In this document: positions 1 through 64,000 of the stretch, in pieces | Position numbering within the stretch: position 1 is the stretch's first letter | Layout of the letters: each line of letters opens with the position of its first letter | Assembly (NCBI GenBank): GCA_013306675.1 | Contig: JABLUY010000156.1 | Coordinates: forward strand, 28,668 to 92,667 | DNA length: 64,000 bases | Reading direction: 5' to 3' | From: Thraustochytrium sp. TN22 | Taxonomy: Eukaryota > Sar > Bigyra > Thraustochytrida > Thraustochytriidae | Notes under the pieces: model-generated | Told to the model about the DNA's origin: nothing | The model's database searches: none | What the model saw: the letters and a program-made list of their open reading frames with translations, nothing else | Translations under genes and position numbers: made by a program

Positions 1-2270
1 ACCAGGTCATCCAGCTCGCCAGCGTGGCTAAACAACCAGTCCGCCGCGCGCTCCAGGTTGCCGCCGCACTCGCGCAGCGCCAGCCGCGCGCCATCCTCGG
101 CAAAGCCCATGGCGCCCAGCGTTGCGACCGCCTCGGCGTCAGCACCGCTGCCACGACCCGCGTCAGCACCGCTAGCACCGCCGTTCGCGGGGAGCGGGTC
201 GGCAAAGTCCGGGTCGCCCATGTGCTCCAAGACCCAGTGCATGGCGGCGTCCGCAGAGTCGTTGCCCGTGGCCAAGAGCGCGCGCTTGCAGCCGTTCTCA
301 TCGAAGCCCATCTCCACGAGCTGGCGCAACAGCGCCTCATCAGGCGCCGCCGCCGAGGCGCCGGCAGCCGGCGCGCCATCCGGAGGGGCATCCGGTAGCT
401 CCTCCTCGCCCGCTTGCAGGCCCTGTCCGCGCAGTTGCGTCAGGTCCAGGTCGCGCGGTACCGGGATGCGCGCCTCGATCTTCTTGGGGGTCCAGTCGTC
501 GCCCAGCACGTAGCGCTTCAGCTGCACGGCGAGGAACTGCGGGAATGTGCCCATGGAGGACACTTGCACCGCGTGGCCGCGGCGGCCCGTGGCTGGCGAC
601 AGGTAGTCGTCCACATCCACGGCGGCAGATTCGCCCAGCGAGGCGGCCAGACAGTCCTCAAAGGGCACCACCGGGAGCGGCGGCGGCTCCTCGCCCTTGG
701 CCGGCGGCGGGCCCTGCGGGGGCGCAGGCACCGTCAGCATGAGCACGTTGTTCACCATGCTCTGGTACTTGACCTTGCCCGACTGCTGACACTCGAGGCG
801 CTCCTCGACCAGGAAGGAGAACCATTGCCCCGGGTCGCGCAGCGAGGCGTCCAGCGCGCTGCCTGACGGTCCATGGTCCATGCGCTGCACGCGATCCAGC
901 ACGTACTGAAAGTACTCGCGTGCATCCTGCTGCTCGCGAGATCCAAAGTCTGGGTGCCCGTGGCCCAGGCAGTCCTTGAGCATCTTGGGCGGCACAGCCA
1001 GCACGCCGTCGTCGTCCGGCGTCAGCCCGTTGGCACGCGGCGCCGACAGCGAGGCCGCCAGCTTCACAAACTGCGTCTCCAGGTCCGTCTGCGGCTCCTC
1101 CGGCGCACGCTGGAAGCAGTCCATGCGCATGCGCTCCGCTTCACGGTCGCTCGCGCCCTCGCTGTAGAAGAAGCGCCGCCGGAACGGCTCCAGCGAGAAG
1201 AGCAGCTGGTACACCGAGTTCGCGTAGCATGAGTTGCCCAGGTTGAAAAGGCCCACGCGCCCGGGCCCATAGCAGTCCTCCAGCTTCTCGTCGCCCTCCA
1301 GCACGGCCGACAGCGTCAGCGACTTGTTCGCCTCCACCTCCATCTCCGTCATGGTCTTGTCCGTCTTGGACAAGTCCATAATGTTGATCCCAAAGTGCCG
1401 CAGGTGCTTGGCCAGGAACGGGTCCTCCACCATGCAGTCCTCGCTAGGGTCGTACGAGTAAACGTCCGCCTTGCCCTCCGGCGTGATGGTGCCCAGCTTC
1501 ACCGCCAGCGGGTACTTGCGACCCGTCGCCTCAAAGTGCTTGAGCGCCGCGCCCGATCCGCCGGACCCGTCCCAGTTCCGCCGCCCAGAGCCGATGTAGC
1601 CCGTGCTCAGATTGAGCCAGAGGTTCTCCGTGATGCCGCTGTCCTCGCAGCGCCACGTCCTGGGGTCCGGCGAGACGCGCACGCCGTTGTTCACCTGCAC
1701 CAGACCCTCCGCGAACTTGCTCACCGGCCGCACCTCATCGCTCGCGTCCCACGCTGCCACCTCGCGCTGCATCGACGCGTCGTCCATGGCGATGATCGCG
1801 TCCGCCGTCTCCAGCAGCGCCTTGGGCAGGTACTTGCTCGCCGCCTCGCTCGGGTACGCCAGCACCGCATCCAGGTCAGGGTACACCGTGAAGCCGTACT
1901 CCTTGATCAGCTTTCCGCGTCCGCCGATCTCGTCCGCCGGCGAGAATCCGCCCTCCACGCCGATGGCCAGCTTCGTGGGCTCCTCCAGCTCTGCGGCGCG
2001 GCGCGCCGCCTCCTCCTCTTCCTCGTCCATCTCGCGGCTCCACTTGACGTACAGGTACAGCTTCGACCCGGTGCGCTCGTGGTCCACGCCCACGAACAGC
2101 GATGAGTACGCCTGCAGCGTGCTCAGGTTCACGTACAGGCCGTCCGCCGCGCTCTCGGGCGTCAAGAAGCAGAAGCCGCACTCATCCTTCCACGCGCGCG
2201 CGGACGCGCCCGGCCGCCGCGCCTCCGACGCCACCGCCGCCACGCTCTTCGCCAGCCGCGCCTCGCTCAT
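1..2270 (-). CDS. USP5: USP5/isopeptidase T-type ubiquitin C-terminal hydrolase, 3' end outside window
   Basis: Hydrolyses unanchored polyubiquitin chains to recycle ubiquitin in cytosol and nucleus (family knowledge). The frame is open for 756 residues from ATG at 2270 to the window edge. Domain order matches USP5: a divergent N-terminal UBP-like region (about 28-130), the C-terminal ZnF-UBP (about 175-285, with ENLWLNL, GRR and DGSGG), the USP Cys box GLFNLGNSCY with catalytic Cys near residue 348, and two UBA domains inside the catalytic domain (about 642-682 and 712-752). The His box lies beyond the window. Three of the four zinc ligands I expect in the ZnF-UBP are replaced (see findings). 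A GGC trinucleotide run sits about 10 bases upstream of the ATG in the predicted 5' UTR. No intron is needed. The identification is firm; the exact paralogue (USP5 or USP13) is less so. Confidence 0.92.
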   Translation of the reverse strand, partial: MSEARLAKSVAAVASEARRPGASARAWKDECGFCFLTPESAADGLYVNLSTLQAYSSLFVGVDHERTGSKLYLYVKWSREMDEEEEEAARRAAELEEPTKLAIGVEGGFSPADEIGGRGKLIKEYGFTVYPDLDAVLAYPSEAASKYLPKALLETADAIIAMDDASMQREVAAWDASDEVRPVSKFAEGLVQVNNGVRVSPDPRTWRCEDSGITENLWLNLSTGYIGSGRRNWDGSGGSGAALKHFEATGRKYPLAVKLGTITPEGKADVYSYDPSEDCMVEDPFLAKHLRHFGINIMDLSKTDKTMTEMEVEANKSLTLSAVLEGDEKLEDCYGPGRVGLFNLGNSCYANSVYQLLFSLEPFRRRFFYSEGASDREAERMRMDCFQRAPEEPQTDLETQFVKLAASLSAPRANGLTPDDDGVLAVPPKMLKDCLGHGHPDFGSREQQDAREYFQYVLDRVQRMDHGPSGSALDASLRDPGQWFSFLVEERLECQQSGKVKYQSMVNNVLMLTVPAPPQGPPPAKGEEPPPLPVVPFEDCLAASLGESAAVDVDDYLSPATGRRGHAVQVSSMGTFPQFLAVQLKRYVLGDDWTPKKIEARIPVPRDLDLTQLRGQGLQAGEEELPDAPPDGAPAAGASAAAPDEALLRQLVEMGFDENGCKRALLATGNDSADAAMHWVLEHMGDPDFADPLPANGGASGADAGRGSGADAEAVATLGAMGFAEDGARLALRECGGNLERAADWLFSHAGELDDL

Positions 2271-2279
2271 CCTGCCTCC

Positions 2280-2319
<40 letters not shown>

Positions 2320-2722
2320 GCCCGAGCCCCCTGCGCACGTCGCACGCACGCGCCGTTCTGGCTTTGCGAGCGAACTTCGACTTCGGCCTCGACTCGGACT
2401 CGGACGACTTCGAGAACGGGAGCAGCGACGACCGAGCGCGACGCGACCGAGCGGGACGCGCGCGACCGCGACCGCGCGACCGAGCTCACGAGCGCGAGCA
2501 GCTCGCGCAAGACCACGAGCAAGACCAAGAGGACGCAACTCCGAGAAGAGATCAAGACACGAAGAGACCAAGAGACCAAGAGACGACGAGCACGAGCACG
2601 AGCACGAGCACGAAGAGCGAAGTAGAACAGAGTTCCTCGGGGCAGAGCGAGAATAAGAGCTCTTCGAATTAGAAGATCAGAACGTCTGAAGCGCGGAACG
2701 CACTCCGCACCGTGCTCATCGC
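2271..2722. repeat. Intergenic, low-complexity: CCG run and GAGCAC-rich tract
   Basis: No gene is supported here. It contains a (CCG)n run at about 2281-2319 (GGC on the USP5 mRNA strand, directly 5' of its start codon). Further on is a purine-rich tract at about 2540-2640 built from imperfect GAGACCAA and ACGAGC units. Open frames across this tract encode only Arg/Glu/Ser low-complexity and are not credible. Confidence 0.7.
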
Positions 2723-4387
2723 TCATCGGAAGAGGGCAGCGAGCTTGGGCATGTCCTCCTCGGCGAGCGGCGCAGCACGCTGGCAGTCGCGCAAATGGTC
2801 AATCGTGCGGAGTCCAGGAATGTGGACAAGGCATGGCCACTTGCGCAGGGAGTAAGCGAGCCAAAGAGCATGGGGGCTTAGGCCACGAGCAGCGGCAGCG
2901 GCAGGAAGATCAGGGTATCGTTCCAGGAGACCCTTGAAGGAGCCAACTGAGCGAGCGGAGGTGCCGCCAAAGGTTTTAATGGGCAAGAAAGCCATGCCGC
3001 GAGCCTGGCAAAAGGAGAGCACGCCTCCGAACTTGCCCGTGTCGCGCGCGCTGCGCCGGTCCCAAGCCGAGAGCTCGTTCTGAACCGAGGCGAGCGGGAT
3101 GCCTGCGTCCAAAACTGCTTGCACCTGCGACAAGGTTGCATTGCAGAGCCCAAGTCGGTCAACGAGGCCGCGCTGCATGCATACGTGCGCAGCACGCATG
3201 GTGCGCACCAGATCCTCTTCTCGAGCTGGACAGTGATGAAGCTGCCACAGGTCAAGCGGACGCAGGCCACCAAACGCCACGTGGCTCGCCTCGATACGGC
3301 GCGTGACCTCGGCAGCAGAGAGGACCGGCGGCATGACCCAGGAGCGCGAGCTCGAGTCGCCCGAGCGCCGGTCCATGCCACCCTTGGTAGCCATGAGGAT
3401 CGTCCCGGCGCGTGCCTCGCCCGCCTCGCGCGCAAAGGCGTCGCGCGCCTCGGCCAGCAGCCGCTCCATGTAGTGGAGGTCCTTGCCATCTCTGCCGTAC
3501 GTGTCGGCCGCGTCGAAGAACTGCACGCCTTCGCGCATCGCGGTGAGCAAGAGCTCGCGCGTAACGTCGCGCGAGGGCCGCTCCGAAGGGTAGTCCACGC
3601 CGAGCGCGAGAGTGCCAAGGCCGACGCGGTTCCGTACCGTGTCAAGGAGCGCTGCGGGCGCGCCCTGGTCCGCGCGATGTCTCTTGGCGCGCTCCGCAGC
3701 GGCCCGGGACTCCTCCGCGCGGCGGATTTCGGCGTCGGCCCGTTCGGCGACAGCCCGAAAGAGGGCGAGGTAGCTTGCCACGAGGCTCTCCTCGGCCCCG
3801 TTGCTCTCGTACTCGGCACCTGCAAAGCCTGGCTTGTCCGGGTTAAGCACTGGTCCGCGGACGAGGACCACTGAGCGCGCCCCTGAAGTCTTGCGAAGCT
3901 TGTGGTGCTCCGGGACGTCTACAATGCGGACTTGGCCAATGTCCAATATGCCGTCGGCCTCGTCGTACTGGTCGCGGACGAGATCTCGTAGGCCCGCGGC
4001 GTGCAGCTGGACGTTGGCTTTGTTCTCGCAAGGTCGCAGCCAGCGCTCGCCGGCGCCCACGCCGAGCGAGAAGGCGTCGCGCGCTTCAGCGAGTGCCCCA
4101 AAGACCGCGGTCAGCGCAGGAATGCCGTTCTCCTTGGCTAGCCTCTTGACCTTGGCCACGAGCGGGCTCAGGACAGGCGCCACGAGCACCAGCCGCAGGT
4201 CGGCGGAGCCACTGCGCCTCTCGGCCGCGAAGGCCTTGGCAGCGCGCACGAGCGCAGTCATGGCGCGGTCCTGGTCCATGCCCGACTCCTCTGTCGACAC
4301 GGACGCGAAGCATAGCTTGAGGGCGCGCGGGGTGGCCGCCTCGCGGTCTGCGCCGTCGCTCGCGTCGCTTGTGCGAGCCCGCTTCAT
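2723..4387 (-). CDS. Macro-like domain fused to aldo/keto reductase
   Basis: Two-domain protein of 554 residues. The N-terminal part (about 20-215) resembles a degenerate macro domain: it ends in a VLVRGPVLNP.KPG segment and a terminal helix, like the macro domains of aprataxin-type proteins. The C-terminal part (about 250-554) is an aldo/keto reductase with the full catalytic tetrad visible: Asp292 and Tyr297 in FDAADTYG, Lys335 in ATKGG, and His384 in LHHC. It should reduce carbonyl substrates with NAD(P)H; the substrate is unknown. I chose the ATG at 4387 (MKRARTSD). An in-frame ATG at 4531 overlaps the stop of the upstream ABC gene and would leave no room for that gene's 3' UTR. The gene follows the ABC transporter on the same strand. 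The AKR call is strong, the macro call moderate. Confidence 0.85.
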   Translation of the reverse strand: MKRARTSDASDGADREAATPRALKLCFASVSTEESGMDQDRAMTALVRAAKAFAAERRSGSADLRLVLVAPVLSPLVAKVKRLAKENGIPALTAVFGALAEARDAFSLGVGAGERWLRPCENKANVQLHAAGLRDLVRDQYDEADGILDIGQVRIVDVPEHHKLRKTSGARSVVLVRGPVLNPDKPGFAGAEYESNGAEESLVASYLALFRAVAERADAEIRRAEESRAAAERAKRHRADQGAPAALLDTVRNRVGLGTLALGVDYPSERPSRDVTRELLLTAMREGVQFFDAADTYGRDGKDLHYMERLLAEARDAFAREAGEARAGTILMATKGGMDRRSGDSSSRSWVMPPVLSAAEVTRRIEASHVAFGGLRPLDLWQLHHCPAREEDLVRTMRAAHVCMQRGLVDRLGLCNATLSQVQAVLDAGIPLASVQNELSAWDRRSARDTGKFGGVLSFCQARGMAFLPIKTFGGTSARSVGSFKGLLERYPDLPAAAAARGLSPHALWLAYSLRKWPCLVHIPGLRTIDHLRDCQRAAPLAEEDMPKLAALFR

Positions 4388-4530
4388 GGTGTCCACGGCC
4401 TGGGAGACGACGAAGCCGTACTGGGTCGTCTCGCTCGAGCTCGTACCTGGTACCACTCTGGTAAAAAAGTTCGTCACGTCAAGATCGGAGAAGATTGTGA
4501 TGGTTGGTGGTAAACTACAGAACTGCAACA

Positions 4531-7500
4531 TCAGGCCCGGGTGACGGCAGGCTGCTGCGGACGATAGACGCCGCGGTGGCGCAGCAGCTTGACGACGAGG
4601 CTATGCGCGTGCTCGTTGAGGTAGCCAATGTCCTCAAGGTGGGCCTCGTCGAGGCCGGCGATGTTCATGAAGACGTCGTGCAGCGTGGCTTGGTTGAGGA
4701 GGAAATTCTGGATGTAGCCCTCAGTGCGCGCCCGCTCGCTAAAGAGCGTGACGAAGGCGCTCGCCAGGTCGAAGCCGTCGCGCGGGAAGAAGATGCGCAT
4801 GATGTTGTTGAGGCAGTTGCCGAGGACGGCCTGGCCGTAAACGTGCTTCTTGACGAAGTCAAAGGCCTCGCGGCGGCGGCCGGGGCTGACCTTGACGATG
4901 AGGCGGAAGCCATTGCCGAAGCGGTCCTTGAGGCCCTGCGGCGTGTCGACTGCGCGGCAGCGGCCCTTGGTGATGACGCAGACGCGGTCACAGAGCTCGT
5001 CCGCCTCGTCCATGTCATGGGTGGTGATGATGATGGCGCAGTTATACGTCTGGCGAAAGTACTGGATGCACTCCCACACCTTCCGGCGCGCCGACGGGTC
5101 GAGCTGTGTCGTAGGCTCGTCCAGGATTACGACGCGCGGGCTGCCGAGCATGGCCAGCGCGATGGACAGGCGTCGCTGCATGCCGCCCGACATGGCCGAG
5201 ACCTTGCGGTCAAGATACTCCTCCAGATCCAGCCGCGTGGCCACCTCGTTCAGCAGCATGTCGCGCTCGTCATCCGTGGCGATCACGCCGCGCAGGCGCA
5301 GGACCATCTTGAGGTGCTCGCGCGCCGTGAGCCCGCGCCAGAGGCAGTCGCGCTGGCCGACATACCCGAGGTGCGAGAAGACGCGCGTCATCTGCGTCTC
5401 CACGTTGAGCCCGTTGACGTAGGCCTCGCCGCGGGTGGGCGTGACGGCGCCGTTTAGCAGCTTGCACAGAGTTGATTTGGCCGACCCGTTCGGCCCGAGC
5501 AAGCCCACAACCTCGCCCGGCGCTACGGCCAGGTTCATGTTGCGCAGCGCGTTCACGCGGCCCCATCGTGTGTAGTACACCTTGCTCAGGTTCGAAATCA
5601 CAATGGGCTCGCGCTTCTCGGGCGGCACGTGCCTAAAGTCGCCGCCCAAAATAGCGCGCACGCGACTCCGTTCGTATTCGACGCAGCCGCGATCTTCCGT
5701 GTCCTCGCGCTCCACATCGCTCGCGTCGTCGTCATCCTCGTCATTTGCGTCCTTCTCGTCGCCCTGGAAGCGGTGCTCCCGGATCGGATTCGACCGGTAC
5801 CGGGGGTTCACGCGATGGCACAGCCGGTGGCGCCACTCGTGCAGAATGCGCTCCGCAACCAGCACGGACTCCGGCGGGAAAGTGCGCAGCCAGAACAGCG
5901 CGAGGCCCACGACGAGGGCAATGAGAGCGCCAGCAAACATGATGCCAATGTTCGCCTGAAAGAACGACGAGTTGTCGCTGCAACAGTCCTCCGAGAAGGT
6001 ATACGCGCTGCTGCTCTCCGTGAGGGTCCTGTTGATGACCTCGGTCCTCGTTCCTGCGCGAAAGAAGTCATACATGGACATGGAGAAGCCGTTGGTGAGG
6101 GCCAAGCCGACAGCAGGGTCACTCTCGAGCAGGCGGCGCTGCGCGCACGCAGACGATCCCGTCGCCAGCGTGACGTCGAGCGAGCCAAAGGTGGCCACCG
6201 TGCAAGTGGCGTCCTCCGGGAGGTAGAGAACGTCGGTGAGGCCGCGGAGCAGCAGCACGGGCGGGAGGATGCCCCAGAGCAGGAGGAAGACGCCGCCCCA
6301 AAAGGCCGCGGCGCGGTGCGTGCGGCAGCTCGCGTTCACAGCGAGCGCCAAGCCGGCCAGACCGAGCGCGAAGCCAAAGGCGATGCCCAGCAGCATCCAC
6401 CAGGTCCCGTGCTTGTTCTTGAGATGGCCGTACCAGAACTTGGACGTCTCCGTGACCTCGCCAAAGGGCGTATCCCGGATCGTAAGCTCGGTGATGGTCT
6501 GCAGAATCTCCAATTGGCGGTCGCGCGAGTCGCGGAGCGTGCTCAGCACGCACCGACAGCCCGCGATATTTTTGTTGCACAAAAAGAAGAGACTCTCCGA
6601 GTGCACGTCGCCGCCAAGGGCGATGCCGAAGAAAACGCTTAGCGCAACCAGCGTCACAAAGAAGATGACCACCCAGAGAAAAAAGGCCTCGGACGTGGCC
6701 AGCGTGCCAAAGGTGCAGCGGTGCAGCTTAAAAATCTGCAGCATGCCCTCCGTGCGCTCAAAGACGCCAAATGGAACGACCAACACGGTCACGAGGCAGA
6801 GGAAGATGGAGAGCGCAAGTACATCCGACCGCAGCTCCGAGTTGCTCGCTTCCACCAGGGTAATGGCCACCAGCATGGCCAGCACGACGAACCACTTGGC
6901 CATGGACTCCCAGTGCAGGAGGCGAACGCGAAAGTTCTTGGACGTTAGTGCGCGCACCTGCGAGAACCACAGCCAAGCGCCCTTGTTGGTCACCTCGACG
7001 CTCTGCAGGTGCAAAATGCCCTGGTCCGCCAGAGTCGGCACCTGCACCACGCTCCGAAGCGGGGGTGCCGACCCCGCCTTGATCGAGAGTTCCTCGCCTT
7101 GTCTCGAGTACGTGCGCGGCGGCTCTGACGCAGCCGTGCGCGATGAGGGCAAATCTACCATGATCACGCTCATGTTCTCTGAGGTTGCCTTGCGCAGGCT
7201 CCGCTTGCGCTCGGCCGCCGCCACCGGAACGGCGGTGAGCTGAGCGCTCTCAAAGACCGCTCGCTTGGACGGTTCCTCGTCGTCATCGATGGCCAGCTTG
7301 CCCCCCGCCGCTGCCGCCGCCGCCGCTGCCGCTGTTTCCTCCTCGTCCTCCTCGTCCTCGCTCCCACGTGGCCTGTCCACAATGGACAGGAACACCTCCT
7401 CGAAAGTTGTGTTGCTGACCCCGAACTCGCGGACACCCGACTCGGGCGATTGAATCCATTGGATCAGCGCGGACAGGCCCTCCACAAGCTGCTCGCGCGA

Positions 7501-10374
7501 GTTGTTCTCGGACGCTACGTCGTCGACTAAAGCGTCGCTCTTCGTCTGTACGAGCCCGGTTGGGCCCTTCTCTACTCCGCCGCTCGGTGCTTTGGCCTCC
7601 TCGAGGTCCGATTCTCCGCGGATGTGGTCCTCGTCCGGTCTTTCAGGCTCGAGCACCTCGGCGCCCGCGGCCCCGCACTCCTCCTCGCCTACGATGGTGG
7701 CCTCGCTGCCGCTTTCCGAGGCGTTGTCGCCTTCAGGCATCAACACGCGCAGGTCGTCCGGCTCCGGCTTAGTCTCCATATAATTGGTGGCGCTGGCCGA
7801 AGCGGCACTGGCCGAGGCGGCACTTGGCAAGGCTGCACTGGACGAGGCGTCCGCCGCCTCGCTGTCAGGCCGGTTTGCGCTCACGTCACTGCTGTTGCTG
7901 CTGCCGCGATCGCGAGAGCACGAATCGGACCCGCACTCGTCGGAGCGCTCAGAGGCTAGAGCAGAGGTGGACTCCCCCGAGGTATGCGGCGCAAGCGCGC
8001 TCGCGCGGCGTTTGATACAGACTGTCAAATAGCCGGATGAAACAGTACGCACCTCGATGCGGTGGTGTGAGAGGCGGGGCGCAAAGTCGGAGTCGAGCTT
8101 CGCGAGGATATAGTCAACATCCTGCGGCCGCGTAAAGAGAGCGAACTGCGCGATAGACCCGTAACGAACCTTGAGATCAAAGGGCGCACCGGCGGCGACG
8201 ACGGTGCCGCGCTCCAGAATGGCGACCTCGTCCGACAAGGACTCCGCCTCGGCCATGCTGTGCGTGGTATGCACGACAATGCTGTGCTCCTTGATGGTCT
8301 CGATGTGCCGCCACACGAAGCGCTGATTGATGGGGTCCATGCCCGTCGTGGGCTCGTCCAACAGGATGAGCGCCGGCGCGCCGAGAGTCGCGAGACCTAC
8401 GGAGACGCGCCGGCGCGCCCCGCCAGAGAGCGCGGCGACCTTGTAGTTGCGCAAGGCGTGCAAGTTTAAACCGCGCAGCCAGCGGTCCACGACCTCCGAG
8501 ACATCCTCCGCCGGCACCTTGCGCAAGCGCGCCCACAGCTTGAAGTGCTCCGCCGGAGTGAGCTCGCTATAGAGCGCGTCATCCTGCATACAAATGCCGA
8601 GCGCGACCGAGGCCAGGGGCTGACCGTTGCACCAGATCGCGCCCGAATCCTGGACGAGCTCACTGGAGAGAATGCGCACAAGGGTGCTTTTGCCGGCGCC
8701 GTTCTTGCCGAGCAACGTGAGCACGCGACCAGGCTCCACGTGCAGGCTCACGGAGCGCAGCGCCTGCACGCGACCACGGAGACGGAAACCGAAGGCGAGA
8801 CTTACGTTCTCGATGTGCAGGCCCGTGCATGGCGCGAGGCTGATGGGCGCAGCACGTAGGCCGCGCGTCGACTTTGCAGCCCGCGGTGGCGCAGCAGCAG
8901 CAGCAGCAGCAGCAGCAGGGGCAGTAGCAGCAGGGGCAGCAACGGGGCCGTCCTCGTTCTCGCTGTCGCGATGGGCGACGGTGCTCTGGTCGGCCCCAGG
9001 ACCTTCCGCGCGCAGCGCCTTGGCGTTGGCCCTGCGGTTGCTCCGGCGAAGCTTGTACCTGCGCACGAGACGGTGAGCGCGCACGTGCGTGAGCAGCAGC
9101 GTGACGCCAAGGTAGAACGCGCCGAGGAGGGTCATGAAGCCCAGGCAGGAACCGAAGGATGGCGTGTGGAAATCGAGCGAGGACACCAACTTGACCTGTG
9201 CCGGGTTGTCCAGTGAGCACTCGTCCGCTACCTCGAACGACGATGTGGACCCGACGGAGGACGAGCTGGTGCTGGCGTCATAGTCACCGCCCTGGACCTG
9301 CACGTAGAGGACGTCGTCGGGGAGCGCCAGCGTCTCACGAATGATGGCCGGCGTGGCATCATAAAAGAAGGAGAGTGCATCGTAGGGGCTGCCACCCATG
9401 AGCAGAACGGTGCCTACGACCTGAGACCAGATCTGCGCGAAGTGGAAGGTGGGGAAGAAGAAGAGCACGAGCAGGCGGAAGGCGCCGGCGCTGGAGACCT
9501 GTGCGTTGTCCCAGATGGAGTCCAGGCCCGACTCAAGATACCAGCAGCCGGTGTACGTGGTGGCGGCGTCCAAGATGAGGTAGGACTCGCAGGGCTCCAC
9601 GGAGTCGCACTCGTAAGAGTCGCGTTCGGTGTGGTTGGCGCAGGCGTTGTATGTCGTGTTCTCCGGTTGGAAGTAGGTGGGCGCGGAGTAGTCGACAAAG
9701 AGCGGCGTGAGCGTGACGGCAAAGTAGGCGCCGAAGAGCACGAGGTAGAGGAGCACGAGCAGGTCCGAGCGGCGCGTGAAGCCGACAAAGGTCGACACGG
9801 TGAAGTGGAAGGCGAACATGACGGCGTTCGAGCAGACGAAGAGTGAGGAAAAGATGGTGCCGAAGGAGACGTGCTTGAAGATGGCATCCGGGACAGCCTT
9901 GGCCAGACCGGCGGCCACAAGCGTCGCCACTAGGTTGAGCGCCGCGAAGAGCGTCCACCAGCTGAGCCAGAAGGCACTGAAGCCGCGCTTGCTGCCGAGC
10001 AGCGTCACGAGCAGGCCACTGTTGGCCTCGTCCTGGATGAAGACCGTGGACAGAACGCTGGAGACGATGGGTCCAGCCGCCAAGATGGGCGCGATGAACG
10101 GATTGAAGGAGTGATCATAGTCGATGTCCAACGAGTAGCCGCAGGCGTCGTAGGCCGAGCTCTTGATGCCTCCGTTGGCGTCCACGTAGAACTCGTTCAC
10201 TGCGAACGTGAGCAGCACCATGACAGGGGCCGCCAGCAAGTAGAGCACAGCGAGCAGCTGGCGCCTCAAGAAGACGCGCACGCACTTTTTGAGCAGCGCC
10301 ACATAGATGGCCGCGCCCTCGCCAAGCCTGCTCTCCAGGCGCAGCACCGCCTCCGCGGCCCGCGGCCCCAGCAT
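4531..10374 (-). CDS. ABCA-type full-size ABC transporter
   Basis: Full transporter with the order TMD1-NBD1-TMD2-NBD2, a likely lipid or sterol exporter or flippase of the A subfamily (family knowledge). TMD1 begins with a hydrophobic helix near LLAVLYLLAAPVMVLL and is followed by a large lumenal loop with NTT/NHT glycosylation sequons. NBD1 has Walker A GKNGAGKST, signature LSGG and Walker B LILLDEPTTGMD. A long acidic Ser/Glu-rich linker joins it to TMD2. NBD2 has GPNGSAKST, MSGGMQRR and VVILDEPTTQLD. The Walker A Gly before Lys in NBD2 is Ala. The frame is open to an ATG at 10635 (2034 residues), but the first 87 residues are Arg/Ala low-complexity from a GCC-rich tract. I therefore prefer the ATG at 10374 (MLGPRAAEAV), giving 1947 residues. 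No intron is seen. Confidence 0.9.
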   Translation of the reverse strand: MLGPRAAEAVLRLESRLGEGAAIYVALLKKCVRVFLRRQLLAVLYLLAAPVMVLLTFAVNEFYVDANGGIKSSAYDACGYSLDIDYDHSFNPFIAPILAAGPIVSSVLSTVFIQDEANSGLLVTLLGSKRGFSAFWLSWWTLFAALNLVATLVAAGLAKAVPDAIFKHVSFGTIFSSLFVCSNAVMFAFHFTVSTFVGFTRRSDLLVLLYLVLFGAYFAVTLTPLFVDYSAPTYFQPENTTYNACANHTERDSYECDSVEPCESYLILDAATTYTGCWYLESGLDSIWDNAQVSSAGAFRLLVLFFFPTFHFAQIWSQVVGTVLLMGGSPYDALSFFYDATPAIIRETLALPDDVLYVQVQGGDYDASTSSSSVGSTSSFEVADECSLDNPAQVKLVSSLDFHTPSFGSCLGFMTLLGAFYLGVTLLLTHVRAHRLVRRYKLRRSNRRANAKALRAEGPGADQSTVAHRDSENEDGPVAAPAATAPAAAAAAAAAPPRAAKSTRGLRAAPISLAPCTGLHIENVSLAFGFRLRGRVQALRSVSLHVEPGRVLTLLGKNGAGKSTLVRILSSELVQDSGAIWCNGQPLASVALGICMQDDALYSELTPAEHFKLWARLRKVPAEDVSEVVDRWLRGLNLHALRNYKVAALSGGARRRVSVGLATLGAPALILLDEPTTGMDPINQRFVWRHIETIKEHSIVVHTTHSMAEAESLSDEVAILERGTVVAAGAPFDLKVRYGSIAQFALFTRPQDVDYILAKLDSDFAPRLSHHRIEVRTVSSGYLTVCIKRRASALAPHTSGESTSALASERSDECGSDSCSRDRGSSNSSDVSANRPDSEAADASSSAALPSAASASAASASATNYMETKPEPDDLRVLMPEGDNASESGSEATIVGEEECGAAGAEVLEPERPDEDHIRGESDLEEAKAPSGGVEKGPTGLVQTKSDALVDDVASENNSREQLVEGLSALIQWIQSPESGVREFGVSNTTFEEVFLSIVDRPRGSEDEEDEEETAAAAAAAAAGGKLAIDDDEEPSKRAVFESAQLTAVPVAAAERKRSLRKATSENMSVIMVDLPSSRTAASEPPRTYSRQGEELSIKAGSAPPLRSVVQVPTLADQGILHLQSVEVTNKGAWLWFSQVRALTSKNFRVRLLHWESMAKWFVVLAMLVAITLVEASNSELRSDVLALSIFLCLVTVLVVPFGVFERTEGMLQIFKLHRCTFGTLATSEAFFLWVVIFFVTLVALSVFFGIALGGDVHSESLFFLCNKNIAGCRCVLSTLRDSRDRQLEILQTITELTIRDTPFGEVTETSKFWYGHLKNKHGTWWMLLGIAFGFALGLAGLALAVNASCRTHRAAAFWGGVFLLLWGILPPVLLLRGLTDVLYLPEDATCTVATFGSLDVTLATGSSACAQRRLLESDPAVGLALTNGFSMSMYDFFRAGTRTEVINRTLTESSSAYTFSEDCCSDNSSFFQANIGIMFAGALIALVVGLALFWLRTFPPESVLVAERILHEWRHRLCHRVNPRYRSNPIREHRFQGDEKDANDEDDDDASDVEREDTEDRGCVEYERSRVRAILGGDFRHVPPEKREPIVISNLSKVYYTRWGRVNALRNMNLAVAPGEVVGLLGPNGSAKSTLCKLLNGAVTPTRGEAYVNGLNVETQMTRVFSHLGYVGQRDCLWRGLTAREHLKMVLRLRGVIATDDERDMLLNEVATRLDLEEYLDRKVSAMSGGMQRRLSIALAMLGSPRVVILDEPTTQLDPSARRKVWECIQYFRQTYNCAIIITTHDMDEADELCDRVCVITKGRCRAVDTPQGLKDRFGNGFRLIVKVSPGRRREAFDFVKKHVYGQAVLGNCLNNIMRIFFPRDGFDLASAFVTLFSERARTEGYIQNFLLNQATLHDVFMNIAGLDEAHLEDIGYLNEHAHSLVVKLLRHRGVYRPQQPAVTRA

Positions 10375-11299
10375 CCTCGCCCGCGCCCGCGCCCGCGCGC
10401 GCGCGCGCCGCGCCGCGCCGCGCCGTGCCGCGTCGCTGTTCAAAAACTCCAGCAGATGGCCCAGCCTCAGCCCAGCCGGGTCGGAGGCGTCGTCCCGTCC
10501 ACAGTCGGACGCCGCGCCGCGCCGCGCCGCGCCGCCGCGCCGCGCCGCGCCGGCCGCGCCGCGCTCGCGCGCGCGACCCCGCGGCGCCCGGCCGCTTGCG
10601 TTTTGCACGACGGGAGTTCGGACGGAGGGAGGCACTGGGGGCGACGGCGGCAGGAAGCCTGAGCCGCCTCGGGCTCCAGGTCGGCTCGCCCGGGTCCGAC
10701 GCGGCCTTGGCGGCCGGGCACGGTGCCACGGGCCGTGGCGGCGTGGCCGACCGCCGGCGGAGTCGAGCCGAGGCCCCTGGCAGCCGCCGCGCCGCGCAGA
10801 CGGTGCCTGTGAGTTCGTTCAATGACTGAGGTCGCAGCGACTTGTGAGATGAGTTGTCTGCTCACACGTGACACAGTGGCGCGAGACACGGCGATCCCAG
10901 CACGCGTCACGGCGGCCTCAGTCGCCCCGCGCGGGCCTTGTTCGCATCAAGTTGCGCTTCGAGCAGCACAGGTTCCCCAGCAACGTCGGCGAGCGCAGCG
11001 CTGCCTCGAGGCGAGGCGAGTCCGGCAACGAGGAACTTGACGCAGGAAGAAGGCGAGGCGAGATGCGACGCGAGGCGAGCCGCGTACGCGACAGGCCGCG
11101 GCACCGTGCACGGTGCCGGCACCGTGCACGATGGCGCGTGCTGGCTGGGAGAGAATAGGAGAGAGAGCGATGAAGAGGAGCGGCAGACTCGGCGGGCGCG
11201 GCGCGGCGCGCGGGCGGGCGCGCGCGCGGCGGCGGCGGGGCCGGCGCGCGCGCGGGCGAGGGCAGGGAGAGCGCGTGGGGCGCGGGCCGGGCGTGGAGC
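10375..11299. promoter_or_regulatory. Divergent GC-rich promoter region between ABCA-type gene and HCF101-like gene
   Basis: Shared 5' region of two divergent genes. It holds GCCGC/GCGCC low-complexity at about 10390-10575. It also has a 16-bp perfect palindrome GCACCGTGCACGGTGC at 11101-11116, followed by a second copy of its left 12 bases at 11119-11130. An ATG at 11170 is out of frame with the HCF101-like protein. No other gene is supported. Confidence 0.5.
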
Positions 11300-12793
11300 C
11301 CGGCGCTGAGCGCGGCGCTGACCAGCCCGGTGGCGGCCAGGGCGCTGGCGACGTCGGCGAGGCGCGCGGCGGAACTGGAGGAGGAGGCGCTGCAGCTGCT
11401 GCGCGCCGTGAAAATGGGCGAGAGCGACGTGGTGACGGCCGGCATGGTGCGGGACCTGAGCGTGGATGAGGAGCGCGGGATCCTGCGCTTCTCGCTCGCC
11501 ACGGGCAGCCAGGAGGTGCGCGCGGCGTGCGAGAACAGGCTCATGGGCGAGAAGGAGCGGCCCGCCTGGCTGCGCCGCGCGCCCGTCATCACGGTGCGCG
11601 CCGGCGCCGACGCCAAGCAGCGCGTGTCGCTGGGCCGCGGCCTGGAGGGCGTGCGCCACATCGTGGCCGTGTCCAGCGGCAAGGGCGGCGTGGGCAAGTC
11701 CACGGTGGCCGTTAACCTGGCCTTCGCGCTCAGCGAGCACCACGCCGTGGGCATCCTGGACGCCGACGTGTACGGGCCCAGCCTGCCCACCATGGTCGTG
11801 GAGCCCGGCGCAGAGTGGGCCGTCAGCCAGACGCCCGACGGCCGCCTCATGGAGCCCGTGCTCTTCCACGGCATCCGCTGCATGTCCTACGGCTTCGTGG
11901 CGCCCGGCACCGGCGGCCGCGGCCAGGGCGTCGACCCGACCAGCTTCTCCTCCCAGCTCGCCGCGGCCGCGCGCACTTCCTCCAGCGCCGCCGCCATGCG
12001 CGGGCCCATGGTCTCTACCGTTGTCACGCAGCTCGCCACACAGACCGACTGGGGCGAGCTCGACGTCCTCATCGTCGATATGCCGCCCGGCACCGGCGAC
12101 ATCCACCTCACGCTCGGCCAGCAGCTCAAGATTGACGGCGCCGTCATCGTCACCACGCCGCAGCTCCTCAGCTTTGTCGACGTCGTCAAGGGCCTCGAGC
12201 TCTTCAAAAAGCTCGACGTGCCCACCATCGCCGTCGTCGAGAACATGGCCTATTTTGACGGCGATGACGGCAAGCGCTACCGCCCCTTTGGCAACGGCCA
12301 CCGCGACGAGCTCGTCGCCAGCCTCGGCATCCGCCACGCTTACTCGCTGCCCATCCTCGCTTCGGCTGCTGCCTGCGCCGACTCCGGCACGCCCTTTGTG
12401 CGCGCGCATCTCGAGGACGAGGTCGCCTGGACCTACCGAAACCTCGCGGCCAACGTCATGGACCACATCAAGCAAAAGCCCGACCCCTCCGCGCTCACCT
12501 CCACCGCGCTTTCCTACGACGCGGATGCCAACCTCATTTTCGCGCGCTTCATCATGCGCGACGGCGCCGCCGAGTACCGCATCCCGCCGCGCGAGCTGCG
12601 CACGCGCCTCCGCCGCGTCGACGACATGCTCGGCAAGGACCCCTCAGACATTCCCGACAACCTGCACCCCGTCAAAATTACGCCCATGGGTAACTACGCC
12701 GTCTCCATTCTCTGGTCCGACGGCCACGACGCATCCATCTACCCTTTCCTCGATATCCGCGACGCCTGCAAGGAGTTCCACACTGTCGCTTGA
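11300..12793 (+). CDS. HCF101: HCF101-like Mrp/NBP35-family Fe-S cluster carrier (MIP18-ParA-DUF971)
   Basis: P-loop ATPase that carries 4Fe-4S clusters; plant HCF101 matures photosystem I clusters in plastids. Domains in order: MIP18/DUF59-like (EEALQLLRAV through the RDLSVDEERG segment), Mrp/ParA ATPase with deviant Walker A SGKGGVGKST and the conserved DMPPGTGD, VTTPQ and VENMAYF blocks, then DUF971 with PMGNYAVSILWSDGH, the combination diagnostic of HCF101. Ends at TGA 12791-12793. The start is unresolved. The frame is open from about 11174, but the only in-frame ATG (11414) falls inside the MIP18 domain; 11330 is GTG. Either a 5' intron or a base error separates this frame from the ATG at 11170. 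The intervening Arg/Ala/Ser-rich stretch would suit a transit peptide, but organellar targeting is not proven. Cysteines are sparse compared with what I recall of plant HCF101. Confidence 0.88.
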   Translation, partial: PALSAALTSPVAARALATSARRAAELEEEALQLLRAVKMGESDVVTAGMVRDLSVDEERGILRFSLATGSQEVRAACENRLMGEKERPAWLRRAPVITVRAGADAKQRVSLGRGLEGVRHIVAVSSGKGGVGKSTVAVNLAFALSEHHAVGILDADVYGPSLPTMVVEPGAEWAVSQTPDGRLMEPVLFHGIRCMSYGFVAPGTGGRGQGVDPTSFSSQLAAAARTSSSAAAMRGPMVSTVVTQLATQTDWGELDVLIVDMPPGTGDIHLTLGQQLKIDGAVIVTTPQLLSFVDVVKGLELFKKLDVPTIAVVENMAYFDGDDGKRYRPFGNGHRDELVASLGIRHAYSLPILASAAACADSGTPFVRAHLEDEVAWTYRNLAANVMDHIKQKPDPSALTSTALSYDADANLIFARFIMRDGAAEYRIPPRELRTRLRRVDDMLGKDPSDIPDNLHPVKITPMGNYAVSILWSDGHDASIYPFLDIRDACKEFHTVA

Positions 12794-12822
12794 CATGGCC
12801 CTTTTCACAAACCAAGGCGAGA

Positions 12823-12878
<56 letters not shown>

Positions 12879-12931
12879 CAGAGAGAGAGAGAGAGAGAGA
12901 GAGAGCATGTCAGAGACTGAGACAGAGAGAG

Positions 12932-12970
<39 letters not shown>

Positions 12971-13296
12971 CGTCGACACAGAGACGACAGCTTGGCTTGG
13001 AGAGCATGCACCACCACCTGCGCACCAGGCGTTGTGAATTGCATGCGCTCTATTTGGCATGAATGAAAACAGAGCTTTTACGTACACCTTGTCTCCCAGC
13101 TACGCAATCTGCACAGCACGACGATCAGCACAGCACGACGATCAGCACAGCACGACACTCGGCGGCATACCATCTGCACCATCAGCGACGCGCGGGCGAT
13201 ATAGCACGGCACAAACGACACCGAGCACGGCATCACTGCAATCGCTCAGCAAGCGAACACACGCGCTCGCTCGCTCTTGATCGATCGATAGATTGC
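12794..13296. repeat. Intergenic microsatellite block: (ACGC)n, (GA)n and 17-bp tandem repeat
   Basis: Right after the HCF101-like stop lie an (ACGC)n run at about 12823-12878, an interrupted (GA)n tract at about 12880-12967, and a 17-bp unit GCACAGCACGACGATCA repeated 2.8 times from 13111. No gene is seen. The tracts probably include the 3' UTRs of the two convergent flanking genes. Confidence 0.85.
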
Positions 13297-13611
13297 TCAC
13301 CAATCGTCGCTGGTCAACGGAACATCAACCACGAGCAAATCCTGCAGGCTCTTGACATTGGCCACGTTCGCCTGAAAGTAACCAATCCACACTGCCAGCG
13401 CAGCCACGCAGACCGCAGCGCCGATGGCAGACCCCTTGACGTAGAAGCCCAGGTCCGGGTGCGCCGACCCGTCGCGCAGCTTGCCCCCAAAGTACACCGC
13501 GCTCAGCACCCAGAGCAGCGGCAGCGCGAAGAAGCCCGCGAAGAAGAACCGCTTCGCGTTCACCAAGTCCTCCTCCGCCGGCGTCAGCGGCCGCTGCGCG
13601 CGCTGCGACAT
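13297..13611 (-). CDS. PSENEN: PEN-2, gamma-secretase subunit
   Basis: Small integral membrane subunit of gamma-secretase, needed for presenilin endoproteolysis and activity (family knowledge). The 104-residue length matches the family's roughly 100. It has a short polar N-terminus, then the FFFAGFFALPLLWVL hydrophobic block typical of PEN-2 (human counterpart: LGGFAFLPFLW). A second hydrophobic block ends in WIGYFQ, and a PLTSDDW tail resembles the family's ending. The ATG at 13611 (MSQRAQ) is chosen. A longer frame to 13698 adds an Arg/Thr-rich stretch that looks like translated 5' UTR. The partner presenilin, nicastrin and APH-1 genes are not in the window. Confidence 0.85.
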   Translation of the reverse strand: MSQRAQRPLTPAEEDLVNAKRFFFAGFFALPLLWVLSAVYFGGKLRDGSAHPDLGFYVKGSAIGAAVCVAALAVWIGYFQANVANVKSLQDLLVVDVPLTSDDW

Positions 13612-14022
13612 CCTCGAGCGCGGCGCGAGAAGCGCTTTCGTGCGTGTGCGCGTGCGCGTGCGAGATGGACTTGGTCCGCCCGACGCGCGCCTCTGCACCG
13701 AGCAAGCCCGTGCCGCCGCGCCGCCGCCTGAGGCCTGCCGCCCGCCGCCCGCCGCCCGTCGCCCGCCGCCCGCCGCGAGCCGTCCGCGCCGCCACCCGCG
13801 CCGCGCCGCGCTCGATGAAAGTTTACGGCCGCCACGGCGGCCAACCTGGTCATGGGCACGCGCACGTACATGTCAATCAATGTATGTCAACGTGTTGTCA
13901 ATGTCCACGGAGGACAATGTCCACGGAGGACGAGGAAGGTGGCCGACCTCCTGGCTGAAGGCCGGCAGTAGCCAAGGCTTGCGAGTGGCACGCTTGCCTC
14001 GAGTCATCCTCCAAGCCGTACG
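13612..14022. other. Intergenic, no gene seen
   Basis: GC-rich upstream flank of PEN-2 with CGCCGCC-rich repeats (about 13720-13810), then an ordinary-composition stretch with a short direct repeat TCCACGGAGGACAATG / TCCACGGAGGACGAGG around 13906-13935. No open frame here looks coding. Confidence 0.5.
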
Positions 14023-14530
14023 TCATCCATCATCAGCTCGTCGGTCCTGCATGTGGTTCAATGAGCGCATGAGAAAAATCTCGCCGCCTGTTTGTCCACG
14101 CAGGTTCTGCGCAAACTCCATCTTGAGCTCCTGGTCGTTGCCGTTCTCGAAGATGGTGTCTTCCGCATCCTGCGCAAGGATGCGCAGCATGGCGCCGAAA
14201 TTGTTGGAGTCCTTCGCATCCAGGTCATTGCGATAGATGCTTGCCTTGGGATGCATGACGTACTCTGCCGCAGCTCTGCCGGGCATCGAGAGCCACCAAA
14301 GTCGAAAGCCACGGACTTTGGGCGCTCCTCTTCCTCCTCAGCGCCCTCGTTGGTTTTGCTCTGCTTCTTGCGATCGCGGCCAAAGCCCTTCTAGGTGAAA
14401 AATTGCGTCGTGTTGCCCTGCGCGTCAGCATCGATGGTTTTGCTCTGCTTCTTGCGATCGCGGCCAAAGCCCTTCTTGGTGAAAAATTGCGTCGTGTTGC
14501 CCTGCGCGTCAGCATCGATGATACCCGACG
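14023..14530 (-). pseudogene. Broken gene of unknown function with 84-bp tandem duplication
   Basis: Two minus-strand stretches read like protein but do not join. Downstream, 14023-14286 encodes 87 residues (MPGRAAAEYV ... RRADDG). Just upstream, in another frame, a 28-codon block containing DADAQGNTTQFFT and KGFGRDRKKQSKT is repeated exactly in tandem with an 84-bp period, starting at 14352 and 14436 on the plus strand. It is followed by an acidic EEEEERPKSVAFDFG segment. The first duplicated copy reads AAG (Lys) where the second reads TAG (stop), and a frame change near 14285 separates this block from the 87-residue part. I recognise no family. Decay is the simplest reading; an unannotated intron could explain the frame change but not the in-frame stop. 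Confidence 0.5.
14352..14519. repeat. 84-bp direct tandem repeat (two copies)
   Basis: Copies start at 14352 and 14436 and are almost identical; the visible difference is CTAGG versus CTTGG. The period is a multiple of three and lies within the broken minus-strand gene. Confidence 0.9.
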
Positions 14531-14744
14531 CCCTGGTCCTCGTACGACTTGGCCTTTTAGTACCGGGTTGTCAACTTGAAGGTCGCTCAGGCTGGTCCTT
14601 GACGCCCGCGCAGACCACGAACTCCGGGCCGACCGCGAGGGCGCGCGCCGACGGTCGGCGGCGGCGGCGGCGCGGCGCAGAGCGGGGGTGCGCGGCTGCG
14701 GTCGCCGAGCGTGCCGCGACCGCGGAGCGAGGAGACCGCCGACG

Positions 14745-15383
14745 ATGAAGATGGTCATGGTCGTGGCGGCGATGCGCATCGTGGCGACGGCGTCCCTGGC
14801 CCTGGCGGCGGCCGCGACGGCGGCGGAGGAGGCGACGACGGCGCAGAGCGGAGTGCAGCAGGAGCTGCAGGTGCAGATGGTGGACGTGCCGGCAGCCTTG
14901 GCCGCGCCGAAGCTGCGCGGAGACGAGGCGTGGAGCGAGGACGAGGACGAGGACGAGGACGGGACGTGCCCGTTCGTGTATGACGCGTATGAGGCGCACA
15001 TGAAGCTGCCGCATGCGGGCGAGGTGGTGTGGCGGTTTGAGCCGGCAAAGTACGGCTTGAGCCACGGGTTCTATTGCTCGCTGCGCACGCGAATGTTCCA
15101 GCGGGACGTGGCGTACCGGTTCGGCAACTGCACGTGCCCGCCGCTGCGGTTCTGCAGTGAGTCGTGGGGCCAGGTCGACGTGGAGCTGGCGGGCGGCCTG
15201 GGTCCGCTGCACATGGAGGTGGGCAAGTGCCAGATCGCACACTGGCTGCTGGCGGTCCCGCTCGTGCTCTTTTTGTTCTTCACGGGCTGCTGTGTATGCC
15301 TGTGCACGCGGCGGACACCACGCGCGCGGCACGTCATCATCGTGCGCGCCGACCCGCGCAGCGAGTACGTGAGCCTGAATTGA
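14745..15383 (+). CDS. Secreted type I membrane protein, unknown function
   Basis: I do not recognise this 212-residue protein. It begins with a signal peptide (MKMVMVVAAMRI then an Ala-rich h-region, likely cleavage near residue 27). An acidic (DE)n patch follows around residue 65, then a roughly 85-residue ectodomain with at least six Cys and one NCT glycosylation sequon. A single hydrophobic span WLLAVPLVLFLFFTG leads into a short Cys- and Arg-rich cytoplasmic tail ending SEYVSLN. The SEYVSL ending could be a tyrosine-based sorting signal, but that is speculation. ATG 14745 is chosen because the signal peptide starts there. The stop lies 33 bp from the stop of the convergent neighbour, so the two 3' UTRs must overlap. 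Confidence 0.7.
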   Translation: MKMVMVVAAMRIVATASLALAAAATAAEEATTAQSGVQQELQVQMVDVPAALAAPKLRGDEAWSEDEDEDEDGTCPFVYDAYEAHMKLPHAGEVVWRFEPAKYGLSHGFYCSLRTRMFQRDVAYRFGNCTCPPLRFCSESWGQVDVELAGGLGPLHMEVGKCQIAHWLLAVPLVLFLFFTGCCVCLCTRRTPRARHVIIVRADPRSEYVSLN

Positions 15384-15416
15384 CACAGTGAGATTTTTAT
15401 TTGTTTCCGTTGCCAG

Positions 15417-17072
15417 TCAGCGCCGTTGGATGCCCTGGAGCAGGTCGAGCACGGCGTGCGCGCCTGCGCGGGACTTCCAGACCTCAGGGTCGGGCTCGCT
15501 GTGGCGCAGGATAGTGAGGAGCGCGAGCACAAAGTCCGAGAGCACGAGGGAGGGAAGCGCGGTGGCAGACTTGACGAAGAAGGCGCGCTGCGACTTCGCG
15601 AAAACGTCCTTGCAGCAGCGCAGGCGGTCCATCGGGTTGGAAGAGGCGGGCCCGACCTTGGCCTCGTCGGCGAACTTGCCCTCGCCGCTGTCATCGGCCT
15701 GCAGCGCATCGCGCGCCGCGGCGATCCAGGTCTGCAAGATGTGCTCCGGCAGCGCGTCGTCGCACCAGAGCATGAACTCCTGCAGCGACATGGAGGGCTG
15801 CGCGCCGCGCACCTGGGACTGAATGCATGCGGCCTCGAACGCGGCGGCGAGCGCGCGCGCGGGCTCCTGGTCCTTGGCGCGCCTGCTGCGGAAGAGGCGC
15901 GCCAGAGTCTGGCGCCAGAGCGGCGCGCGTACTGGGTCAGCGCGGTCCGCGGCCCGCAGCGCCGCGGCGCGCGCCGTAACATGCTCCTCCAGCAGACGCT
16001 GCACCTCGGCGAGCATGACGGCGGAGGACCCGGAGTACTGCGAGGCGGCCACCATAAGGATGAGCGCCATGAGCTCGTGCCGTAGGACGAGGTCGCGCCC
16101 CAAGTCTGCAGAGCGCACACCATTGCGCGCGCGCACAAGCATGTCCTCCACTTGGCTGGGCGACTCGCCCAGGTCTACGAGGCCGCAGTGGTGAAGGAGG
16201 TGCTTGCACTCCTCGGTGCTGAGCGCAAACGGGTCGGTGCGCCAGGAAGTCCAGGTGTAGTAGTCAATCAGGTGGCACAGGTCCTCGAAAGCGTTCAGGA
16301 AACAGGTCTGCACGTCCGTCTCCTTGTCCTCATCTAGCTCGCCGCTGCGCACGTCCGCGAACCAATTTGCGTAGTCCGCGCATGCGCGCACGTGGCGCCA
16401 GTCCCGTTCAAGCTCAAAGGCGATGCGCTCCGGCCCGTCAAAGAGCGTGTGCAGCCCAGGCGGCAAATGCTTGCCGCTCTTGCCCGCACGTGGGTCGTAG
16501 CCGCCCTCATCTTCTGGCGCAGCATCTGCGATTGTGTTGCCTCCCTCCAGGCCCAGCTTGGCGCGCTGCCGCCTCGCGTGGGCCTTACCGAACGCCGAGT
16601 GGCAAAACGCGGACGAGGACCACTCGCGGTATTCGGGGGCGCCGTCCTCGCCGAGGCTCACCTGCAGCTGCAGCTGCACCTCAAAGGCAGGCTCCGACTT
16701 CTCCTCGCGCTGCTGCGGCAGGTGCTTGTGCACGGCGTCCCGAATACTCATGCTTGGGTCCACCACCTCGCCATTGCACCTCACGGCCACCGGCAGGTAG
16801 TTACCCATGTCGAGGAGCGCCTCCTCGCGCTGCCGCTGCTTGCCATGCGCCTGCACGTGCGTCGCGTAGCGCTGCGCAGCCACCAGGCTCAGCCACTTGA
16901 CGGATTGGGTCGCCTCGCCCACCGCCACAAGAAACGTGCAGCCCTCCGCGTGGACCATCACGGCCAGCCCCTGCTCGTGCTCATGGCTCTTTTCCACCGG
17001 CGACAGCGGGCCCGCGTCGTCCTTGCCCTCCGCCTGCTCCTTGTACTCTGCATCTGCCGGCGGCGACCACAT
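15417..17072 (-). CDS. Unrecognised 551-residue cytoplasmic protein
   Basis: Continuous frame from ATG 17072 with no signal peptide or membrane span. The N-terminal third looks like a small beta-rich domain (CTFLVAVGEATQSVKWLSLVAAQRY ... GNYLPVAVRCNGEVVDPSMSIRD). An Arg/Lys/Glu linker follows. From about residue 220 the protein is mostly helical with aromatic-rich segments (DYANWFADV, CHLIDYYTWTSWRTDPF, LLHHCGLVDLGE). I cannot assign a family. The low content of repeats, the even codon use and the length argue for a real gene. It is convergent with the type I membrane protein gene. Confidence 0.7.
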   Translation of the reverse strand: MWSPPADAEYKEQAEGKDDAGPLSPVEKSHEHEQGLAVMVHAEGCTFLVAVGEATQSVKWLSLVAAQRYATHVQAHGKQRQREEALLDMGNYLPVAVRCNGEVVDPSMSIRDAVHKHLPQQREEKSEPAFEVQLQLQVSLGEDGAPEYREWSSSAFCHSAFGKAHARRQRAKLGLEGGNTIADAAPEDEGGYDPRAGKSGKHLPPGLHTLFDGPERIAFELERDWRHVRACADYANWFADVRSGELDEDKETDVQTCFLNAFEDLCHLIDYYTWTSWRTDPFALSTEECKHLLHHCGLVDLGESPSQVEDMLVRARNGVRSADLGRDLVLRHELMALILMVAASQYSGSSAVMLAEVQRLLEEHVTARAAALRAADRADPVRAPLWRQTLARLFRSRRAKDQEPARALAAAFEAACIQSQVRGAQPSMSLQEFMLWCDDALPEHILQTWIAAARDALQADDSGEGKFADEAKVGPASSNPMDRLRCCKDVFAKSQRAFFVKSATALPSLVLSDFVLALLTILRHSEPDPEVWKSRAGAHAVLDLLQGIQRR

Positions 17073-17564
17073 GTCGCTTGCTGCTCCTCGCGCTCTTGCT
17101 CTTGCCCTCCTGGTGCTCCTTCCGCTGCTGCTGACGCTGACGCTGACGCTGACGCTCGCGCTGGAGCTCCAGCAACTAGGCTCTGCACGCTTGCGCGCGC
17201 GCTTGCATGTGCACTGGCGGGGCTCTCAGGCGCCAGCTTGGCGGCTTTCGCCCGCCGCGGTGCAAGGATTGGCTCGCTCTGATTCGCCCCAGCGATAGGC
17301 CTAGTGCCTTACTCTTTGTTGAGCGAAGATGATGCCAACGGCAAGGTGTGCGTTGCGTGGTCCTACATGACGACCAGTACGTGTCGTGCCAGTGCCAGTG
17401 GCGCGGCAGCTGGGCTCGAGAGGTGCCGCGGCCGGCCAGGCGTTGCCAGTGACTGCAGCCGCGTGACTATGATCTGTGCGGCGCCGACGTTGATTGTACA
17501 AAGCTCTTTTGATCAATACTAAGGTAAGGTTGTAAGGTAGGTGCTTCGCGTGGCGTCTCCAGGC
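17073..17564. other. Intergenic, no gene seen
   Basis: This lies 5' of the 551-residue protein and 3' of the AGC kinase, both on the minus strand. It starts with a (GCTGAC)n-like stretch at about 17130-17160. The rest has no credible frame, tRNA or repeat that I can see. Confidence 0.5.
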
Positions 17565-20500
17565 TCAGCCCTCGACGCGCGCATCGTCCTCGATGCGCAC
17601 ATCATCCTCGACGCGCACATCGTCGTCATCGTCGTCTTCGTCCGAGTCACCCGAGGCGGCGGCAGCGAAGCTAAGCTTCTGCAGGTTGGAGAGCTGACTG
17701 CAGGAAAAGTCAATCTCCGGGAAAAGGACGGCGGTAGCAGGGTCGTCCTTGGTCTCGGCGTCGTCACCCATGTGCCTAGTGGCGAGGTCATCCTCGTCGG
17801 CAAGGTCATCCTCAACCCCGTCGGCAAGGTCGTCTTCGTCAGCGAAGTGGTCCTTGTCGTCGACTTGGCCCTCCTTGTGGAACGCAGATGCGGCAACCGA
17901 GGCGTCGCCGGTGTCGCCGGCGGCCAGCGGGTCCGCAGCCGGGCCGTGCGCGCCAAAGTACTTGGTGTCGGTCTCCGAGGTGAGGCGCGGCACAAAGGGC
18001 ACGAGGTCGGCCTCGGCGGAAAAGTCGCCCGACTCAAGTGGGCCCCACTGCACGCCGGCGAAGAAGGGGTGCTGCTGGACCTCGTGCGCGCCGCCCGCGC
18101 CGAGGCGCTGCGTCGCGTCAGTGTGGAGCAGCTGGTGAATGAGATCCCAGACGACGGGGCTGGCGTCAACGCCCGGCCGCGAGGAGTCCGGCGGCAGGCG
18201 GCCGGAGAGAATGTTGTTGAAGATGCGCTGCGGCGACTCATCATTAAAGGGGGGGATGCCAAAGATCATCTCGTACATGATGATGCCCAGCGACCACCAG
18301 TCGCACGCAAAGCTGTGGCCCGTGCCGAGGAGAATTTCGGGCGCCATGTAGTCCGGTGTGCCGACCTGGCTCCGCATGAGGCGGCGCCGGCGTTCAGCGT
18401 GCGGCGGCATTGGCGAACCGGTGGGCGCCGGCGAACGGGCTGCCGCCTGCCCGTAGGGCGGCAACGGTGAGCGCACGTCTGCCGCCGGCTTGGCCTCGCG
18501 CGCCGGTGTCTGGGGCAGCGGGCGCTGCGAGGACGCCACGCCGGCGTTCTCGCCGGCGCCCACGGGCGTTCCGGGCGACTCGGGCGCGCCGCCGGCGCCC
18601 ATCCCGGTCCACAACATGGCAAGGTCGTCGGCGCCCGCGCCGTCGTTCTCCAGGCCCTGCATGATGCCAATGTGCGACAGACCAAAGTCGGTCAGCTTGA
18701 TGTGGCCGTCGCGGCCGATGAGGATGTTGTCCGGCTTGAGGTCGCGATGGCACACGTTGAGCCGCTCATGCAGATACTTGAGCGCCACGGTGATCTCCGC
18801 CGCGTATAGGCGCGCGGCGGCCTCCGGGATGACGCCGTACGTGTTGAGTAGCGCGAGGATATCGCCGCCAGGGACAAACTCCATCGCCAGGTACAGGCGC
18901 GTGCGCGTCTCGAAGGAGAAGTACAGGTTCACCACGAAGGGGCAGTCGGCGCGCGCCATGACGTTGCGCTCCGCGACGATGCGCGCCGCCAGGTTCTTGC
19001 GCATCACCTCGGCCTTGTCCATGACCTTGACGGCGTACAGGTCGCCGGTGCGGCGCTTGACGGCAAGAAAGACGCGGCCCACAGACCCGCGCGAGATGAC
19101 CTTCATAAAGTCAAACTCCTTGGGCGTGTGCGCACGCGGCCGCGCCTTGAGCTGCGCGCCGCCGCCGCCACTGTGCAAGAGCGCCGCGTTTTTCTCCTCG
19201 GCGATGGCCGAGTCCAGCGCCTCCACAGCAAGCGCCTTGAGGCTGCCGTAGGCGGGCGCCTTGCCGAGACCGTCCAGAACGGCGGCAAGCACGGTCTGTG
19301 CGTGCGCAAGGCAGCGCTGCCGCGCGGCGTGTGCCGAGGCGCCGGCCAGCGTGCGCGCCTCCAGCACGAGATCGACGCCCTCGGCGATCTCGTCCAGGAT
19401 GCGGCGCGCCTCCTCGGGCGCCACGGCGTCGGCGCGCTTCACCTTGGCGCGCGCGCGCGCGCGCTTCAGGGCGCCCACCAGGTTCTCCAAGCGACACTCG
19501 CGGTACGAGTCCTTGTAGGTCCGCAGGCAGGCCTCAAAGTGCGCTGCGGACGCCTTGCGCGGCACGACCTCTTCGCAAATGCGGCAGCGTACGCCATGGG
19601 CCTTGGCGCGCTGGCCCGGCGTGCCGGCCGCCAGCTTCACGAGCGCCCCGGTCGCTCCGGCCTGGCCCAACTCGCGGCGAGGGGGCGTGCGAGGCGGCGG
19701 CCCCTCGGGAGCCTTGCGCGGCGGCGAGGGGGGCGGGGCGCGCGGGGTGGGCGTCGAAATCGAGGCGATCGCCACGGCGGGGGGCAGCGCGTCGCCCACC
19801 GCCGTCTGCGAGCGCTGCTTGGCCTCGATGCGCCGCTGCAGCTGCGTCAGCCGGTCCTTGAAGCCCAGCAGCTCGCGTTCGAAGGTGTCGTCCGCGCGCG
19901 GCCCGGGGCTCTCCGGAGCCACGTCTGCAAAGATGCCCGGCGAGAAGGGCGGCAGCAGCGGCGAGTCCGCGCCTGGCGATGGCGCCGGGCTCCCTGGCGC
20001 CGCCACCGACAGCGGCAGCGGCAGCGGCGTGGCGGGGGCGATCGGCTCGGCCGACGTGAGCGGCTCGAAGTCGCAGCTCACGCTGCACAGGCTGCGGGAG
20101 ACGCCCATGCGCTTGCCGCCCGCAAAGCCGCCGGCCGCCCCGTCCTCGTCCTCGTCCTCGACGCCGAGACCGCCGCCGCCGCCGCCGAGCGCCCCGAGGG
20201 CCAGCGCTCGCCGCGAGTAGGGTGAGATGGCGAAGAGAAAGAGCATGGAGAACTTGGACTCGGCCGCGCGCAGCGCCAGCAGCTCTTCCACGATGAGCAC
20301 GAGCTTGGCGTGGTGGTCGCCATCGTCCTCCAGGGCGCTGGCGTCCAGAAAGCGGCGCCCCAGATCCAAAATCTGCTCACGCGCCGCGCGCCGCTCGGGC
20401 CGCGGTGTCTCCAGCGCGCAGGCGGCGCGCAACTCGTCCATGACCTCGCGCACGCTGTCATCGGCGCGGCGCTTGGCGCGTTCGCGCGCCTCGTTGAAGA

Positions 20501-20918
20501 CGCGCGCTTTGTGAAGCACGTGGCGCAGGTCGTCCGGGTCACCGGTCCGAAAGAGCCTGTCGCCGCGGCGCTGGCGCCGCTTCCCCGCGCGGCTCCTCGG
20601 GCCCGGCGACGCGGCTTGCAGCAGAGCGCGGCCGGCCGGCGACAGGGTCGCGCCCAGCGCTCCGCCGCTGGCCAAGTTCCTCTTGCCGTTGCAGCTGCTG
20701 CCCCCGCCGCCGCTGCTGCTGCTGCTGCTGCTGCTGCCGGCCGACTCACGCCGCCGCTGCAGCAGCGGCGACCCGAACCACGACGCCGCCTCGGACGGCG
20801 CCGGCGACACCGGCGACCTGCCCTGCGCGGCGACGCGCGGATCCGGCGACTGCACCAGCTCCGGCAGCGCCTGCGCGTCCTCCTCCGGGTCCACGATGTC
20901 CTCCATGCCGGCGCTCAT
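17565..20918 (-). CDS. AGC protein kinase of the IRE/Rim15/Greatwall (MAST) type
   Basis: Ser/Thr kinase of 1117 residues. A Ser/Pro/Ala-rich N-terminus precedes a C2HC-like zinc motif CRICEE ... H.EAC near residues 445-465, which matches the motif of plant IRE kinases. The kinase domain runs from about 600 to 990: glycine loop RGSVGRVFLAVK, Lys in YAVKVMDK, HRDLKPDN (near 723), DFG (near 742), GTPDYMAPE (near 850) and DWWSLG. About 105 residues of Pro/Gly-rich sequence separate DFG from the T-loop, the split activation segment typical of Greatwall, Rim15 and IRE kinases. The C-terminus is acidic (DEDDDDDD) and may replace the usual hydrophobic motif. Known relatives act in nutrient signalling, quiescence and mitotic entry; the role here is inference. 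ATG 20918; ATG 20906 is an alternative. Divergent from PSTK. Confidence 0.88.
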   Translation of the reverse strand: MSAGMEDIVDPEEDAQALPELVQSPDPRVAAQGRSPVSPAPSEAASWFGSPLLQRRRESAGSSSSSSSSGGGGSSCNGKRNLASGGALGATLSPAGRALLQAASPGPRSRAGKRRQRRGDRLFRTGDPDDLRHVLHKARVFNEARERAKRRADDSVREVMDELRAACALETPRPERRAAREQILDLGRRFLDASALEDDGDHHAKLVLIVEELLALRAAESKFSMLFLFAISPYSRRALALGALGGGGGGLGVEDEDEDGAAGGFAGGKRMGVSRSLCSVSCDFEPLTSAEPIAPATPLPLPLSVAAPGSPAPSPGADSPLLPPFSPGIFADVAPESPGPRADDTFERELLGFKDRLTQLQRRIEAKQRSQTAVGDALPPAVAIASISTPTPRAPPPSPPRKAPEGPPPRTPPRRELGQAGATGALVKLAAGTPGQRAKAHGVRCRICEEVVPRKASAAHFEACLRTYKDSYRECRLENLVGALKRARARAKVKRADAVAPEEARRILDEIAEGVDLVLEARTLAGASAHAARQRCLAHAQTVLAAVLDGLGKAPAYGSLKALAVEALDSAIAEEKNAALLHSGGGGAQLKARPRAHTPKEFDFMKVISRGSVGRVFLAVKRRTGDLYAVKVMDKAEVMRKNLAARIVAERNVMARADCPFVVNLYFSFETRTRLYLAMEFVPGGDILALLNTYGVIPEAAARLYAAEITVALKYLHERLNVCHRDLKPDNILIGRDGHIKLTDFGLSHIGIMQGLENDGAGADDLAMLWTGMGAGGAPESPGTPVGAGENAGVASSQRPLPQTPAREAKPAADVRSPLPPYGQAAARSPAPTGSPMPPHAERRRRLMRSQVGTPDYMAPEILLGTGHSFACDWWSLGIIMYEMIFGIPPFNDESPQRIFNNILSGRLPPDSSRPGVDASPVVWDLIHQLLHTDATQRLGAGGAHEVQQHPFFAGVQWGPLESGDFSAEADLVPFVPRLTSETDTKYFGAHGPAADPLAAGDTGDASVAASAFHKEGQVDDKDHFADEDDLADGVEDDLADEDDLATRHMGDDAETKDDPATAVLFPEIDFSCSQLSNLQKLSFAAAASGDSDEDDDDDDVRVEDDVRIEDDARVEG

Positions 20919-21437
20919 CCTCGTCCCGCCCGTTCAAACTGCCGCCAGCGCCTCAGGCCGCGCGCCGCCGCGGCGGCCGCGGGCGCGCCGCGCCGCGCCG
21001 CCGCCGCGCCCGCGCGCCGCGCGCGCGCGCCGCGCGCCCGCCGCGCGTTGTCGAACTGGGCTCCGAGTCCTTCTGCCGCGCCAGCTAGAGCTAGCCCAGC
21101 CCGACAGCCCGGCGCCGGATGCCGCGCAGTCCCGGCGCGGCGCGCGCGCGCGCCGCCGCTCGCGCGCGACGCGAGGGCGCGGCGCGCCCCGGTCGCCGCC
21201 GCGCGCGCGTGCCGCCAGCCGCCGCCGCGCGAAAGGGGTCGGGCGGCGGCGGCGCGGCGCGGCGGCGCGGCGCGGACGTTGGCGCGCCGCCGCCGCCTGG
21301 GGCCCCAGGGGGGCCGAGCACGGCGCGCGCCGCCGCCGCGCGCGCGCGAGCGGGCGGCCGCGCGCGCGCGCCGCGCCGCCCCGCGCGCCGCCGGCCCCGC
21401 GCGCCGCCGCCGCCGCCGGCTGCCGGCGCGCCGCGGG
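20919..21437. promoter_or_regulatory. Divergent, extremely GC-rich region between AGC kinase and PSTK
   Basis: About 520 bases, nearly all G and C, shared by two divergent genes. It is built of GCGCC/CGCCG low-complexity. Open frames on both strands encode Arg/Ala strings only. A 5' UTR and promoter function is inferred from position. Confidence 0.5.
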
Positions 21438-22331
21438 ATGGCGGCCATGGCGGCGGGCATGGCCGCGACGGCGACGGCGACGGCGACCGCGGGCGCGCCG
21501 AGGCCCGTGGTGGCCGTGCTCGTGGGCCTGCCGGGCGCCGGCAAGAGCACGTGGGCCGCGCGAGCGAGGAGCGCCGCACGCGGAGCCGGGTTCAGGGAAG
21601 CCGAGGTCGTGGACCTGGACGAGCTGGAGAGGGACGGGGCCGAGACGAGCGCAGGCGAGCGCGGCGAGCGCGACGACGGCCCGGATGCGGCGTTTAGCGT
21701 GGATGCGTGGCGCGCGGCGAGGCGGGAGGCGCTGCAGCGCGTGGAAGATGCACTCAAGCGCGAGGTGGACCTCGTGATTGTGGATGATAACATGTACTAT
21801 CAGAGTATGCGCGTGCCGTACAGGCAGCTCGCGCAGCGTGCCGGAGCCGGCTATGTGGAGGTGGTGGTGGAGTGCGCAGCGGATGAGGCGCTCAAGCGGA
21901 ATGCAGCTCGGGTGGGCATTGCAAGAGTGCCGGATGAGGTCATTCATCGCATGGCCGCGGCCTTGGAGCCGCCCTCGCCCGGCCGCAGGTTCGTCCGCGT
22001 GGTGGACACGCAGGACGCCCTGAGTGCAATGGCGACTTTTCGGGACGCCAGCCTACACCCCGAGTTCGACGAGGCGGCAGTCGAGGCTGCAAAAGCCCAA
22101 GCCACGCGGGAGGCGCTGGCGCAGAGTCAGGCGCACCAGCGTGAGCTCCAACTCCGTCGCGTTGTGGGCGACTTTATCAAGTCCGCTCCCGCAGCCCAGC
22201 GTCGAGAAGCCGCTGCCATTGCAGCGCGTCTCAAAGCGCAGCACTTGGCAGATGTCTCCTGCCAGGAGACTGACCTCGACGCAGACGCGGCACGCCTCGC
22301 TGAGACTCTGGCCAGCAATACCCCTATGTAA
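21438..22331 (+). CDS. PSTK: PSTK, L-seryl-tRNA(Sec) kinase
   Basis: Phosphorylates Ser-tRNA(Sec) with ATP, the step before SepSecS in eukaryotic selenocysteine synthesis. The 297-residue frame has a Met/Ala/Thr-rich start, then P-loop GLPGAGKST (about 31-39). The PSTK/KTI12 family core follows: DDNMYYQSMR, then LAQRAGAGYVEV, then ADEALKRNAAR. The spaced PDEVIHRM..ALE.P motif is diagnostic of PSTK rather than Kti12. A long helical C-terminus follows. It starts at the first ATG after the GC-rich divergent region; internal ATGs at 21447 and 21459 are possible. The gene implies that this organism makes selenoproteins. Confidence 0.85.
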   Translation: MAAMAAGMAATATATATAGAPRPVVAVLVGLPGAGKSTWAARARSAARGAGFREAEVVDLDELERDGAETSAGERGERDDGPDAAFSVDAWRAARREALQRVEDALKREVDLVIVDDNMYYQSMRVPYRQLAQRAGAGYVEVVVECAADEALKRNAARVGIARVPDEVIHRMAAALEPPSPGRRFVRVVDTQDALSAMATFRDASLHPEFDEAAVEAAKAQATREALAQSQAHQRELQLRRVVGDFIKSAPAAQRREAAAIAARLKAQHLADVSCQETDLDADAARLAETLASNTPM

Positions 22332-22968
22332 GACAAAGCGAATTCATTTGCAACGCTGCATCAAACCACGCCAAGTGCAAGAGAGAGTGCTCAAGCGCTT
22401 GCGCAAAGCCGGATGCTATTTTTCTAACAGTAAAAGCCACCTCTGGCCACTGGTTCGCAAACTGGTTCGCAAACTGGTTCGCGAATCGAAAAGTTGGTTC
22501 GCAAAGGAGGTCGCGGTAGAGTCAAGGATGGCGACGACGCGTCAGGCCTGCCGTACAGGCCCCGTACAACGCTTGCGGTAATTTGTCCGGCTTCGACAGA
22601 AGCGCGCGCCAGGCACGTCCGCGCTATGGCTGGCGGGTCCGCGCTCAGCTGAGCTGACAGCGCCGCGGCGGCCACGGCTGGGCCGCTTATTCAAGCTGGT
22701 CAGGACTGACGGCGCGCACCCTCCGCGCGCGCCGCAGTGATCATGATGCGGCGTGGCCTTCCCGGCGGAGCTTGAGAGAGTCCAATGCGCAGTCCAAGGC
22801 GGTCCGGTCCGCGGCGCGCGGGCGCGGGCTCGCGGCGCGGGCCGCGATGATGGTGGTGAGAAGGATGGCTCTGGTGCGGGGCTCACCGAGAGGCCTCGCG
22901 ATGGTGCGGTAAAAGCGAAAGTCACCGCAGCGCGTTCGGGCGGAGGCCAGAAGACAGGGACAGACAAG
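22332..22968. other. Intergenic with 12-bp triplicate
   Basis: No gene is supported. A 12-bp unit ACTGGTTCGCAA is repeated three times at 22449-22484 (the last copy ends GCGA), and a related TTGGTTCGCAA occurs at about 22494. The 3' portion should hold the 5' UTR of the sulfatase. Confidence 0.6.
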
Positions 22969-24537
22969 ATGCGCGTGGTTTGGACCATCGTGGTGGGCGT
23001 TGTGGCGGTGCTTGCGAGCGTGTCTGCCACGGGCCCAGGCGCGGCGTGGCGGGTGGAAAAGGGCAGGGAGCTGGCCGTCTCCTCGTGCCAGGAGGCGCAA
23101 AAGCCCAACGTAATCATCTTCTACACGGATGACCAGGGATATGGGGAAAGGTCAAAGTACAACCCGGATATCGTAAACATGCCAAACCTGGAGGCGCTGG
23201 CGGACGGAGGCCTTGAGCTTGCGGACGGCCATTCCGCAGCGACAGTTTGCACGCCTTCGCGCTTCGCGCTTCTCACTGGTACCTACTCGTACCGGGCGCG
23301 GCCGTCCGGCGGCGCGATCGGCGCCGACAGCGACCCCATGACGCCGGGGTACTACACTTTGGCGTCGCTCTTTCGCGACGCCGGCTATCACACAATGATG
23401 TCCGGCAAGTGGCACCTCGGCATGGACATGCCGGAGGACCTCGAAGCAGGGGAGATCGTGGGCGGCCCGCTCGACGCTGGCTTTGACGAATTTTTCGGAA
23501 TCCCGGCCTCGATGAACTACGGCCACCTCGCCTACATTCGCGGCCGCCAGTTCACAGAGCCGCCCGTGTGGAGGACCAAGAAGAATCGCCGCATGCATGA
23601 GTCGTGCCCGACCAACCTGGATAAGCGGTGCTACACCTACGGCCTGGAGATGCCGTACTCGAAGAAGACGGGTAAGATCTCCGTAGGCAAGAACTTCCGT
23701 GAGGAGTACGCCATGTCGAACTTCACGCACGAGGCGATCGAGATGATCACCGAGCACCGTGCGCAGAACGCCTCCCAGCCATTCTTCCTCTACCTGGCGG
23801 TGAACGGCCCGCACCTGCCGCACGCGCCGCACCCAAGCTTCAAGGGCACCACTGCGTACGGTGAGTACGCGGACGTTCTGGAGGAGATCGACTTTAGGCT
23901 CGGCCAGATCCAGGGCACGCTCAAGGACCTGGGCATCTTCAACGATACCCTCATCGTGTACTCGAGCGACAACGGCACCGAGGGCAAGTCCAAGTTCTAC
24001 AGTGGCGGTTTCGATACCACGGCTGGCTTCGCCGGCGGCAAGCGCTCGCTCTACGAGGGCGGGCACCGCGTGCCCTTCATCATGTCGTGGCCAGGCCTGA
24101 TCGAGGCCGGCACGGTCTGGGACGAGCCCGTGAGCCAGGTGGACCTCATGGCGACCTTCGCCGACATGATGGGCGTCACGCGCCCCGAGGGCGCCGGCCA
24201 GGACAGCTTCAGCGTGTGGCCCGTCATGTGCGACATTGATGCGGCCGAAGACATGGACATCCGCGAAGGCCAGCCGCTCCTCATCGAGGACACCGCCGGG
24301 GAGCACGCCCTGCGCTGCGACAACTTCAAGTACAACCCGTCGCACAAGACCATGCTCTTCGACCTCGAGCTGTGGCCGGCCGAAGACGTGTCCTACGACC
24401 CGTCCGCGACACGGCCGCCGCGGCGTCTTGTCCGCAACGCCATTCGTGAGATTCGTCGTCACGGCCACTCGGAGAAGACCGCCATCTGCGCGCAGTTTGA
24501 GGCTCGCATGGCGCGTGTGGCTCGCTCGATCGGATAA
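22969..24537 (+). CDS. Secreted arylsulfatase-type sulfatase
   Basis: Formylglycine-dependent sulfate ester hydrolase of 522 residues, entering the secretory pathway. Signal peptide MRVVWTIVVGVVAVLASV. Alkaline-phosphatase-superfamily metal site NVIIFYTDDQGYG near residue 48. The sulfatase signature CTPSRFALLTGTY holds the Cys that becomes formylglycine (about residue 94), and GKWHLG follows. The second metal site is in YSSDNGTEG, with GGKRSLYEGGHRVPF after it. NFT and NAS sequons suit a secreted enzyme. Starting at ATG 22969 gives a clean signal peptide; upstream in-frame codons encode a charged stretch with no ATG support. The substrate (sulfated polysaccharide or glycosaminoglycan) cannot be told from sequence. 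Confidence 0.92.
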   Translation: MRVVWTIVVGVVAVLASVSATGPGAAWRVEKGRELAVSSCQEAQKPNVIIFYTDDQGYGERSKYNPDIVNMPNLEALADGGLELADGHSAATVCTPSRFALLTGTYSYRARPSGGAIGADSDPMTPGYYTLASLFRDAGYHTMMSGKWHLGMDMPEDLEAGEIVGGPLDAGFDEFFGIPASMNYGHLAYIRGRQFTEPPVWRTKKNRRMHESCPTNLDKRCYTYGLEMPYSKKTGKISVGKNFREEYAMSNFTHEAIEMITEHRAQNASQPFFLYLAVNGPHLPHAPHPSFKGTTAYGEYADVLEEIDFRLGQIQGTLKDLGIFNDTLIVYSSDNGTEGKSKFYSGGFDTTAGFAGGKRSLYEGGHRVPFIMSWPGLIEAGTVWDEPVSQVDLMATFADMMGVTRPEGAGQDSFSVWPVMCDIDAAEDMDIREGQPLLIEDTAGEHALRCDNFKYNPSHKTMLFDLELWPAEDVSYDPSATRPPRRLVRNAIREIRRHGHSEKTAICAQFEARMARVARSIG

Positions 24538-24808
24538 CCTTCAGGCAGGGCCTCTCCCAAACCCGACCGCCATCATTTGCAGTGCGTGCGACTCGCTCGC
24601 TCGGCCAGAGCCCGACGAGCGAGGTCATCCGCATCGAGCCCGAGGCTCGAGCAACGCGGGCGACTCACAACGTCGGTCGGCAAACGGCCCATGGGCGCCG
24701 ACACGTGCGGCCCACGTCGAGCAACAATTGAGATTGACCATGATAAAATCCAAAATTGCACCTGTGTTGTTGTATGTCCCGTCAAGGTCCTTCAACAGAT
24801 GATGAAAT

Positions 24809-27800
24809 CTACTGCATCGAGGCGGAGCGCGCCAGGCCGGTGCGCTGCTCCTCGAGCCTGGCTCGCGCGTTGAGCGCGGCGATCCTAACGTACGAGTACA
24901 CCTGCTCAAGCAGCGGGATGAGGCGGTTGATGGCAACGTGCACACCGAGGGTGTGGGTGGCCTTGGAGAGCACGCCAATGACCTCCCCGCGGCTGTTGAC
25001 GAGCGGGCCGCCGGAGCTGCCCTCCAGGTTAAAGAGCGCGGCATTGATAGCCTCACGATTGGGAGAGAACGCCTGGACCGTGCCGAGATCCATGCAGATG
25101 GTCTCGGCGCCGCCGCGTGAGAGCGGAAAGCCGATAAGTGCGACGTGGTCGCCAATGTTAACCAGGGTTGAGTTGGCGATGGGCAGGTCCGCGTCGAGCG
25201 GGAGACCCTCCTGAAGCGGTGGACCCTGGCAAAAGACAATGCGCTCGCCCCAGATGGAGTTGGGCAGCCCGCTGCTGTTCGCGACCTCGCGCACCTGGCC
25301 CACAAGGCGGAGCACAAGCAGGTCCACGAAGTGGGCCGCGCGGCCGGCGCGCGTCGCGCCGATCGCCGGCGCTGAGCCCACAAAGGCGGGCGGCTGCGTG
25401 CGCGCACGATCATCGCCAGCTACGGCAATAGCGGCCTCGAACTGCCACACGGGGAGCGTGTCTTGGCTGCTAAAAATGGCGACGAAAATGTGCTTGCGGG
25501 AGCGCGGCCCGAAGTCGTACTTGCGTGAACACGAGTCGGGGTTCGAAACGAGGTGGCACGAAGTCACGATGAGGCCGCGCTCGCGGTCCATGACGAAGCC
25601 GCTGCCCATCTCGAAAAAGCGCTGCTGGTGCGAGCAAAAGATGCCCACGCGCACGATGCTGCGCGCGTCGAGGAAGATGCCTGACTGGAGCGGCAGCAGG
25701 TGCTGGTTCGGGCGCATGGCCAGCGCCAGGTCGCCTGAGCCGTTGCCGCCGTGGCTGCGGTCTTCGCCGCGCTGGCTGTTCTGGCGGGCCGCCAGCAGGC
25801 CCGGCGGCACCATGGCTCGCGGGCGCGCCGGGGTCGGCGCTGAGAGCAGCGTAGGGGACAGAGACTCGAAGCTCGAGCCGCCGGCTGGTGCGCTGTTGGG
25901 CGCGCTGTTGCTGGACGCGCTATTGGGCGCGCTCAGTGCGCCGTCCGAGCGCGCCGTATTCACTGCATCTGGCAACAGCGAGGGGTAGTCGGATCCAGCG
26001 TTGGCTTGCAGGTTTGCGCGCACCCCAACTCCAGAGCGGGCGTCCTGCTTTCTAGACACTGCAATGGCCGCCGCATCGGCCGTGTGCTCGAGGTCCTGCT
26101 GCTTGTCCTCATCCTCTTTGCATGCGTCCTCCGCATCGAGGTTGAGGAAACACTCCTCGACCTCTGGCGGCGGCGGTGCGAGCCACATGAGGGGACAGTC
26201 ATGGGCCTGGATGTGCTTGGACTCAGTCTCGCACATGGTCTTGCAGATGGGGCGGCGCGCGCGTGAGCCAGACTTGGCCTGTTGGTTCGGCGGCTGGGGC
26301 TGGGACGGCGCCCGCGCATCGCGCACGAGTTCGTAGTAATCGCGCCAGTTCTGCTCGAAGAGGTCCGCCTCGCGGTCCTGCTTCTCGTCGATGTCACGCA
26401 TGGGAAAGGAGTGCGCCGAGCTAAAGTCCTCGCCGTCACGGAGGCTAGCAATGCAGACAGGGCAGCGCACCAGGTAGAACCATGTGATGCCCATGTATTC
26501 GCCGTAGAGGATGTCCTCAATAGCGTCCTGCAGGAGGTTGACGTAGTTCCACATCTCGTGCAGCGACTCGTTGGGCGCGCCCCACGCGCAGACGTCGAGC
26601 ACGCAGCGCTCGGCGTCAAACGTGCTGGCGGCGTCCTCGTTCTGGGCGTGCGACGAGCGCGCGAAGATGCGCTCCTGCTGCTGGCGGACAAGCAGCTTGA
26701 TTTGCGCGCTGTTGGAGTCGAGCAGGCGAATGACGCTGGCGTCCTTCCAAAAGCGGATCTCCGCCTTGGACTGCGGGAAGAGGCGCGAGACCGTGGCGAA
26801 GATTTTGGTCATGAGACCGGGCGGGCGAAAGCGTGGGAAGACGAAGCTGCGGCCGATCTGCAGCGAGGCCTCGCAGCGCGGGTCGGGCCGCGACCAGCGG
26901 GCCTGCATGTTGAACTCGCGCGTGATGAGGCACGGCACGATCCACTGGCGCTCACTCCTGGGCGAGGACGCCAGCTGGCTGCACACGTCGAACTGCTCCA
27001 GGATGCGGATGAGCGCGTCGTAAATGGCGGCGTCGCGCGCCTGCTGCTGCTGCTGCTGCTGCTCCTGCGCGTCGAAAAGCTCGTGCCACAGCACGCGCAG
27101 CAGGCTCTCAGACAAAATGCCTTTGTCCTTGAGCTTGGACACGTCGCTGAAGATGCGGCCCTCACCAGCGCCGTCGCTGCCAGCCTTGGCGCGCGCGCGC
27201 GAGGCGCGCTTCGCGGCGACCAACGCGACGCGGCTGTTGGGCGCCGGCGAGGAGGAGAGCGTGGTCGCGCGGCGCCGCGCTGCACTGCGCGCCGAGGCGC
27301 CGCGGCTCACGGGGGGGCGCCCGGCCGCCGCAGCAGCGTCCGAGGTCCGGCGCAGCGTCAGCTGGTCAATCACTTCGTGATCCACGATGCGCTGGATGCA
27401 CTCCACGATCCAGTTCGGGTCCAAAAACACCGTGTCCGGGACGCCGTGGTGGTACACGAGGTGGCCGCTGTCGTTGAGAAAGTCCACGCACTGATTCACG
27501 TCGCTGGCCTCGATTGGTTCGAGCCCGCGCGCCGCGGCGCGGTCCGCGACTGCCGCGCTGAGCGCGGTCCACGAGCAGACTGGGCGGTCCGGGCGCTGCT
27601 CACGCAGAGCGGCCACGGAGTCCTTGACGACGCTCCATTCGAGCGGGATACACTCGAGCGAGCCGACGTGCGGGAAGAGTCGCTCGTCGCAAACGGTGCT
27701 GAGGAGGCGCGCGCGCAGCTTGTCCAGGCCTGCGCCGGTGCGCGCGGAGACTTCGAGGATCTCGTCCGCGACGCGCGGCCGCCGCCGCAGCAGAATTCGC

Positions 27801-30800
27801 GGCCGCATATCATTGTAGTCGTCAAACGCAGGGTCGCGCTTCGTGCTGCTGCTGGGCGCATCCTCGTGCTGCGAGGGCGCCTCGCCGTTAGGCCCTGCCG
27901 CGGCGGCCGCGGCCGCGGCAGTGGCGGCGGCCGCCGCCGCCGCGGTGGTGGTGGCCGCGTTCAGGCCGAGATGCGCCGGCGGGGGGCAGAAGCCGCCAGT
28001 GAGCTGCTGGTGCCGGCGCCTCGCCGTCTTGCTGGAGACCACCGAACCCATGTCGGTCATGTTCTCCTCGCGCTCCTCATCTTCGGCCAGCTCGAGGAGG
28101 TCATTCTTTTGCCAGGTCTCGTGCTGCTGCAGACGCTTCATGAGCGCCTCCTTGCGCTTCTGCACGACCTCGGGCGCCAGGCCGTCCGTCTTGGTGGCGA
28201 TGATTTGGATGACCGCGCCCGGGATGCGCGCCTGCACCGAGTAGACCCAGAAGCAGATGCCCGTATCGAGCTCCGTCTCGCTGAACTTGGTCACGTCCCA
28301 TACGAGGAGGTACAGGGTGCGCCGCGACAAGAAAATCTGGTGCGTCCGGTAGTACACGTATTGGCCCGCGAAATCCCAGACCGAGAGCGTCTCCGTGACC
28401 TCCGGGTCCATCTCGTCGCGCAACTCGCAGGTTCGGATGCTGACGCCAAAGACGCGATCCTCGTCGCTCATCACGCCAGCGCCGCCTTCGGAGACGAGCG
28501 CGTCGATGAGCGAGGTCTTGCCTGCGCCCGAGTTGCCCAGGACCACCACCTTGAAGCTGCTCCGCTCCACCGGCTGCGCGGCCGTGCCCGCGTTGGCGAC
28601 CATTTCCTCGGTATCCTGGGCGAGCTGGCGCAGGCGCGGCGAAGGAACGCCAGACGCGGCGCGCGGCGAGCCTGGATCGGCGAAGCCTGCTCCAGCTGCT
28701 GCCATCTCCGCGTCACCGGCAGCATCGGACATGTTCAGATCCGCTGCATCCGCCGTCGTGCTCGCGTCCTCGTCCGCAGACCCGACGCGGTGGCGCGAGG
28801 AGAGCGCCACGCTGCTCGCGCAGGTGGCACCCGCCGTATCGCCAGACTGGTGGGAATTGGAGCGCCCGCGAGGTGGCGGGGCTGCCACCGCTGCGCGCAA
28901 GGGGTCATCGTCAACCTCCCCGGAGACGATGCCGAGCCCGCGTAGCAGGGGTGAGAGGCCGAGCGAGCTGCCTGAATCAGCGCGGGGCCGGTTGGTTGAG
29001 AAGCCGGCCTCGTCCGTCGCGCCCAGGGATTGTGGAGAGGCCTTGCTGAGGCTGTAGAAGAACTTGCGCACGGCAGCAGGACCGCTGGACACCACGCTCA
29101 GCGGCGGCACCTGCAGCGAGAGGTTGCCGTTGGCGCGCAGCACGCGCAGCGAGTCCATGAACATGAAGCAGGGTGGCAGCGCCGTGAGGTGGTTAGTGTG
29201 CAGACTGAGCTGCTCGATCTTAAGAATGCCTTCGCAGAATTCGCGGTCCAGCGTGCCGTGCAGGTTGTTCATACCGAGGTCCAGCGACTTGAGCGAGCGA
29301 CCGAGCGAGCTGTGCAGAGCAGTGATGAAGTGCTCCGGGTCGTCCGCCGGCACGAGGCGCTCGAGCTGGTTGTCCCGCAGGTCGAGGTATTCGAGCGTGG
29401 GCAAGGTCACGAATGCCCGCGGAAACTCGCGGATGTGGTTGTGACTGACCGAGAGTAGCGTGAGCGAGACCAAGGAGCTTCATGGTTCCCGGAAAGCTCT
29501 TCTCGGTGAGCTGGTTGTAGTCCATGTGCAGCTCGGTGAGGTGGATGAGCGAGCCCACATGTTTGGGCAACATCTGCAGCGCGTTGCGGTCGAGGTCCAA
29601 GATGCCGAGGCGCTTGTTGGCGGTGGGATCCTTGGCAAGGTCGCGCAGTCCCGGCACGCGCGTTAAGCCGCGGTTTCGCAGACTCAGCTCGATGGAGACC
29701 ATGGTGCGGTTCTTGCGCCAGGCCCTGATAAAGCTCTTGGCCTCGCGGCGGTCGCTGGCGCGGCGGCCGCCGGCACTGCTGCCGCTCGTCGCGGAGAGCG
29801 CTGCGCGCGACACGTTGCGCCGGTGCTCAAGGTTCTTCTGATCCGCCAAGAGCGCGCTGGCGTCCCCAGACACGTCCACGTGGCCGAACAGGTTGCTGCC
29901 GGGCATGGGGCCCGAGTCGAGGCTGCCAAAGGGGACGACCGAGTCCGTCATCGACATGTCCACCAGGCCCGCCGCGGCGGCCATGACGGCGTCTTGGGCT
30001 TGCTTTGGGCGGGCGGCTGCCCCCCCCCTGCGCGGTCGCCTCCTCGTCTTTGTCCTCGTCTTCATCCTCGTCTTCGTCCTCTTCCTCATCCTCGTCTTCG
30101 GATGCCTCAAAGTCGTGGCCGAGGCCAAAGTGCAGGCCGTCCTCGCTCTCCTCGACCTCTTCCATGTGCTGAAACAGGCCCACCTCGTCGTTGTGTGCAT
30201 CGTTGTCTTCGTTCACGTTGCTGAGCTCGTCATTTGCGTCGTCCTCGTCGTCATCCGGCAGGCCCTTGGCGGTGGTGGTTTGTGGGATTGGGCCACGGCG
30301 GCTCGCCGTGCGGCTCGCGCCGACGTCGTTGAGCGAGTCGCGAACCAGGGACGCCGGCGTGGACACGCTACGCTGCGCGGCGCTCCCGCTGAGCGCGCGG
30401 CCGGCCAGGGCCCCGGGCAGGACGAGTCCCGGCCGCCACGCCGAGGGCGTCTGGCCGAGGATCGGCCCGAAGCCTGTGCTCCTCCCGTTGCTTATTGACT
30501 GTGAGTAGGACGATGTGAGCGCGTGCGGCGCCATGACGCCGGCCGCCGGCGGCCAGTAGCCCGGCTGCGCATCGACGCTGGTGGCGCTCTGACCGCTGTC
30601 GGCGACCTCGGCGCTTCTGGGGTCCTTGGCGTTTGTTTGCTGGGCCTGCGCGCCAGACGCGGCCTCCTCCTGCTGCGCCCGTGCTGGGTGGCGGCGGCTC
30701 CGTGTCCAGTGGCGACGGCGGTACTCGCGCGTGCGCGAGCCGCTGGAAGCGTAGCCCTCCGCCGTCGAGGCCGAGGCCGACGCCTCGCTACGCGCGCGGC

Positions 30801-30894
30801 GGCCGCCGGACTTGCGCCTGTCCTGCTGCCTCAGAATGCGGTCCTCGACTTCGCCGCCGTGATCATGCAGCAGCTCTTCCGACTTGCCACTCAT
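24809..30894 (-). CDS. ROCO protein: LRR-Roc-COR with C-terminal trypsin/HtrA-like protease domain (two frame breaks)
   Basis: Read as one gene of about 2027 codons from ATG 30894 (MSGKSEELL). The N-terminus is disordered and acidic. Leucine-rich repeats follow (LGILDLDRNALQMLP, LTELHMDYNQL, LTLLSVSHNHI, LEYLDLRDNQL). The Roc GTPase has P-loop GNSGAGKTS, DFAGQ, TKTD and EVSARTG, with a long disordered insert between the last two. COR follows (WTALSAAV, VDFLNDSGHLVYH, FLDPNWIVE). A Cys/His-rich stretch (CPVC ... CKTMC ... HDC) comes next. The C-terminal domain has the triad context GSGFV ... TSCHLV, HFVDLLVLRL and EGSSGGPLVN. Two single-base frame changes interrupt the frame: one at a run of nine C (30020-30028) and one near 29473-29478, inside the LRRs. 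They may be assembly errors or real damage; domain continuity across both favours error. Divergent from the DDX60-like helicase. Confidence 0.78.
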
Positions 30895-30975
30895 CGTCGG
30901 GCCCCATGTGTCGCGGCCAGGCCGCGTTTGCGCGCTGCTTGCTCGCTTGCTTGCAGTGGTTGGGCTCTGGATCCC

Positions 30976-31015
<40 letters not shown>

Positions 31016-32093
31016 AGCCGCCGCCGCGAGGTCGCCCCTGCTGGCCGGCCGTCTCGCCTCACCGCGCCTCGCCTCGCCGCGCCGCGCCGCGCCGCGCCGC
31101 CGCCGCCGCCGCCGCCGCCTGCGCGCGCGCGTTCAACTCGACCTTTTGGTTTGCGAGCGCCAACTTGTTGAACACGACGATCATCGTCACTCGAGCCTCC
31201 TTTGTCACGCTCGAGCAAGCCTCGTACGCGGGCACGGGCGCGGGCGCGCGCAGGCCTCGGCGAGCGTCGCGAGCGTGCATCGCGTTTGGACGTACCGCGA
31301 GCGCGTGCGGAGCGACCCGGCGCTGCTTGCGAATTCTTTGGCGAAGGTTCGGGCACGCGGGCGAGGCGCCATCCCTGCGCGCGCTGCGCCGTGCAGCGAG
31401 ACGCAGGTCTCTGCAGGCGGACGCCACGGCACGCCGTCGATGGCGTCCGGCATCCCTGGAGCGCGCTAGGCTTGGAAGTCCTGCCGAGCGCCGCCGCCCC
31501 CTCGAAGCGGCCGAACCGCCGCGAGAACGTGACCACGGTGACCGTGAAGCACCGTGAACTTGGGACCAGACCCAGACCAGTACGAGCACAGGATCACCGT
31601 CGTAAGTTGGACGCCCCTGCTCCCCGCGGCCGCGACGCCGCCGGGCGAGGAGACCGCAGCGAGCCAGGCCTGCGGGCCGGGGCTCGCCGCCGGCCGCGGG
31701 CGAGGCGCGGAGGACTGGACGCTCGCGGGCGGCGCCAGCGCGAAGATGGGCGCGGCGCCGGCCGGGCGCGGCGAGGGTCCCGGAATCGGGTACCGCGGGC
31801 GACGTGCGGCTCCGGCGCCAACGACGAGAAGCGACGATCGCGTGGATCAAAATCAAATCGCAGCGGGCAGGCGCGCCTGAAGCGGCGTGCGGGCGGCGGC
31901 GGCGGCGGGCGGCGGCGGCGGCGGAGGAGCGGCTCGCGCCGGCGCGCGCGGCGCGGCCCCGGGCCGGTGGCAGGGCGGGCGGCGGGCGCGAGGAGGCTGG
32001 GCATCCAGGCGCGGCGCGCAGCGCGAAAGTCTAACTCTCGGCGGCGGGCAGGCGCAGGCGCGCGCAGGCGCGAGCGCGCGGCAGACAGGCACC
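30895..32093. other. Divergent intergenic region between ROCO gene and DDX60-like gene
   Basis: About 1.2 kb without a supported gene. It has a (CCG)n run at about 30976-31026, GCCGCGCC low-complexity to about 31115, an ordinary stretch, and a second GC-rich block at about 31880-32030. Long frames here encode only Arg/Ala/Gly strings. Promoters of both flanking genes are expected inside. Confidence 0.5.
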
Positions 32094-35000
32094 ATGATGG
32101 CGCGTCCGGTCCGCACGGGGCCGAGGCTGACGAAGAAGGCCCGCGAGCGCAAGCATGAGGAGGAGAAGGCCGACAAGGCGCTGGGCGGCGCGACGATGAA
32201 GGAGGTGGAGGGCGAGGAGGCGACCAAGAAGACGCCGCACTTCTACGTGGAGCTGCAGTGGTTCAAGCTGCTGCGCGGGCAGAAGCGGCTGAACCAGATC
32301 GCGCGCCTGCTGGTGGAGCTGGCGCCCAGCAAGGTCTTCGACCCGCGCGGCATCTACGACGCGCACCTCAAGGAGGAGGCGGCGGCCGGGCCGGCGGTCG
32401 GCGGCGGCGAGGACGAGGACGCGGAGGGCGCCAAGGGCGCCAAGAAGGCGGGCGCCAAGTCCAAGAAGCCGAGCAAGGCGGACCTGATCCGGCAGCAGAA
32501 CACGGTCAAGCGGCAGAAAGAGGCGGCGGCGCGCGACGCGGAGAAGCTTCGCACGCTGGGCACGCAGGCTGGCGCGAACATCAAGCTCAAGACGGAGTCG
32601 GGCAAGCTGCTGCTGCTGCTGGGCATGCTCAAGAACGCGGTCCGCGATAACCAGGTGGTGGACGTGCTGGACACCATGTGGGAGATCGAGGAGGTGTCCA
32701 AGGAGGTGGACGAGAAGGAGCGGAAAGCGGCGCTCAAGCCGTACGGCGACGTGATCAAGCAGGCGTCGGAGATCCGCAACTCGCGCGAGGCCATGGGCGG
32801 GATGAACCTGTACGACTTCCAGCTGACGGCCATGAGCGACCGTCTGCCGCCGCTGAACCTGCACTCGCTGTCGGGCAAGTTCAAGCTGGACGCGTGGCAG
32901 CTGCATGTGATCAAGCTGGTGAACGAGCGCAAGTCGGTGCTCATCACGGCGCCGACGTCGAGCGGCAAGACGGTGCTCTCGACCTATGTGTGCACGACCG
33001 GTCTGCGCGTGCTCTTCACGGTGCCGTCGGAGCCGCTGGCGTGGCAGGTGGCGGCCATGCTGCGCGCGCTCAAGGTTGACGTGGCGATCCAGGTGCCTAC
33101 TCTCTCGTACGTGCCCAACAAGTGGACGGTGGCGGTGGGCACGCCGCACGCGCTGGAGAGCGGGCTGACGAAGCAGATCGGCTTCGACTTCGACTACATG
33201 GTGGGCGACGAGATCCACTCGCTCAACAACCAGGACGGCCCTGCTCTGCAGCGTCTGATCCGCGCCATCCCGAAGACCTGCAAGGTGCTGGGTCTCTCGG
33301 CGACCATTGGCAACGCCAAGGAGCTCCAGGAGTGGTGGGAGACCATCGTGGGCGAGGGCGAGATCGAGCTGGTCGTGCACAAGTCGCGCTTCATCAACCT
33401 GCAGCGCTACGTGTGGGCGTCGCAGGCGGATGCGGCCTCGGACGAGCCGGAGCCGGCCAACCCGGACGCCGCGGGCGCCCAGGAGGCCGAGGGCGGCAAG
33501 AAGAAGGCTGCTGGCCCGGCCAAGATCAAGCAGGAGACGGATGGCAAGCTGCAGCTGCTGCACCCGTGCTCGATCCTGACGGTCGAGTACCTGGCGAGCG
33601 ACGACTACGCGTCGAGCGACCTGGCCTTCACGCCGGTGGACGCCTTTGCGCTCTTCAAGGCCATGGACGCCCTGGCCGGCCCGCAGTGCAGTGTGGACGT
33701 GAACGACCTCAAGCCCAAGACGTACTTCCAGGAGAAGGGCTCGCAGCGCGTGACGCTCATGCAGGCCAAGGAGTACGAGGATGCGCTCAAGGATCGCCTG
33801 GTCAAGCTCGCCAAGGAGGAGCCCGACATGTGCAGCCTGCTGCTGGCCTCGCTGGCGCCCGGCCACAACATCAAGACCATCAAGAAGGCGCGCAAGGCGG
33901 TCCTGGGCAAGTCAAAGGAGGAGCTCAACAAGTTCGACCGCGAGACGGCGGCGCAGCTCATGAGCAAGGTGGAGAAGTCGCTCGAGTCCTCGGCCATCAA
34001 CACGAGCAACGCGTCGCTGGCCGACCTCATCTTTGACTTGCACAAGGACGAGCGCACGCCGGCCATCACCTTCCAGCTTGACAGCGTGCGCTGCCAGAGC
34101 ATGTTCGATGGCCTGCTGCGCGAGCTCGAGGAGCGCGAGCTCCGTACGCACCCGGAGTACCGCAAGGAGCTGGAGCGCAAGGCCAAGGGCATTGAGAAGC
34201 TGCGCGAGCGCCAGGCGCGCCGCGCCGGCAAGCGCGACGACGACGAGGCCGCCGAGGCGCAGGAGTTTGGCGACGGCGTCAACGAGGCCGTCGACGTCAA
34301 CCAGCCGCACCCGGACTTTATGCTCACGCCGCCCGGCCGCGGCATGAGCTCCGTCGAGACGCGCGACGTCGAGATGAAGCTGCGCGACGACCTGCCGCCC
34401 AGCGGCGACCTGGCGCACCCGCTCATCCGCGGCCTGCGCCGCGGCATTGGCATGTACATCGAGGGCCTCAGCTCCACCTATCAGCGGCTGGTGCAGGCCA
34501 TGGCGCAGCAGGGCCGTCTCGGCGTCGTCTTTAGCGACGAGCTGCTCGCTTACGGTGTCAACATGCCCTTCCGTACCGCCGTCTTCTTTGGCGACCCGGG
34601 CGAGGAGTGGCTCACCCCGCTGCTGCACCAGCAGATGGCCGGCCGTGCCGGCCGTCGTGGCCTCGATCGCCAGGGTAACCTCATCTACTGCGGCTTCCCG
34701 CCCAACCGCCTCAAGAACCTGCTGCGCGGCCGCCTGCCGCGCGTCACCGGCCGCTGGCCGCTCTACCCGACCGTGCCGCTGCAGCTCGAGATGAACTCGC
34801 GTTACGAGGTGGCCGGTGCCCCGCTCACCCGCGACAAGATGGCCGACATTTGCGCCACCCCGCTCAGCGAGTGGCTCGAGAAGAAGACTGTCGACAACTA
34901 CTACGACACCGCGGAGAGCTGGGTCAAGCACCTCGGCATCCTCGACCACCCGCCCTCCTCCTACAACTACCTTATCCCGGAGCTCGTCTGGGAGCTCCGC

Positions 35001-35777
35001 AAGTACCTGCCCGAGTCCCTCGCCATCGAGTACATGATCGAGCCCATGGTCAAGAAGTACCGCGACCTTGTCTACAGCCAGTCCGACAAGGTCGCCGACG
35101 TCACCCACCAGACCAGCATGTTTTTGCTCTTCTGCCGCGTCTGCTCGCGCGAGCCCCACCATGCCTACACCGAGACCGAGCTCGCTGCCGCGCCCACCCC
35201 GGAGGCCGCCGACGCGCTGCGCTGGGCCCGCCCCCTGCCCTTCCCGCACTCCATGGATGAAGAGTGGGACCGCTGGACCGAGATCATCAACGCCAGCCAG
35301 CAGCGCATCGTCGACGCCGACCTCCCCTACGGCGACCAGATGCTCCTCCCGGTCCCCATGGACCAGCCCCTCGACAACATGGTCTACGCCTCCTTTGTGC
35401 GCAACCAGGTCGATCCGGCCCTCCCCACCCCGGTGCAGCACCGCCTGCGCGAGCGCCTCTGGAACGTCGGCGAGATCCTCCGCATCACCTCCAACGTCCT
35501 CGGCCGCTCCCCCGAGCTCGGCCCGGTCCAGAACCTCATCCGCAAGGCCTTCGTGCGTATCCGCTACATTCTCGACGAGACGGCCTCGCGCAACTGGAAG
35601 AAGCTCGACGAGGCCTCCATGTCGCTCAAGCCCCCCGCCGAGGCCCAGCCCCTCGCCACCGCCCCGGTTCAGGTGGGCCACCACGACGACGAGGATGACG
35701 AGGCCAATGCCGCTGGCGACGACGACGGCGACGACGACGTTGACGATGCCGAGCCCCCCGCTGCCCCTGAGGAGTGA
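32094..35777 (+). CDS. DDX60-like Ski2-family DExH-box RNA helicase
   Basis: ATP-dependent helicase of 1227 residues. ATG 32094 lies in a good context (ACCATGATGG). A Lys/Glu-rich N-terminus carries a helical segment (ELQWFKLLRGQKRLNQIARLL). The helicase core has motif I APTSSGKT (about 286-293), DEIH near 371, LSATIGN near 401, a Lys/Glu-rich insert, ELLAYGVNMPF, and motif VI QMAGRAGRRG near 848. An LxGxxPLYPTV segment and a helical C-terminal region follow, then an acidic tail rich in Asp. The order and motif wording match DDX60/DDX60L and its protist relatives better than Ski2 or Mtr4, because no arch/KOW insert is seen. Animal DDX60 acts in antiviral RNA sensing and translation control; the role here is inference. 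Divergent from the ROCO gene. Confidence 0.85.
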   Translation: MMARPVRTGPRLTKKARERKHEEEKADKALGGATMKEVEGEEATKKTPHFYVELQWFKLLRGQKRLNQIARLLVELAPSKVFDPRGIYDAHLKEEAAAGPAVGGGEDEDAEGAKGAKKAGAKSKKPSKADLIRQQNTVKRQKEAAARDAEKLRTLGTQAGANIKLKTESGKLLLLLGMLKNAVRDNQVVDVLDTMWEIEEVSKEVDEKERKAALKPYGDVIKQASEIRNSREAMGGMNLYDFQLTAMSDRLPPLNLHSLSGKFKLDAWQLHVIKLVNERKSVLITAPTSSGKTVLSTYVCTTGLRVLFTVPSEPLAWQVAAMLRALKVDVAIQVPTLSYVPNKWTVAVGTPHALESGLTKQIGFDFDYMVGDEIHSLNNQDGPALQRLIRAIPKTCKVLGLSATIGNAKELQEWWETIVGEGEIELVVHKSRFINLQRYVWASQADAASDEPEPANPDAAGAQEAEGGKKKAAGPAKIKQETDGKLQLLHPCSILTVEYLASDDYASSDLAFTPVDAFALFKAMDALAGPQCSVDVNDLKPKTYFQEKGSQRVTLMQAKEYEDALKDRLVKLAKEEPDMCSLLLASLAPGHNIKTIKKARKAVLGKSKEELNKFDRETAAQLMSKVEKSLESSAINTSNASLADLIFDLHKDERTPAITFQLDSVRCQSMFDGLLRELEERELRTHPEYRKELERKAKGIEKLRERQARRAGKRDDDEAAEAQEFGDGVNEAVDVNQPHPDFMLTPPGRGMSSVETRDVEMKLRDDLPPSGDLAHPLIRGLRRGIGMYIEGLSSTYQRLVQAMAQQGRLGVVFSDELLAYGVNMPFRTAVFFGDPGEEWLTPLLHQQMAGRAGRRGLDRQGNLIYCGFPPNRLKNLLRGRLPRVTGRWPLYPTVPLQLEMNSRYEVAGAPLTRDKMADICATPLSEWLEKKTVDNYYDTAESWVKHLGILDHPPSSYNYLIPELVWELRKYLPESLAIEYMIEPMVKKYRDLVYSQSDKVADVTHQTSMFLLFCRVCSREPHHAYTETELAAAPTPEAADALRWARPLPFPHSMDEEWDRWTEIINASQQRIVDADLPYGDQMLLPVPMDQPLDNMVYASFVRNQVDPALPTPVQHRLRERLWNVGEILRITSNVLGRSPELGPVQNLIRKAFVRIRYILDETASRNWKKLDEASMSLKPPAEAQPLATAPVQVGHHDDEDDEANAAGDDDGDDDVDDAEPPAAPEE

Positions 35778-36634
35778 GGAAGCAGCACGCGTCCAAAACG
35801 AAGTGGTAGAAACAACTACAACCAGCCAAAGTTCATGGCAAGAAAAAAACAAACAAAATGTGACTCGCTGTCGCGGATGAGCAACCAAGTATTAGTTGCT
35901 CCACTGATTGGCAACCAAGTTGCAAGGCAGAGGCTGTCAAGGGCGCTCCAAAGTTGACAAGTTCCACATCGAGACTTCGCCGTCTAGGCCTAGCCTAGCG
36001 CGCGGTGGACTGCCAAGCAACGCTCCAGCGCGAGCTGATCGCCCAGCGAGCTTGAGCTTGTCCTGACCGCCCAGCGAGCTTGAGCTTGCCCTGACCGCCC
36101 AGCGGGCTCGGCCTTGTCCTGCTGAGACCTGCTCGCACGTCCCAACCCGCTTCGTCTCGCCAGCCCTCCCAGTTCGCTCTTCTCTTGCACTGATTCAAGG
36201 CCAGGCCGTCCATCCTTCAGCCGAAGCACGCCTCACAGGCGCTCCGACTCCGGCGCCTGTGCACCGACCTCGAGTCCCAGGCTTCGAGTTCGTCTGCAAC
36301 GCCAGCACGAGCACCGGCACCGTTGCACCGACCTGGTGACGTCTCGAGAGGCCGCGCTGCAGTACTAAGTAGTAAGTTAGTATTCTGACTCAGAATGCCT
36401 TGAATGCCAAGCGTGTCAAGAATGTTGTGACGCGCACGCGCGCTCGACGATTGATGGCGTCATGGCGGTTCGTGGACACGGACGTCGACAGGGCCGGGCG
36501 CTGCCACGTGTTGCTCGCTAAGTAAGTGCCGCTGAGGCGACGCAGCGGCAGCAGCGCGGGCGCGGCGGCCAGGTCGCGCGGCGCGGCAGTGCGCATTCGT
36601 CGATCGATCGGACACGCGGCGGCAGAGCAGCAGC
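35778..36634. repeat. Intergenic with 28-bp tandem repeat
   Basis: A 28-bp unit beginning GCCCAGCGAGCTTGAGCTTG repeats about 2.7 times from 36041, decaying in the third copy. The rest shows no credible gene; the last 100 bases are the 5' flank of cytochrome b5. Confidence 0.75.
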
Positions 36635-37211
36635 ATGGCGCAGCAGACCGAGGCCGGCAGCCCCGCCGCCGCAGGCGCGGGCGAGGGCGGCAAGGACGCC
36701 GGCGTCAAGATGTTCTCGCGCGAGGAGGTGGCCAAGCACAACACGGAGAAGGACCTCTGGATCGTCGTGCAGGGCAAGGTGTACAGCGTCGCGGAGTATC
36801 TGGATGAGCACCCGGGCGGGCCGGAGATCATCAGCGATATGGCCGGCCTGGACGCCACCACGGAGTTCTTCGATACTGGCCGTACGTTTGCTGGCGAGGG
36901 GCGGCGAAGCCTGCTCAAGGACAGCGACCGCGAGGCGGGGCGAGGGCAGGCCGAGGGAGGGGGAGAGCGATTGACTGACCGACCACACTTGCGCCCGTTT
37001 GCTTCGCATGTTTGACATCTGCACAGACAGCCTTGACGCGCAGGAGACCATGAAGAAGTACCTCGTCGGCCACGTCGAGGGCGGCGACACGAGCGAGGTC
37101 TCCTCCAAGTCCGGCGACGCGCCCAACCCTCTCATGATCGTCGCTGTGCTCGCTGTTCTCGTCGCCATTGCTGCCTTCATCTACCAGCAGCAGCAGCTGC
37201 AGCAGGAGTAG
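36635..37211 (+). CDS. CYB5: Tail-anchored cytochrome b5, two exons
   Basis: Haem electron carrier for ER desaturases, hydroxylases and P450s. Exon 1 is 36635-36881 and exon 2 is 37027-37211; joined they give 143 residues with no frame break. The haem domain shows EHPGGPEII with axial His59. The junction creates DTGHSLDA with axial His83. The 24-residue spacing equals that of vertebrate b5. A Ser-rich hinge is followed by the C-terminal anchor PLMIVAVLAVLVAIAAFIY and a Gln-rich tail. Unspliced translation would lose the second haem ligand, so the intron is well supported. This is the clearest intron in the window. Confidence 0.93.
36882..37026 (+). other. Spliceosomal intron (145 bp) in cytochrome b5
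   Basis: Donor GTACGT, acceptor CTGCACAG, with a CTGAC branch-point-like element near 36973-36977. The intron is phase 1 and splits the codon of the second axial haem His (C|AC). Confidence 0.9.
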
Positions 37212-37898
37212 ACGGCTCGGACAGCCCTGGATACACTACACGATTGGGCACGCCGATGGAGACGCGCGCGTCCCTCGACACAGGGTCGTGCTCGTCTTTG
37301 AGTGCTGGCTCCGGCCACAATGACATCACTCTCGAGTAAAAGAACAAGACACCGTCACGGCACACCGTTAAAGATGCTCCTCTTGAGGCTGTACCATCCT
37401 TCTTCGAGCGCGCTCGCTTGCTCCAGACGTAGCGCTCACTTGCAAAGACAATCAGCGCGACGAATGAGCACGGCGAAACAGGCGTCAAAGGCTTTCGTGA
37501 TCAATTTTCGGTGTGCTCGTGAAGGATTACTCGAACGACCGTCAAAACCTTGGGGAGCGACGTCCCCGGGCGTCAAACCCTCTGCTGTCAACCCGATCCG
37601 TCTTGTCGCGAGCAAACGACCACCGACCGCAGCACAGCAAGCAGGCTGGCACGCAGAAATCGCATCTGCGTCGTCGTCCAGCGCAGCAGCACGTTCTTGC
37701 GATGCTTCCTCTGGCGACGCTCTTGCATTCACGTCCCGTCCCGTCCCGTCTCTGGCCCTGCACTCACTGTCAGGGTCTTCCTCCTCCTGCTCCTTGCTCA
37801 GCCGTAGCAAGCTGAGGCGAACTCGACCGTGAACGCGACGACGCTCGGGTACTTCAAGGCCTCGCCAGCTAGCCGGCAAAGCCGCTCCGGCGCCCAGA
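37212..37898. other. Intergenic, no gene seen
   Basis: About 690 bases of mixed composition between cytochrome b5 and the Sec20-type SNARE. Both strands show only short frames without family resemblance. No repeat stands out. Confidence 0.5.
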
Positions 37899-38699
37899 AT
37901 GGCGGCCGCGCGCGCGTTTGCGCAGGCGGAGGCGGCGCTGGGCGAGGCGACGCGGCGCCTGGACGCCGCCCGCGCGCACGCGGAGGCAGAGGCGGAGGCG
38001 GAGGCGCCGCTGGCGCCGGCCGGCGCGCAGGATGCGAGCGGGGCGCTCGTCACCGAGGCCGCCAGCGCCGTGGCGCGCCTGGACGCCGCGCTGGCGGCCG
38101 CCAAGGTGGCGGCGGAGGAGGAGGACCTCCCGCAGACCATGCGCGAGTTCCTGGCCAGGCTAAAGCCGCTCCAGGAGCGCTGCGAGGCGGAGCGGCGCAG
38201 GCTGGGCGAGGTGCGCCGTGCCAGCCGCGCTGCCAGCGAGCGAAGGCGCGCCGCGGAGCGTTCCGCGCTGCTCGGCGCTGCTAGCGCTAGCGCCGGGCCG
38301 GAATCCGGCCCCACCGCGCGCCGCGAGATGCTCGAGCAGGCCGCCATGCTGGACAAGTCGCGCAGTGTCACGACGACGCTGCGGCGAACCTGCGAGCGAC
38401 TCGCAGGGGAGATCGAACGCGTCTCGGAGATCGAAAAGGTCCTCGCGGGCGACGACCGCAAGATCAAGTCCACCTACCAGGAGTACGACTCCTACGACGC
38501 GGCTGCTGGCCAGTCGAATGAGCTGCTCAAAGAATTGCAGCACCAGGAACGCCTCGACAAGCTTGCCATTGCCGGCGGCTTCTCCTTCTTCCTGCTCGTC
38601 GTCATTTACATTGTCTGGAAGCGCACTATCGGCTGGTTTGTGCCGTCTGTAGCTTGGATCATGTCGTGGTGGCAGGACGCAGCAGAGAGCTCGCCGTAA
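37899..38699 (+). CDS. SEC20: Sec20/BNIP1-type Qb-SNARE
   Basis: ER t-SNARE for retrograde Golgi-to-ER vesicle fusion. The 266-residue protein has Ala/Glu/Arg-rich helices in the N-terminal half. A Sec20-type SNARE helix follows (LEQAAMLDKSRSVTTTLRRT ... AGDDRKIKSTYQEYDSY ... NELLKELQHQERLDKL). A single C-terminal membrane span (AIAGGFSFFLLVVIYIVW) and a lumenal tail complete it. The RT/hydrophobic heptad pattern and the LL..LQ.QE..DKL run into the anchor resemble BNIP1/Sec20. There is no C-terminal HDEL-type retrieval signal. ATG 37899 lies in AGAATGG context. Confidence 0.75.
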   Translation: MAAARAFAQAEAALGEATRRLDAARAHAEAEAEAEAPLAPAGAQDASGALVTEAASAVARLDAALAAAKVAAEEEDLPQTMREFLARLKPLQERCEAERRRLGEVRRASRAASERRRAAERSALLGAASASAGPESGPTARREMLEQAAMLDKSRSVTTTLRRTCERLAGEIERVSEIEKVLAGDDRKIKSTYQEYDSYDAAAGQSNELLKELQHQERLDKLAIAGGFSFFLLVVIYIVWKRTIGWFVPSVAWIMSWWQDAAESSP

Positions 38700-39044
38700 G
38701 GTTTGCAAGAACAACACACCAAGGGAGGATTTATGCTGCAGACCTGGACCGTGACCTCAAGACCGGCGGGATTGAAAGGTATCACCACCGCACACCAGTC
38801 CACGGCAGACACTACGCCTAGGCGCGCCTGCATCAAGACCAGACAAACCGACCCAACTGGAATCGATTCGGCGGTCGATCGAATCGATTCGACTTGACTG
38901 TGAATCAAATCAAAATGACTTTTACACATACCGCACACCGGCAGGCCCAGGCTCAAGCCAGATTCAGCGATTCTCGCTGCCAACGTGGCCCAGACCGCGT
39001 GTGACTTGGTAGCGGCGGTGGGCGCGGCGAATCTCTTTTTCTGG
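38700..39044. other. Intergenic, palindromic GAATCGATTC repeated
   Basis: The self-complementary decamer GAATCGATTC occurs twice around 38862-38894, separated by about a dozen bases. No gene is seen. Confidence 0.5.
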
Positions 39045-39849
39045 TCAAATCATGAAGCGCTCCACGACGTCCAGGCGCTCGCGGCGGCGCTGCGCCTGCA
39101 GCTCCGCGGCGCGCAGCACGCGCTGCGCCACGGCCGGCAGCATGGCCGCCTCCTCCCAGTCGCGCGCCAAAAGCTCGGCCTCGGCGCTGACCTCGTCCAG
39201 CGCCTCCGCGAGCCGCCGGCCGCGGAGCGCCTGCAACTCCACGCAAATCATCTTGGCGAACGCCGGCGTGCCCGCCAGCGTGCAGAGCCGCAGCGCACGC
39301 CGCAGCGTCGCCGGCTCGTGCTCCAGGGCGCCGCACTGCCGCTGCTGCAGGTACAGCAGCACGTCCTCCTCGCGCCACTTGATGCTCATCGCCCGGTTCA
39401 GCCCGAGCACCGCGTCCGCGGACGCGAACGCGGGCCGCGCCAGCTCCGGCCCGCACGCCGCCAGCGCGTGCACCGCCGTCGCGCGCTCCCTGCACAGCAC
39501 CAGCACGCAGAACCGGCCCCGCGCGCGCGACTCCGCGGCCAGCGCCGCCACGGCCGCGCCCAGCGGCGCCGCCGGCCCGGCCTCGTCCGCGTGGTCCAGC
39601 ACCAGCAGCACTTGCCCGGCGGCCTCCGTCTCCTTGCTGTCGCACGAGAGGAGCGCCTCCCCGGGCTCCGCGCGCAGTGACGCGTAGACGCCTCCAGCGG
39701 GCTGTCCTCTGACTCGCGCAGGTCGCACACGTGCAGGCTCGCGAGCCCGCACGGCCGCAGCTGCCGCGCCAGCCGCCGCGCTGCCGGAGCCGCGCCAGCC
39801 ACGCGCGCAGCGCGTTCTCCAGGCTACAAGGAAGCCACAGCTCCTGCAT
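39045..39849 (-). pseudogene. Truncated, frame-broken copy of the P-loop NTPase at 42.4-43.3 kb
   Basis: Three minus-strand frames in series match the neighbour NTPase in order: LENALRAWL (39849 onward) to its NETLMGWLL; LASLHVCDLRESE to its KVLCISDVLPE; and QVLLVLDHADEA, the Walker B strand, to its WMIIFDAAD. A region like its SIVVCVREA then runs to the stop at 39045 (235 residues in the last frame). The Walker A half is absent and two frame changes are needed. It lies 48 bp downstream of the Crinkler-like gene. It reads as a decayed duplicate; base errors could account for the frame changes but not for the missing P-loop. Confidence 0.6.
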
Positions 39850-39897
39850 CTTTTTTGGCGGGCTTCTCTTCTTCCTCTGCGTTTCTGACGGCTCTTA

Positions 39898-41952
39898 TCA
39901 TAGGACTGCGCGCAGCTGCTCGACCTCCGCGGCCTGCTCCTCCTTGGACGCCGCGCGCCGCGCGCGCCCGAGGTCCAGGAGCTGCACGCGGCCCGTGCGA
40001 CTCGAGAACGCCAGGTTACGCAGCGCCACGTCGCCGTGGCAGAAGCCGGCCTCGTGCAGCGCCGCCAGCGCGGCCAGCGCGCCGTCCGCCACGGCCGCGG
40101 GCCGCTCCTTCATGCGGCTCAGCGAGACGCCCGCGTCGCTCGTCGCCAGCAGGAACCGGCCCGCGACGCGCCCGGCGAAGACCACCCGGGGCAACGCGCC
40201 GCCCTGCAGCGCGCCGAGCTCCTCGTACGCGGCCATCTCCGCCTCCAGCTCCGCGCGCGCGTCATCGACCAGGCGCTTCTCCAGCACCAGCTCCTTGAGC
40301 ACCAGCGAGACCTCCTCGCTCACGCGGACCCGCTGCACCAGGACCGCGCCCGCGTCCTTGAGCACTTCGTAGGCATCGTCCCAGGGCACCGGCAGCAGCG
40401 CGCCCAGCTGCGGCCCCGTCAGCTTCTCGAGGCCGGCGCCGCTGTCCGTCTGCCCGTTGCCGCGCCTGCTGCGCCGCGTCGGCTGCCCCATGCCGTCGTC
40501 TTTGAGCCCGTTCAGAAAACCCGCTGCCTGCCTCGCGAGCTCGCTCTCCATGTCGCGGTCTTTGAAGTACATGCTCTTCCACGCGCCCAGTACGTGCTGG
40601 TACATGCTTGACCCTTTCGCCGGGTACGACAGCGTGCCATCGGACCGCTGCTGCGCGGCCTCGAGCACGAAGGCCGCGTGCGCCAGATTCAGTGCATCGG
40701 GGCCCTCTTCAGTCGCATGGTACCCGCGACTCACCAGCAGGCGCACGTTCGCGTCGTCGCGCTTCAGGAACCAGGTCCACTCTGTGTTCGACAAAATGCC
40801 AAACTCCGTGCCCAGCACCACCATGTAGCCATAGACCTGCTCCAGGGCCTTTCTCATCTTGTCGTACGTCAGCACGCCCTCCAGCAGGTTGCCGACGTTC
40901 ACCTCCTTGTCGCCCGTCTTGTGGTAGCTCAGCTTCTCCGCGCGCCTGTGCTCGTGTGCGATAATTGGCGTGCCCCCGTAATCGTTCACGAGCCACGCCA
41001 TGTCCGGCCTCGTGTTCACCACAGTGCGCGCCTCGCCGATGTATCGCACGTCCAGGTTCTTCGCGACGCGATTCAGCGTGAGCATCGTCGTGTGCGCGCA
41101 CATCGTCTGGAACACCGTCAGCAGCGCGCTCTCGTGCGATCCTGCGCGCAGTTCTCCTCGTCTGATAAACAAGCTCTTGGCCAGCAGGGCGTCGCCCGCC
41201 TCGCCCTCGAAGATCGACGTGTCCACCTCGAACGAGCCCAGTTCATTGTACTCCAGGCCCCACGCGCGCTCGCCGTTGTCGTTGTTCTGCGTCAGCGTGT
41301 CCGACAAGGAAATTGCTTCGCGCGTCACAGTCGTCGCGATCGGCTCGAGCAGCCCGTCCCGCGCCTTGACGAGTTCCTCGTCCAGGGTCTCTTGCGCGAC
41401 CTTTAGAGCTCCCTGCGCGTCCTTGGTCGCGGCCTCCGCGGCCTTTCGAGCCTCGCGCTCGGCCTTCCGAGCCTCGCGCTCGACCTCGCGCGCGGCCTCC
41501 GCGGCCTCGCGCGCGGCGCGGTCCTTCTTCGAGCCCTTCTTGAGGGCGGCGACCTCCGCCTTCAACTCGGCGACCTCCAAAGCGTTCTTGGCGGCTGTCG
41601 CGGCGTTCTTGGCGGCTGTCGCGGCGTTCCTGGCGGCTCTGGCATCGGATTCGGCTAGCTCGGCGCGCAGGACTGCGATGGTCTCCTTCTCGCTCAACTC
41701 TTCCGGACTCTGCCCCACGCGCGACGCGGGTCGCGGCGGGCTCCGCTCGCGCGCCCTTTTCGCCCTTTGCGCTTGCTCTTTCTTCTTCAACGCGAGAAAG
41801 TACACCGCATCTAACTCCTCATCCATCCCAAAATCTCCGATCGCAGCCACCAGCCGCACGCACTGCTCGGCGTCCATCGCAGCGACGTCCACGACGGTCA
41901 CCTGCTCTAGCTCCTCTCGCGTCCACGCTTCATCTGCCTCGGGCCTGCTCAT
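39898..41952 (-). CDS. Crinkler-like protein with nuclease-like and kinase-like domains
   Basis: 684 residues. A short acidic N-terminal helical segment precedes an Ala/Lys/Glu coiled coil (about 80-195). A middle domain (about 220-400) contains RPDMAWLVN, IIAHEHRRAEKL, QVYGYMVVLG and EWTWFLKRDD, the pattern of the PD-(D/E)XK-like domain of Crinkler (CRN) effectors. A C-terminal kinase-like domain has VLKEL, an AEMAAYEEL helix, HGDVALRN in place of HRD...N, and LLDLGRARR in place of DFG. That pairing of domains is known from oomycete CRNs and their relatives. I see no signal peptide and no LFLAK motif, so it may act inside its own cell rather than as an exported effector. Neighbours are the NTPase genes, which are another CRN-associated family. 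Start ATG 41952. Confidence 0.7.
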   Translation of the reverse strand: MSRPEADEAWTREELEQVTVVDVAAMDAEQCVRLVAAIGDFGMDEELDAVYFLALKKKEQAQRAKRARERSPPRPASRVGQSPEELSEKETIAVLRAELAESDARAARNAATAAKNAATAAKNALEVAELKAEVAALKKGSKKDRAAREAAEAAREVEREARKAEREARKAAEAATKDAQGALKVAQETLDEELVKARDGLLEPIATTVTREAISLSDTLTQNNDNGERAWGLEYNELGSFEVDTSIFEGEAGDALLAKSLFIRRGELRAGSHESALLTVFQTMCAHTTMLTLNRVAKNLDVRYIGEARTVVNTRPDMAWLVNDYGGTPIIAHEHRRAEKLSYHKTGDKEVNVGNLLEGVLTYDKMRKALEQVYGYMVVLGTEFGILSNTEWTWFLKRDDANVRLLVSRGYHATEEGPDALNLAHAAFVLEAAQQRSDGTLSYPAKGSSMYQHVLGAWKSMYFKDRDMESELARQAAGFLNGLKDDGMGQPTRRSRRGNGQTDSGAGLEKLTGPQLGALLPVPWDDAYEVLKDAGAVLVQRVRVSEEVSLVLKELVLEKRLVDDARAELEAEMAAYEELGALQGGALPRVVFAGRVAGRFLLATSDAGVSLSRMKERPAAVADGALAALAALHEAGFCHGDVALRNLAFSSRTGRVQLLDLGRARRAASKEEQAAEVEQLRAVL

Positions 41953-42367
41953 CGTCTCTGTCTGTCGCTCGTCTGCCTGCCCGCGCTCGCCAGTCGCACG
42001 CCTGTCTGCGCGCGCTCGCCAGTCGCACGCCTGTCTGCGCGCGCGCTCGCCCGTGTGCTCGCCTGCGCGCGCCGCCCGCCCGCCCGCCCGCCGCTCGCCC
42101 GCGCGCTCTCGCTGGTTGGCGGTCTGGTGCGTGCACGCGCCACGCGGCCATGCTCGCCGCGATCGAAGCCCACGCTCGCCCGGCGCCCAGCGGCCTGGCG
42201 GTCAGCAGCAGCGGCCTGCGGCCAGGGGCCTGCGGCCAGGGGCCTGCGGTCAGGGGCCTGCGGCCAGGGGCCTGCGGCCAGGCGCCTGCGGCGCGGCCTT
42301 GCGGTCTTGCGGCGCGGCCTTGCGGCGCGGCCAGCGGCGCGGCCTTGTAGCGCGACCTTGCAGCTCT
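41953..42367. repeat. Intergenic minisatellites, 14-bp and about 30-bp units
   Basis: From about 42214 a 14-bp unit GCCTGCGGCCAGGG repeats five times with one T substitution, then decays into GCGGCCTT-like units to about 42360. At about 41970-42055 a unit of roughly 30 bp containing CGCTCGCCAGTCGCACGCCT repeats about twice. No gene is seen. Confidence 0.85.
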
Positions 42368-43318
42368 TTACTCTTGCGACGACGGGTACGTTCTCGCCAG
42401 CGCGCTGCAAAAGACCCTGCGGGCGCTCATGGCCTGCTCCACAGTCTCCAAAACAGCCTCCTCGTTTTCGCGCAGCGACGGGCTGACGCTGATCTCGATG
42501 GCAGTACGCGTGCAGCGCGACTCGACGAGTGTCTCGCGCACGGGCTCGGGCAGGGCGTCGGCGCCGCGGAGAAGCGGTAGGAACTTGGATGCCATGACGT
42601 CTGTCGGCATGCTCATGTCGAGATGGAGCCGGCGAATTTTCGTGTTGCCATTCCAGCGCAGCATGTCGTTTGCGTGGTGCGCTTCGCGGACGCAGACCAC
42701 GATGCTCAAGTTCTTCTTGTTGCACTGCTCCGCGAGCTCGCGGATGAAATGCTCAGCGCCGCGCTGCGCCAGGAGCGTGTCCGCTGCGTCAAAGATGATC
42801 ATCCAGGGCGCTGGCCTGCTGTGTGGCTTGCGCACGGACGTCTCTGGGAGCACGTCGGAGATGCACAGCACTTTCTGACCCGGCCCCAAGCTCTCTTTCA
42901 GCTTGACGCCAAAGCAGCTGTCGAGCAGCCATCCCATGAGCGTCTCGTTGGGCTTCAGCGGCGCGTACGTGTCCACGTGCAGCACGCCCGACGCGAGCCC
43001 GTCTCGCACGAGTCGCTTAGCGAGGTGCTTGATGGCGACTGTCTTCCCCGAGCCACGAGGCGCCGCGACGACGCTGACCTGGTTTGGCAGCGCTGCGAAC
43101 TCTCTGCAAAATGCATCTTCGAACCCGCGCTGCACGTAGACTTGGTCCGTCGCACAGGAAAACTCCAGCCTGATTTCTCTCTGGAACGCTCGCTTCACGC
43201 GGTCTTTCGCGTCGTGGCGCAAGAGGCCGAGCTCCTTGCAGCGGTTTTTCACGTGCTCTTGACCGTCGCGGAGCAGCAGCGCTGCGCTACTGATGCACTC
43301 GCGGAGCGATGCACGCAT
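42368..43318 (-). CDS. P-loop NTPase of the Crinkler-associated/STAND-like type
   Basis: 316 residues from ATG 43318 (MRASLREC). A helical N-terminus is followed by QVYVQRGFEDAF, then Walker A APRGSGKT. A strand GVLHVDTYAPL and Walker B WMIIFDAAD follow, then an SIVVCVREA sensor-like strand and a helical lid (LPEPVRETLVESR). This matches the small NTPase domains that accompany Crinkler effector domains. It lies upstream of, and on the same strand as, the Crinkler-like gene. The open frame continues another 32 codons upstream without an ATG, so the true start could be farther out. That 5' stretch contains a duplicated 19-bp unit at about 43386-43423. Function as a switch ATPase is inference. 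Confidence 0.7.
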   Translation of the reverse strand: MRASLRECISSAALLLRDGQEHVKNRCKELGLLRHDAKDRVKRAFQREIRLEFSCATDQVYVQRGFEDAFCREFAALPNQVSVVAAPRGSGKTVAIKHLAKRLVRDGLASGVLHVDTYAPLKPNETLMGWLLDSCFGVKLKESLGPGQKVLCISDVLPETSVRKPHSRPAPWMIIFDAADTLLAQRGAEHFIRELAEQCNKKNLSIVVCVREAHHANDMLRWNGNTKIRRLHLDMSMPTDVMASKFLPLLRGADALPEPVRETLVESRCTRTAIEISVSPSLRENEEAVLETVEQAMSARRVFCSALARTYPSSQE

Positions 43319-43431
43319 CGTGAAAGCGCTCTTGATGTGCAGTTGCAGGTCTGCGCTCTCGCTCGCGCACTCGTGTACAACTGCGCGCAAGACAAACGAC
43401 AGCTCGCAAGACAAACGACAGCTCTCGTTCT

Positions 43432-43785
43432 TTAATGCTCATCTCTGCTACCACGCACGACCAGCAGCAGCATGAAACATGGCCAAAAGAGGAGAGCGAT
43501 CAGCGCGCTCATGAGTCCATTGGTCAGGTCCGCACCCTCGATGATATCCAGCGCGTTCTGCGCGCCGAGAATCAGAAAGTAGAGCCAGGGCGCGAAGACC
43601 ACAAGGACCACGCTGACGACGCGCTCCGCCGCGGACGCGGTCTCGATGCTCGCGCCCGGCTCGTGCACAGGATAAAACCATGCGAACACGAGGACCGAGA
43701 GCGCGCACAGAAACGCGAGCACGTACACTGCCGCGAGGCTCGTGTCGCTCGCGGGCGTCGGCGTAAAGTCCTCCATGAAGTCCAT
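43432..43785 (-). CDS. Small three-helix membrane protein, unknown
   Basis: 117 residues from ATG 43785 (MDFMEDF). Three hydrophobic spans lie at about 16-40 (VYVLAFLCALSVLVFAWF), 54-78 (VVSVVLVVFAPWLYFLIL) and 89-109 (LMSALIALLFWPCFMLLLV). The N-terminus is acidic and the C-terminus (RGSRDEH) is short and charged. No family is recognised. It sits inside the accessory island on the same strand as the NTPase. Confidence 0.55.
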   Translation of the reverse strand: MDFMEDFTPTPASDTSLAAVYVLAFLCALSVLVFAWFYPVHEPGASIETASAAERVVSVVLVVFAPWLYFLILGAQNALDIIEGADLTNGLMSALIALLFWPCFMLLLVVRGSRDEH

Positions 43786-43828
43786 CGCTCCTGCTTGATC
43801 TCGTTACAAGCGCGCCGACCATATGTGC

Positions 43829-44505
43829 TCATGGCGACGCGGCCCAGCGACTGAGCATAGGCGCGACCCATGGGATCTGCCGGCTGTACCAGCGCGTCTC
43901 TCGATGTAGGTCGCCCAGCTCGCACACGAGCCCCTCCGTCAGCGTCTCGCACGGCCTCAGGGCGCGCGTCGACTTCGTCCCGATCGGCGGCAGCGTGAGC
44001 CCCCAGCGCTGGAAGACCTGCAGCGCCCAGCGCAGGTCCCCCAGCTCGCGTCGCGTCTCCTCGATGAGCTCCCGCAGGCGCGCCTGCTCGTAGTTGCGCC
44101 GCGTGGCCGACTCGAGGCCCGGGCAAGCGTACGCGTCGAAGCGAAAATGCCACAGCGCCGCGTTCCCGCGTCGCACGGCGCGGGTCAGCGACGCCAGCGT
44201 CGCCGCGGGCGTCCAGAGCGTGCTCGAGCCCATGTCCAGCCTGCGCAGGCGAATGTTCAGGTAAACCAGCGACTCCAGGAGCGCCTCGTCCAGGGGCTGC
44301 AGCGAAAACCCGCTCAGCGTCGCGTCCTCCAGGCTCTTGCTGTAGTGCATCGCCCGAAACAGGTCCGTCGCGCGCGGAAATGGCCCCGTCGCGTGCAGGC
44401 TCAGCACCCGGAGCGCATCGCTGCGCTGCACACGGCGGCGCCGGCCGACAAAATTAGCTTTCGGTTACGAAACTCCTCAGCGGACAAACGGTCACTGCAC
44501 GTCTA
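43829..44505 (-). pseudogene. Leucine-rich fragment lacking a 5' end
   Basis: The frame is open from an in-frame TAG near 44503 to the stop at 43829, but the first ATG (44350) falls well inside it. Content suggests irregular leucine-rich repeats: ALRVLSLHATGPF, LEDATLSGFSLQPLDEALL, LVYLNIRLRRLDMGSSTLW. A helical tail (YEQARLRELIEETRRELGDLRW) follows. Either the 5' exon is missing or the gene is truncated. It faces the helical-protein gene that begins at 44586. Confidence 0.4.
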
Positions 44506-44585
44506 CTGGCACTGACGGCCCGGCGCGGCGCCGCCGCGGTCACCACCGTCGCGGTCTTTTGGGCTCTCGTACTAGTAAAGCGAAA

Positions 44586-45599
44586 ATGGGCAGCGAGGCG
44601 CTGAGCGGCGCCGTGGAGGCGGCGCTGCGCCAGGAGGCCTTCCCGTTCCTGCTCTCGCCTGACGATGCCCTGAGCGCGCTGCGTGAGACGCACAACGTCA
44701 TGGCCGCGCGCGAGTTGCAGGGCGAGCTGGACGCCTGGCTGGACCGCACGAGTGCGATGGGCGAGCTCTCGCAAGAAGCTGCGGCGGAGCGCCTCGCACT
44801 GCTGGAAAGGGTGTTGCGCAAGCTGGCCACGGCCTTCTCGCAAGCTGCCGGCACCCGCAGCATGGACCCACTCGTGCTTAGTGCGAGCTGGCTGAGCGAG
44901 GTGCACGCCGAGACGGTGCTGGCAAGCGCGATGAAAAAGCCCGGGTCGGCGCCGCGCGCTCTGGAGCGGTATGCGCGCAAGGTGCTGCCGCGACGCGGAG
45001 CAGGGCCGCTCGCGCAGGCTGTGCAGGGGCGGCAGCTGCACTCGCCGGCGAGCCGCGCCTCGCTGCAGCTCTTCGCGGCCAACTGCGCGGGGCTCAGCGC
45101 GGAGCGCACCCTGGAGGCGCTCGGCGAAGACGCCGAGGATCGCGGTGCGCTGACCATGGCTATCGCAGACGAGCTGGGCCCGGCCCTGGAGGAGCCGAGC
45201 GACCTCACGGAGGACGAAGATGACGACGACGTGGACCGCGAGGAAGAGCACAGGCAATTTGCCATCATGCAGCGGCGGAGGCGGCGCGTGCTCACGGCGC
45301 TGGCGCTGGCCTTGGCCCTGGACGGGAACCTGGACGGCCTGGTGCCTGCGCAGACTGCCCCGGACATCGTGCAGGTGCTCGTGGACGTCCTCGCGACAAC
45401 GGCCTCATTGGATGCACGCCGGCGCTTGGGCCTGCGCGGACACGCGCTGCTGCAGGAGGGCGCTGCGGATGAGGATGCGCTGCGCAAGGCGGACCTCGCC
45501 GGCGCGGCGCGCGCGCTCGAGACAGATGTGGACGCTGCGCGTCAGGCGCTGCTCGAGGGCGTTGCGTGGATCGCGGACCGCGTGGGAGCGGCCAGCTGA
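44586..45599 (+). CDS. Helical protein of unknown function
   Basis: 337 residues from ATG 44586 (MGSEALSG). Predominantly alpha-helical, rich in Ala, Leu and Glu, with an acidic loop EDEDDDDVDREEE near residue 215 and a basic RRRRR patch just after it. No signal peptide, membrane span or catalytic motif is visible. The helical-repeat appearance could suit a chaperone cofactor or scaffold, but I cannot name a family. Confidence 0.6.
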   Translation: MGSEALSGAVEAALRQEAFPFLLSPDDALSALRETHNVMAARELQGELDAWLDRTSAMGELSQEAAAERLALLERVLRKLATAFSQAAGTRSMDPLVLSASWLSEVHAETVLASAMKKPGSAPRALERYARKVLPRRGAGPLAQAVQGRQLHSPASRASLQLFAANCAGLSAERTLEALGEDAEDRGALTMAIADELGPALEEPSDLTEDEDDDDVDREEEHRQFAIMQRRRRRVLTALALALALDGNLDGLVPAQTAPDIVQVLVDVLATTASLDARRRLGLRGHALLQEGAADEDALRKADLAGAARALETDVDAARQALLEGVAWIADRVGAAS

Positions 45600-45780
45600 C
45601 CTGACCATCACTGATAGACTTGGACGACCCCGGACGGAACCTTGTGCCCTTTGGCTTCTTTTCGCTTGGTTGATCGCTTCAGCCAGCTGCCTGCCTGCCT
45701 GCCTGCCTGCCAGGGCAGGTTGCCAGCCCTCATGAGAGTCCTCGCTGTCAGCGCTAGCTCCAGCTAGCCAGCCTCGCGGA

Positions 45781-46212
45781 CTAATCATGACCCAAGGTCG
45801 GGAGCGCCTCGGACGGGACGACGCGATCCTTGGCGCGGTCGACGATGTAGTTGCGCTTAAAGGCGGCCTTGTGCTTGCGCTGGTGCCAGGCGCGCAGCTC
45901 CGCGTCCACGTCGATGCGCGGCGGCAGGTGCACGAACCTGATCTTGGAGCCGTGAATCATGACAATCTCCAGCAGCTCGCCTTGCTGGCCGCGGCGCGGG
46001 CCCTCGAGCCACCTGTGGCGCGCCTTGCCGAGCACGAGCGACATGTCCTTGCAGTCGACGGCATCCAGCACGCCGGTCACCTCGACGTCGCCCTTGAGCT
46101 CCACCGCCACCTGCTCGCCCTCGAGCGCCTGCAGCAGCGCGCTCAGCGACCGCCACGGCCGCTCGCCGCCGCGCGCGCGGCGCGGGCCGCCGCCCGCCGC
46201 CGCCGCCGCCAT
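45781..46212 (-). CDS. LSm-domain protein, LSm10-like
   Basis: 143 residues from ATG 46212. An Ala/Gly/Arg-rich start is followed by a complete Sm fold: Sm1 with LLQALEGEQVAVELKGDVEVTGVLDAVDCKDMSLVL, and Sm2 with IHGSKIRFVHLPPRIDVDAEL. The Sm2 wording RFVHLPPRIDVD is closest to LSm10 (RYVHIPDDVNI in animals), which replaces SmD1 in the U7 snRNP for histone mRNA 3' processing. A basic C-terminal tail follows. An SmD1-like or other LSm assignment cannot be excluded. Divergent from the EHD gene, with 269 bp between the start codons. Confidence 0.7.
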   Translation of the reverse strand: MAAAAAGGGPRRARGGERPWRSLSALLQALEGEQVAVELKGDVEVTGVLDAVDCKDMSLVLGKARHRWLEGPRRGQQGELLEIVMIHGSKIRFVHLPPRIDVDAELRAWHQRKHKAAFKRNYIVDRAKDRVVPSEALPTLGHD

Positions 46213-46481
46213 CCCGCGCGCCGCAGGCCCGCGGCCGCCGGCCGGGCCTCGCTGGCCGCGGTGGTAGAAAGGTGGTTGGCAAGTTGGTTATCTGCCTCCA
46301 GAGTTGTGCACCACGTGCTTCGTGCATCCATCCATGTGCTTCTTCAAGTTGGCAAGTTCAAACTGATGGACATAAAAAAAGGGGAATGTCAAAGCCGCCG
46401 GCGGCGCGCCGCAGAACCCGAAGGCGACGCGAGCGCGGCGCGCGGCGGGCGGGCGGGCGCTAGGCGCGCGGCGGCGGCGGC

Positions 46482-48407
46482 ATGCGGCTCGGCGGGCGGC
46501 GCGGCGGCAGCGCGCGCAGCCGCAGCGGGCGCAGCGGCGATTGCGATGGCGCCCCGGCGGCCGCGGGCAGCGGCGCCACGACGGCGGCGGCCGCGGCGGC
46601 GGGCGGCGGCGACCCGGAGCTGGAGCGGCTGGCGGCCTTCGAGCGGCAGCGCGCGAAGCTGATCGAGGTGTACAGGAGGTACGAGCCGAGCAAGCTGGGC
46701 AGCGTGGACGCGAAACTGCGCGAGTGGGCCGGGCGCGAGGAGGAGATGATCCGCGCGACGGAGGAGCAGTTCGCCGCGAGGCAGGCGGCCAAGGACGAGT
46801 ACTCGCGCGTGACGAAGAGCCTCAAGGCGTGCTACGCGAACATCAGGCCGGTGGAGGAAATGTACAAGTTCGACCACTTCTTCTCGCCGTGCCTGACGGA
46901 CGCGGAATTCGACGCCAAGCCCATGGTGCTGCTGGTGGGCCAGTACTCGGTGGGCAAGACAAGCTTCATCAAGCACCTGATCGGGCGCGACTTCCCCGGC
47001 ATCCGCATTGGCCCTGAGCCCACGACGGACCGCTTCGTGGCCGTCATGCACGGCGACCAGGACCGCGTCATCCCAGGCAACGCGCTCTGCGTGTCCTCGG
47101 ACATGCCGTTCACGGCGCTGAGCAAGTTCGGCACGGCCTTTATGAACCGCATGGAGGGCAGCGTGTGCAACGCCAAGGCGCTGGAGAACATGACGCTCAT
47201 CGACACGCCCGGCGTGCTCTCGGGCGAGAAGCAGCGCATCGGGCGCCAGTACGACTTCACGGCTGTGATCGAGTGGTTCGCCTCGCGCGCCGACCGCATC
47301 CTGCTGCTTTTCGACGCGCACAAGCTCGACGTCTCGGACGAGTTCAAGCGCTGCATCGAGGCGCTGCGCGGCCACGACGACAAGGTGCGCGTCGTCCTCA
47401 ACAAGGCCGACTCGGTTACACCCAAGCAGCTCATGCGCGTCTACGGCGCGCTCATGTGGAGCCTTGGCAAGGTCGTGCGCTCGCCCGAGGTCATGCGCGT
47501 CTACATCGGCTCCTTTTGGGACGAGCCGCTTGCCGAGGACCACGCCAACCTGGAGCTCTTCCAGAGCGAGGCGGACGACCTGCTGAGCGACCTGCGCAGC
47601 CTGCCGCGCAACAGCGCCATCCGCAAAATCAACGAGCTCGTCAAGCGCGCGCGCCTGGCCAAGGTTCACGCCTACATCATCACGCACCTCAAGGCGCAGA
47701 TGCCCTCCTTCTTCGGCAAGTCCTCCAAGCAGAAGGCCATCCTCGACCAGCTTCCGCAAGAGTTCGAAAAGGTCGCGGCCAAGCACCGCCTGGCCATTGG
47801 CGACTTCCCGCACCCGCAGCGCTTCCGCAAGCTCATTGAGAACTTCGATCTGTCCAAGTTTCCCAAGATCAACGAGAAGGCGCTGCGCAAGCTCGACGAG
47901 GTGCTCACGCAAACCATCCCGGCGCTCATGCAGGAGATGCGCCTGCACGAGGACGCCGTCGACGCCGCCGTGGCCGTCGCCTCCTCCTCCGCATCCGCTG
48001 CCGCCTCCTCACCCACCTCCGGCGACAGTAACAAGAGCCCCTTCGCATCGGGCAACCCGTTCCAGCTGCCCACCGCCACGCCTGCGCCGCAGACCAATGG
48101 CTTTGTGCACGGCGCCTGGGCCGTCTCGCAGGCGCTCAAGACCGAGGCCGACAACATCTTTTATAGCTGCCCTCTCGCGGGCGGCCGCCTGGGCGGCGCC
48201 GGCGCGCAGCAGGCCTTCGCCTCCACCGGCCTCTCCAACGAGGTGCTCGCCAAGGTCTGGACGCTCGCCGACCTCGACAGCACCAACCAGCTCGACGCCG
48301 ACGAGTTCGCCGTCGCCCTTTACCTCGCGCGACGTGCTCAGGCTGGCCACTCCGTGCCAGACTCGCTGCCGCGCATCCTCATCCCTCCCTCGCGCCGTGC
48401 GCTCTGA
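46482..48407 (+). CDS. EHD: EHD-family dynamin-like ATPase with C-terminal EH domain
   Basis: Membrane-remodelling ATPase of endocytic recycling, 641 residues. After an Ala/Gly-rich start and a helical segment come the EHD hallmark blocks: KPMVLLVGQYSVGKTSF (P-loop about 152-160), FPGIRIGPEPTTD, DTPGVLSGEKQRI, LLLFDAHKLDVSDEF, VVLNKADS and LMRVYGALMWSLGK. The helical domain (SLPRNSAIRKINELVKRARLAKVHAYII) follows, then a Ser/Ala/Pro linker with NPF. The C-terminal EH domain has LAKVWTLADLDSTNQLDADEFAVAL. The linker NPF could bind EH domains in cis or trans, as in animal EHDs. ATG 46482 starts the frame after a GC-rich 5' UTR. Confidence 0.93.
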   Translation: MRLGGRRGGSARSRSGRSGDCDGAPAAAGSGATTAAAAAAGGGDPELERLAAFERQRAKLIEVYRRYEPSKLGSVDAKLREWAGREEEMIRATEEQFAARQAAKDEYSRVTKSLKACYANIRPVEEMYKFDHFFSPCLTDAEFDAKPMVLLVGQYSVGKTSFIKHLIGRDFPGIRIGPEPTTDRFVAVMHGDQDRVIPGNALCVSSDMPFTALSKFGTAFMNRMEGSVCNAKALENMTLIDTPGVLSGEKQRIGRQYDFTAVIEWFASRADRILLLFDAHKLDVSDEFKRCIEALRGHDDKVRVVLNKADSVTPKQLMRVYGALMWSLGKVVRSPEVMRVYIGSFWDEPLAEDHANLELFQSEADDLLSDLRSLPRNSAIRKINELVKRARLAKVHAYIITHLKAQMPSFFGKSSKQKAILDQLPQEFEKVAAKHRLAIGDFPHPQRFRKLIENFDLSKFPKINEKALRKLDEVLTQTIPALMQEMRLHEDAVDAAVAVASSSASAAASSPTSGDSNKSPFASGNPFQLPTATPAPQTNGFVHGAWAVSQALKTEADNIFYSCPLAGGRLGGAGAQQAFASTGLSNEVLAKVWTLADLDSTNQLDADEFAVALYLARRAQAGHSVPDSLPRILIPPSRRAL

Positions 48408-49326
48408 TCGGCTTGATTAGCTCGCCGAGTCAGCTTGGGCCGGGCCCCAACCACCCACCCACGAGCGAGCGAGCGAGCGAGCGAGCGAGCGAGCGAGCGC
48501 TTCATAAATGTGACGCGTGATGCGATGCATCCGTCCCGCCCAATCCGTGCAGTGTATTGATGATCACCAGCTTCCCTTTTGCATCGTTTTGCATTCCTGT
48601 GCGTTGCGGCGCGCTCTGCAACACAACATCATGCTGCAGTTGCGTCCTGCGTAACTGCACGCTCAGAGGCTCCGGTCCGAGTCCGAGTTCGAGTCCGAGT
48701 CCTGCGCCTGCAGTGCCAGTGCCATGGCTACTGTGGGTCGAAGCAGACGCGCACCCCTGGGACTTTCGTGGGCTGTCCTCTCGTGCTCGGTGACACAGCG
48801 TGGGACCTCGGTTGCACTGGCCCCGGCAGTGCAATGCACTGTGCTGAGTTGATTTTGAGTCATGCGCCGCCGCCTCCGAGTCGCAGGCCGCCAGCGTCCA
48901 AGCGCCTCGTGCGCTCAGCCAGGCTCCAGTGCATGGTGGCTGTGTGCTCGGCGAGTCGCGTGCTGCTTGCCTCCGCCAAGCGATTCGCTCGCCGTCCACG
49001 CGACTCGTGCGCAGCTCATGCTCGGCAGCTTGCAGAGGCACGCTCGGCCGGCAACTTCAGGCTGTGCGCGCCAAATCGAGCCATGCAAGCGTCCGTGCAG
49101 TGACCGGCGAAGTCGGTCTGCACTCGCGCGACAAGACGAGCATGGCAACGGAGATTCAAGATAGATGATCTTCTCGGCAAGAGCAGAAGGCACACCGTGA
49201 ATGGGATCTGCCCACCGGTATCATGCTAGCTAGCTAGTGTCGGCCAGGAAGTCAGTCTGCCGCCTAGCCATGCAAGAGGGCGTCCAGCAGTCACGCATCG
49301 CTGCGCACAGAAGGGCGAGGGTCAAG
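48408..49326. repeat. Intergenic with (GAGC)n microsatellite
   Basis: A (GAGC)n run at about 48463-48500 follows the EHD stop. The remaining 800 bases mark the change to less GC-rich DNA and carry no supported gene; the last part is the 5' flank of the first secreted companion gene. Confidence 0.7.
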
Positions 49327-50505
49327 ATGAAGGCTTGCCTCTGGATCGTGGGAGCTGTGGCGTTCGTCTTTGGTCTGCAGTCCGTGCAAGGCGAGCTCTC
49401 AAACAAGCATGAATTGGAGCTGGCAGCCAAACTTTATGGCCTGCTGATCCACTACGCGGGCGACGGCGCCCTGGTACCTACGGAAAATGAGCGGTGCCTT
49501 CGCGGGCTCGCTAACGTGGTCGCGTTTCTCGGCTTCACGTATTGCGCGGACCAGCATCTTCCCAATAGTCTCCCGGATGAAGCAAAGGATATCGCGGGGT
49601 TGGCTTTGCCAGGGAACGACTACTACGAGTATTTTCCTTCCAAGGTTCATCCAGATTACTTCTCATCCGGAGCGGAGGAAGCGCTCGATGTAGAGAAGGC
49701 GCTCCAGAAGTACGCTGCAGCGGCGGTCGTCGACGACGGCTCCAGGGAGTATTTTCTCAAAGAGGCCCGCAAATATGCCAAGCAGTTGAAGCAGGGATCA
49801 ACTTCTCCCGGAGACGCAAAGAACTGCAATGGCGAGGCTGAAACGCTCATCTCTGAAATTGGTCTCCAGAGCCACTTCGTGGACTACTTCCTGGATAAGG
49901 TAAATTTACTGGAAGAGGCTACCGTGGACGCTCCTGGAAAGAGTAACACCCGCCAGTACACGACCGTGACGAAGGGCTCTGGGGACACGACAACGACGAC
50001 CACAACCACCATCACCACCACAACGACCGCGGGTGCTCACGGTGGCACCGGTCCAGCGGGCGAAGCTGCGGTGAAGCCCGGCGCAAGTCCATGCATGGCG
50101 CAGCGGCTCAACCAGCTTGCGCAACTGAAGTTCGAGGCCGCAGAAAGCGAGCAGCGGGCGGCGGCGGCGGCGGCAGCAACGGCGGCAATGACTCCCCACA
50201 CGCTGCCCCGGGAGCCGGGCACTCCATCGCACATGCCGTGGAAGACGACGACGACGACCAAAACCGAGCCTTGGACAGCTTCGCGCGACGATTCTTTCGT
50301 GCAGCAACAGGAGGAGCAGGATGGTCGCGGGGCGGCCGAGACGGTTCGAGCCAGCCTTCTTCGCACGTTTTCAGGCCAGAGCGCCGTTGAAGACGACGAC
50401 GACGACGATGACGACGACGATGAGTTGGCACAGGTTTTCCTTGAGCAGCAACGGCATCAACTCCAGCACCAGCACCACCATAACCACCAGCGTTACCTTC
50501 GCTGA
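49327..50505 (+). CDS. Secreted companion protein 1 (Thr-rich linker, TEPW module)
   Basis: 392 residues, family not recognised. Signal peptide MKACLWIVGAVAFVFGLQSVQG. A helical domain with paired Cys (about 25-215) precedes a long Thr run (TTTTTTTITTTTT). A helical CMAQRLNQLAQLKFEAAES segment follows, then a second Thr stretch leading into KTEPW, then an EDDDDDDDDDD tract and a His/Gln-rich tail. The TEPW module and the linker organisation recur in the secreted proteins at 54.7 and 61.0 kb, so these are paralogues despite low similarity in the N-terminal domain. The next gene, on the opposite strand, is a MACPF protein. Start ATG 49327 is set by the signal peptide. Here the module's end is diverged (ETVRASLLRTFSG instead of LRGS..R). 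Confidence 0.75.
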   Translation: MKACLWIVGAVAFVFGLQSVQGELSNKHELELAAKLYGLLIHYAGDGALVPTENERCLRGLANVVAFLGFTYCADQHLPNSLPDEAKDIAGLALPGNDYYEYFPSKVHPDYFSSGAEEALDVEKALQKYAAAAVVDDGSREYFLKEARKYAKQLKQGSTSPGDAKNCNGEAETLISEIGLQSHFVDYFLDKVNLLEEATVDAPGKSNTRQYTTVTKGSGDTTTTTTTTITTTTTAGAHGGTGPAGEAAVKPGASPCMAQRLNQLAQLKFEAAESEQRAAAAAAATAAMTPHTLPREPGTPSHMPWKTTTTTKTEPWTASRDDSFVQQQEEQDGRGAAETVRASLLRTFSGQSAVEDDDDDDDDDDELAQVFLEQQRHQLQHQHHHNHQRYLR

Positions 50506-51566
50506 TTGCTCAACAGCAAAGTCGAGCTTCAGGACAACATGACTCGTCCCCCCCTTGCTGAATGTAGTAAGCCATGAGTATCTTTCGTTTTCAGGCGCTG
50601 CCTCTCAACCCGCCGCTCCAGCTGGCTCACCAAGCGTTGGCTTCACACCCAGTGCGCGCGAGCCCTAGCGATCTTCGACCGCTAGCTACCCAGAGTTGAC
50701 ATCGCGCCATGTTTCACCAATTAATCAAGCAAAGGTCCAAAGGAAAGCGAGCATCAATCCGAAGCACAGGACGCAAGCACGTTTGCTGCGATGAGCGACT
50801 TGCACATCCATTGTCAGTACTCGCCGTGCGGTTGGCTCTTGTGTGCGCAAGCTTCGGCGTGTAGGAGACTTCCGGCTCGTAATTTTGTGCAGATCACGTG
50901 GCGCGAACGTCCACGCCGCCGCGCTCATACTTGTATGCCAACGCGTGTTCCCTTCTTTGAGCTGACCTGTGCAGTCCTCGGCTAGCCGCATGTCTCAAAT
51001 GGTGCTTCCACTCGGCCGGCGTGGCATGCGGCTGTCGCTCACGCGGTGCAGATACGTTTGGAGACTGAGACTGGTCTGGAAGAGAGGAGTCAGGATCTGT
51101 TTCGAGGCCGCGGCGGCTTGGGGTGAGTGAGCAATGCCGCACTCCTGGAAAACGAAGAGAGAAGAGAAAGAAAGGCTCGCGTCCGACTGCCGAACGCTGG
51201 CCACCCTTCCTCTCCTGCTGCGCGACCAACTTGAGTGCCAGCGCAGACTCGGTACCACGCGGTTGCAGGTCTGACTGTGAGCGCGTCTCGGCCCGGCCAT
51301 CCACCCCCCAAGACGCACCCGGCCGCCCTCTTTTGGGTGTGTGGCAACTATGCATGATTCTCGCGCTCGCATGCCAGCTTGCTCCGTCCAACATGGAGCA
51401 GAACCAAGTGCTTTGGGTGTGCATCTTCTTTGGGCGAGTGAGCTCTAGCCGAGTGCCACTCGGCTCTTTTGAAAACATGTGATTTGCGCCCTTGACGCCA
51501 TGTTTCACCGGCATCGTCCATTTATGGCTCACATTCCAAACATCCCTTCTGGAGGTACCAGGTAGG
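50506..51566. other. Intergenic between two convergent secreted-protein genes
   Basis: About 1.06 kb. The 13-mer GCCATGTTTCACC occurs near both ends (about 50706 and 51497). Open frames on the minus strand here look random and lack any family feature. No gene is supported. Confidence 0.5.
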
Positions 51567-53570
51567 CTAACTATTATAATTAAAGGTCCACTTCTGACAT
51601 TTCTCGTTGCCGCATCGTTTCACGTAGGCTTTTTGATGGTGGGCGCACAGGCATGCTTCACTGTCCGCAATCTTGATCTGCTTTAAGTTGGAGTCGTATC
51701 TCCAAATCATACCCGGATGGCCGAGTACGGGAGGCTCCATTGAGAAGTGCTCCCATTGATTGTGCTGGTCGGGGTTTGATCCCTTCCAGAAAAGTGCGTT
51801 GACACCAACGACGGGCTTGAGAAAGCCCTCAGGCGTCAGATACCACTTTTGGTTCGGCATTCCATTGCAGACGGCCATATGGGAGATCTTGGGATCGGAT
51901 TTCAACAGCTCCAAACAATCTTCGGTGCTGTATTCTTCACTGGTGAGCGTCGCCAGCGGTAAGACGGTGAATTCCTGCTCCTCGCAGGCGGACTTGATGA
52001 GCAAGTTGTCGTCGCTATCGCGGTACATGCAGTCTCGGTCTCTCGTCTTGATGGCATGCGAAAGGTCGTAGGAGAGTCGAAAATCCGAGTCAGGATCGTA
52101 CCTTGTCCACAGTCTGGTGCCGCTTGAGTCAGGCCGAACGCGATGACCGCGATGATAGAAGCTCTCGAGGTGGCCAGATTCATGCCAGATGAAGATCTGA
52201 GAGGCGCCGTCGAGACCGTTGCGGTCGTTGAGCTCGTAGTCACCCCCGTTGCACTCGGTCATGCTGAGATAGTGGTCCCAGCTTGCGTCTCCGGCGACAT
52301 GCATGCAATAGAGAAGTCTGCCGTTCCTTCCCGCGACATTCTGCATGATGACGACTTGCCGGTTTGCAATGTCGAGTGGAACGCTCGGCACGAATCCAAC
52401 CGCCGCCAGCCTGTTCTTATCGAGCTCCTTAGTGACGTACTCGCCAAGTGCGAAGGCTGTCTCGTTGAGACTGGACTCGTTGTAGCGCTCGCGCATAAAC
52501 TCGTTCGTCAGAAGAACGTCCAAGAAAGACACAATCTCGAGACTGTCGTCGATCAGGAGCGCTGGGCTGTCCTCGAGCGTGCTGGAGAACTTGGCCAGCT
52601 CTTTCTGCGTGAAGTTGGCCGGGATAGTCGTCCCACCGAGCACGTACTTGTCCTGGTTGAGAGACATGGCTTGTTCGCGGTTGGTGGTGTTTGAGTGGCG
52701 CTCGTTTGCCGTGCAGACGCCCACGCGCACGCTTGCGCTCACACCCCCGGCGAGTGACCGATACTCTGCCTCAACAGATGAAGTGATGCACTGCCGCAGC
52801 TTCTCTGAAGACGTCTTCTCCTTGCTCGAGAGGGAGCTGGTGTGCTTGTAGACATTGGTGACCTGGCCGCCGACGCGACACTGTCTCACGAGGTAGCCTC
52901 CGTACGATTTGTAGAACATCTGTAGCAGGTTGGTGTCGTGAGGGGACTCCACCATGAGATCCAGCAACTTGATCGCTCCGACCGTAGGCCGCAGTCCCCA
53001 GTGCTCCGTGTTGAACATGCCGATGGACTGCAGGTAGACAGCCCGAGAGATGAAGGAGTCGCTGTTCTTGGCCGTCTTGAGCGTATTCTCGACCTCCTCG
53101 TTGCGGGTCATACCAAAGCTGACCGTCACCTTCGCTGTGCTGAACAGCTGGTTCATCTTGGCGGAAATACTCGCTTGCACCTTGGTGTTCATCTTCTTGC
53201 CCATCTTCTCCGAGTACTCCTCGAACGACTTCGACGTCTCCGTGTCCTGAGCCACCGACCCGGTGGTCTCTGGAGTATAGCCGACGTTGTCCGGCAAGGC
53301 GAACTCTGGGTTATTCGGGTATACATCGCAGTCCTCGTAGGTCAGCTCGAAGAAGGGCGACAGCGGCTTGCCGGTCGTCACGTCGAATCCCACGCCCACG
53401 AGCTGGGCGCCCGGCGTCGGCATCAGCGTGCACGCGCGCTCGTGGCCAGGCTCCTGCTGCGCCACGAGGGCGTCCAGCACGCTCGCGCGCAGCGACACGC
53501 CTCGCACCCCGTCGTAGCTGGCAGCCACCGCGAGCAGCACCACGCGGAGCAGTGCCCGCACTTCCATCAT
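51567..53570 (-). CDS. Secreted MACPF (perforin-like) protein 1
   Basis: 667 residues from ATG 53570 (MMEVRALLRVVLLAVAAS, a signal peptide). A MACPF fold is inferred from the GVGFDVTTGKPLSPFF start and a Ser/Lys-rich strand-helix block (SFEEYSEKMGKKMNTKVQAS, VTVSFGMTRNEEVENT). The diagnostic segment FYKSYGGYLVRQCRVGGQV keeps the YG and the GG hinge but has Gly where most members have Thr/Ser-His. The C-terminal half (about 390-667) is Cys- and Trp-rich with repeated Q.W/IWRYDS-type elements, suggesting a beta-trefoil or similar glycan-binding domain. Family knowledge: MACPF proteins oligomerise and insert beta-hairpins into membranes. Target and role here are unknown. Several NxS/T sequons are present. 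Confidence 0.78.
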   Translation of the reverse strand: MMEVRALLRVVLLAVAASYDGVRGVSLRASVLDALVAQQEPGHERACTLMPTPGAQLVGVGFDVTTGKPLSPFFELTYEDCDVYPNNPEFALPDNVGYTPETTGSVAQDTETSKSFEEYSEKMGKKMNTKVQASISAKMNQLFSTAKVTVSFGMTRNEEVENTLKTAKNSDSFISRAVYLQSIGMFNTEHWGLRPTVGAIKLLDLMVESPHDTNLLQMFYKSYGGYLVRQCRVGGQVTNVYKHTSSLSSKEKTSSEKLRQCITSSVEAEYRSLAGGVSASVRVGVCTANERHSNTTNREQAMSLNQDKYVLGGTTIPANFTQKELAKFSSTLEDSPALLIDDSLEIVSFLDVLLTNEFMRERYNESSLNETAFALGEYVTKELDKNRLAAVGFVPSVPLDIANRQVVIMQNVAGRNGRLLYCMHVAGDASWDHYLSMTECNGGDYELNDRNGLDGASQIFIWHESGHLESFYHRGHRVRPDSSGTRLWTRYDPDSDFRLSYDLSHAIKTRDRDCMYRDSDDNLLIKSACEEQEFTVLPLATLTSEEYSTEDCLELLKSDPKISHMAVCNGMPNQKWYLTPEGFLKPVVGVNALFWKGSNPDQHNQWEHFSMEPPVLGHPGMIWRYDSNLKQIKIADSEACLCAHHQKAYVKRCGNEKCQKWTFNYNS

Positions 53571-54677
53571 GGCCGCACGAGCTAGCTCGCTTCCCGGCTT
53601 GCTTGCTTGCCTCACGTTGATGCCATTTTGCTGCCCTGTCCCTCGGGGGAGCCTGAGGAGAAAGGGCCGCCTGCGATTGCTTCCCTCCTGCGTGCTCTGC
53701 TGCCTCCCTCGCTGGCGCGAGTGCGCTGTGCTCGGCGAGCCTCGGCTGGGGACAGGCACTCGAGTCTGAGAGCTCGGCACCGTCGCGTACTACCCGTAGT
53801 ACTTCAGGCTCGGCTGTCACTGGCTGGCGGTTTCCACGAGTGCGCGGCCAGTGCGTGCAGCCTGCACTGGCAGGCAGGAATGCGCCGAGAGCGCATCAAC
53901 TGCCTACCTGTCTGCCATGCTGCCATGAGTTCGCGTCGATGCATGCACTGCATGCCTTGCCCAGCCAAACGCCCGTCAAGAGGGCCGAGCGCAGCAGCAT
54001 CTGCATTGCGCGGTGCTCGCTGCCGCCATCGCCGACAACTCACCCGGGCAGCTCCAAGGCCAGGCTACTACCAAGCTAGGCCAGGCCAGGCCAGGCCAGG
54101 CCAGGCCGACTCGAGGCCAGCTCGAGCTCGGAACTTCGGAAGGCGGGAGGGTCCTCGCGCGCGCCGCGCGCCCGCTCGCGCGCGCGCGCGGTGCTGTGCT
54201 CGGCGAGCCTCGTGGTCGGCCGCTCCACGCCTCTGTGCAGTGCGCGCCTGCTGCTAGCGAGGAGTACGAGATCGGGCAGGTGAGGGGCAAGTTCACTGCA
54301 CGCGCGCGCGCTGCCTCGGCTCGCCCGTTCGCTGCAGTGCAGCAGACCGGCCATAGGTCGTTGAGCTCGGACAGTGCGCTGATGGCCGCACGACTGTCGA
54401 GTGGGAAGATCTCGCTCGCCCGCGCCGAGCGAGCTGAGCGGCTCGGCCGGCCCGACCCCGGCGGCACAGGCTGCATGCCTTGCACTCACTCGCCTGCAGC
54501 AGCCGGTAGGACTGTCGAATGGGAAGATCTCCCTCGCCCACGCCGAGCGAGCTGAGCGGCTCGGCCAACTCTCGGCGGCACATGCTGCATGCCATGCATT
54601 CACTCGCCCGCAGCAGCCGGCAAAACCGAATAGGTCGCAGCAGGAACGAGACGAGAGCACGAAGCTGAGTAGGGAGA
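53571..54677. repeat. Intergenic with 118-bp direct repeat and (CCAGG)n run
   Basis: A CCAGG pentamer run lies at about 54078-54110. A 118-bp unit beginning ACTGTCGAGTGGGAAGATCT is present in two tandem imperfect copies starting at 54393 and 54511, the second ending just upstream of companion gene 2. No gene is supported. Confidence 0.8.
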
Positions 54678-55850
54678 ATGCGGTGCTCACTGTCAGTGCT
54701 ACTTACCGCGCTCGTCGCGTTGGCGACGCTGGGAAGGACGCAAGCGAACGATGAGGATGATCTCGTCAGACTCCTGCAACCCTATTTTGACTTCGTATTT
54801 ACGTGGCTTCCCGCGGCGGAGACGGCGTGCAGGAATAAGAAGGAGAAACTGCCGAATCTGGATGATTTGTCGACGCATGATGAACGCTGGTATGGCATTT
54901 ATCGCGACGATAGAACTCATGACGCGCATATTGACAAGCATTGGACACCTGTAAGTAATAGACTGTTCGATCTCAATCTGAGGAAGGCAGGTAACTTGTG
55001 CGCGGAAGGCATGAAGATGGCGGAAAAAAGTTTGCGGGGGACAATTGATGATCCAGAGGCGTTAGCAGAGGCGTATGCGAGGATTGCGGCAGACCAAGAT
55101 ACGGCGACACTCAGCCTGGTGGTTAACGGCGTCGGCTTTCGAAGATCTGACTTCAAAAAAGCAGAAGTATATCCTGGAAACGACGCGAACCTGGACGATA
55201 TCTTGGACTATATCTCAAAGAACACCAAGAGGCGATTATGGCCGAAGAGGGCATGGTGCCTCAAGAATGACGACGTCCAAGTCACGAACTTCGTAAAAGC
55301 AATCAGGGTGCTCGCCTACGGCTTTCACACTCGGTTCTTTTATGGCGACAAGGTCTGGAAAAGAATGATCAGCGAAGCCTGGAGAAAAATGGATGGAATT
55401 GAGAAGCGCAGCTCGCTCTCTGAGTTTATTCCCAGGCCTGACGCGAGAGAAGAAAACCTTCTCGAGATGGACGAGGACTGGTCGGACCCCGCTTTAGCCA
55501 CGCACACCATTACAACAACGACCACGACAATGACCATGCCGGCTGTTTCAACGATGCATACAACGACCTCGGCCGAGGCCACGGCACGGTGCGCTGCACT
55601 GGCCAAGCAGATAAAGAGCTTCGCCCATAGGATGGCAGAGGACTCGGGCATGCCCACCATGCAGGCCTCGCCCTACATGACCACCACCACAACCGAGACG
55701 GAGCCCTGGAACCCGGATGCCGACGCCCAGATGCGGCAGGCTCGAGTCGGCTCTGCAACAACACTCCGTGGCAGCGTCCGCGACAGTCTTCTCCACATTG
55801 CTCTTGTGCATCGCGATGAGGTCCAGGACAGCAACGAGAACACAGCCTAG
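54678..55850 (+). CDS. Secreted companion protein 2 (Thr-rich linker, TEPW module)
   Basis: 390 residues, family not recognised. Signal peptide MRCSLSVLLTALVALATLGR. The helical domain begins DDLVRLLQPYFDFVF, matching the LVSILQPYFNFVV of companion 3, and contains several Cys. A Thr/Met linker (ITTTTTTMTM) precedes a CAALAKQIKSFAHR helix. The C-terminal module reads TTTTTETEPWNPDADAQMRQ ... ATTLRGSVRDSLL, nearly the same as in companion 3. The coding sequence is distinctly less GC-rich than the flanking housekeeping genes. It is on the same strand as, and upstream of, MACPF gene 2. No intron is required. Confidence 0.78.
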   Translation: MRCSLSVLLTALVALATLGRTQANDEDDLVRLLQPYFDFVFTWLPAAETACRNKKEKLPNLDDLSTHDERWYGIYRDDRTHDAHIDKHWTPVSNRLFDLNLRKAGNLCAEGMKMAEKSLRGTIDDPEALAEAYARIAADQDTATLSLVVNGVGFRRSDFKKAEVYPGNDANLDDILDYISKNTKRRLWPKRAWCLKNDDVQVTNFVKAIRVLAYGFHTRFFYGDKVWKRMISEAWRKMDGIEKRSSLSEFIPRPDAREENLLEMDEDWSDPALATHTITTTTTTMTMPAVSTMHTTTSAEATARCAALAKQIKSFAHRMAEDSGMPTMQASPYMTTTTTETEPWNPDADAQMRQARVGSATTLRGSVRDSLLHIALVHRDEVQDSNENTA

Positions 55851-57119
55851 CTAAGCCCGCGAAAGCTTTTCTAAAGAATCTCAAATACGTCTCATGTCAT
55901 TCGCTCAGCCTCGCGTGCCTGGGCTTGTGCGAGCTCAGCACCATGAGCCAGCCAGGTAGAGAGACGCGCAGCACAGTAGCGGGACCGAAGCATCTCAATA
56001 GACTTGCTTTGCGAGGCTCGCGGGCGTCCGAGTGAAGCGCGTGCCTCCCTTTCTTGGTGCAGGCGCAACCAAGACGCGGCGCGGCTACGCTTCAAACTTA
56101 GGCTTGTCGAGCGAACCGCAGCACACAACACGCGCTTCTTCTTGGCCAAGAGCGAGGAAAGTCAAACAGATGCTCGGTCGATCCCGTCCGGCCACGGCCC
56201 GAAGTCGTGTTCGGTCTCGACGCAATGTGCAGCTGGCAGCTCGCGCATCAGCAAGCGCCTAGGTAGGGCAAACGCCCCCGCCCCCCCCACAAACCTCTCG
56301 ACAACTGCAAGGTCTCCGAGTCAGACTTTCGAGGTGGTCACGGTCCGTCGACACCGAGCACTCTGCCGTCGACCCGAGCCGTGCTTCCTTGCAGGCTGAC
56401 ATGACAAGCAACCGCTTCGAAAGTTGTTTCGCCGATCGCACGAGCCCGACCTCGGCGTCAGCTCGAAGCGCGAGGCTGCCAGTGCCTGCCGTGCACGGGC
56501 GGCCTTGCAGTGCGTGAGCGACTCGGGCTCGAGCCCTTGGCTGGGGCGCTCTCCGTGGCCACTCAGACCTGCGGCTGTCGTGCTGACTTGAAAGACATCA
56601 TTTCCGAGCACAGATGTCCGAGTCGGAGTTTCGCCGTCTGCTGCAGTGCAGCGAGCAAAACGCGCCCGCGCGGACCCTGCGTCAGAGTGCAGGGCGAGTC
56701 GCAGGCTCGGTGCCGTGCCATCACCAGGGCCAGTGCCCCCCCTTCAGGCTGGGTAGACGGAGTCATTCATCAACGCTTTGCTGCCCGACAACTGGCTGGT
56801 GTGCGCGTGCTCGGCGCGCAGACCGAGAAGGGAAGCGAGTACTACCGTGGCACGGCCCCTGATGACAGTGAGGACCAGACCAGGCCGAGCACTGCTGGCG
56901 GCTCGGCCGAGGACGGCCCCGGGAAGGCAGGCAGGCAGGCAGGCTGGCAGGCTGGCTGGCAGGCAGGCAAGCGCGATGGATGCAATCAAACGCCCAATAC
57001 GCGGGGTACATACATCCTGGCTGGGCAGCGGGCAGCTGCGTGCGTCTCAGGCGCAGGCCGGAAGAGCCAGAAGCTGGAAGGAATTCGGAAGGCGTGGCCG
57101 CCGGGTCCTGCACGACGAG
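55851..57119. repeat. Intergenic with (GGCA)n run
   Basis: About 1.27 kb between companion 2 and MACPF 2. It has an AGGC/TGGC tetramer run at about 56926-56970. Upstream in-frame codons precede the MACPF start but show no signal peptide and contain the tetramer run, so they are not counted as coding. No other gene is seen. Confidence 0.6.
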
Positions 57120-59906
57120 ATGGGGTACAGCAGGATGTGGCGGACGCTGGTGCTCGTGCTCGCGGCGCTCATGGCGCTCGCGGAGACCGCGCAGGGCGAC
57201 CACGCGCTTGAGCACGCCGCCGACTACGAGCTCGGCATGAAGAAAGGTGGCACGGACAATGGCGACCAGGCGACAGCATCTTATCATGACGAGGAGAGCG
57301 ATGACGAGGAGAGCGATGACGGGTGGCCATCAACAGAATCAGACATCGCGAAGACCGTTGCGGAGGCGGTGCTGAAGTACATGCGCCCGGTCGTGACGAC
57401 GACGACAAGTATGACTACACGGCACCACAATCACGAGTCGCCCGTGCAGCCGCCGAGAGTGCCCCCGCCCACGGAGTCGCCCACGGAGCCGCCCACGGAG
57501 CCGCCCACGGAGCCGCCCACGGAGCCACCCACGGAGCCGCCCACGGAGCCGCCCACGGAGCCGCCGACGCTGCCGCCGACGCTGCCGCCCACGGAGCCGC
57601 CCACGGAGCCGCCCACGGAGCCGCCCACGGAGCCGCCGACGCTGCCGCCGACGATGCCGCCAACGGAGCCGCCCACGAAGCCGCCCACGGAGCCGCCCAC
57701 GGAGATGTTCACGGAGCCGCCCATGGAGCCGCCCATGGAGCCGCCCATGGAGCCGCCCACGATGCCGCCCCTGACGATGCCGCCCCTGACGATGCCGCCG
57801 CTGACGCTCCCCCCGAAGCTGAACGAGACGTTGTCAACAGGGGCGCCGACAGTAGCTCCCTCGAAGGCGAGGACGGAGGCGCCCACGAAGCCACCGAAGG
57901 CGATGGAGTGCAGGCATACGACTCTGCCACACGTGGGTATGGTTGGCGCAGGCTTCGACGTTGAAAAGGGGCAGAGCATGACGTCCATCTTTGACTTCAC
58001 GTACGACACGTGCCAGACGCTGCTCTACAAGAACGAGCGCGTGCGCCTTCCGGACGGTGTGACAGTATACGTGAACCGCGCGACAAGCGCGTCATGGTCA
58101 ACTGACACGTCCACGTCCTTCCGTGAGTACGCCGAAAAGCTGTCGGACAAGCTGAACGTGCAGGTCAGCACGTCAGTGAAGGCGGACATGTCGTACATGG
58201 GGTTCAGGATGGACTCCCAACTAAGTGTTTCCATGTCGAGGAATCAGGAGATGCAGGAGGTGAGAGGTTCCATCAGCAAAGCCGACACGACGCTGATGCG
58301 ATCCGTGCTACATCAGTCCTTGTACCGATTCAACCTAGAGTCGTGGGCCGTTCCCCTTCGTCCCCAGCTGGTGGGCATGCTGGAGCGCATCTACAAAACA
58401 CCTGGGGACGAGACAAGCCTGAGCTCGTTTTACGGCGCGTACTCGGCGTTCTTCGTGACGGCAGGCGAGATCGGTGGCCAGATCACGCAGGTGGGCACGT
58501 ACGAGAGCACGAGCTTGGCGTCGAGCTATGCCACTCGGTCGCTGCTCGAGACATGCGTATCGACCAAGCTGGACGTTTCTATGGGCTATGGCTTGTACAG
58601 CGGTGAGGTCCACACATCCGTTGATCATTGCACCGAGGAGATTGCCGAGACGACCGGGCGCTCGGAACAGCTCGTGGCGACCTCGACGCAAAAGGTCATG
58701 ACGCAAGGTGGCGACGGCACTCCGATTGTGAAGATTGACGCCGAGGTCGTGGCGAAGTTTTTTGCCAGCCTGCAGCACAAGGCAACGGTGCTGCCTGAGA
58801 TTGGTCTCAAGCTCGGCTACATTCCGTACATGCTCCGCGCCAACACCTGGCTTCACGCACAGCCAAATTGGTCACGAGAGAAGGCAAATGCGGTTGCCAA
58901 GACGTTGGACGACTTCTTCCTTTCGCACTACGCAAACATCAAGAAAAACCTGCCACACGTTGACCCTGACAAGGCTGAGGCCTCGGTTGCCGTGAGTATC
59001 GAGGGCAATGCCGTGCTTCTCGTCCAGTCCTCTGGGGGAATCTGGGTGGACGGGCGTCAGCATGTAACCTGTCTGGAGGCCGATATCAACCTGCTCGAGA
59101 TGAAGCGCTGCACGGGCGGCGGGGACGATAAAGGCCTCGGGCAGATGTTTGTGCTGCATGGCACCGGAACCAAAAATGGTGTACTGGAGTCACTGCGTGC
59201 GCCGGGAACCTGCATCACCAACTCAACGAACAACATGCTGGCTCTCTCCTCGTTTTCTTTCGACGATGAAAAGGTCGATTCTAGATGCCTGCGATTCTCT
59301 TGGGACCCCGTCGACCGCCTACTCAAGGACACCACGGGCAAGTGCTATTTCCAAAATTTGCTGGACCACCGGGTGTACGGAACCGAGCACTGCCAAAAGA
59401 CTACCCACTTCCTGTGGTCCCTCCAGCAGCCTCAAATGCTCCAAGATGCCATCAACGCATGTCTGAAGGCGCACATCCATCGGCCGAGTCACCTGTGGAC
59501 GCACACAGATTATGGCTGCAACAAGCATGACCGTGCCTACCGCTGGCTTGTCACTGACGAGGGCTACGTGGTCAGTCTCTACAAGGAAGCGGATGGAATG
59601 GCGCTCACATGGGAGACCTGGGACGGCCACAACCCAAATCCGGACGATGGGGACGAGCCGCCCTCCTTCCTGAGACCTCAGATGCGAAACTCTGGCAACA
59701 ATGGTCAGCTGTGGAGATGGGACCCGACGAACCAATCCTTCATGACACGGCGGGAGGATTGGTATGGCTGTCTCCGATCCAACAACTGGGGCGATGACTT
59801 TTATGGTTACCATCGCACTCTAGTGGATCGAGCGTGGTCGAAATCATGCAACGAGGAGCGCCACAAATGGAACCGCATCGTGCTCAACAGGGGCGATTTG
59901 CTCTAA
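57120..59906 (+). CDS. Secreted MACPF (perforin-like) protein 2 with Pro/Thr/Glu repeat stalk
   Basis: 928 residues from ATG 57120; the signal peptide lies around MWRTLVLVLAALMALAE. An acidic stretch, a short Thr run and a long stalk of PPTE/PPTL/PPME tetrapeptides (about 115-250) come before the MACPF region. That region aligns with the first MACPF protein: GAGFDVEKGQSM, STDTSTSFREYAEKLSDKLN, SVSMSRNQEMQEV, and FYGAYSAFFVTAGEIGGQI with the GG hinge kept and the YG-T-H element degraded. The C-terminal half is Cys- and Trp-rich with GQMFVLHG, LRFSWDP and GQLWRWDP, echoing the QIFIWHES and MIWRYDS elements of the paralogue. The stalk and the Thr run are shared in style with the companions. Role unknown; membrane insertion is family inference. 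Confidence 0.8.
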   Translation: MGYSRMWRTLVLVLAALMALAETAQGDHALEHAADYELGMKKGGTDNGDQATASYHDEESDDEESDDGWPSTESDIAKTVAEAVLKYMRPVVTTTTSMTTRHHNHESPVQPPRVPPPTESPTEPPTEPPTEPPTEPPTEPPTEPPTEPPTLPPTLPPTEPPTEPPTEPPTEPPTLPPTMPPTEPPTKPPTEPPTEMFTEPPMEPPMEPPMEPPTMPPLTMPPLTMPPLTLPPKLNETLSTGAPTVAPSKARTEAPTKPPKAMECRHTTLPHVGMVGAGFDVEKGQSMTSIFDFTYDTCQTLLYKNERVRLPDGVTVYVNRATSASWSTDTSTSFREYAEKLSDKLNVQVSTSVKADMSYMGFRMDSQLSVSMSRNQEMQEVRGSISKADTTLMRSVLHQSLYRFNLESWAVPLRPQLVGMLERIYKTPGDETSLSSFYGAYSAFFVTAGEIGGQITQVGTYESTSLASSYATRSLLETCVSTKLDVSMGYGLYSGEVHTSVDHCTEEIAETTGRSEQLVATSTQKVMTQGGDGTPIVKIDAEVVAKFFASLQHKATVLPEIGLKLGYIPYMLRANTWLHAQPNWSREKANAVAKTLDDFFLSHYANIKKNLPHVDPDKAEASVAVSIEGNAVLLVQSSGGIWVDGRQHVTCLEADINLLEMKRCTGGGDDKGLGQMFVLHGTGTKNGVLESLRAPGTCITNSTNNMLALSSFSFDDEKVDSRCLRFSWDPVDRLLKDTTGKCYFQNLLDHRVYGTEHCQKTTHFLWSLQQPQMLQDAINACLKAHIHRPSHLWTHTDYGCNKHDRAYRWLVTDEGYVVSLYKEADGMALTWETWDGHNPNPDDGDEPPSFLRPQMRNSGNNGQLWRWDPTNQSFMTRREDWYGCLRSNNWGDDFYGYHRTLVDRAWSKSCNEERHKWNRIVLNRGDLL
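57450..57820 (+). repeat. 12-bp coding minisatellite (CCCACGGAGCCG)n in MACPF 2 stalk
   Basis: Tandem 12-bp units encode PPTE, with variants for PPTL, PPTM, PPTK and PPME, and the frame is kept throughout. It forms an extended O-glycosylation-prone stalk between the signal peptide and the MACPF domain. Confidence 0.9.
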
Positions 59907-60971
59907 GTTAAAAACTAAGATTTCAGATCATTGACACCTGGCTTGCTCACATAAGGGATGACACCGGGACGGACCTCCCGCTGAGTACAATCACGCTGGC
60001 ATACGAGCGGCGATGCAGACGAGAGTGCCGTGGCCGTGCACAGCCCAAGCGTTTTCTCGCAATCGCTGAGGGATGGCCTTCCGGGCAAGCAAAGGCCGCC
60101 GAGGCCGTACCCGTGGCCGTTCAAGGTTGTTTGCAGCACTCATGTACCGCCTGTGCGTCCTTTCGCAGTCGCCGAGGGACGTCAATCCGTCCAAGCAAGC
60201 CTTGGCGAGGCACGGCTGTCTGCGCCATGTTTGAGTCGAGACTCGCGGGTAAGATTGATTGTGCCAGGCCGTGGCCATTGCCTTGATGCAGATAGACACT
60301 GGGCACCCGACACCCTGACCGGCTGCCAGCTTGCCGCGCGCCTGTCCTGGCCGCAGTGACTGTACTTGTGCACCCCCGCGCAGCCCGGCCGCGTGCATTC
60401 AAGGCTGGGCGATCACGCGCCGCGGGTCCGAGTCTAGCCGAAAGGTTCGGAAACTGACGGCCGAGCACGGCCTCGCCGACCGCCGAGCACGGCCTCGCCG
60501 ACCGCCGAGCACGGCCTCGCCGACCGCCGCGGCCGGCCTTGCAGTGCAGTGCACTGGCGGCTTGCATCGGCAGCCTGAGGCGGGGCTTGCTTCCTTCACG
60601 TGCGAATGCATGCGAAAAGGCTGGTACCCGCGCGAGGCCGGCTGTTGGCCGGGCCCGCCGGGCCCCCTGTCTGAGCTGAGTCGGAAGTGACATGTAGGAA
60701 GCAGGTGCAGTGGGAGACGAACAACGAGGAGCACGGCTAGCGTTTGATCCTCGTGCCGTACTGAGGCCGCCGAGCACACGGGCCACGCGACCGGATGTGC
60801 TCGACGGTAACGGTGGCTTGCTATTCGCTTGTGTTTGGCCTTGGTCCTGTGTTCCCTGGCGCGACTAGCACCGAGGCAGCAGAGCAGACCTGAGACGCAG
60901 GACACGCAGATTGGACGTGCTCGCGCGCTCATTGCCAAATCCGTCGCAGCAAGGGCGAGGCGAGGAAGAGA
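59907..60971. repeat. Intergenic with 22-bp tandem repeat
   Basis: A 22-bp unit beginning CCGAGCACGGCCTCGCCGAC repeats three times exactly at 60461-60526. The rest has no supported gene. Confidence 0.85.
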
Positions 60972-62336
60972 ATGCGGCTCGCGAGAGTGCTTATGGCGGC
61001 TATGGTGGCGGCGGTCCTGGGGCTGGCGCAGGCGCAGGCGGACCTGACCGAAGAAAAAGCCAAGCGCACCGCAGAAGAAACCAAGCTCGTCTCGATCCTG
61101 CAGCCGTACTTTAACTTCGTCGTTGAGGTACTGTTTTGGAATGAAGATGCGTGCCTAGCGAGGTTTTATGGCGGCGCGGGCATCGCGCTCCAGGGGGGTG
61201 CACGGGATTTCGAGGTCCCGGCCCCAAGGTCAGACGTTCTACTGGGTACAGATATCATGGACCTTTGCGCAGCGCAAGCCGACGTCCTCGAGTGCGCCAA
61301 AGCACGACATCTCCTCCAAGCTTTTGGGGAGGAGCTGAAACGCGGGATAGCTAAGGTCAGAAACTACGATACGCCGGCCCAGTCTGGTGCCAGGGACCTC
61401 TGCAAGAGGGACCACGAGGCACTAATTAGCATGACGAGATATCTTCGGGACGCTCTCAAGTCTCCTGATGCAGAAAAGCCGAAGGAGTACAGAAAATTCG
61501 TAGACCGGTCCCCAGCGCCTGTACCGCTGGAGGCGAAAATTGCGGCCGTCCCGAATTGGTGTCTTGATGAGCATCGGATCAAAGACTTTCAGGACATGGT
61601 CAAACTGCTGGCCAACGGTCTGCGCTCCAAGGCGTTCTTCCCGGCTGCCTGGGACACGCTCTTTGAGAGCTCAATTGAATTGTTTGACCAACTGCAAGCT
61701 AGTAAGTTGAAGGTCGATTTCGCAGGCATCGCCTCATCTCTGCCCAGCTGACTTTGCAGGATTACAGGTCGCCTCGAACGGATGCTTACCCGCGCTACGC
61801 GCAGCGGCGCGATTTCCAAGGGAAGCTTGCCCGATCAAAATGCGCCTCCCACTCGTCCCAGAAGGGACGCCGTCAGCTATCCCAAATTCCTGGAGACAGG
61901 CAACAGTTCGCCGGGCTCTTCTGCAATCACCACTGCGACCACCACCACAACGAGGACGGTCACAACGACCATGCCAGGCACCGACGCGTCACAGATGCAC
62001 ACCTTCGCAGCTCCGACGGCATGTGACACGCAGGTGGAAAGACTAAAGCGCCAAATACGTTCCCAGGAAGCCGAAGGAGCGACCGGGGAGGCGAATCTGC
62101 AGAGTCAGGGTCTCGGCGCCGGCTCCGTGCATACCTGGCAGCACCCGATGCCTTACGTCACCATGACGACGACTGCGACAGAGCCCTGGGACCCCAGCAC
62201 GGAGAACCTCATGCAGCAGGCTGAAGGCGGCGCTGCGACACTCCGTGGCAGCCTCCGCGCCGGTCTCTTGAGTGCCCTGGCGCACCGTCACGAAGCCAGC
62301 GCCGGCGCCGAGGACTCGGCGGACATCTACGCCTGA
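60972..62336 (+). CDS. Secreted companion protein 3 (Thr-rich linker, TEPW module), two exons
   Basis: Exons 60972-61701 and 61768-62336 give 432 residues. Signal peptide MRLARVLMAAMVAAVLGLAQAQA. The helical domain (LVSILQPYFNFVV ...) has four or more Cys and mirrors companion 2. Unspliced, the frame stops at 61751. Removing a 66-bp GT-AG intron joins it in frame to the Thr linker (ITTATTTTTRTVTTT) and a CDTQVERLKRQIRS helix. The C-terminal module (TTTATEPWDPSTENLMQQ ... ATLRGSLRAGLL) follows, almost identical to companion 2. The family alignment is the main support for the intron, because both paralogues have the linker and module on one chain. It follows MACPF gene 2 on the same strand. Confidence 0.72.
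61702..61767 (+). other. Predicted spliceosomal intron (66 bp) in companion 3
   Basis: Consensus donor GTAAGT at 61702, acceptor ATTACAG ending at 61767, and a CTGAC branch-like element at about 61748-61752. A nearer acceptor (TTTGCAG at 61759) would give the wrong frame; the 61767 acceptor restores it. Confidence 0.7.
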
Positions 62337-62802
62337 TCCAGCGCGATTACTCGCCGGCCGCCAGGCAGGCAATTCGTTGCATTGAAAAAGTCAACTTCAG
62401 TCAAAGCCATCATGGCCCTCAGAAGCCTTGCACATTGAACCTCCGAGCTCGCGAAACCTGCCAGATAGATGTTCGAGCGCCCACGCTGCTGTCTGGTCTC
62501 TGGCACTGCGGCATGCTTGCCTCTTGGTCTCGCTCTCGTTCAGATAAGATTTCACGAGAAGTGGCTGCGGCTGCGCTCGCCATCGCTGCACGGCACTCGC
62601 CTCTCATCTGCTGCACGCACTGCACTGGGGTCACAGTCTCGCTTCCACGGTCTGATCCCGCAAGACGAGGAGTGCGGCGAGCGCGGCGAAGAGTGCGCGA
62701 GCAGCAGCGCGGCGACGCAGCCGGCCCGCCCGCCCTTGCCCGCCCTGCCCCGGCCCGGCCCGGCCCGCCCGCCCGGAGGCGCACGCCTGCAGCGCCGTCG
62801 TC
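62337..62802. other. Intergenic, no gene seen
   Basis: Spacer between the secreted cluster and TAM41. Composition rises back to GC-rich towards the TAM41 start (GCCCGCCC-rich at about 62720-62780). An upstream exon carrying a mitochondrial presequence could be hidden here, but I cannot support one. Confidence 0.4.
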
Positions 62803-63819
62803 ATGACCATGACCGGCAGCGGCGACGAGGAGGACGCCGTGGGCGCGGCCGTCCAGGCGCTGCAGGGCGACGGCGGCCTTTGCGCGGCGCTCGCGTACGG
62901 CTCGGGCGTCTTCGCGCAGGTGGCGAGGGATGGCGGGCGGGACAAGGCCGCCGACCGCCCGCTGGTGGACCTCGTGCTCGTGGTGGAGGACGCCACCGCG
63001 TGGCACGCCGCCAACAGGGAGCAGCACCCGGCCCACTACGCCTGTCTGAGCGCGCTGGGGCCGGCAGCCGTGTCACGCGTGCAGCGCGCGGGCGGCGGCT
63101 TCATGTACTTCAACACGGACGTGACAGTGCCGAGCGTGCCGGAGCTGCGGCTCAAGTACGGCGTCATCTCGCGCGAGGATGCCGAGCGCGACCTCAGCCG
63201 GTGGGACGCGCTCTACCTGAGCGGCCGCCTGCACAAGCCCGTGCGCTTCCTGCGCGACGCAACGCCGGAGACCCCGCTGCGCACCGCGCTACGCACAAAC
63301 CTCGTACACGCCATGCACACGGCGCTGCTGCTCCTGCCGCCGCGCTTCGACGATGAGGACCTCTTCGGTGTGCTAGCTGGCCTCTCCTACGCGGGCGACG
63401 TGCGCATGGGCCTTGCAGAGAACCCCGACAAGGTTGGAAGCATCGTGCGCGGTAGCATGGTTCACTTCCGCGACCTGTATGCGCGCTTTTTGGACGATCT
63501 CGACGGCGCGGCCGGCCAGCGCGCGCGCGCAGCCGGCTACGCCGGCCAGCTCGCGGCCATCGGCTCGCCCTCCGCGGCCGGCATCCGCACCTGGGAGCAG
63601 GACCCCGATCCTGCGCAGCGTTCTCGTCTAGCCGCGGCGCTGCCCTACCTTCCGGCCGCCTCCCGCAGCGAGGCCCAGCCCGCGCACATCCGCAGCGCCC
63701 TGCGTTCCATCGTGGCCCGTAGCAGCCGCGTGCAGAGTGCCAAGGGCCTGCTCACCGTCGGCTTTGTCACTGCCGCCCGCTACGGCCTTCGCAAGGTCCG
63801 CAAGCGCTTCGCCCTTTGA
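62803..63819 (+). CDS. TAMM41: TAM41/MMP37-type mitochondrial CDP-diacylglycerol synthase
   Basis: Makes CDP-diacylglycerol from phosphatidic acid and CTP at the inner mitochondrial membrane, the first step towards cardiolipin. The 338-residue protein carries the family blocks in order: YGSGVFAQV (nucleotidyltransferase GSG), DLVLVVEDATAWH, HPAHYACLSALGP, the FNTDV region, LKYGVISREDAERDL, WDALYLSGRLHKPV, EDLFGVLAGLSYAGDVRMGLAENPDKV and a C-terminal KGLLTVGFVTAARYGLRKVRK. Length fits the family. The start region (MTMTGSGDEED) is acidic and not a typical presequence; a spliced upstream exon or non-cleaved targeting would explain that. Confidence 0.9.
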   Translation: MTMTGSGDEEDAVGAAVQALQGDGGLCAALAYGSGVFAQVARDGGRDKAADRPLVDLVLVVEDATAWHAANREQHPAHYACLSALGPAAVSRVQRAGGGFMYFNTDVTVPSVPELRLKYGVISREDAERDLSRWDALYLSGRLHKPVRFLRDATPETPLRTALRTNLVHAMHTALLLLPPRFDDEDLFGVLAGLSYAGDVRMGLAENPDKVGSIVRGSMVHFRDLYARFLDDLDGAAGQRARAAGYAGQLAAIGSPSAAGIRTWEQDPDPAQRSRLAAALPYLPAASRSEAQPAHIRSALRSIVARSSRVQSAKGLLTVGFVTAARYGLRKVRKRFAL

Positions 63820-63872
63820 CCTCCGCCATCCTTGGGCCCATGCCGGGCTCGTCCCCGTCCACAGCTCTGGCC

Positions 63873-64000
63873 GGCGCGAGTCTCCTTTCGATGCCCCGGC
63901 GCGAGTCTCCTTTCGATGCCCCGGCGCGAGTCTCCTTTCGATGCCCCGGCGCGAGTCTCCTTCCGATGCCCCGGCGCGAGTCTCCTTCCGATGCCCCGGC
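63873..64000. repeat. 25-bp tandem repeat array continuing past the window edge
   Basis: Five copies of a 25-bp unit beginning GGCGCGAGTCTCCTTTCGAT occupy 63873-63997. The last two have a single T-to-C change (CTTCCGAT). The array begins about 50 bp after the TAM41 stop and runs off the end. Confidence 0.95.

Follow-up and report, generated by a model that had tools for sequence, protein, structure and literature searches.

Proteins with a MACPF domain include non-lytic ones, and MPEG1/perforin-2 has a C-terminal membrane helix. Of two toxins in which a lectin serves a pore-forming partner, CEL-III has a pore domain of another kind than that of LSL, and perivitellin-2 of Pomacea carries its lectin and its MACPF on two chains. 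Docking of the pore-forming domain by a lectin has been described for both, as well as for LSL (PMC10377782, PMC7082926). The MACPF signature is given as Y/F-G-X2-F/Y-X6-G-G in a source which also describes, within fungal aegerolysin families that have MACPF partners, members without a MACPF neighbour (PMC9505663). Among stramenopiles, an account from 2017 places MACPF proteins in most Pythium species and in no other member of the group; their closest resemblance was to apicomplexan proteins, with no clade receiving good support (PMC5635513). Here, we describe a cluster of MACPF genes and genes of a second secreted family, termed TEPW, in Thraustochytrium sp. TN22, whose genome of 37.9 Mb encodes a full-length PfaA-type PUFA synthase. 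The window, i.e., the whole stretch of DNA that was analysed, is 64,000 nucleotides long. A literature search returned no account of such a system, and in one search none of the papers listed mentioned a thraustochytrid.

The cluster and its two MACPF genes

The cluster occupies positions 49327..62336 of the window and consists of five genes in the order c1, MACPF-A, c2, MACPF-B, c3; both coordinates and order were checked and agree with the original prediction of alternating secreted companions and MACPF proteins. All five genes start with N-terminal hydrophobic, signal-like segments, secretion being judged by hydropathy only. Of the 17 frames of at least 100 aa lying mostly in the gaps, nine were scanned and gave no Pfam match at E up to 0.1. 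MACPF-A and c2 are a divergent 5'-5' pair with 1,110 bp between them, c1 and MACPF-A are arranged 3'-3', and the remaining two neighbour pairs are in tandem. A duplicated companion-MACPF unit was sought by comparing the gaps between gene pairs; they have no long repeat in common, their sole likeness being a GC-rich 43-mer (63% alike), and the comparison gave no support to a recent duplication of such a unit.

MACPF-A (51567..53567, reverse strand), recognized from Pfam and from the alignment with its paralogue, is a predicted secreted protein of 666 aa with a MACPF domain and a C-terminal lectin half. The MACPF domain (52554..53087, reverse strand; PF01823) passes the cut-off of 21.5 bits with 42.6-44.7 bits, depending on the frame or piece used, and reaches 44.7 bits over the domain coordinates. 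A ricin-B type beta-trefoil (51588..51929, reverse strand; PF00652) scores 30.5 bits in the C-terminal piece and 25.8 bits in the whole frame, respectively over and under the cut-off of 29. The top PDB sequence match of MACPF-A is MPEG1 (E 0.015).

MACPF-B (57120..59906, forward strand) encodes a predicted secreted protein of 928 aa with a long TEPP-repeat linker, whose PPTEPPTEP sequence is encoded by 25.5 copies of a 12-nt tandem repeat (57465..57770, forward strand). Its MACPF domain (58230..58721, forward strand) scores 22.8 bits with PF01823 when taken alone and 19.1 and 20.1 bits in longer frames, against the same cut-off. By itself MACPF-B is thus borderline for Pfam, yet its sequence is homologous to that of MACPF-A: the two align at E 1e-40 with 24-27% identity over nearly their full length, the linker of B excepted. 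The predicted paralogy is borne out in this way, A exceeding the Pfam cut-off and B doing so only as an isolated domain. The glycine pair and much of the MACPF domain are conserved between them, and each retains four of the five fixed signature positions (A, YGGYL-x6-GG with L for F/Y; B, YSAFF-x6-GG with S for G). The C-terminal halves of A and B also match, as had been predicted; their description as Cys/Trp-rich gives way, in A at least, to that of a ricin-B type lectin half. MACPF-B had no Pfam lectin match, MPEG1 was absent from its own PDB search, and an internal profile comparison with two sequences a side did not show a second trefoil. A profile of the A/B alignment searched against PDB gave circumsporozoite proteins on top (E 0.0044, across the linker repeat of B), followed by MPEG1 (E 0.041). 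Beyond residue 35, the maximum hydropathy over 19 residues is 1.50 in A and 1.21 in B, and no later segment of membrane-helix grade was present in the frames tested (c3 exon 2 lay outside this test).

The TEPW companion family

The three companions are encoded on the forward strand. c1 (49327..50505) is an ATG-initiated frame of 392 aa and c2 (54678..55850) one of 390 aa with a paralogue on contig C233 (E 1.5e-19). c3 consists of two in-frame pieces with a stop between them, for which the simplest reading of the sequence is a frame-keeping GT...AG intron of 66 nt (61702..61767) that contains the in-frame stop; it would separate exon 1 (60972..61701), matched by c4 of C233 (E 3.3e-7), from exon 2 (61768..62336), which bears the TEPW module. 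A genome-wide pattern search placed the TTxTEPW core at 50254..50274 in c1, 55689..55709 in c2 and 62169..62189 in c3. In general build, the family has an N-terminal domain that varies between members and contains cysteines, followed by a Thr-rich linker that is probably O-glycosylated and, at the C-end, a conserved module in which a single Cys occurs. The companions had been predicted to share their whole build; the signal-like segment, the Thr linker and the C-terminal TEPW module are common to c1 and c2/c3, but the common N-terminal domain does not extend to c1, which gave no significant match to the N-domains of c2 and c3 (best E about 8). The C-terminal part of c1 is instead matched by c5 of C332 (E 1.7e-11) and c7 of C374 (E 3.4e-5), and the TEPW C-modules fall into two subfamilies (fork support 89/91), both found within the cluster, with c1 grouping with these two off-contig paralogues.

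The module was predicted to belong to no recognized family, and c1, c2 and the pieces of c3 indeed had no Pfam match at E up to 0.01; aegerolysin (PF06355) was not detected in c4, c5 or c7 at E up to 1. Across the libraries that were scanned, nothing matched the TEPW family at a score over cut-off, and the collections that were searched likewise yielded no match. With c2, MACPF-A and the A/B alignment as queries, no homologues were found in a protein database (8,000 candidates scored each), which may hold few close eukaryotes because the window's own proteins were unlisted in the searches. Viral contigs gave no confirmed homologues of the query families, nor did bacterial and archaeal genomes searched with the A/B alignment.

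Relatives elsewhere in the genome and ties between the families

Six TEPW genes were found genome-wide, three of them in the cluster and one each on C233 (c4), C332 (c5) and C374 (c7), with no MACPF gene in the surrounding 45 kb, 50 kb and 12 kb, respectively. Four MACPF-like genes were found: A, B and, on weaker evidence, two on contig C23. The latter came from two weak matches (E 0.058 and 0.12) in a search with MACPF-B, which overturned the view that the genome has only two MACPFs. They are a near-identical tandem pair (527/548 residues), both with a signature-like YGQFV-x6-GG. In the one compared, the MACPF region resembles those of B (24% over 313 aa, pairwise E 2e-5) and A (pairwise E 6e-4). 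This gene reached only 13.2 bits with the Pfam MACPF model, MACPF was unlisted for the other, and a PDB search for the C23 protein returned nothing; because of the low Pfam score and the empty PDB search, the pair is termed MACPF-like rather than MACPF. Neither has a lectin half, and the TEPW searches gave no match on C23. Three of the six TEPW genes found and two of the four MACPF-like genes found are unpaired, so that neither family requires the other as a neighbour. Dispersed TEPW genes without MACPF neighbours, and MACPF-like genes without TEPW genes, therefore refute an obligatory partnership and weaken the joint function that had been predicted from the repeated pairing, for which adjacency, GC3 and a shared motif remain.

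Several other candidates were set aside. c6, a frame beside c5 on C332, lacks the TEPW module and a clear signal peptide and was left uncounted; its best score against the N-domains of the family was 26.9 bits, and 1 of 500 shuffles reached 27 or more. The TTxTEPW pattern had seven matches genome-wide, of which those on C171 and C198 were dropped as chance ones (no listed frame of at least 80 aa there contains TEPW). Weak matches on C326, C65, C427, C34, C353, C211 and C453 contained none of five motif patterns.

Both MACPF-A and MACPF-B are flanked by TEPW genes. In a simulation of 2,000,000 draws, a MACPF gene placed at random landed no more than 1.3 kb from one of six randomly placed TEPW genes 1,854 times (~0.001), while the alternating order is one of ten possible orders. 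GC3 is 0.64-0.77 in the cluster genes and 0.65-0.68 in c4 and c5, compared with 0.77-0.93 in eleven flanking or nearby genes and 0.87 in the unpaired C23 genes; the ranges overlap at the edge, as the value of MACPF-A (0.77) is also that of the two lowest genes among the eleven, c7 has 0.82 and a pirin frame on C23 has 0.75. Low GC3 may be a mere mark of low expression or fast evolution.

A short motif of the [VL]RASLLDAL type, first noticed by eye and 9-11 residues long, lies at the C-ends of the companions (c1, ETVRASLLRTF, 50338..50370; c2, 55770..55802; c3, 62247..62279; forward strand) and recurs as VSLRASVLDAL directly after the signal-like segment of MACPF-A (53466..53498, reverse strand). 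This site was the best non-member of 202,591 places and was equalled in 0 of 10,000 shuffles; an earlier 16-column version of the test, in which c1 was shifted out of register by one residue, placed it 24th among 198,201 places. The motif is absent from MACPF-B (best score 5.0) and present in a weak form in c7 (10.5). A genome-wide DNA pattern had 18 matches, two of which, in MACPF-A and c4, encode the strict form RAS-x-[LM]-DAL. The motif was tested as an amphipathic helix and is not amphipathic. Its place differs between the families, being C-terminal in the companions and at the mature N-end in MACPF-A.

Interpretation and comparison with known systems

The reading preferred here, to which we attach about even confidence as a whole, is that the two MACPF proteins may be secreted pore formers that dock on glycans and are secreted or sorted together with the lineage-specific TEPW family. 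The signal-like N-termini and MACPF domains suggest that A and B are secreted pore-forming proteins; the lectin half would attach to glycans on the membranes of prey, competitors or hosts, and the MACPF domains would assemble into oligomers whose helical clusters would refold as a beta-barrel across the membrane. The most likely link between A, B and the TEPW proteins would be a shared secretory route or the same extracellular material as their destination, with the common [VL]RASLLDAL-type segment as a putative sorting or docking tag. A joint function of MACPF and TEPW proteins is plausible but unproven. A bolder version is doubtful, namely an undescribed protist secretion module in which the tag would unite lectin-type MACPFs and TEPW proteins in one granule or complex, the TEPW proteins serving the pore former as exchangeable Thr-rich carriers or as partners in docking.

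The best placed of the alternatives, though itself unlikely, is that the genes are neighbours but not partners: two secreted families that evolve fast would lie side by side, their alternation an accident of old duplications. The strong divergence of the MACPFs, gaps that share no long repeat beyond the 43-mer, the separate subfamily of c1 and alternation being one of ten orders agree with this; the low probability of chance adjacency, the motif in A and the low GC3 common to most members speak against it. In another reading, the locus would encode a true multi-component pore former: like aegerolysins with their fungal MACPF partners, the TEPW proteins would attach to the target membrane or act as chaperones or activators of the MACPFs. 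TEPW genes flank A and its paralogue alike, the motif is common to companions and MACPF-A, and the divergent c2/MACPF-A pair has the layout of six fungal (putative) aegerolysin/partner pairs (PMC9505663). However, the 3'-3' and tandem arrangements of the other pairs are unlike the fungal ones, the companions lack an aegerolysin match, MACPF-A with its own lectin half would not need a binding partner, and three of the six TEPW genes and two of the four MACPF-like genes found are unpaired; this explanation is likewise doubtful.

Self-protection of the producer against its MACPFs by the companions would suit the alternating layout, and mucin-like Thr-rich linkers could coat the cell surface; such an immunity role is very improbable, given that hydropathy showed no membrane anchor in any of the tested frames and that there are paralogues without MACPF neighbours. 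It is also unlikely that the MACPF proteins are adhesion, matrix or developmental proteins reusing the fold. The degenerate signatures of A and B and the existence of non-lytic MACPF proteins would allow it, whereas the conserved glycine pair and much of the domain argue for pore formation, and the MACPF-lectin arrangement would fit a membrane-docking pore former. The motif shared by the TEPW family and MACPF-A is a directly testable link; should it fail, a new lineage-specific secreted family adjoining an unusual perforin would still stand. Lectin-type MACPFs in a thraustochytrid would suggest how these marine decomposers might attack other cells.

Compared with MPEG1/perforin-2, MACPF-A likewise has a signal-like segment followed by a MACPF domain, and the alignment pairs its residues 49-146 with 21-116 of MPEG1; past these N-terminal 100 residues nothing of A aligned with MPEG1, and the PDB search with B did not return it. 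A and B differ from it in lacking a membrane helix and in coming from a protist rather than an animal, and MACPF-A has a ricin-B type half where MPEG1 has a MABP domain (PMC7593815). The aegerolysin/MACPF toxins (ostreolysin or pleurotolysin A with pleurotolysin B) are similar in the small secreted companion adjoining a MACPF gene, in one 5'-5' pair and in companion paralogues without a MACPF neighbour (PMC9505663), but the TEPW companions have no aegerolysin match and MACPF-A carries its own lectin half. LSL, CEL-III and perivitellin-2 dock a pore-forming domain by means of a lectin, as the lectin half of MACPF-A would do; the lectin of LSL is a beta-trefoil and its pore domain resembles aerolysin-type toxins (PMC10377782). 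Pythium PYU1_G000106 is also a stramenopile MACPF protein with a predicted signal peptide, for which the account in PMC5635513 mentions no lectin half; two MACPF genes with lectin-type halves and two distant MACPF-like genes in a thraustochytrid would widen the known stramenopile range.

The five-gene cluster and its genomic setting

Three secreted companions of the TEPW family alternate with two perforin-like paralogues in the order c1 (49327–50505, + strand), MACPF-A (51567–53567, − strand), c2 (54678–55850, +), MACPF-B (57120–59906, +) and c3 (60972–62336, +, including an inferred intron). The intergenic gaps measure 1,061–1,269 bp, and no Pfam match was found in the nine of 17 gap frames scanned. 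MACPF-A and c2 are divergently arranged, 5'-5'. The in-frame stop of c3 (61749–61751) reads as part of a putative GT-AG intron of 66 nt, whose removal would preserve the reading frame.

The window (28668–92667 of contig C62) belongs to a genome of 37.9 Mb in 453 contigs; published thraustochytrid genomes span 36–66 Mb in the excerpts consulted of PMC10101102 and PMC12258536. The genes on either side of the cluster, EHD and TAM41, mark the window as eukaryotic. The GC content of 43–47% given in excerpts from the same two papers, and of 57% in one from PMC5854782, lies below that of the window (57–78% per 2 kb), a point against a thraustochytrid origin. Elsewhere in the window, a 2034-aa frame (4534–10635) contains two ABC-transporter nucleotide-binding stretches, and a 25-nt tandem repeat (63871–64000; 5.2 copies, 99% matches) reaches the very end of the contig. 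On contig C124, the region 26703–41142 (part of it in fetched pieces L051–L053) holds a 3044-aa PfaA-type PUFA synthase frame that matches the omega-3 PfaA model at 2540 bits, one part of the model being matched repeatedly, a pattern that tandem ACP domains could explain. Taken with the genome size, this frame suggests that the source is a thraustochytrid (labyrinthulomycete). The same region has, on the other strand, a frame of 2083 aa that also matches PfaA, with about 2.6 kb separating the matched stretches. A 5691-aa open frame on contig C410 (25857–39995), with four matches to PfaA model positions about 180–470, is a predicted large polyketide-synthase-like gene.

The MACPF and TEPW proteins

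The N-terminal piece of MACPF-A matches Pfam MACPF at 44.7 bits, and its C-terminal piece matches the ricin-B lectin model at 30.5 bits (25.8 for the whole long frame, below the cut-off of 29). MACPF-B scores 20.1 bits against Pfam MACPF as a whole and 22.8 as a piece, with no Pfam lectin match; because its residues 254–917 align with MACPF-A (24% identity, E 1e-40), its C-terminal half is, by alignment, homologous to that of MACPF-A. It also carries a 12-nt repeat of 25 copies coding a TEPP-type linker. Among NCBIfam models, MACPF-A weakly matches the BSAP5a pore-forming toxins (E 8.7e-7; 28.1 bits, far below the cut-off of 500). Its best PDB match by sequence is MPEG1 (E 0.015, about 100 residues), which was not found in MACPF-B's own PDB search. 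The MACPF family is already known; the form seen in these two proteins is new. No report of such MACPF, perforin or pore-forming proteins from thraustochytrids or labyrinthulomycetes was found in the portions of the open-licence literature covered, where stramenopile MACPF appeared for Pythium only, and the terms perforin, MACPF, lectin, ricin, pore and toxin are all absent from the main text of an ectoplasmic-net proteome paper (PMC12221091).

Whole-genome searches with c2, c4, c5, c7, the C-module of c3 and, at the DNA level, the pattern TTxTEPW revealed three further TEPW members: c4 (contig C233), c5 (C332) and c7 (C374). The pattern has seven matches genome-wide, five members and two chance occurrences, against one for the reversed control; c4 bears a TEL variant and is absent from them. 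All six proteins share a signal-like segment at the N-terminus, a stretch rich in Thr and a C-terminal module containing a single Cys; several also have an acidic tail. The C-module tree separates c1, c5 and c7 from c2, c3 and c4 (support 89/91, below the starred level), from which we infer that the cluster probably holds both subfamilies, c1 standing closer to the paralogues found on different contigs than to its own neighbours. Homologous N-terminal domains are present in c2, c3 and c4 (c4–c2, E 1e-18; c4–c3 exon 1, E 5e-10); the N-terminal domain of c1 has no match to any of the three. No Pfam model was above cut-off in the six members, nor any NCBIfam model at E up to 0.1 in c1, c2, c3 exon 1 and c7; the sub-cut-off Pfam matches of c7 (Msap1, E 0.0038; HeLo, E 0.011) are weak and were not taken as meaningful. 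Adjoining c5, frame c6 (L010:2749–3831) shows a marginal likeness to companion N-domains and lacks the TEPW module. Near c4, a 666-aa frame (L009:422–2419) has a WRKY19-type zinc finger repeat (16 matched stretches, 277.5 bits).

Association of the two families

The original prediction took repeated pairing as a sign that the families work together, and as a general rule this pairing was not borne out. When some 45 kb surrounding c4, 50 kb surrounding c5 and the whole 12-kb contig of c7 were searched with both MACPFs (tblastn, E up to 0.1), there was no match. Conversely, contig C23 carries two MACPF-like proteins of 548 aa (L058:478–2124 and 3656–5302) in tandem around a pirin-type frame; they are near-identical (527/548 residues), with N-ends judged signal-like by eye and without a lectin half, and neither the TEPW queries nor the TTxTEPW pattern found a member there. 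Paired genes thus comprise three of at least six TEPW and two of at least four MACPF-like genes, only the best candidates having been scored, exon by exon.

Adjacency, base composition and a short motif nevertheless connect the two families. Random placement, uniform and independent with the MACPF pair as one event, puts MACPF beside TEPW in 1,854 of 2,000,000 draws, a figure that says nothing on function. GC3 is 0.64–0.77 in the cluster genes (MACPF-A, 0.77; MACPF-B from 57870 on), 0.68 in c4, 0.65 in c5, 0.80 in c6, 0.82 in c7, 0.87 in the C23 pair and 0.75 in the pirin frame; eleven flanking or nearby genes have 0.77–0.93, the lowest equalling MACPF-A.

A motif of [VL]RASLLDAL type, spotted by eye ahead of testing, lies near the companions' C-ends and recurs in MACPF-A. 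An 11-column profile built from c1–c5, run on frames of at least 100 aa from the window and from twelve fetched loci, gives a score of 20.7 to MACPF-A residues 24–34, which immediately follow the signal-like segment; no other non-member among 202,591 places scores as high, nor does any of 10,000 shuffles of residues 17–60. Its rank is unchanged with 13 columns (200,835 places); an earlier 16-column profile, in which c1 was misaligned by one residue, placed it 24th of 198,201, its score being reached by 8 of 5,000 shuffles. The profile is soft, since members score only 8.5–17.1 when left out; c7 reaches 10.5, MACPF-B 5.0 and the C23 pair 8.6. A looser nine-codon DNA pattern, blind by its codon choice to some motif forms, has 18 genome matches versus 11 for the reversed control; only two of the 18, MACPF-A and c4, encode RAS-x-[LM]-DAL (read from the printed letters). 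Another match, on C233 and within a long hydrophobic frame, was judged unrelated.

Possible roles and relation to fungal pairs

MACPF domains, the lectin-type C-terminus of MACPF-A and N-terminal signal-like segments are observed, and hydropathy gave no membrane anchor in the frames examined. The MACPF proteins would dock on glycans, oligomerise and form a pore. Since both partners also occur alone, a putative role of the companions in co-secretion or in sorting shared with the MACPF proteins is more likely than an obligate binary toxin. By analogy, solitary genes would still be compatible with a functional TEPW/MACPF partnership: in fungi, according to excerpts from PMC9505663, aegerolysins without a MACPF neighbour exist alongside pairs. 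In the same excerpts, six (putative) fungal aegerolysin/MACPF pairs are arranged 5'-5', as are c2 and MACPF-A.
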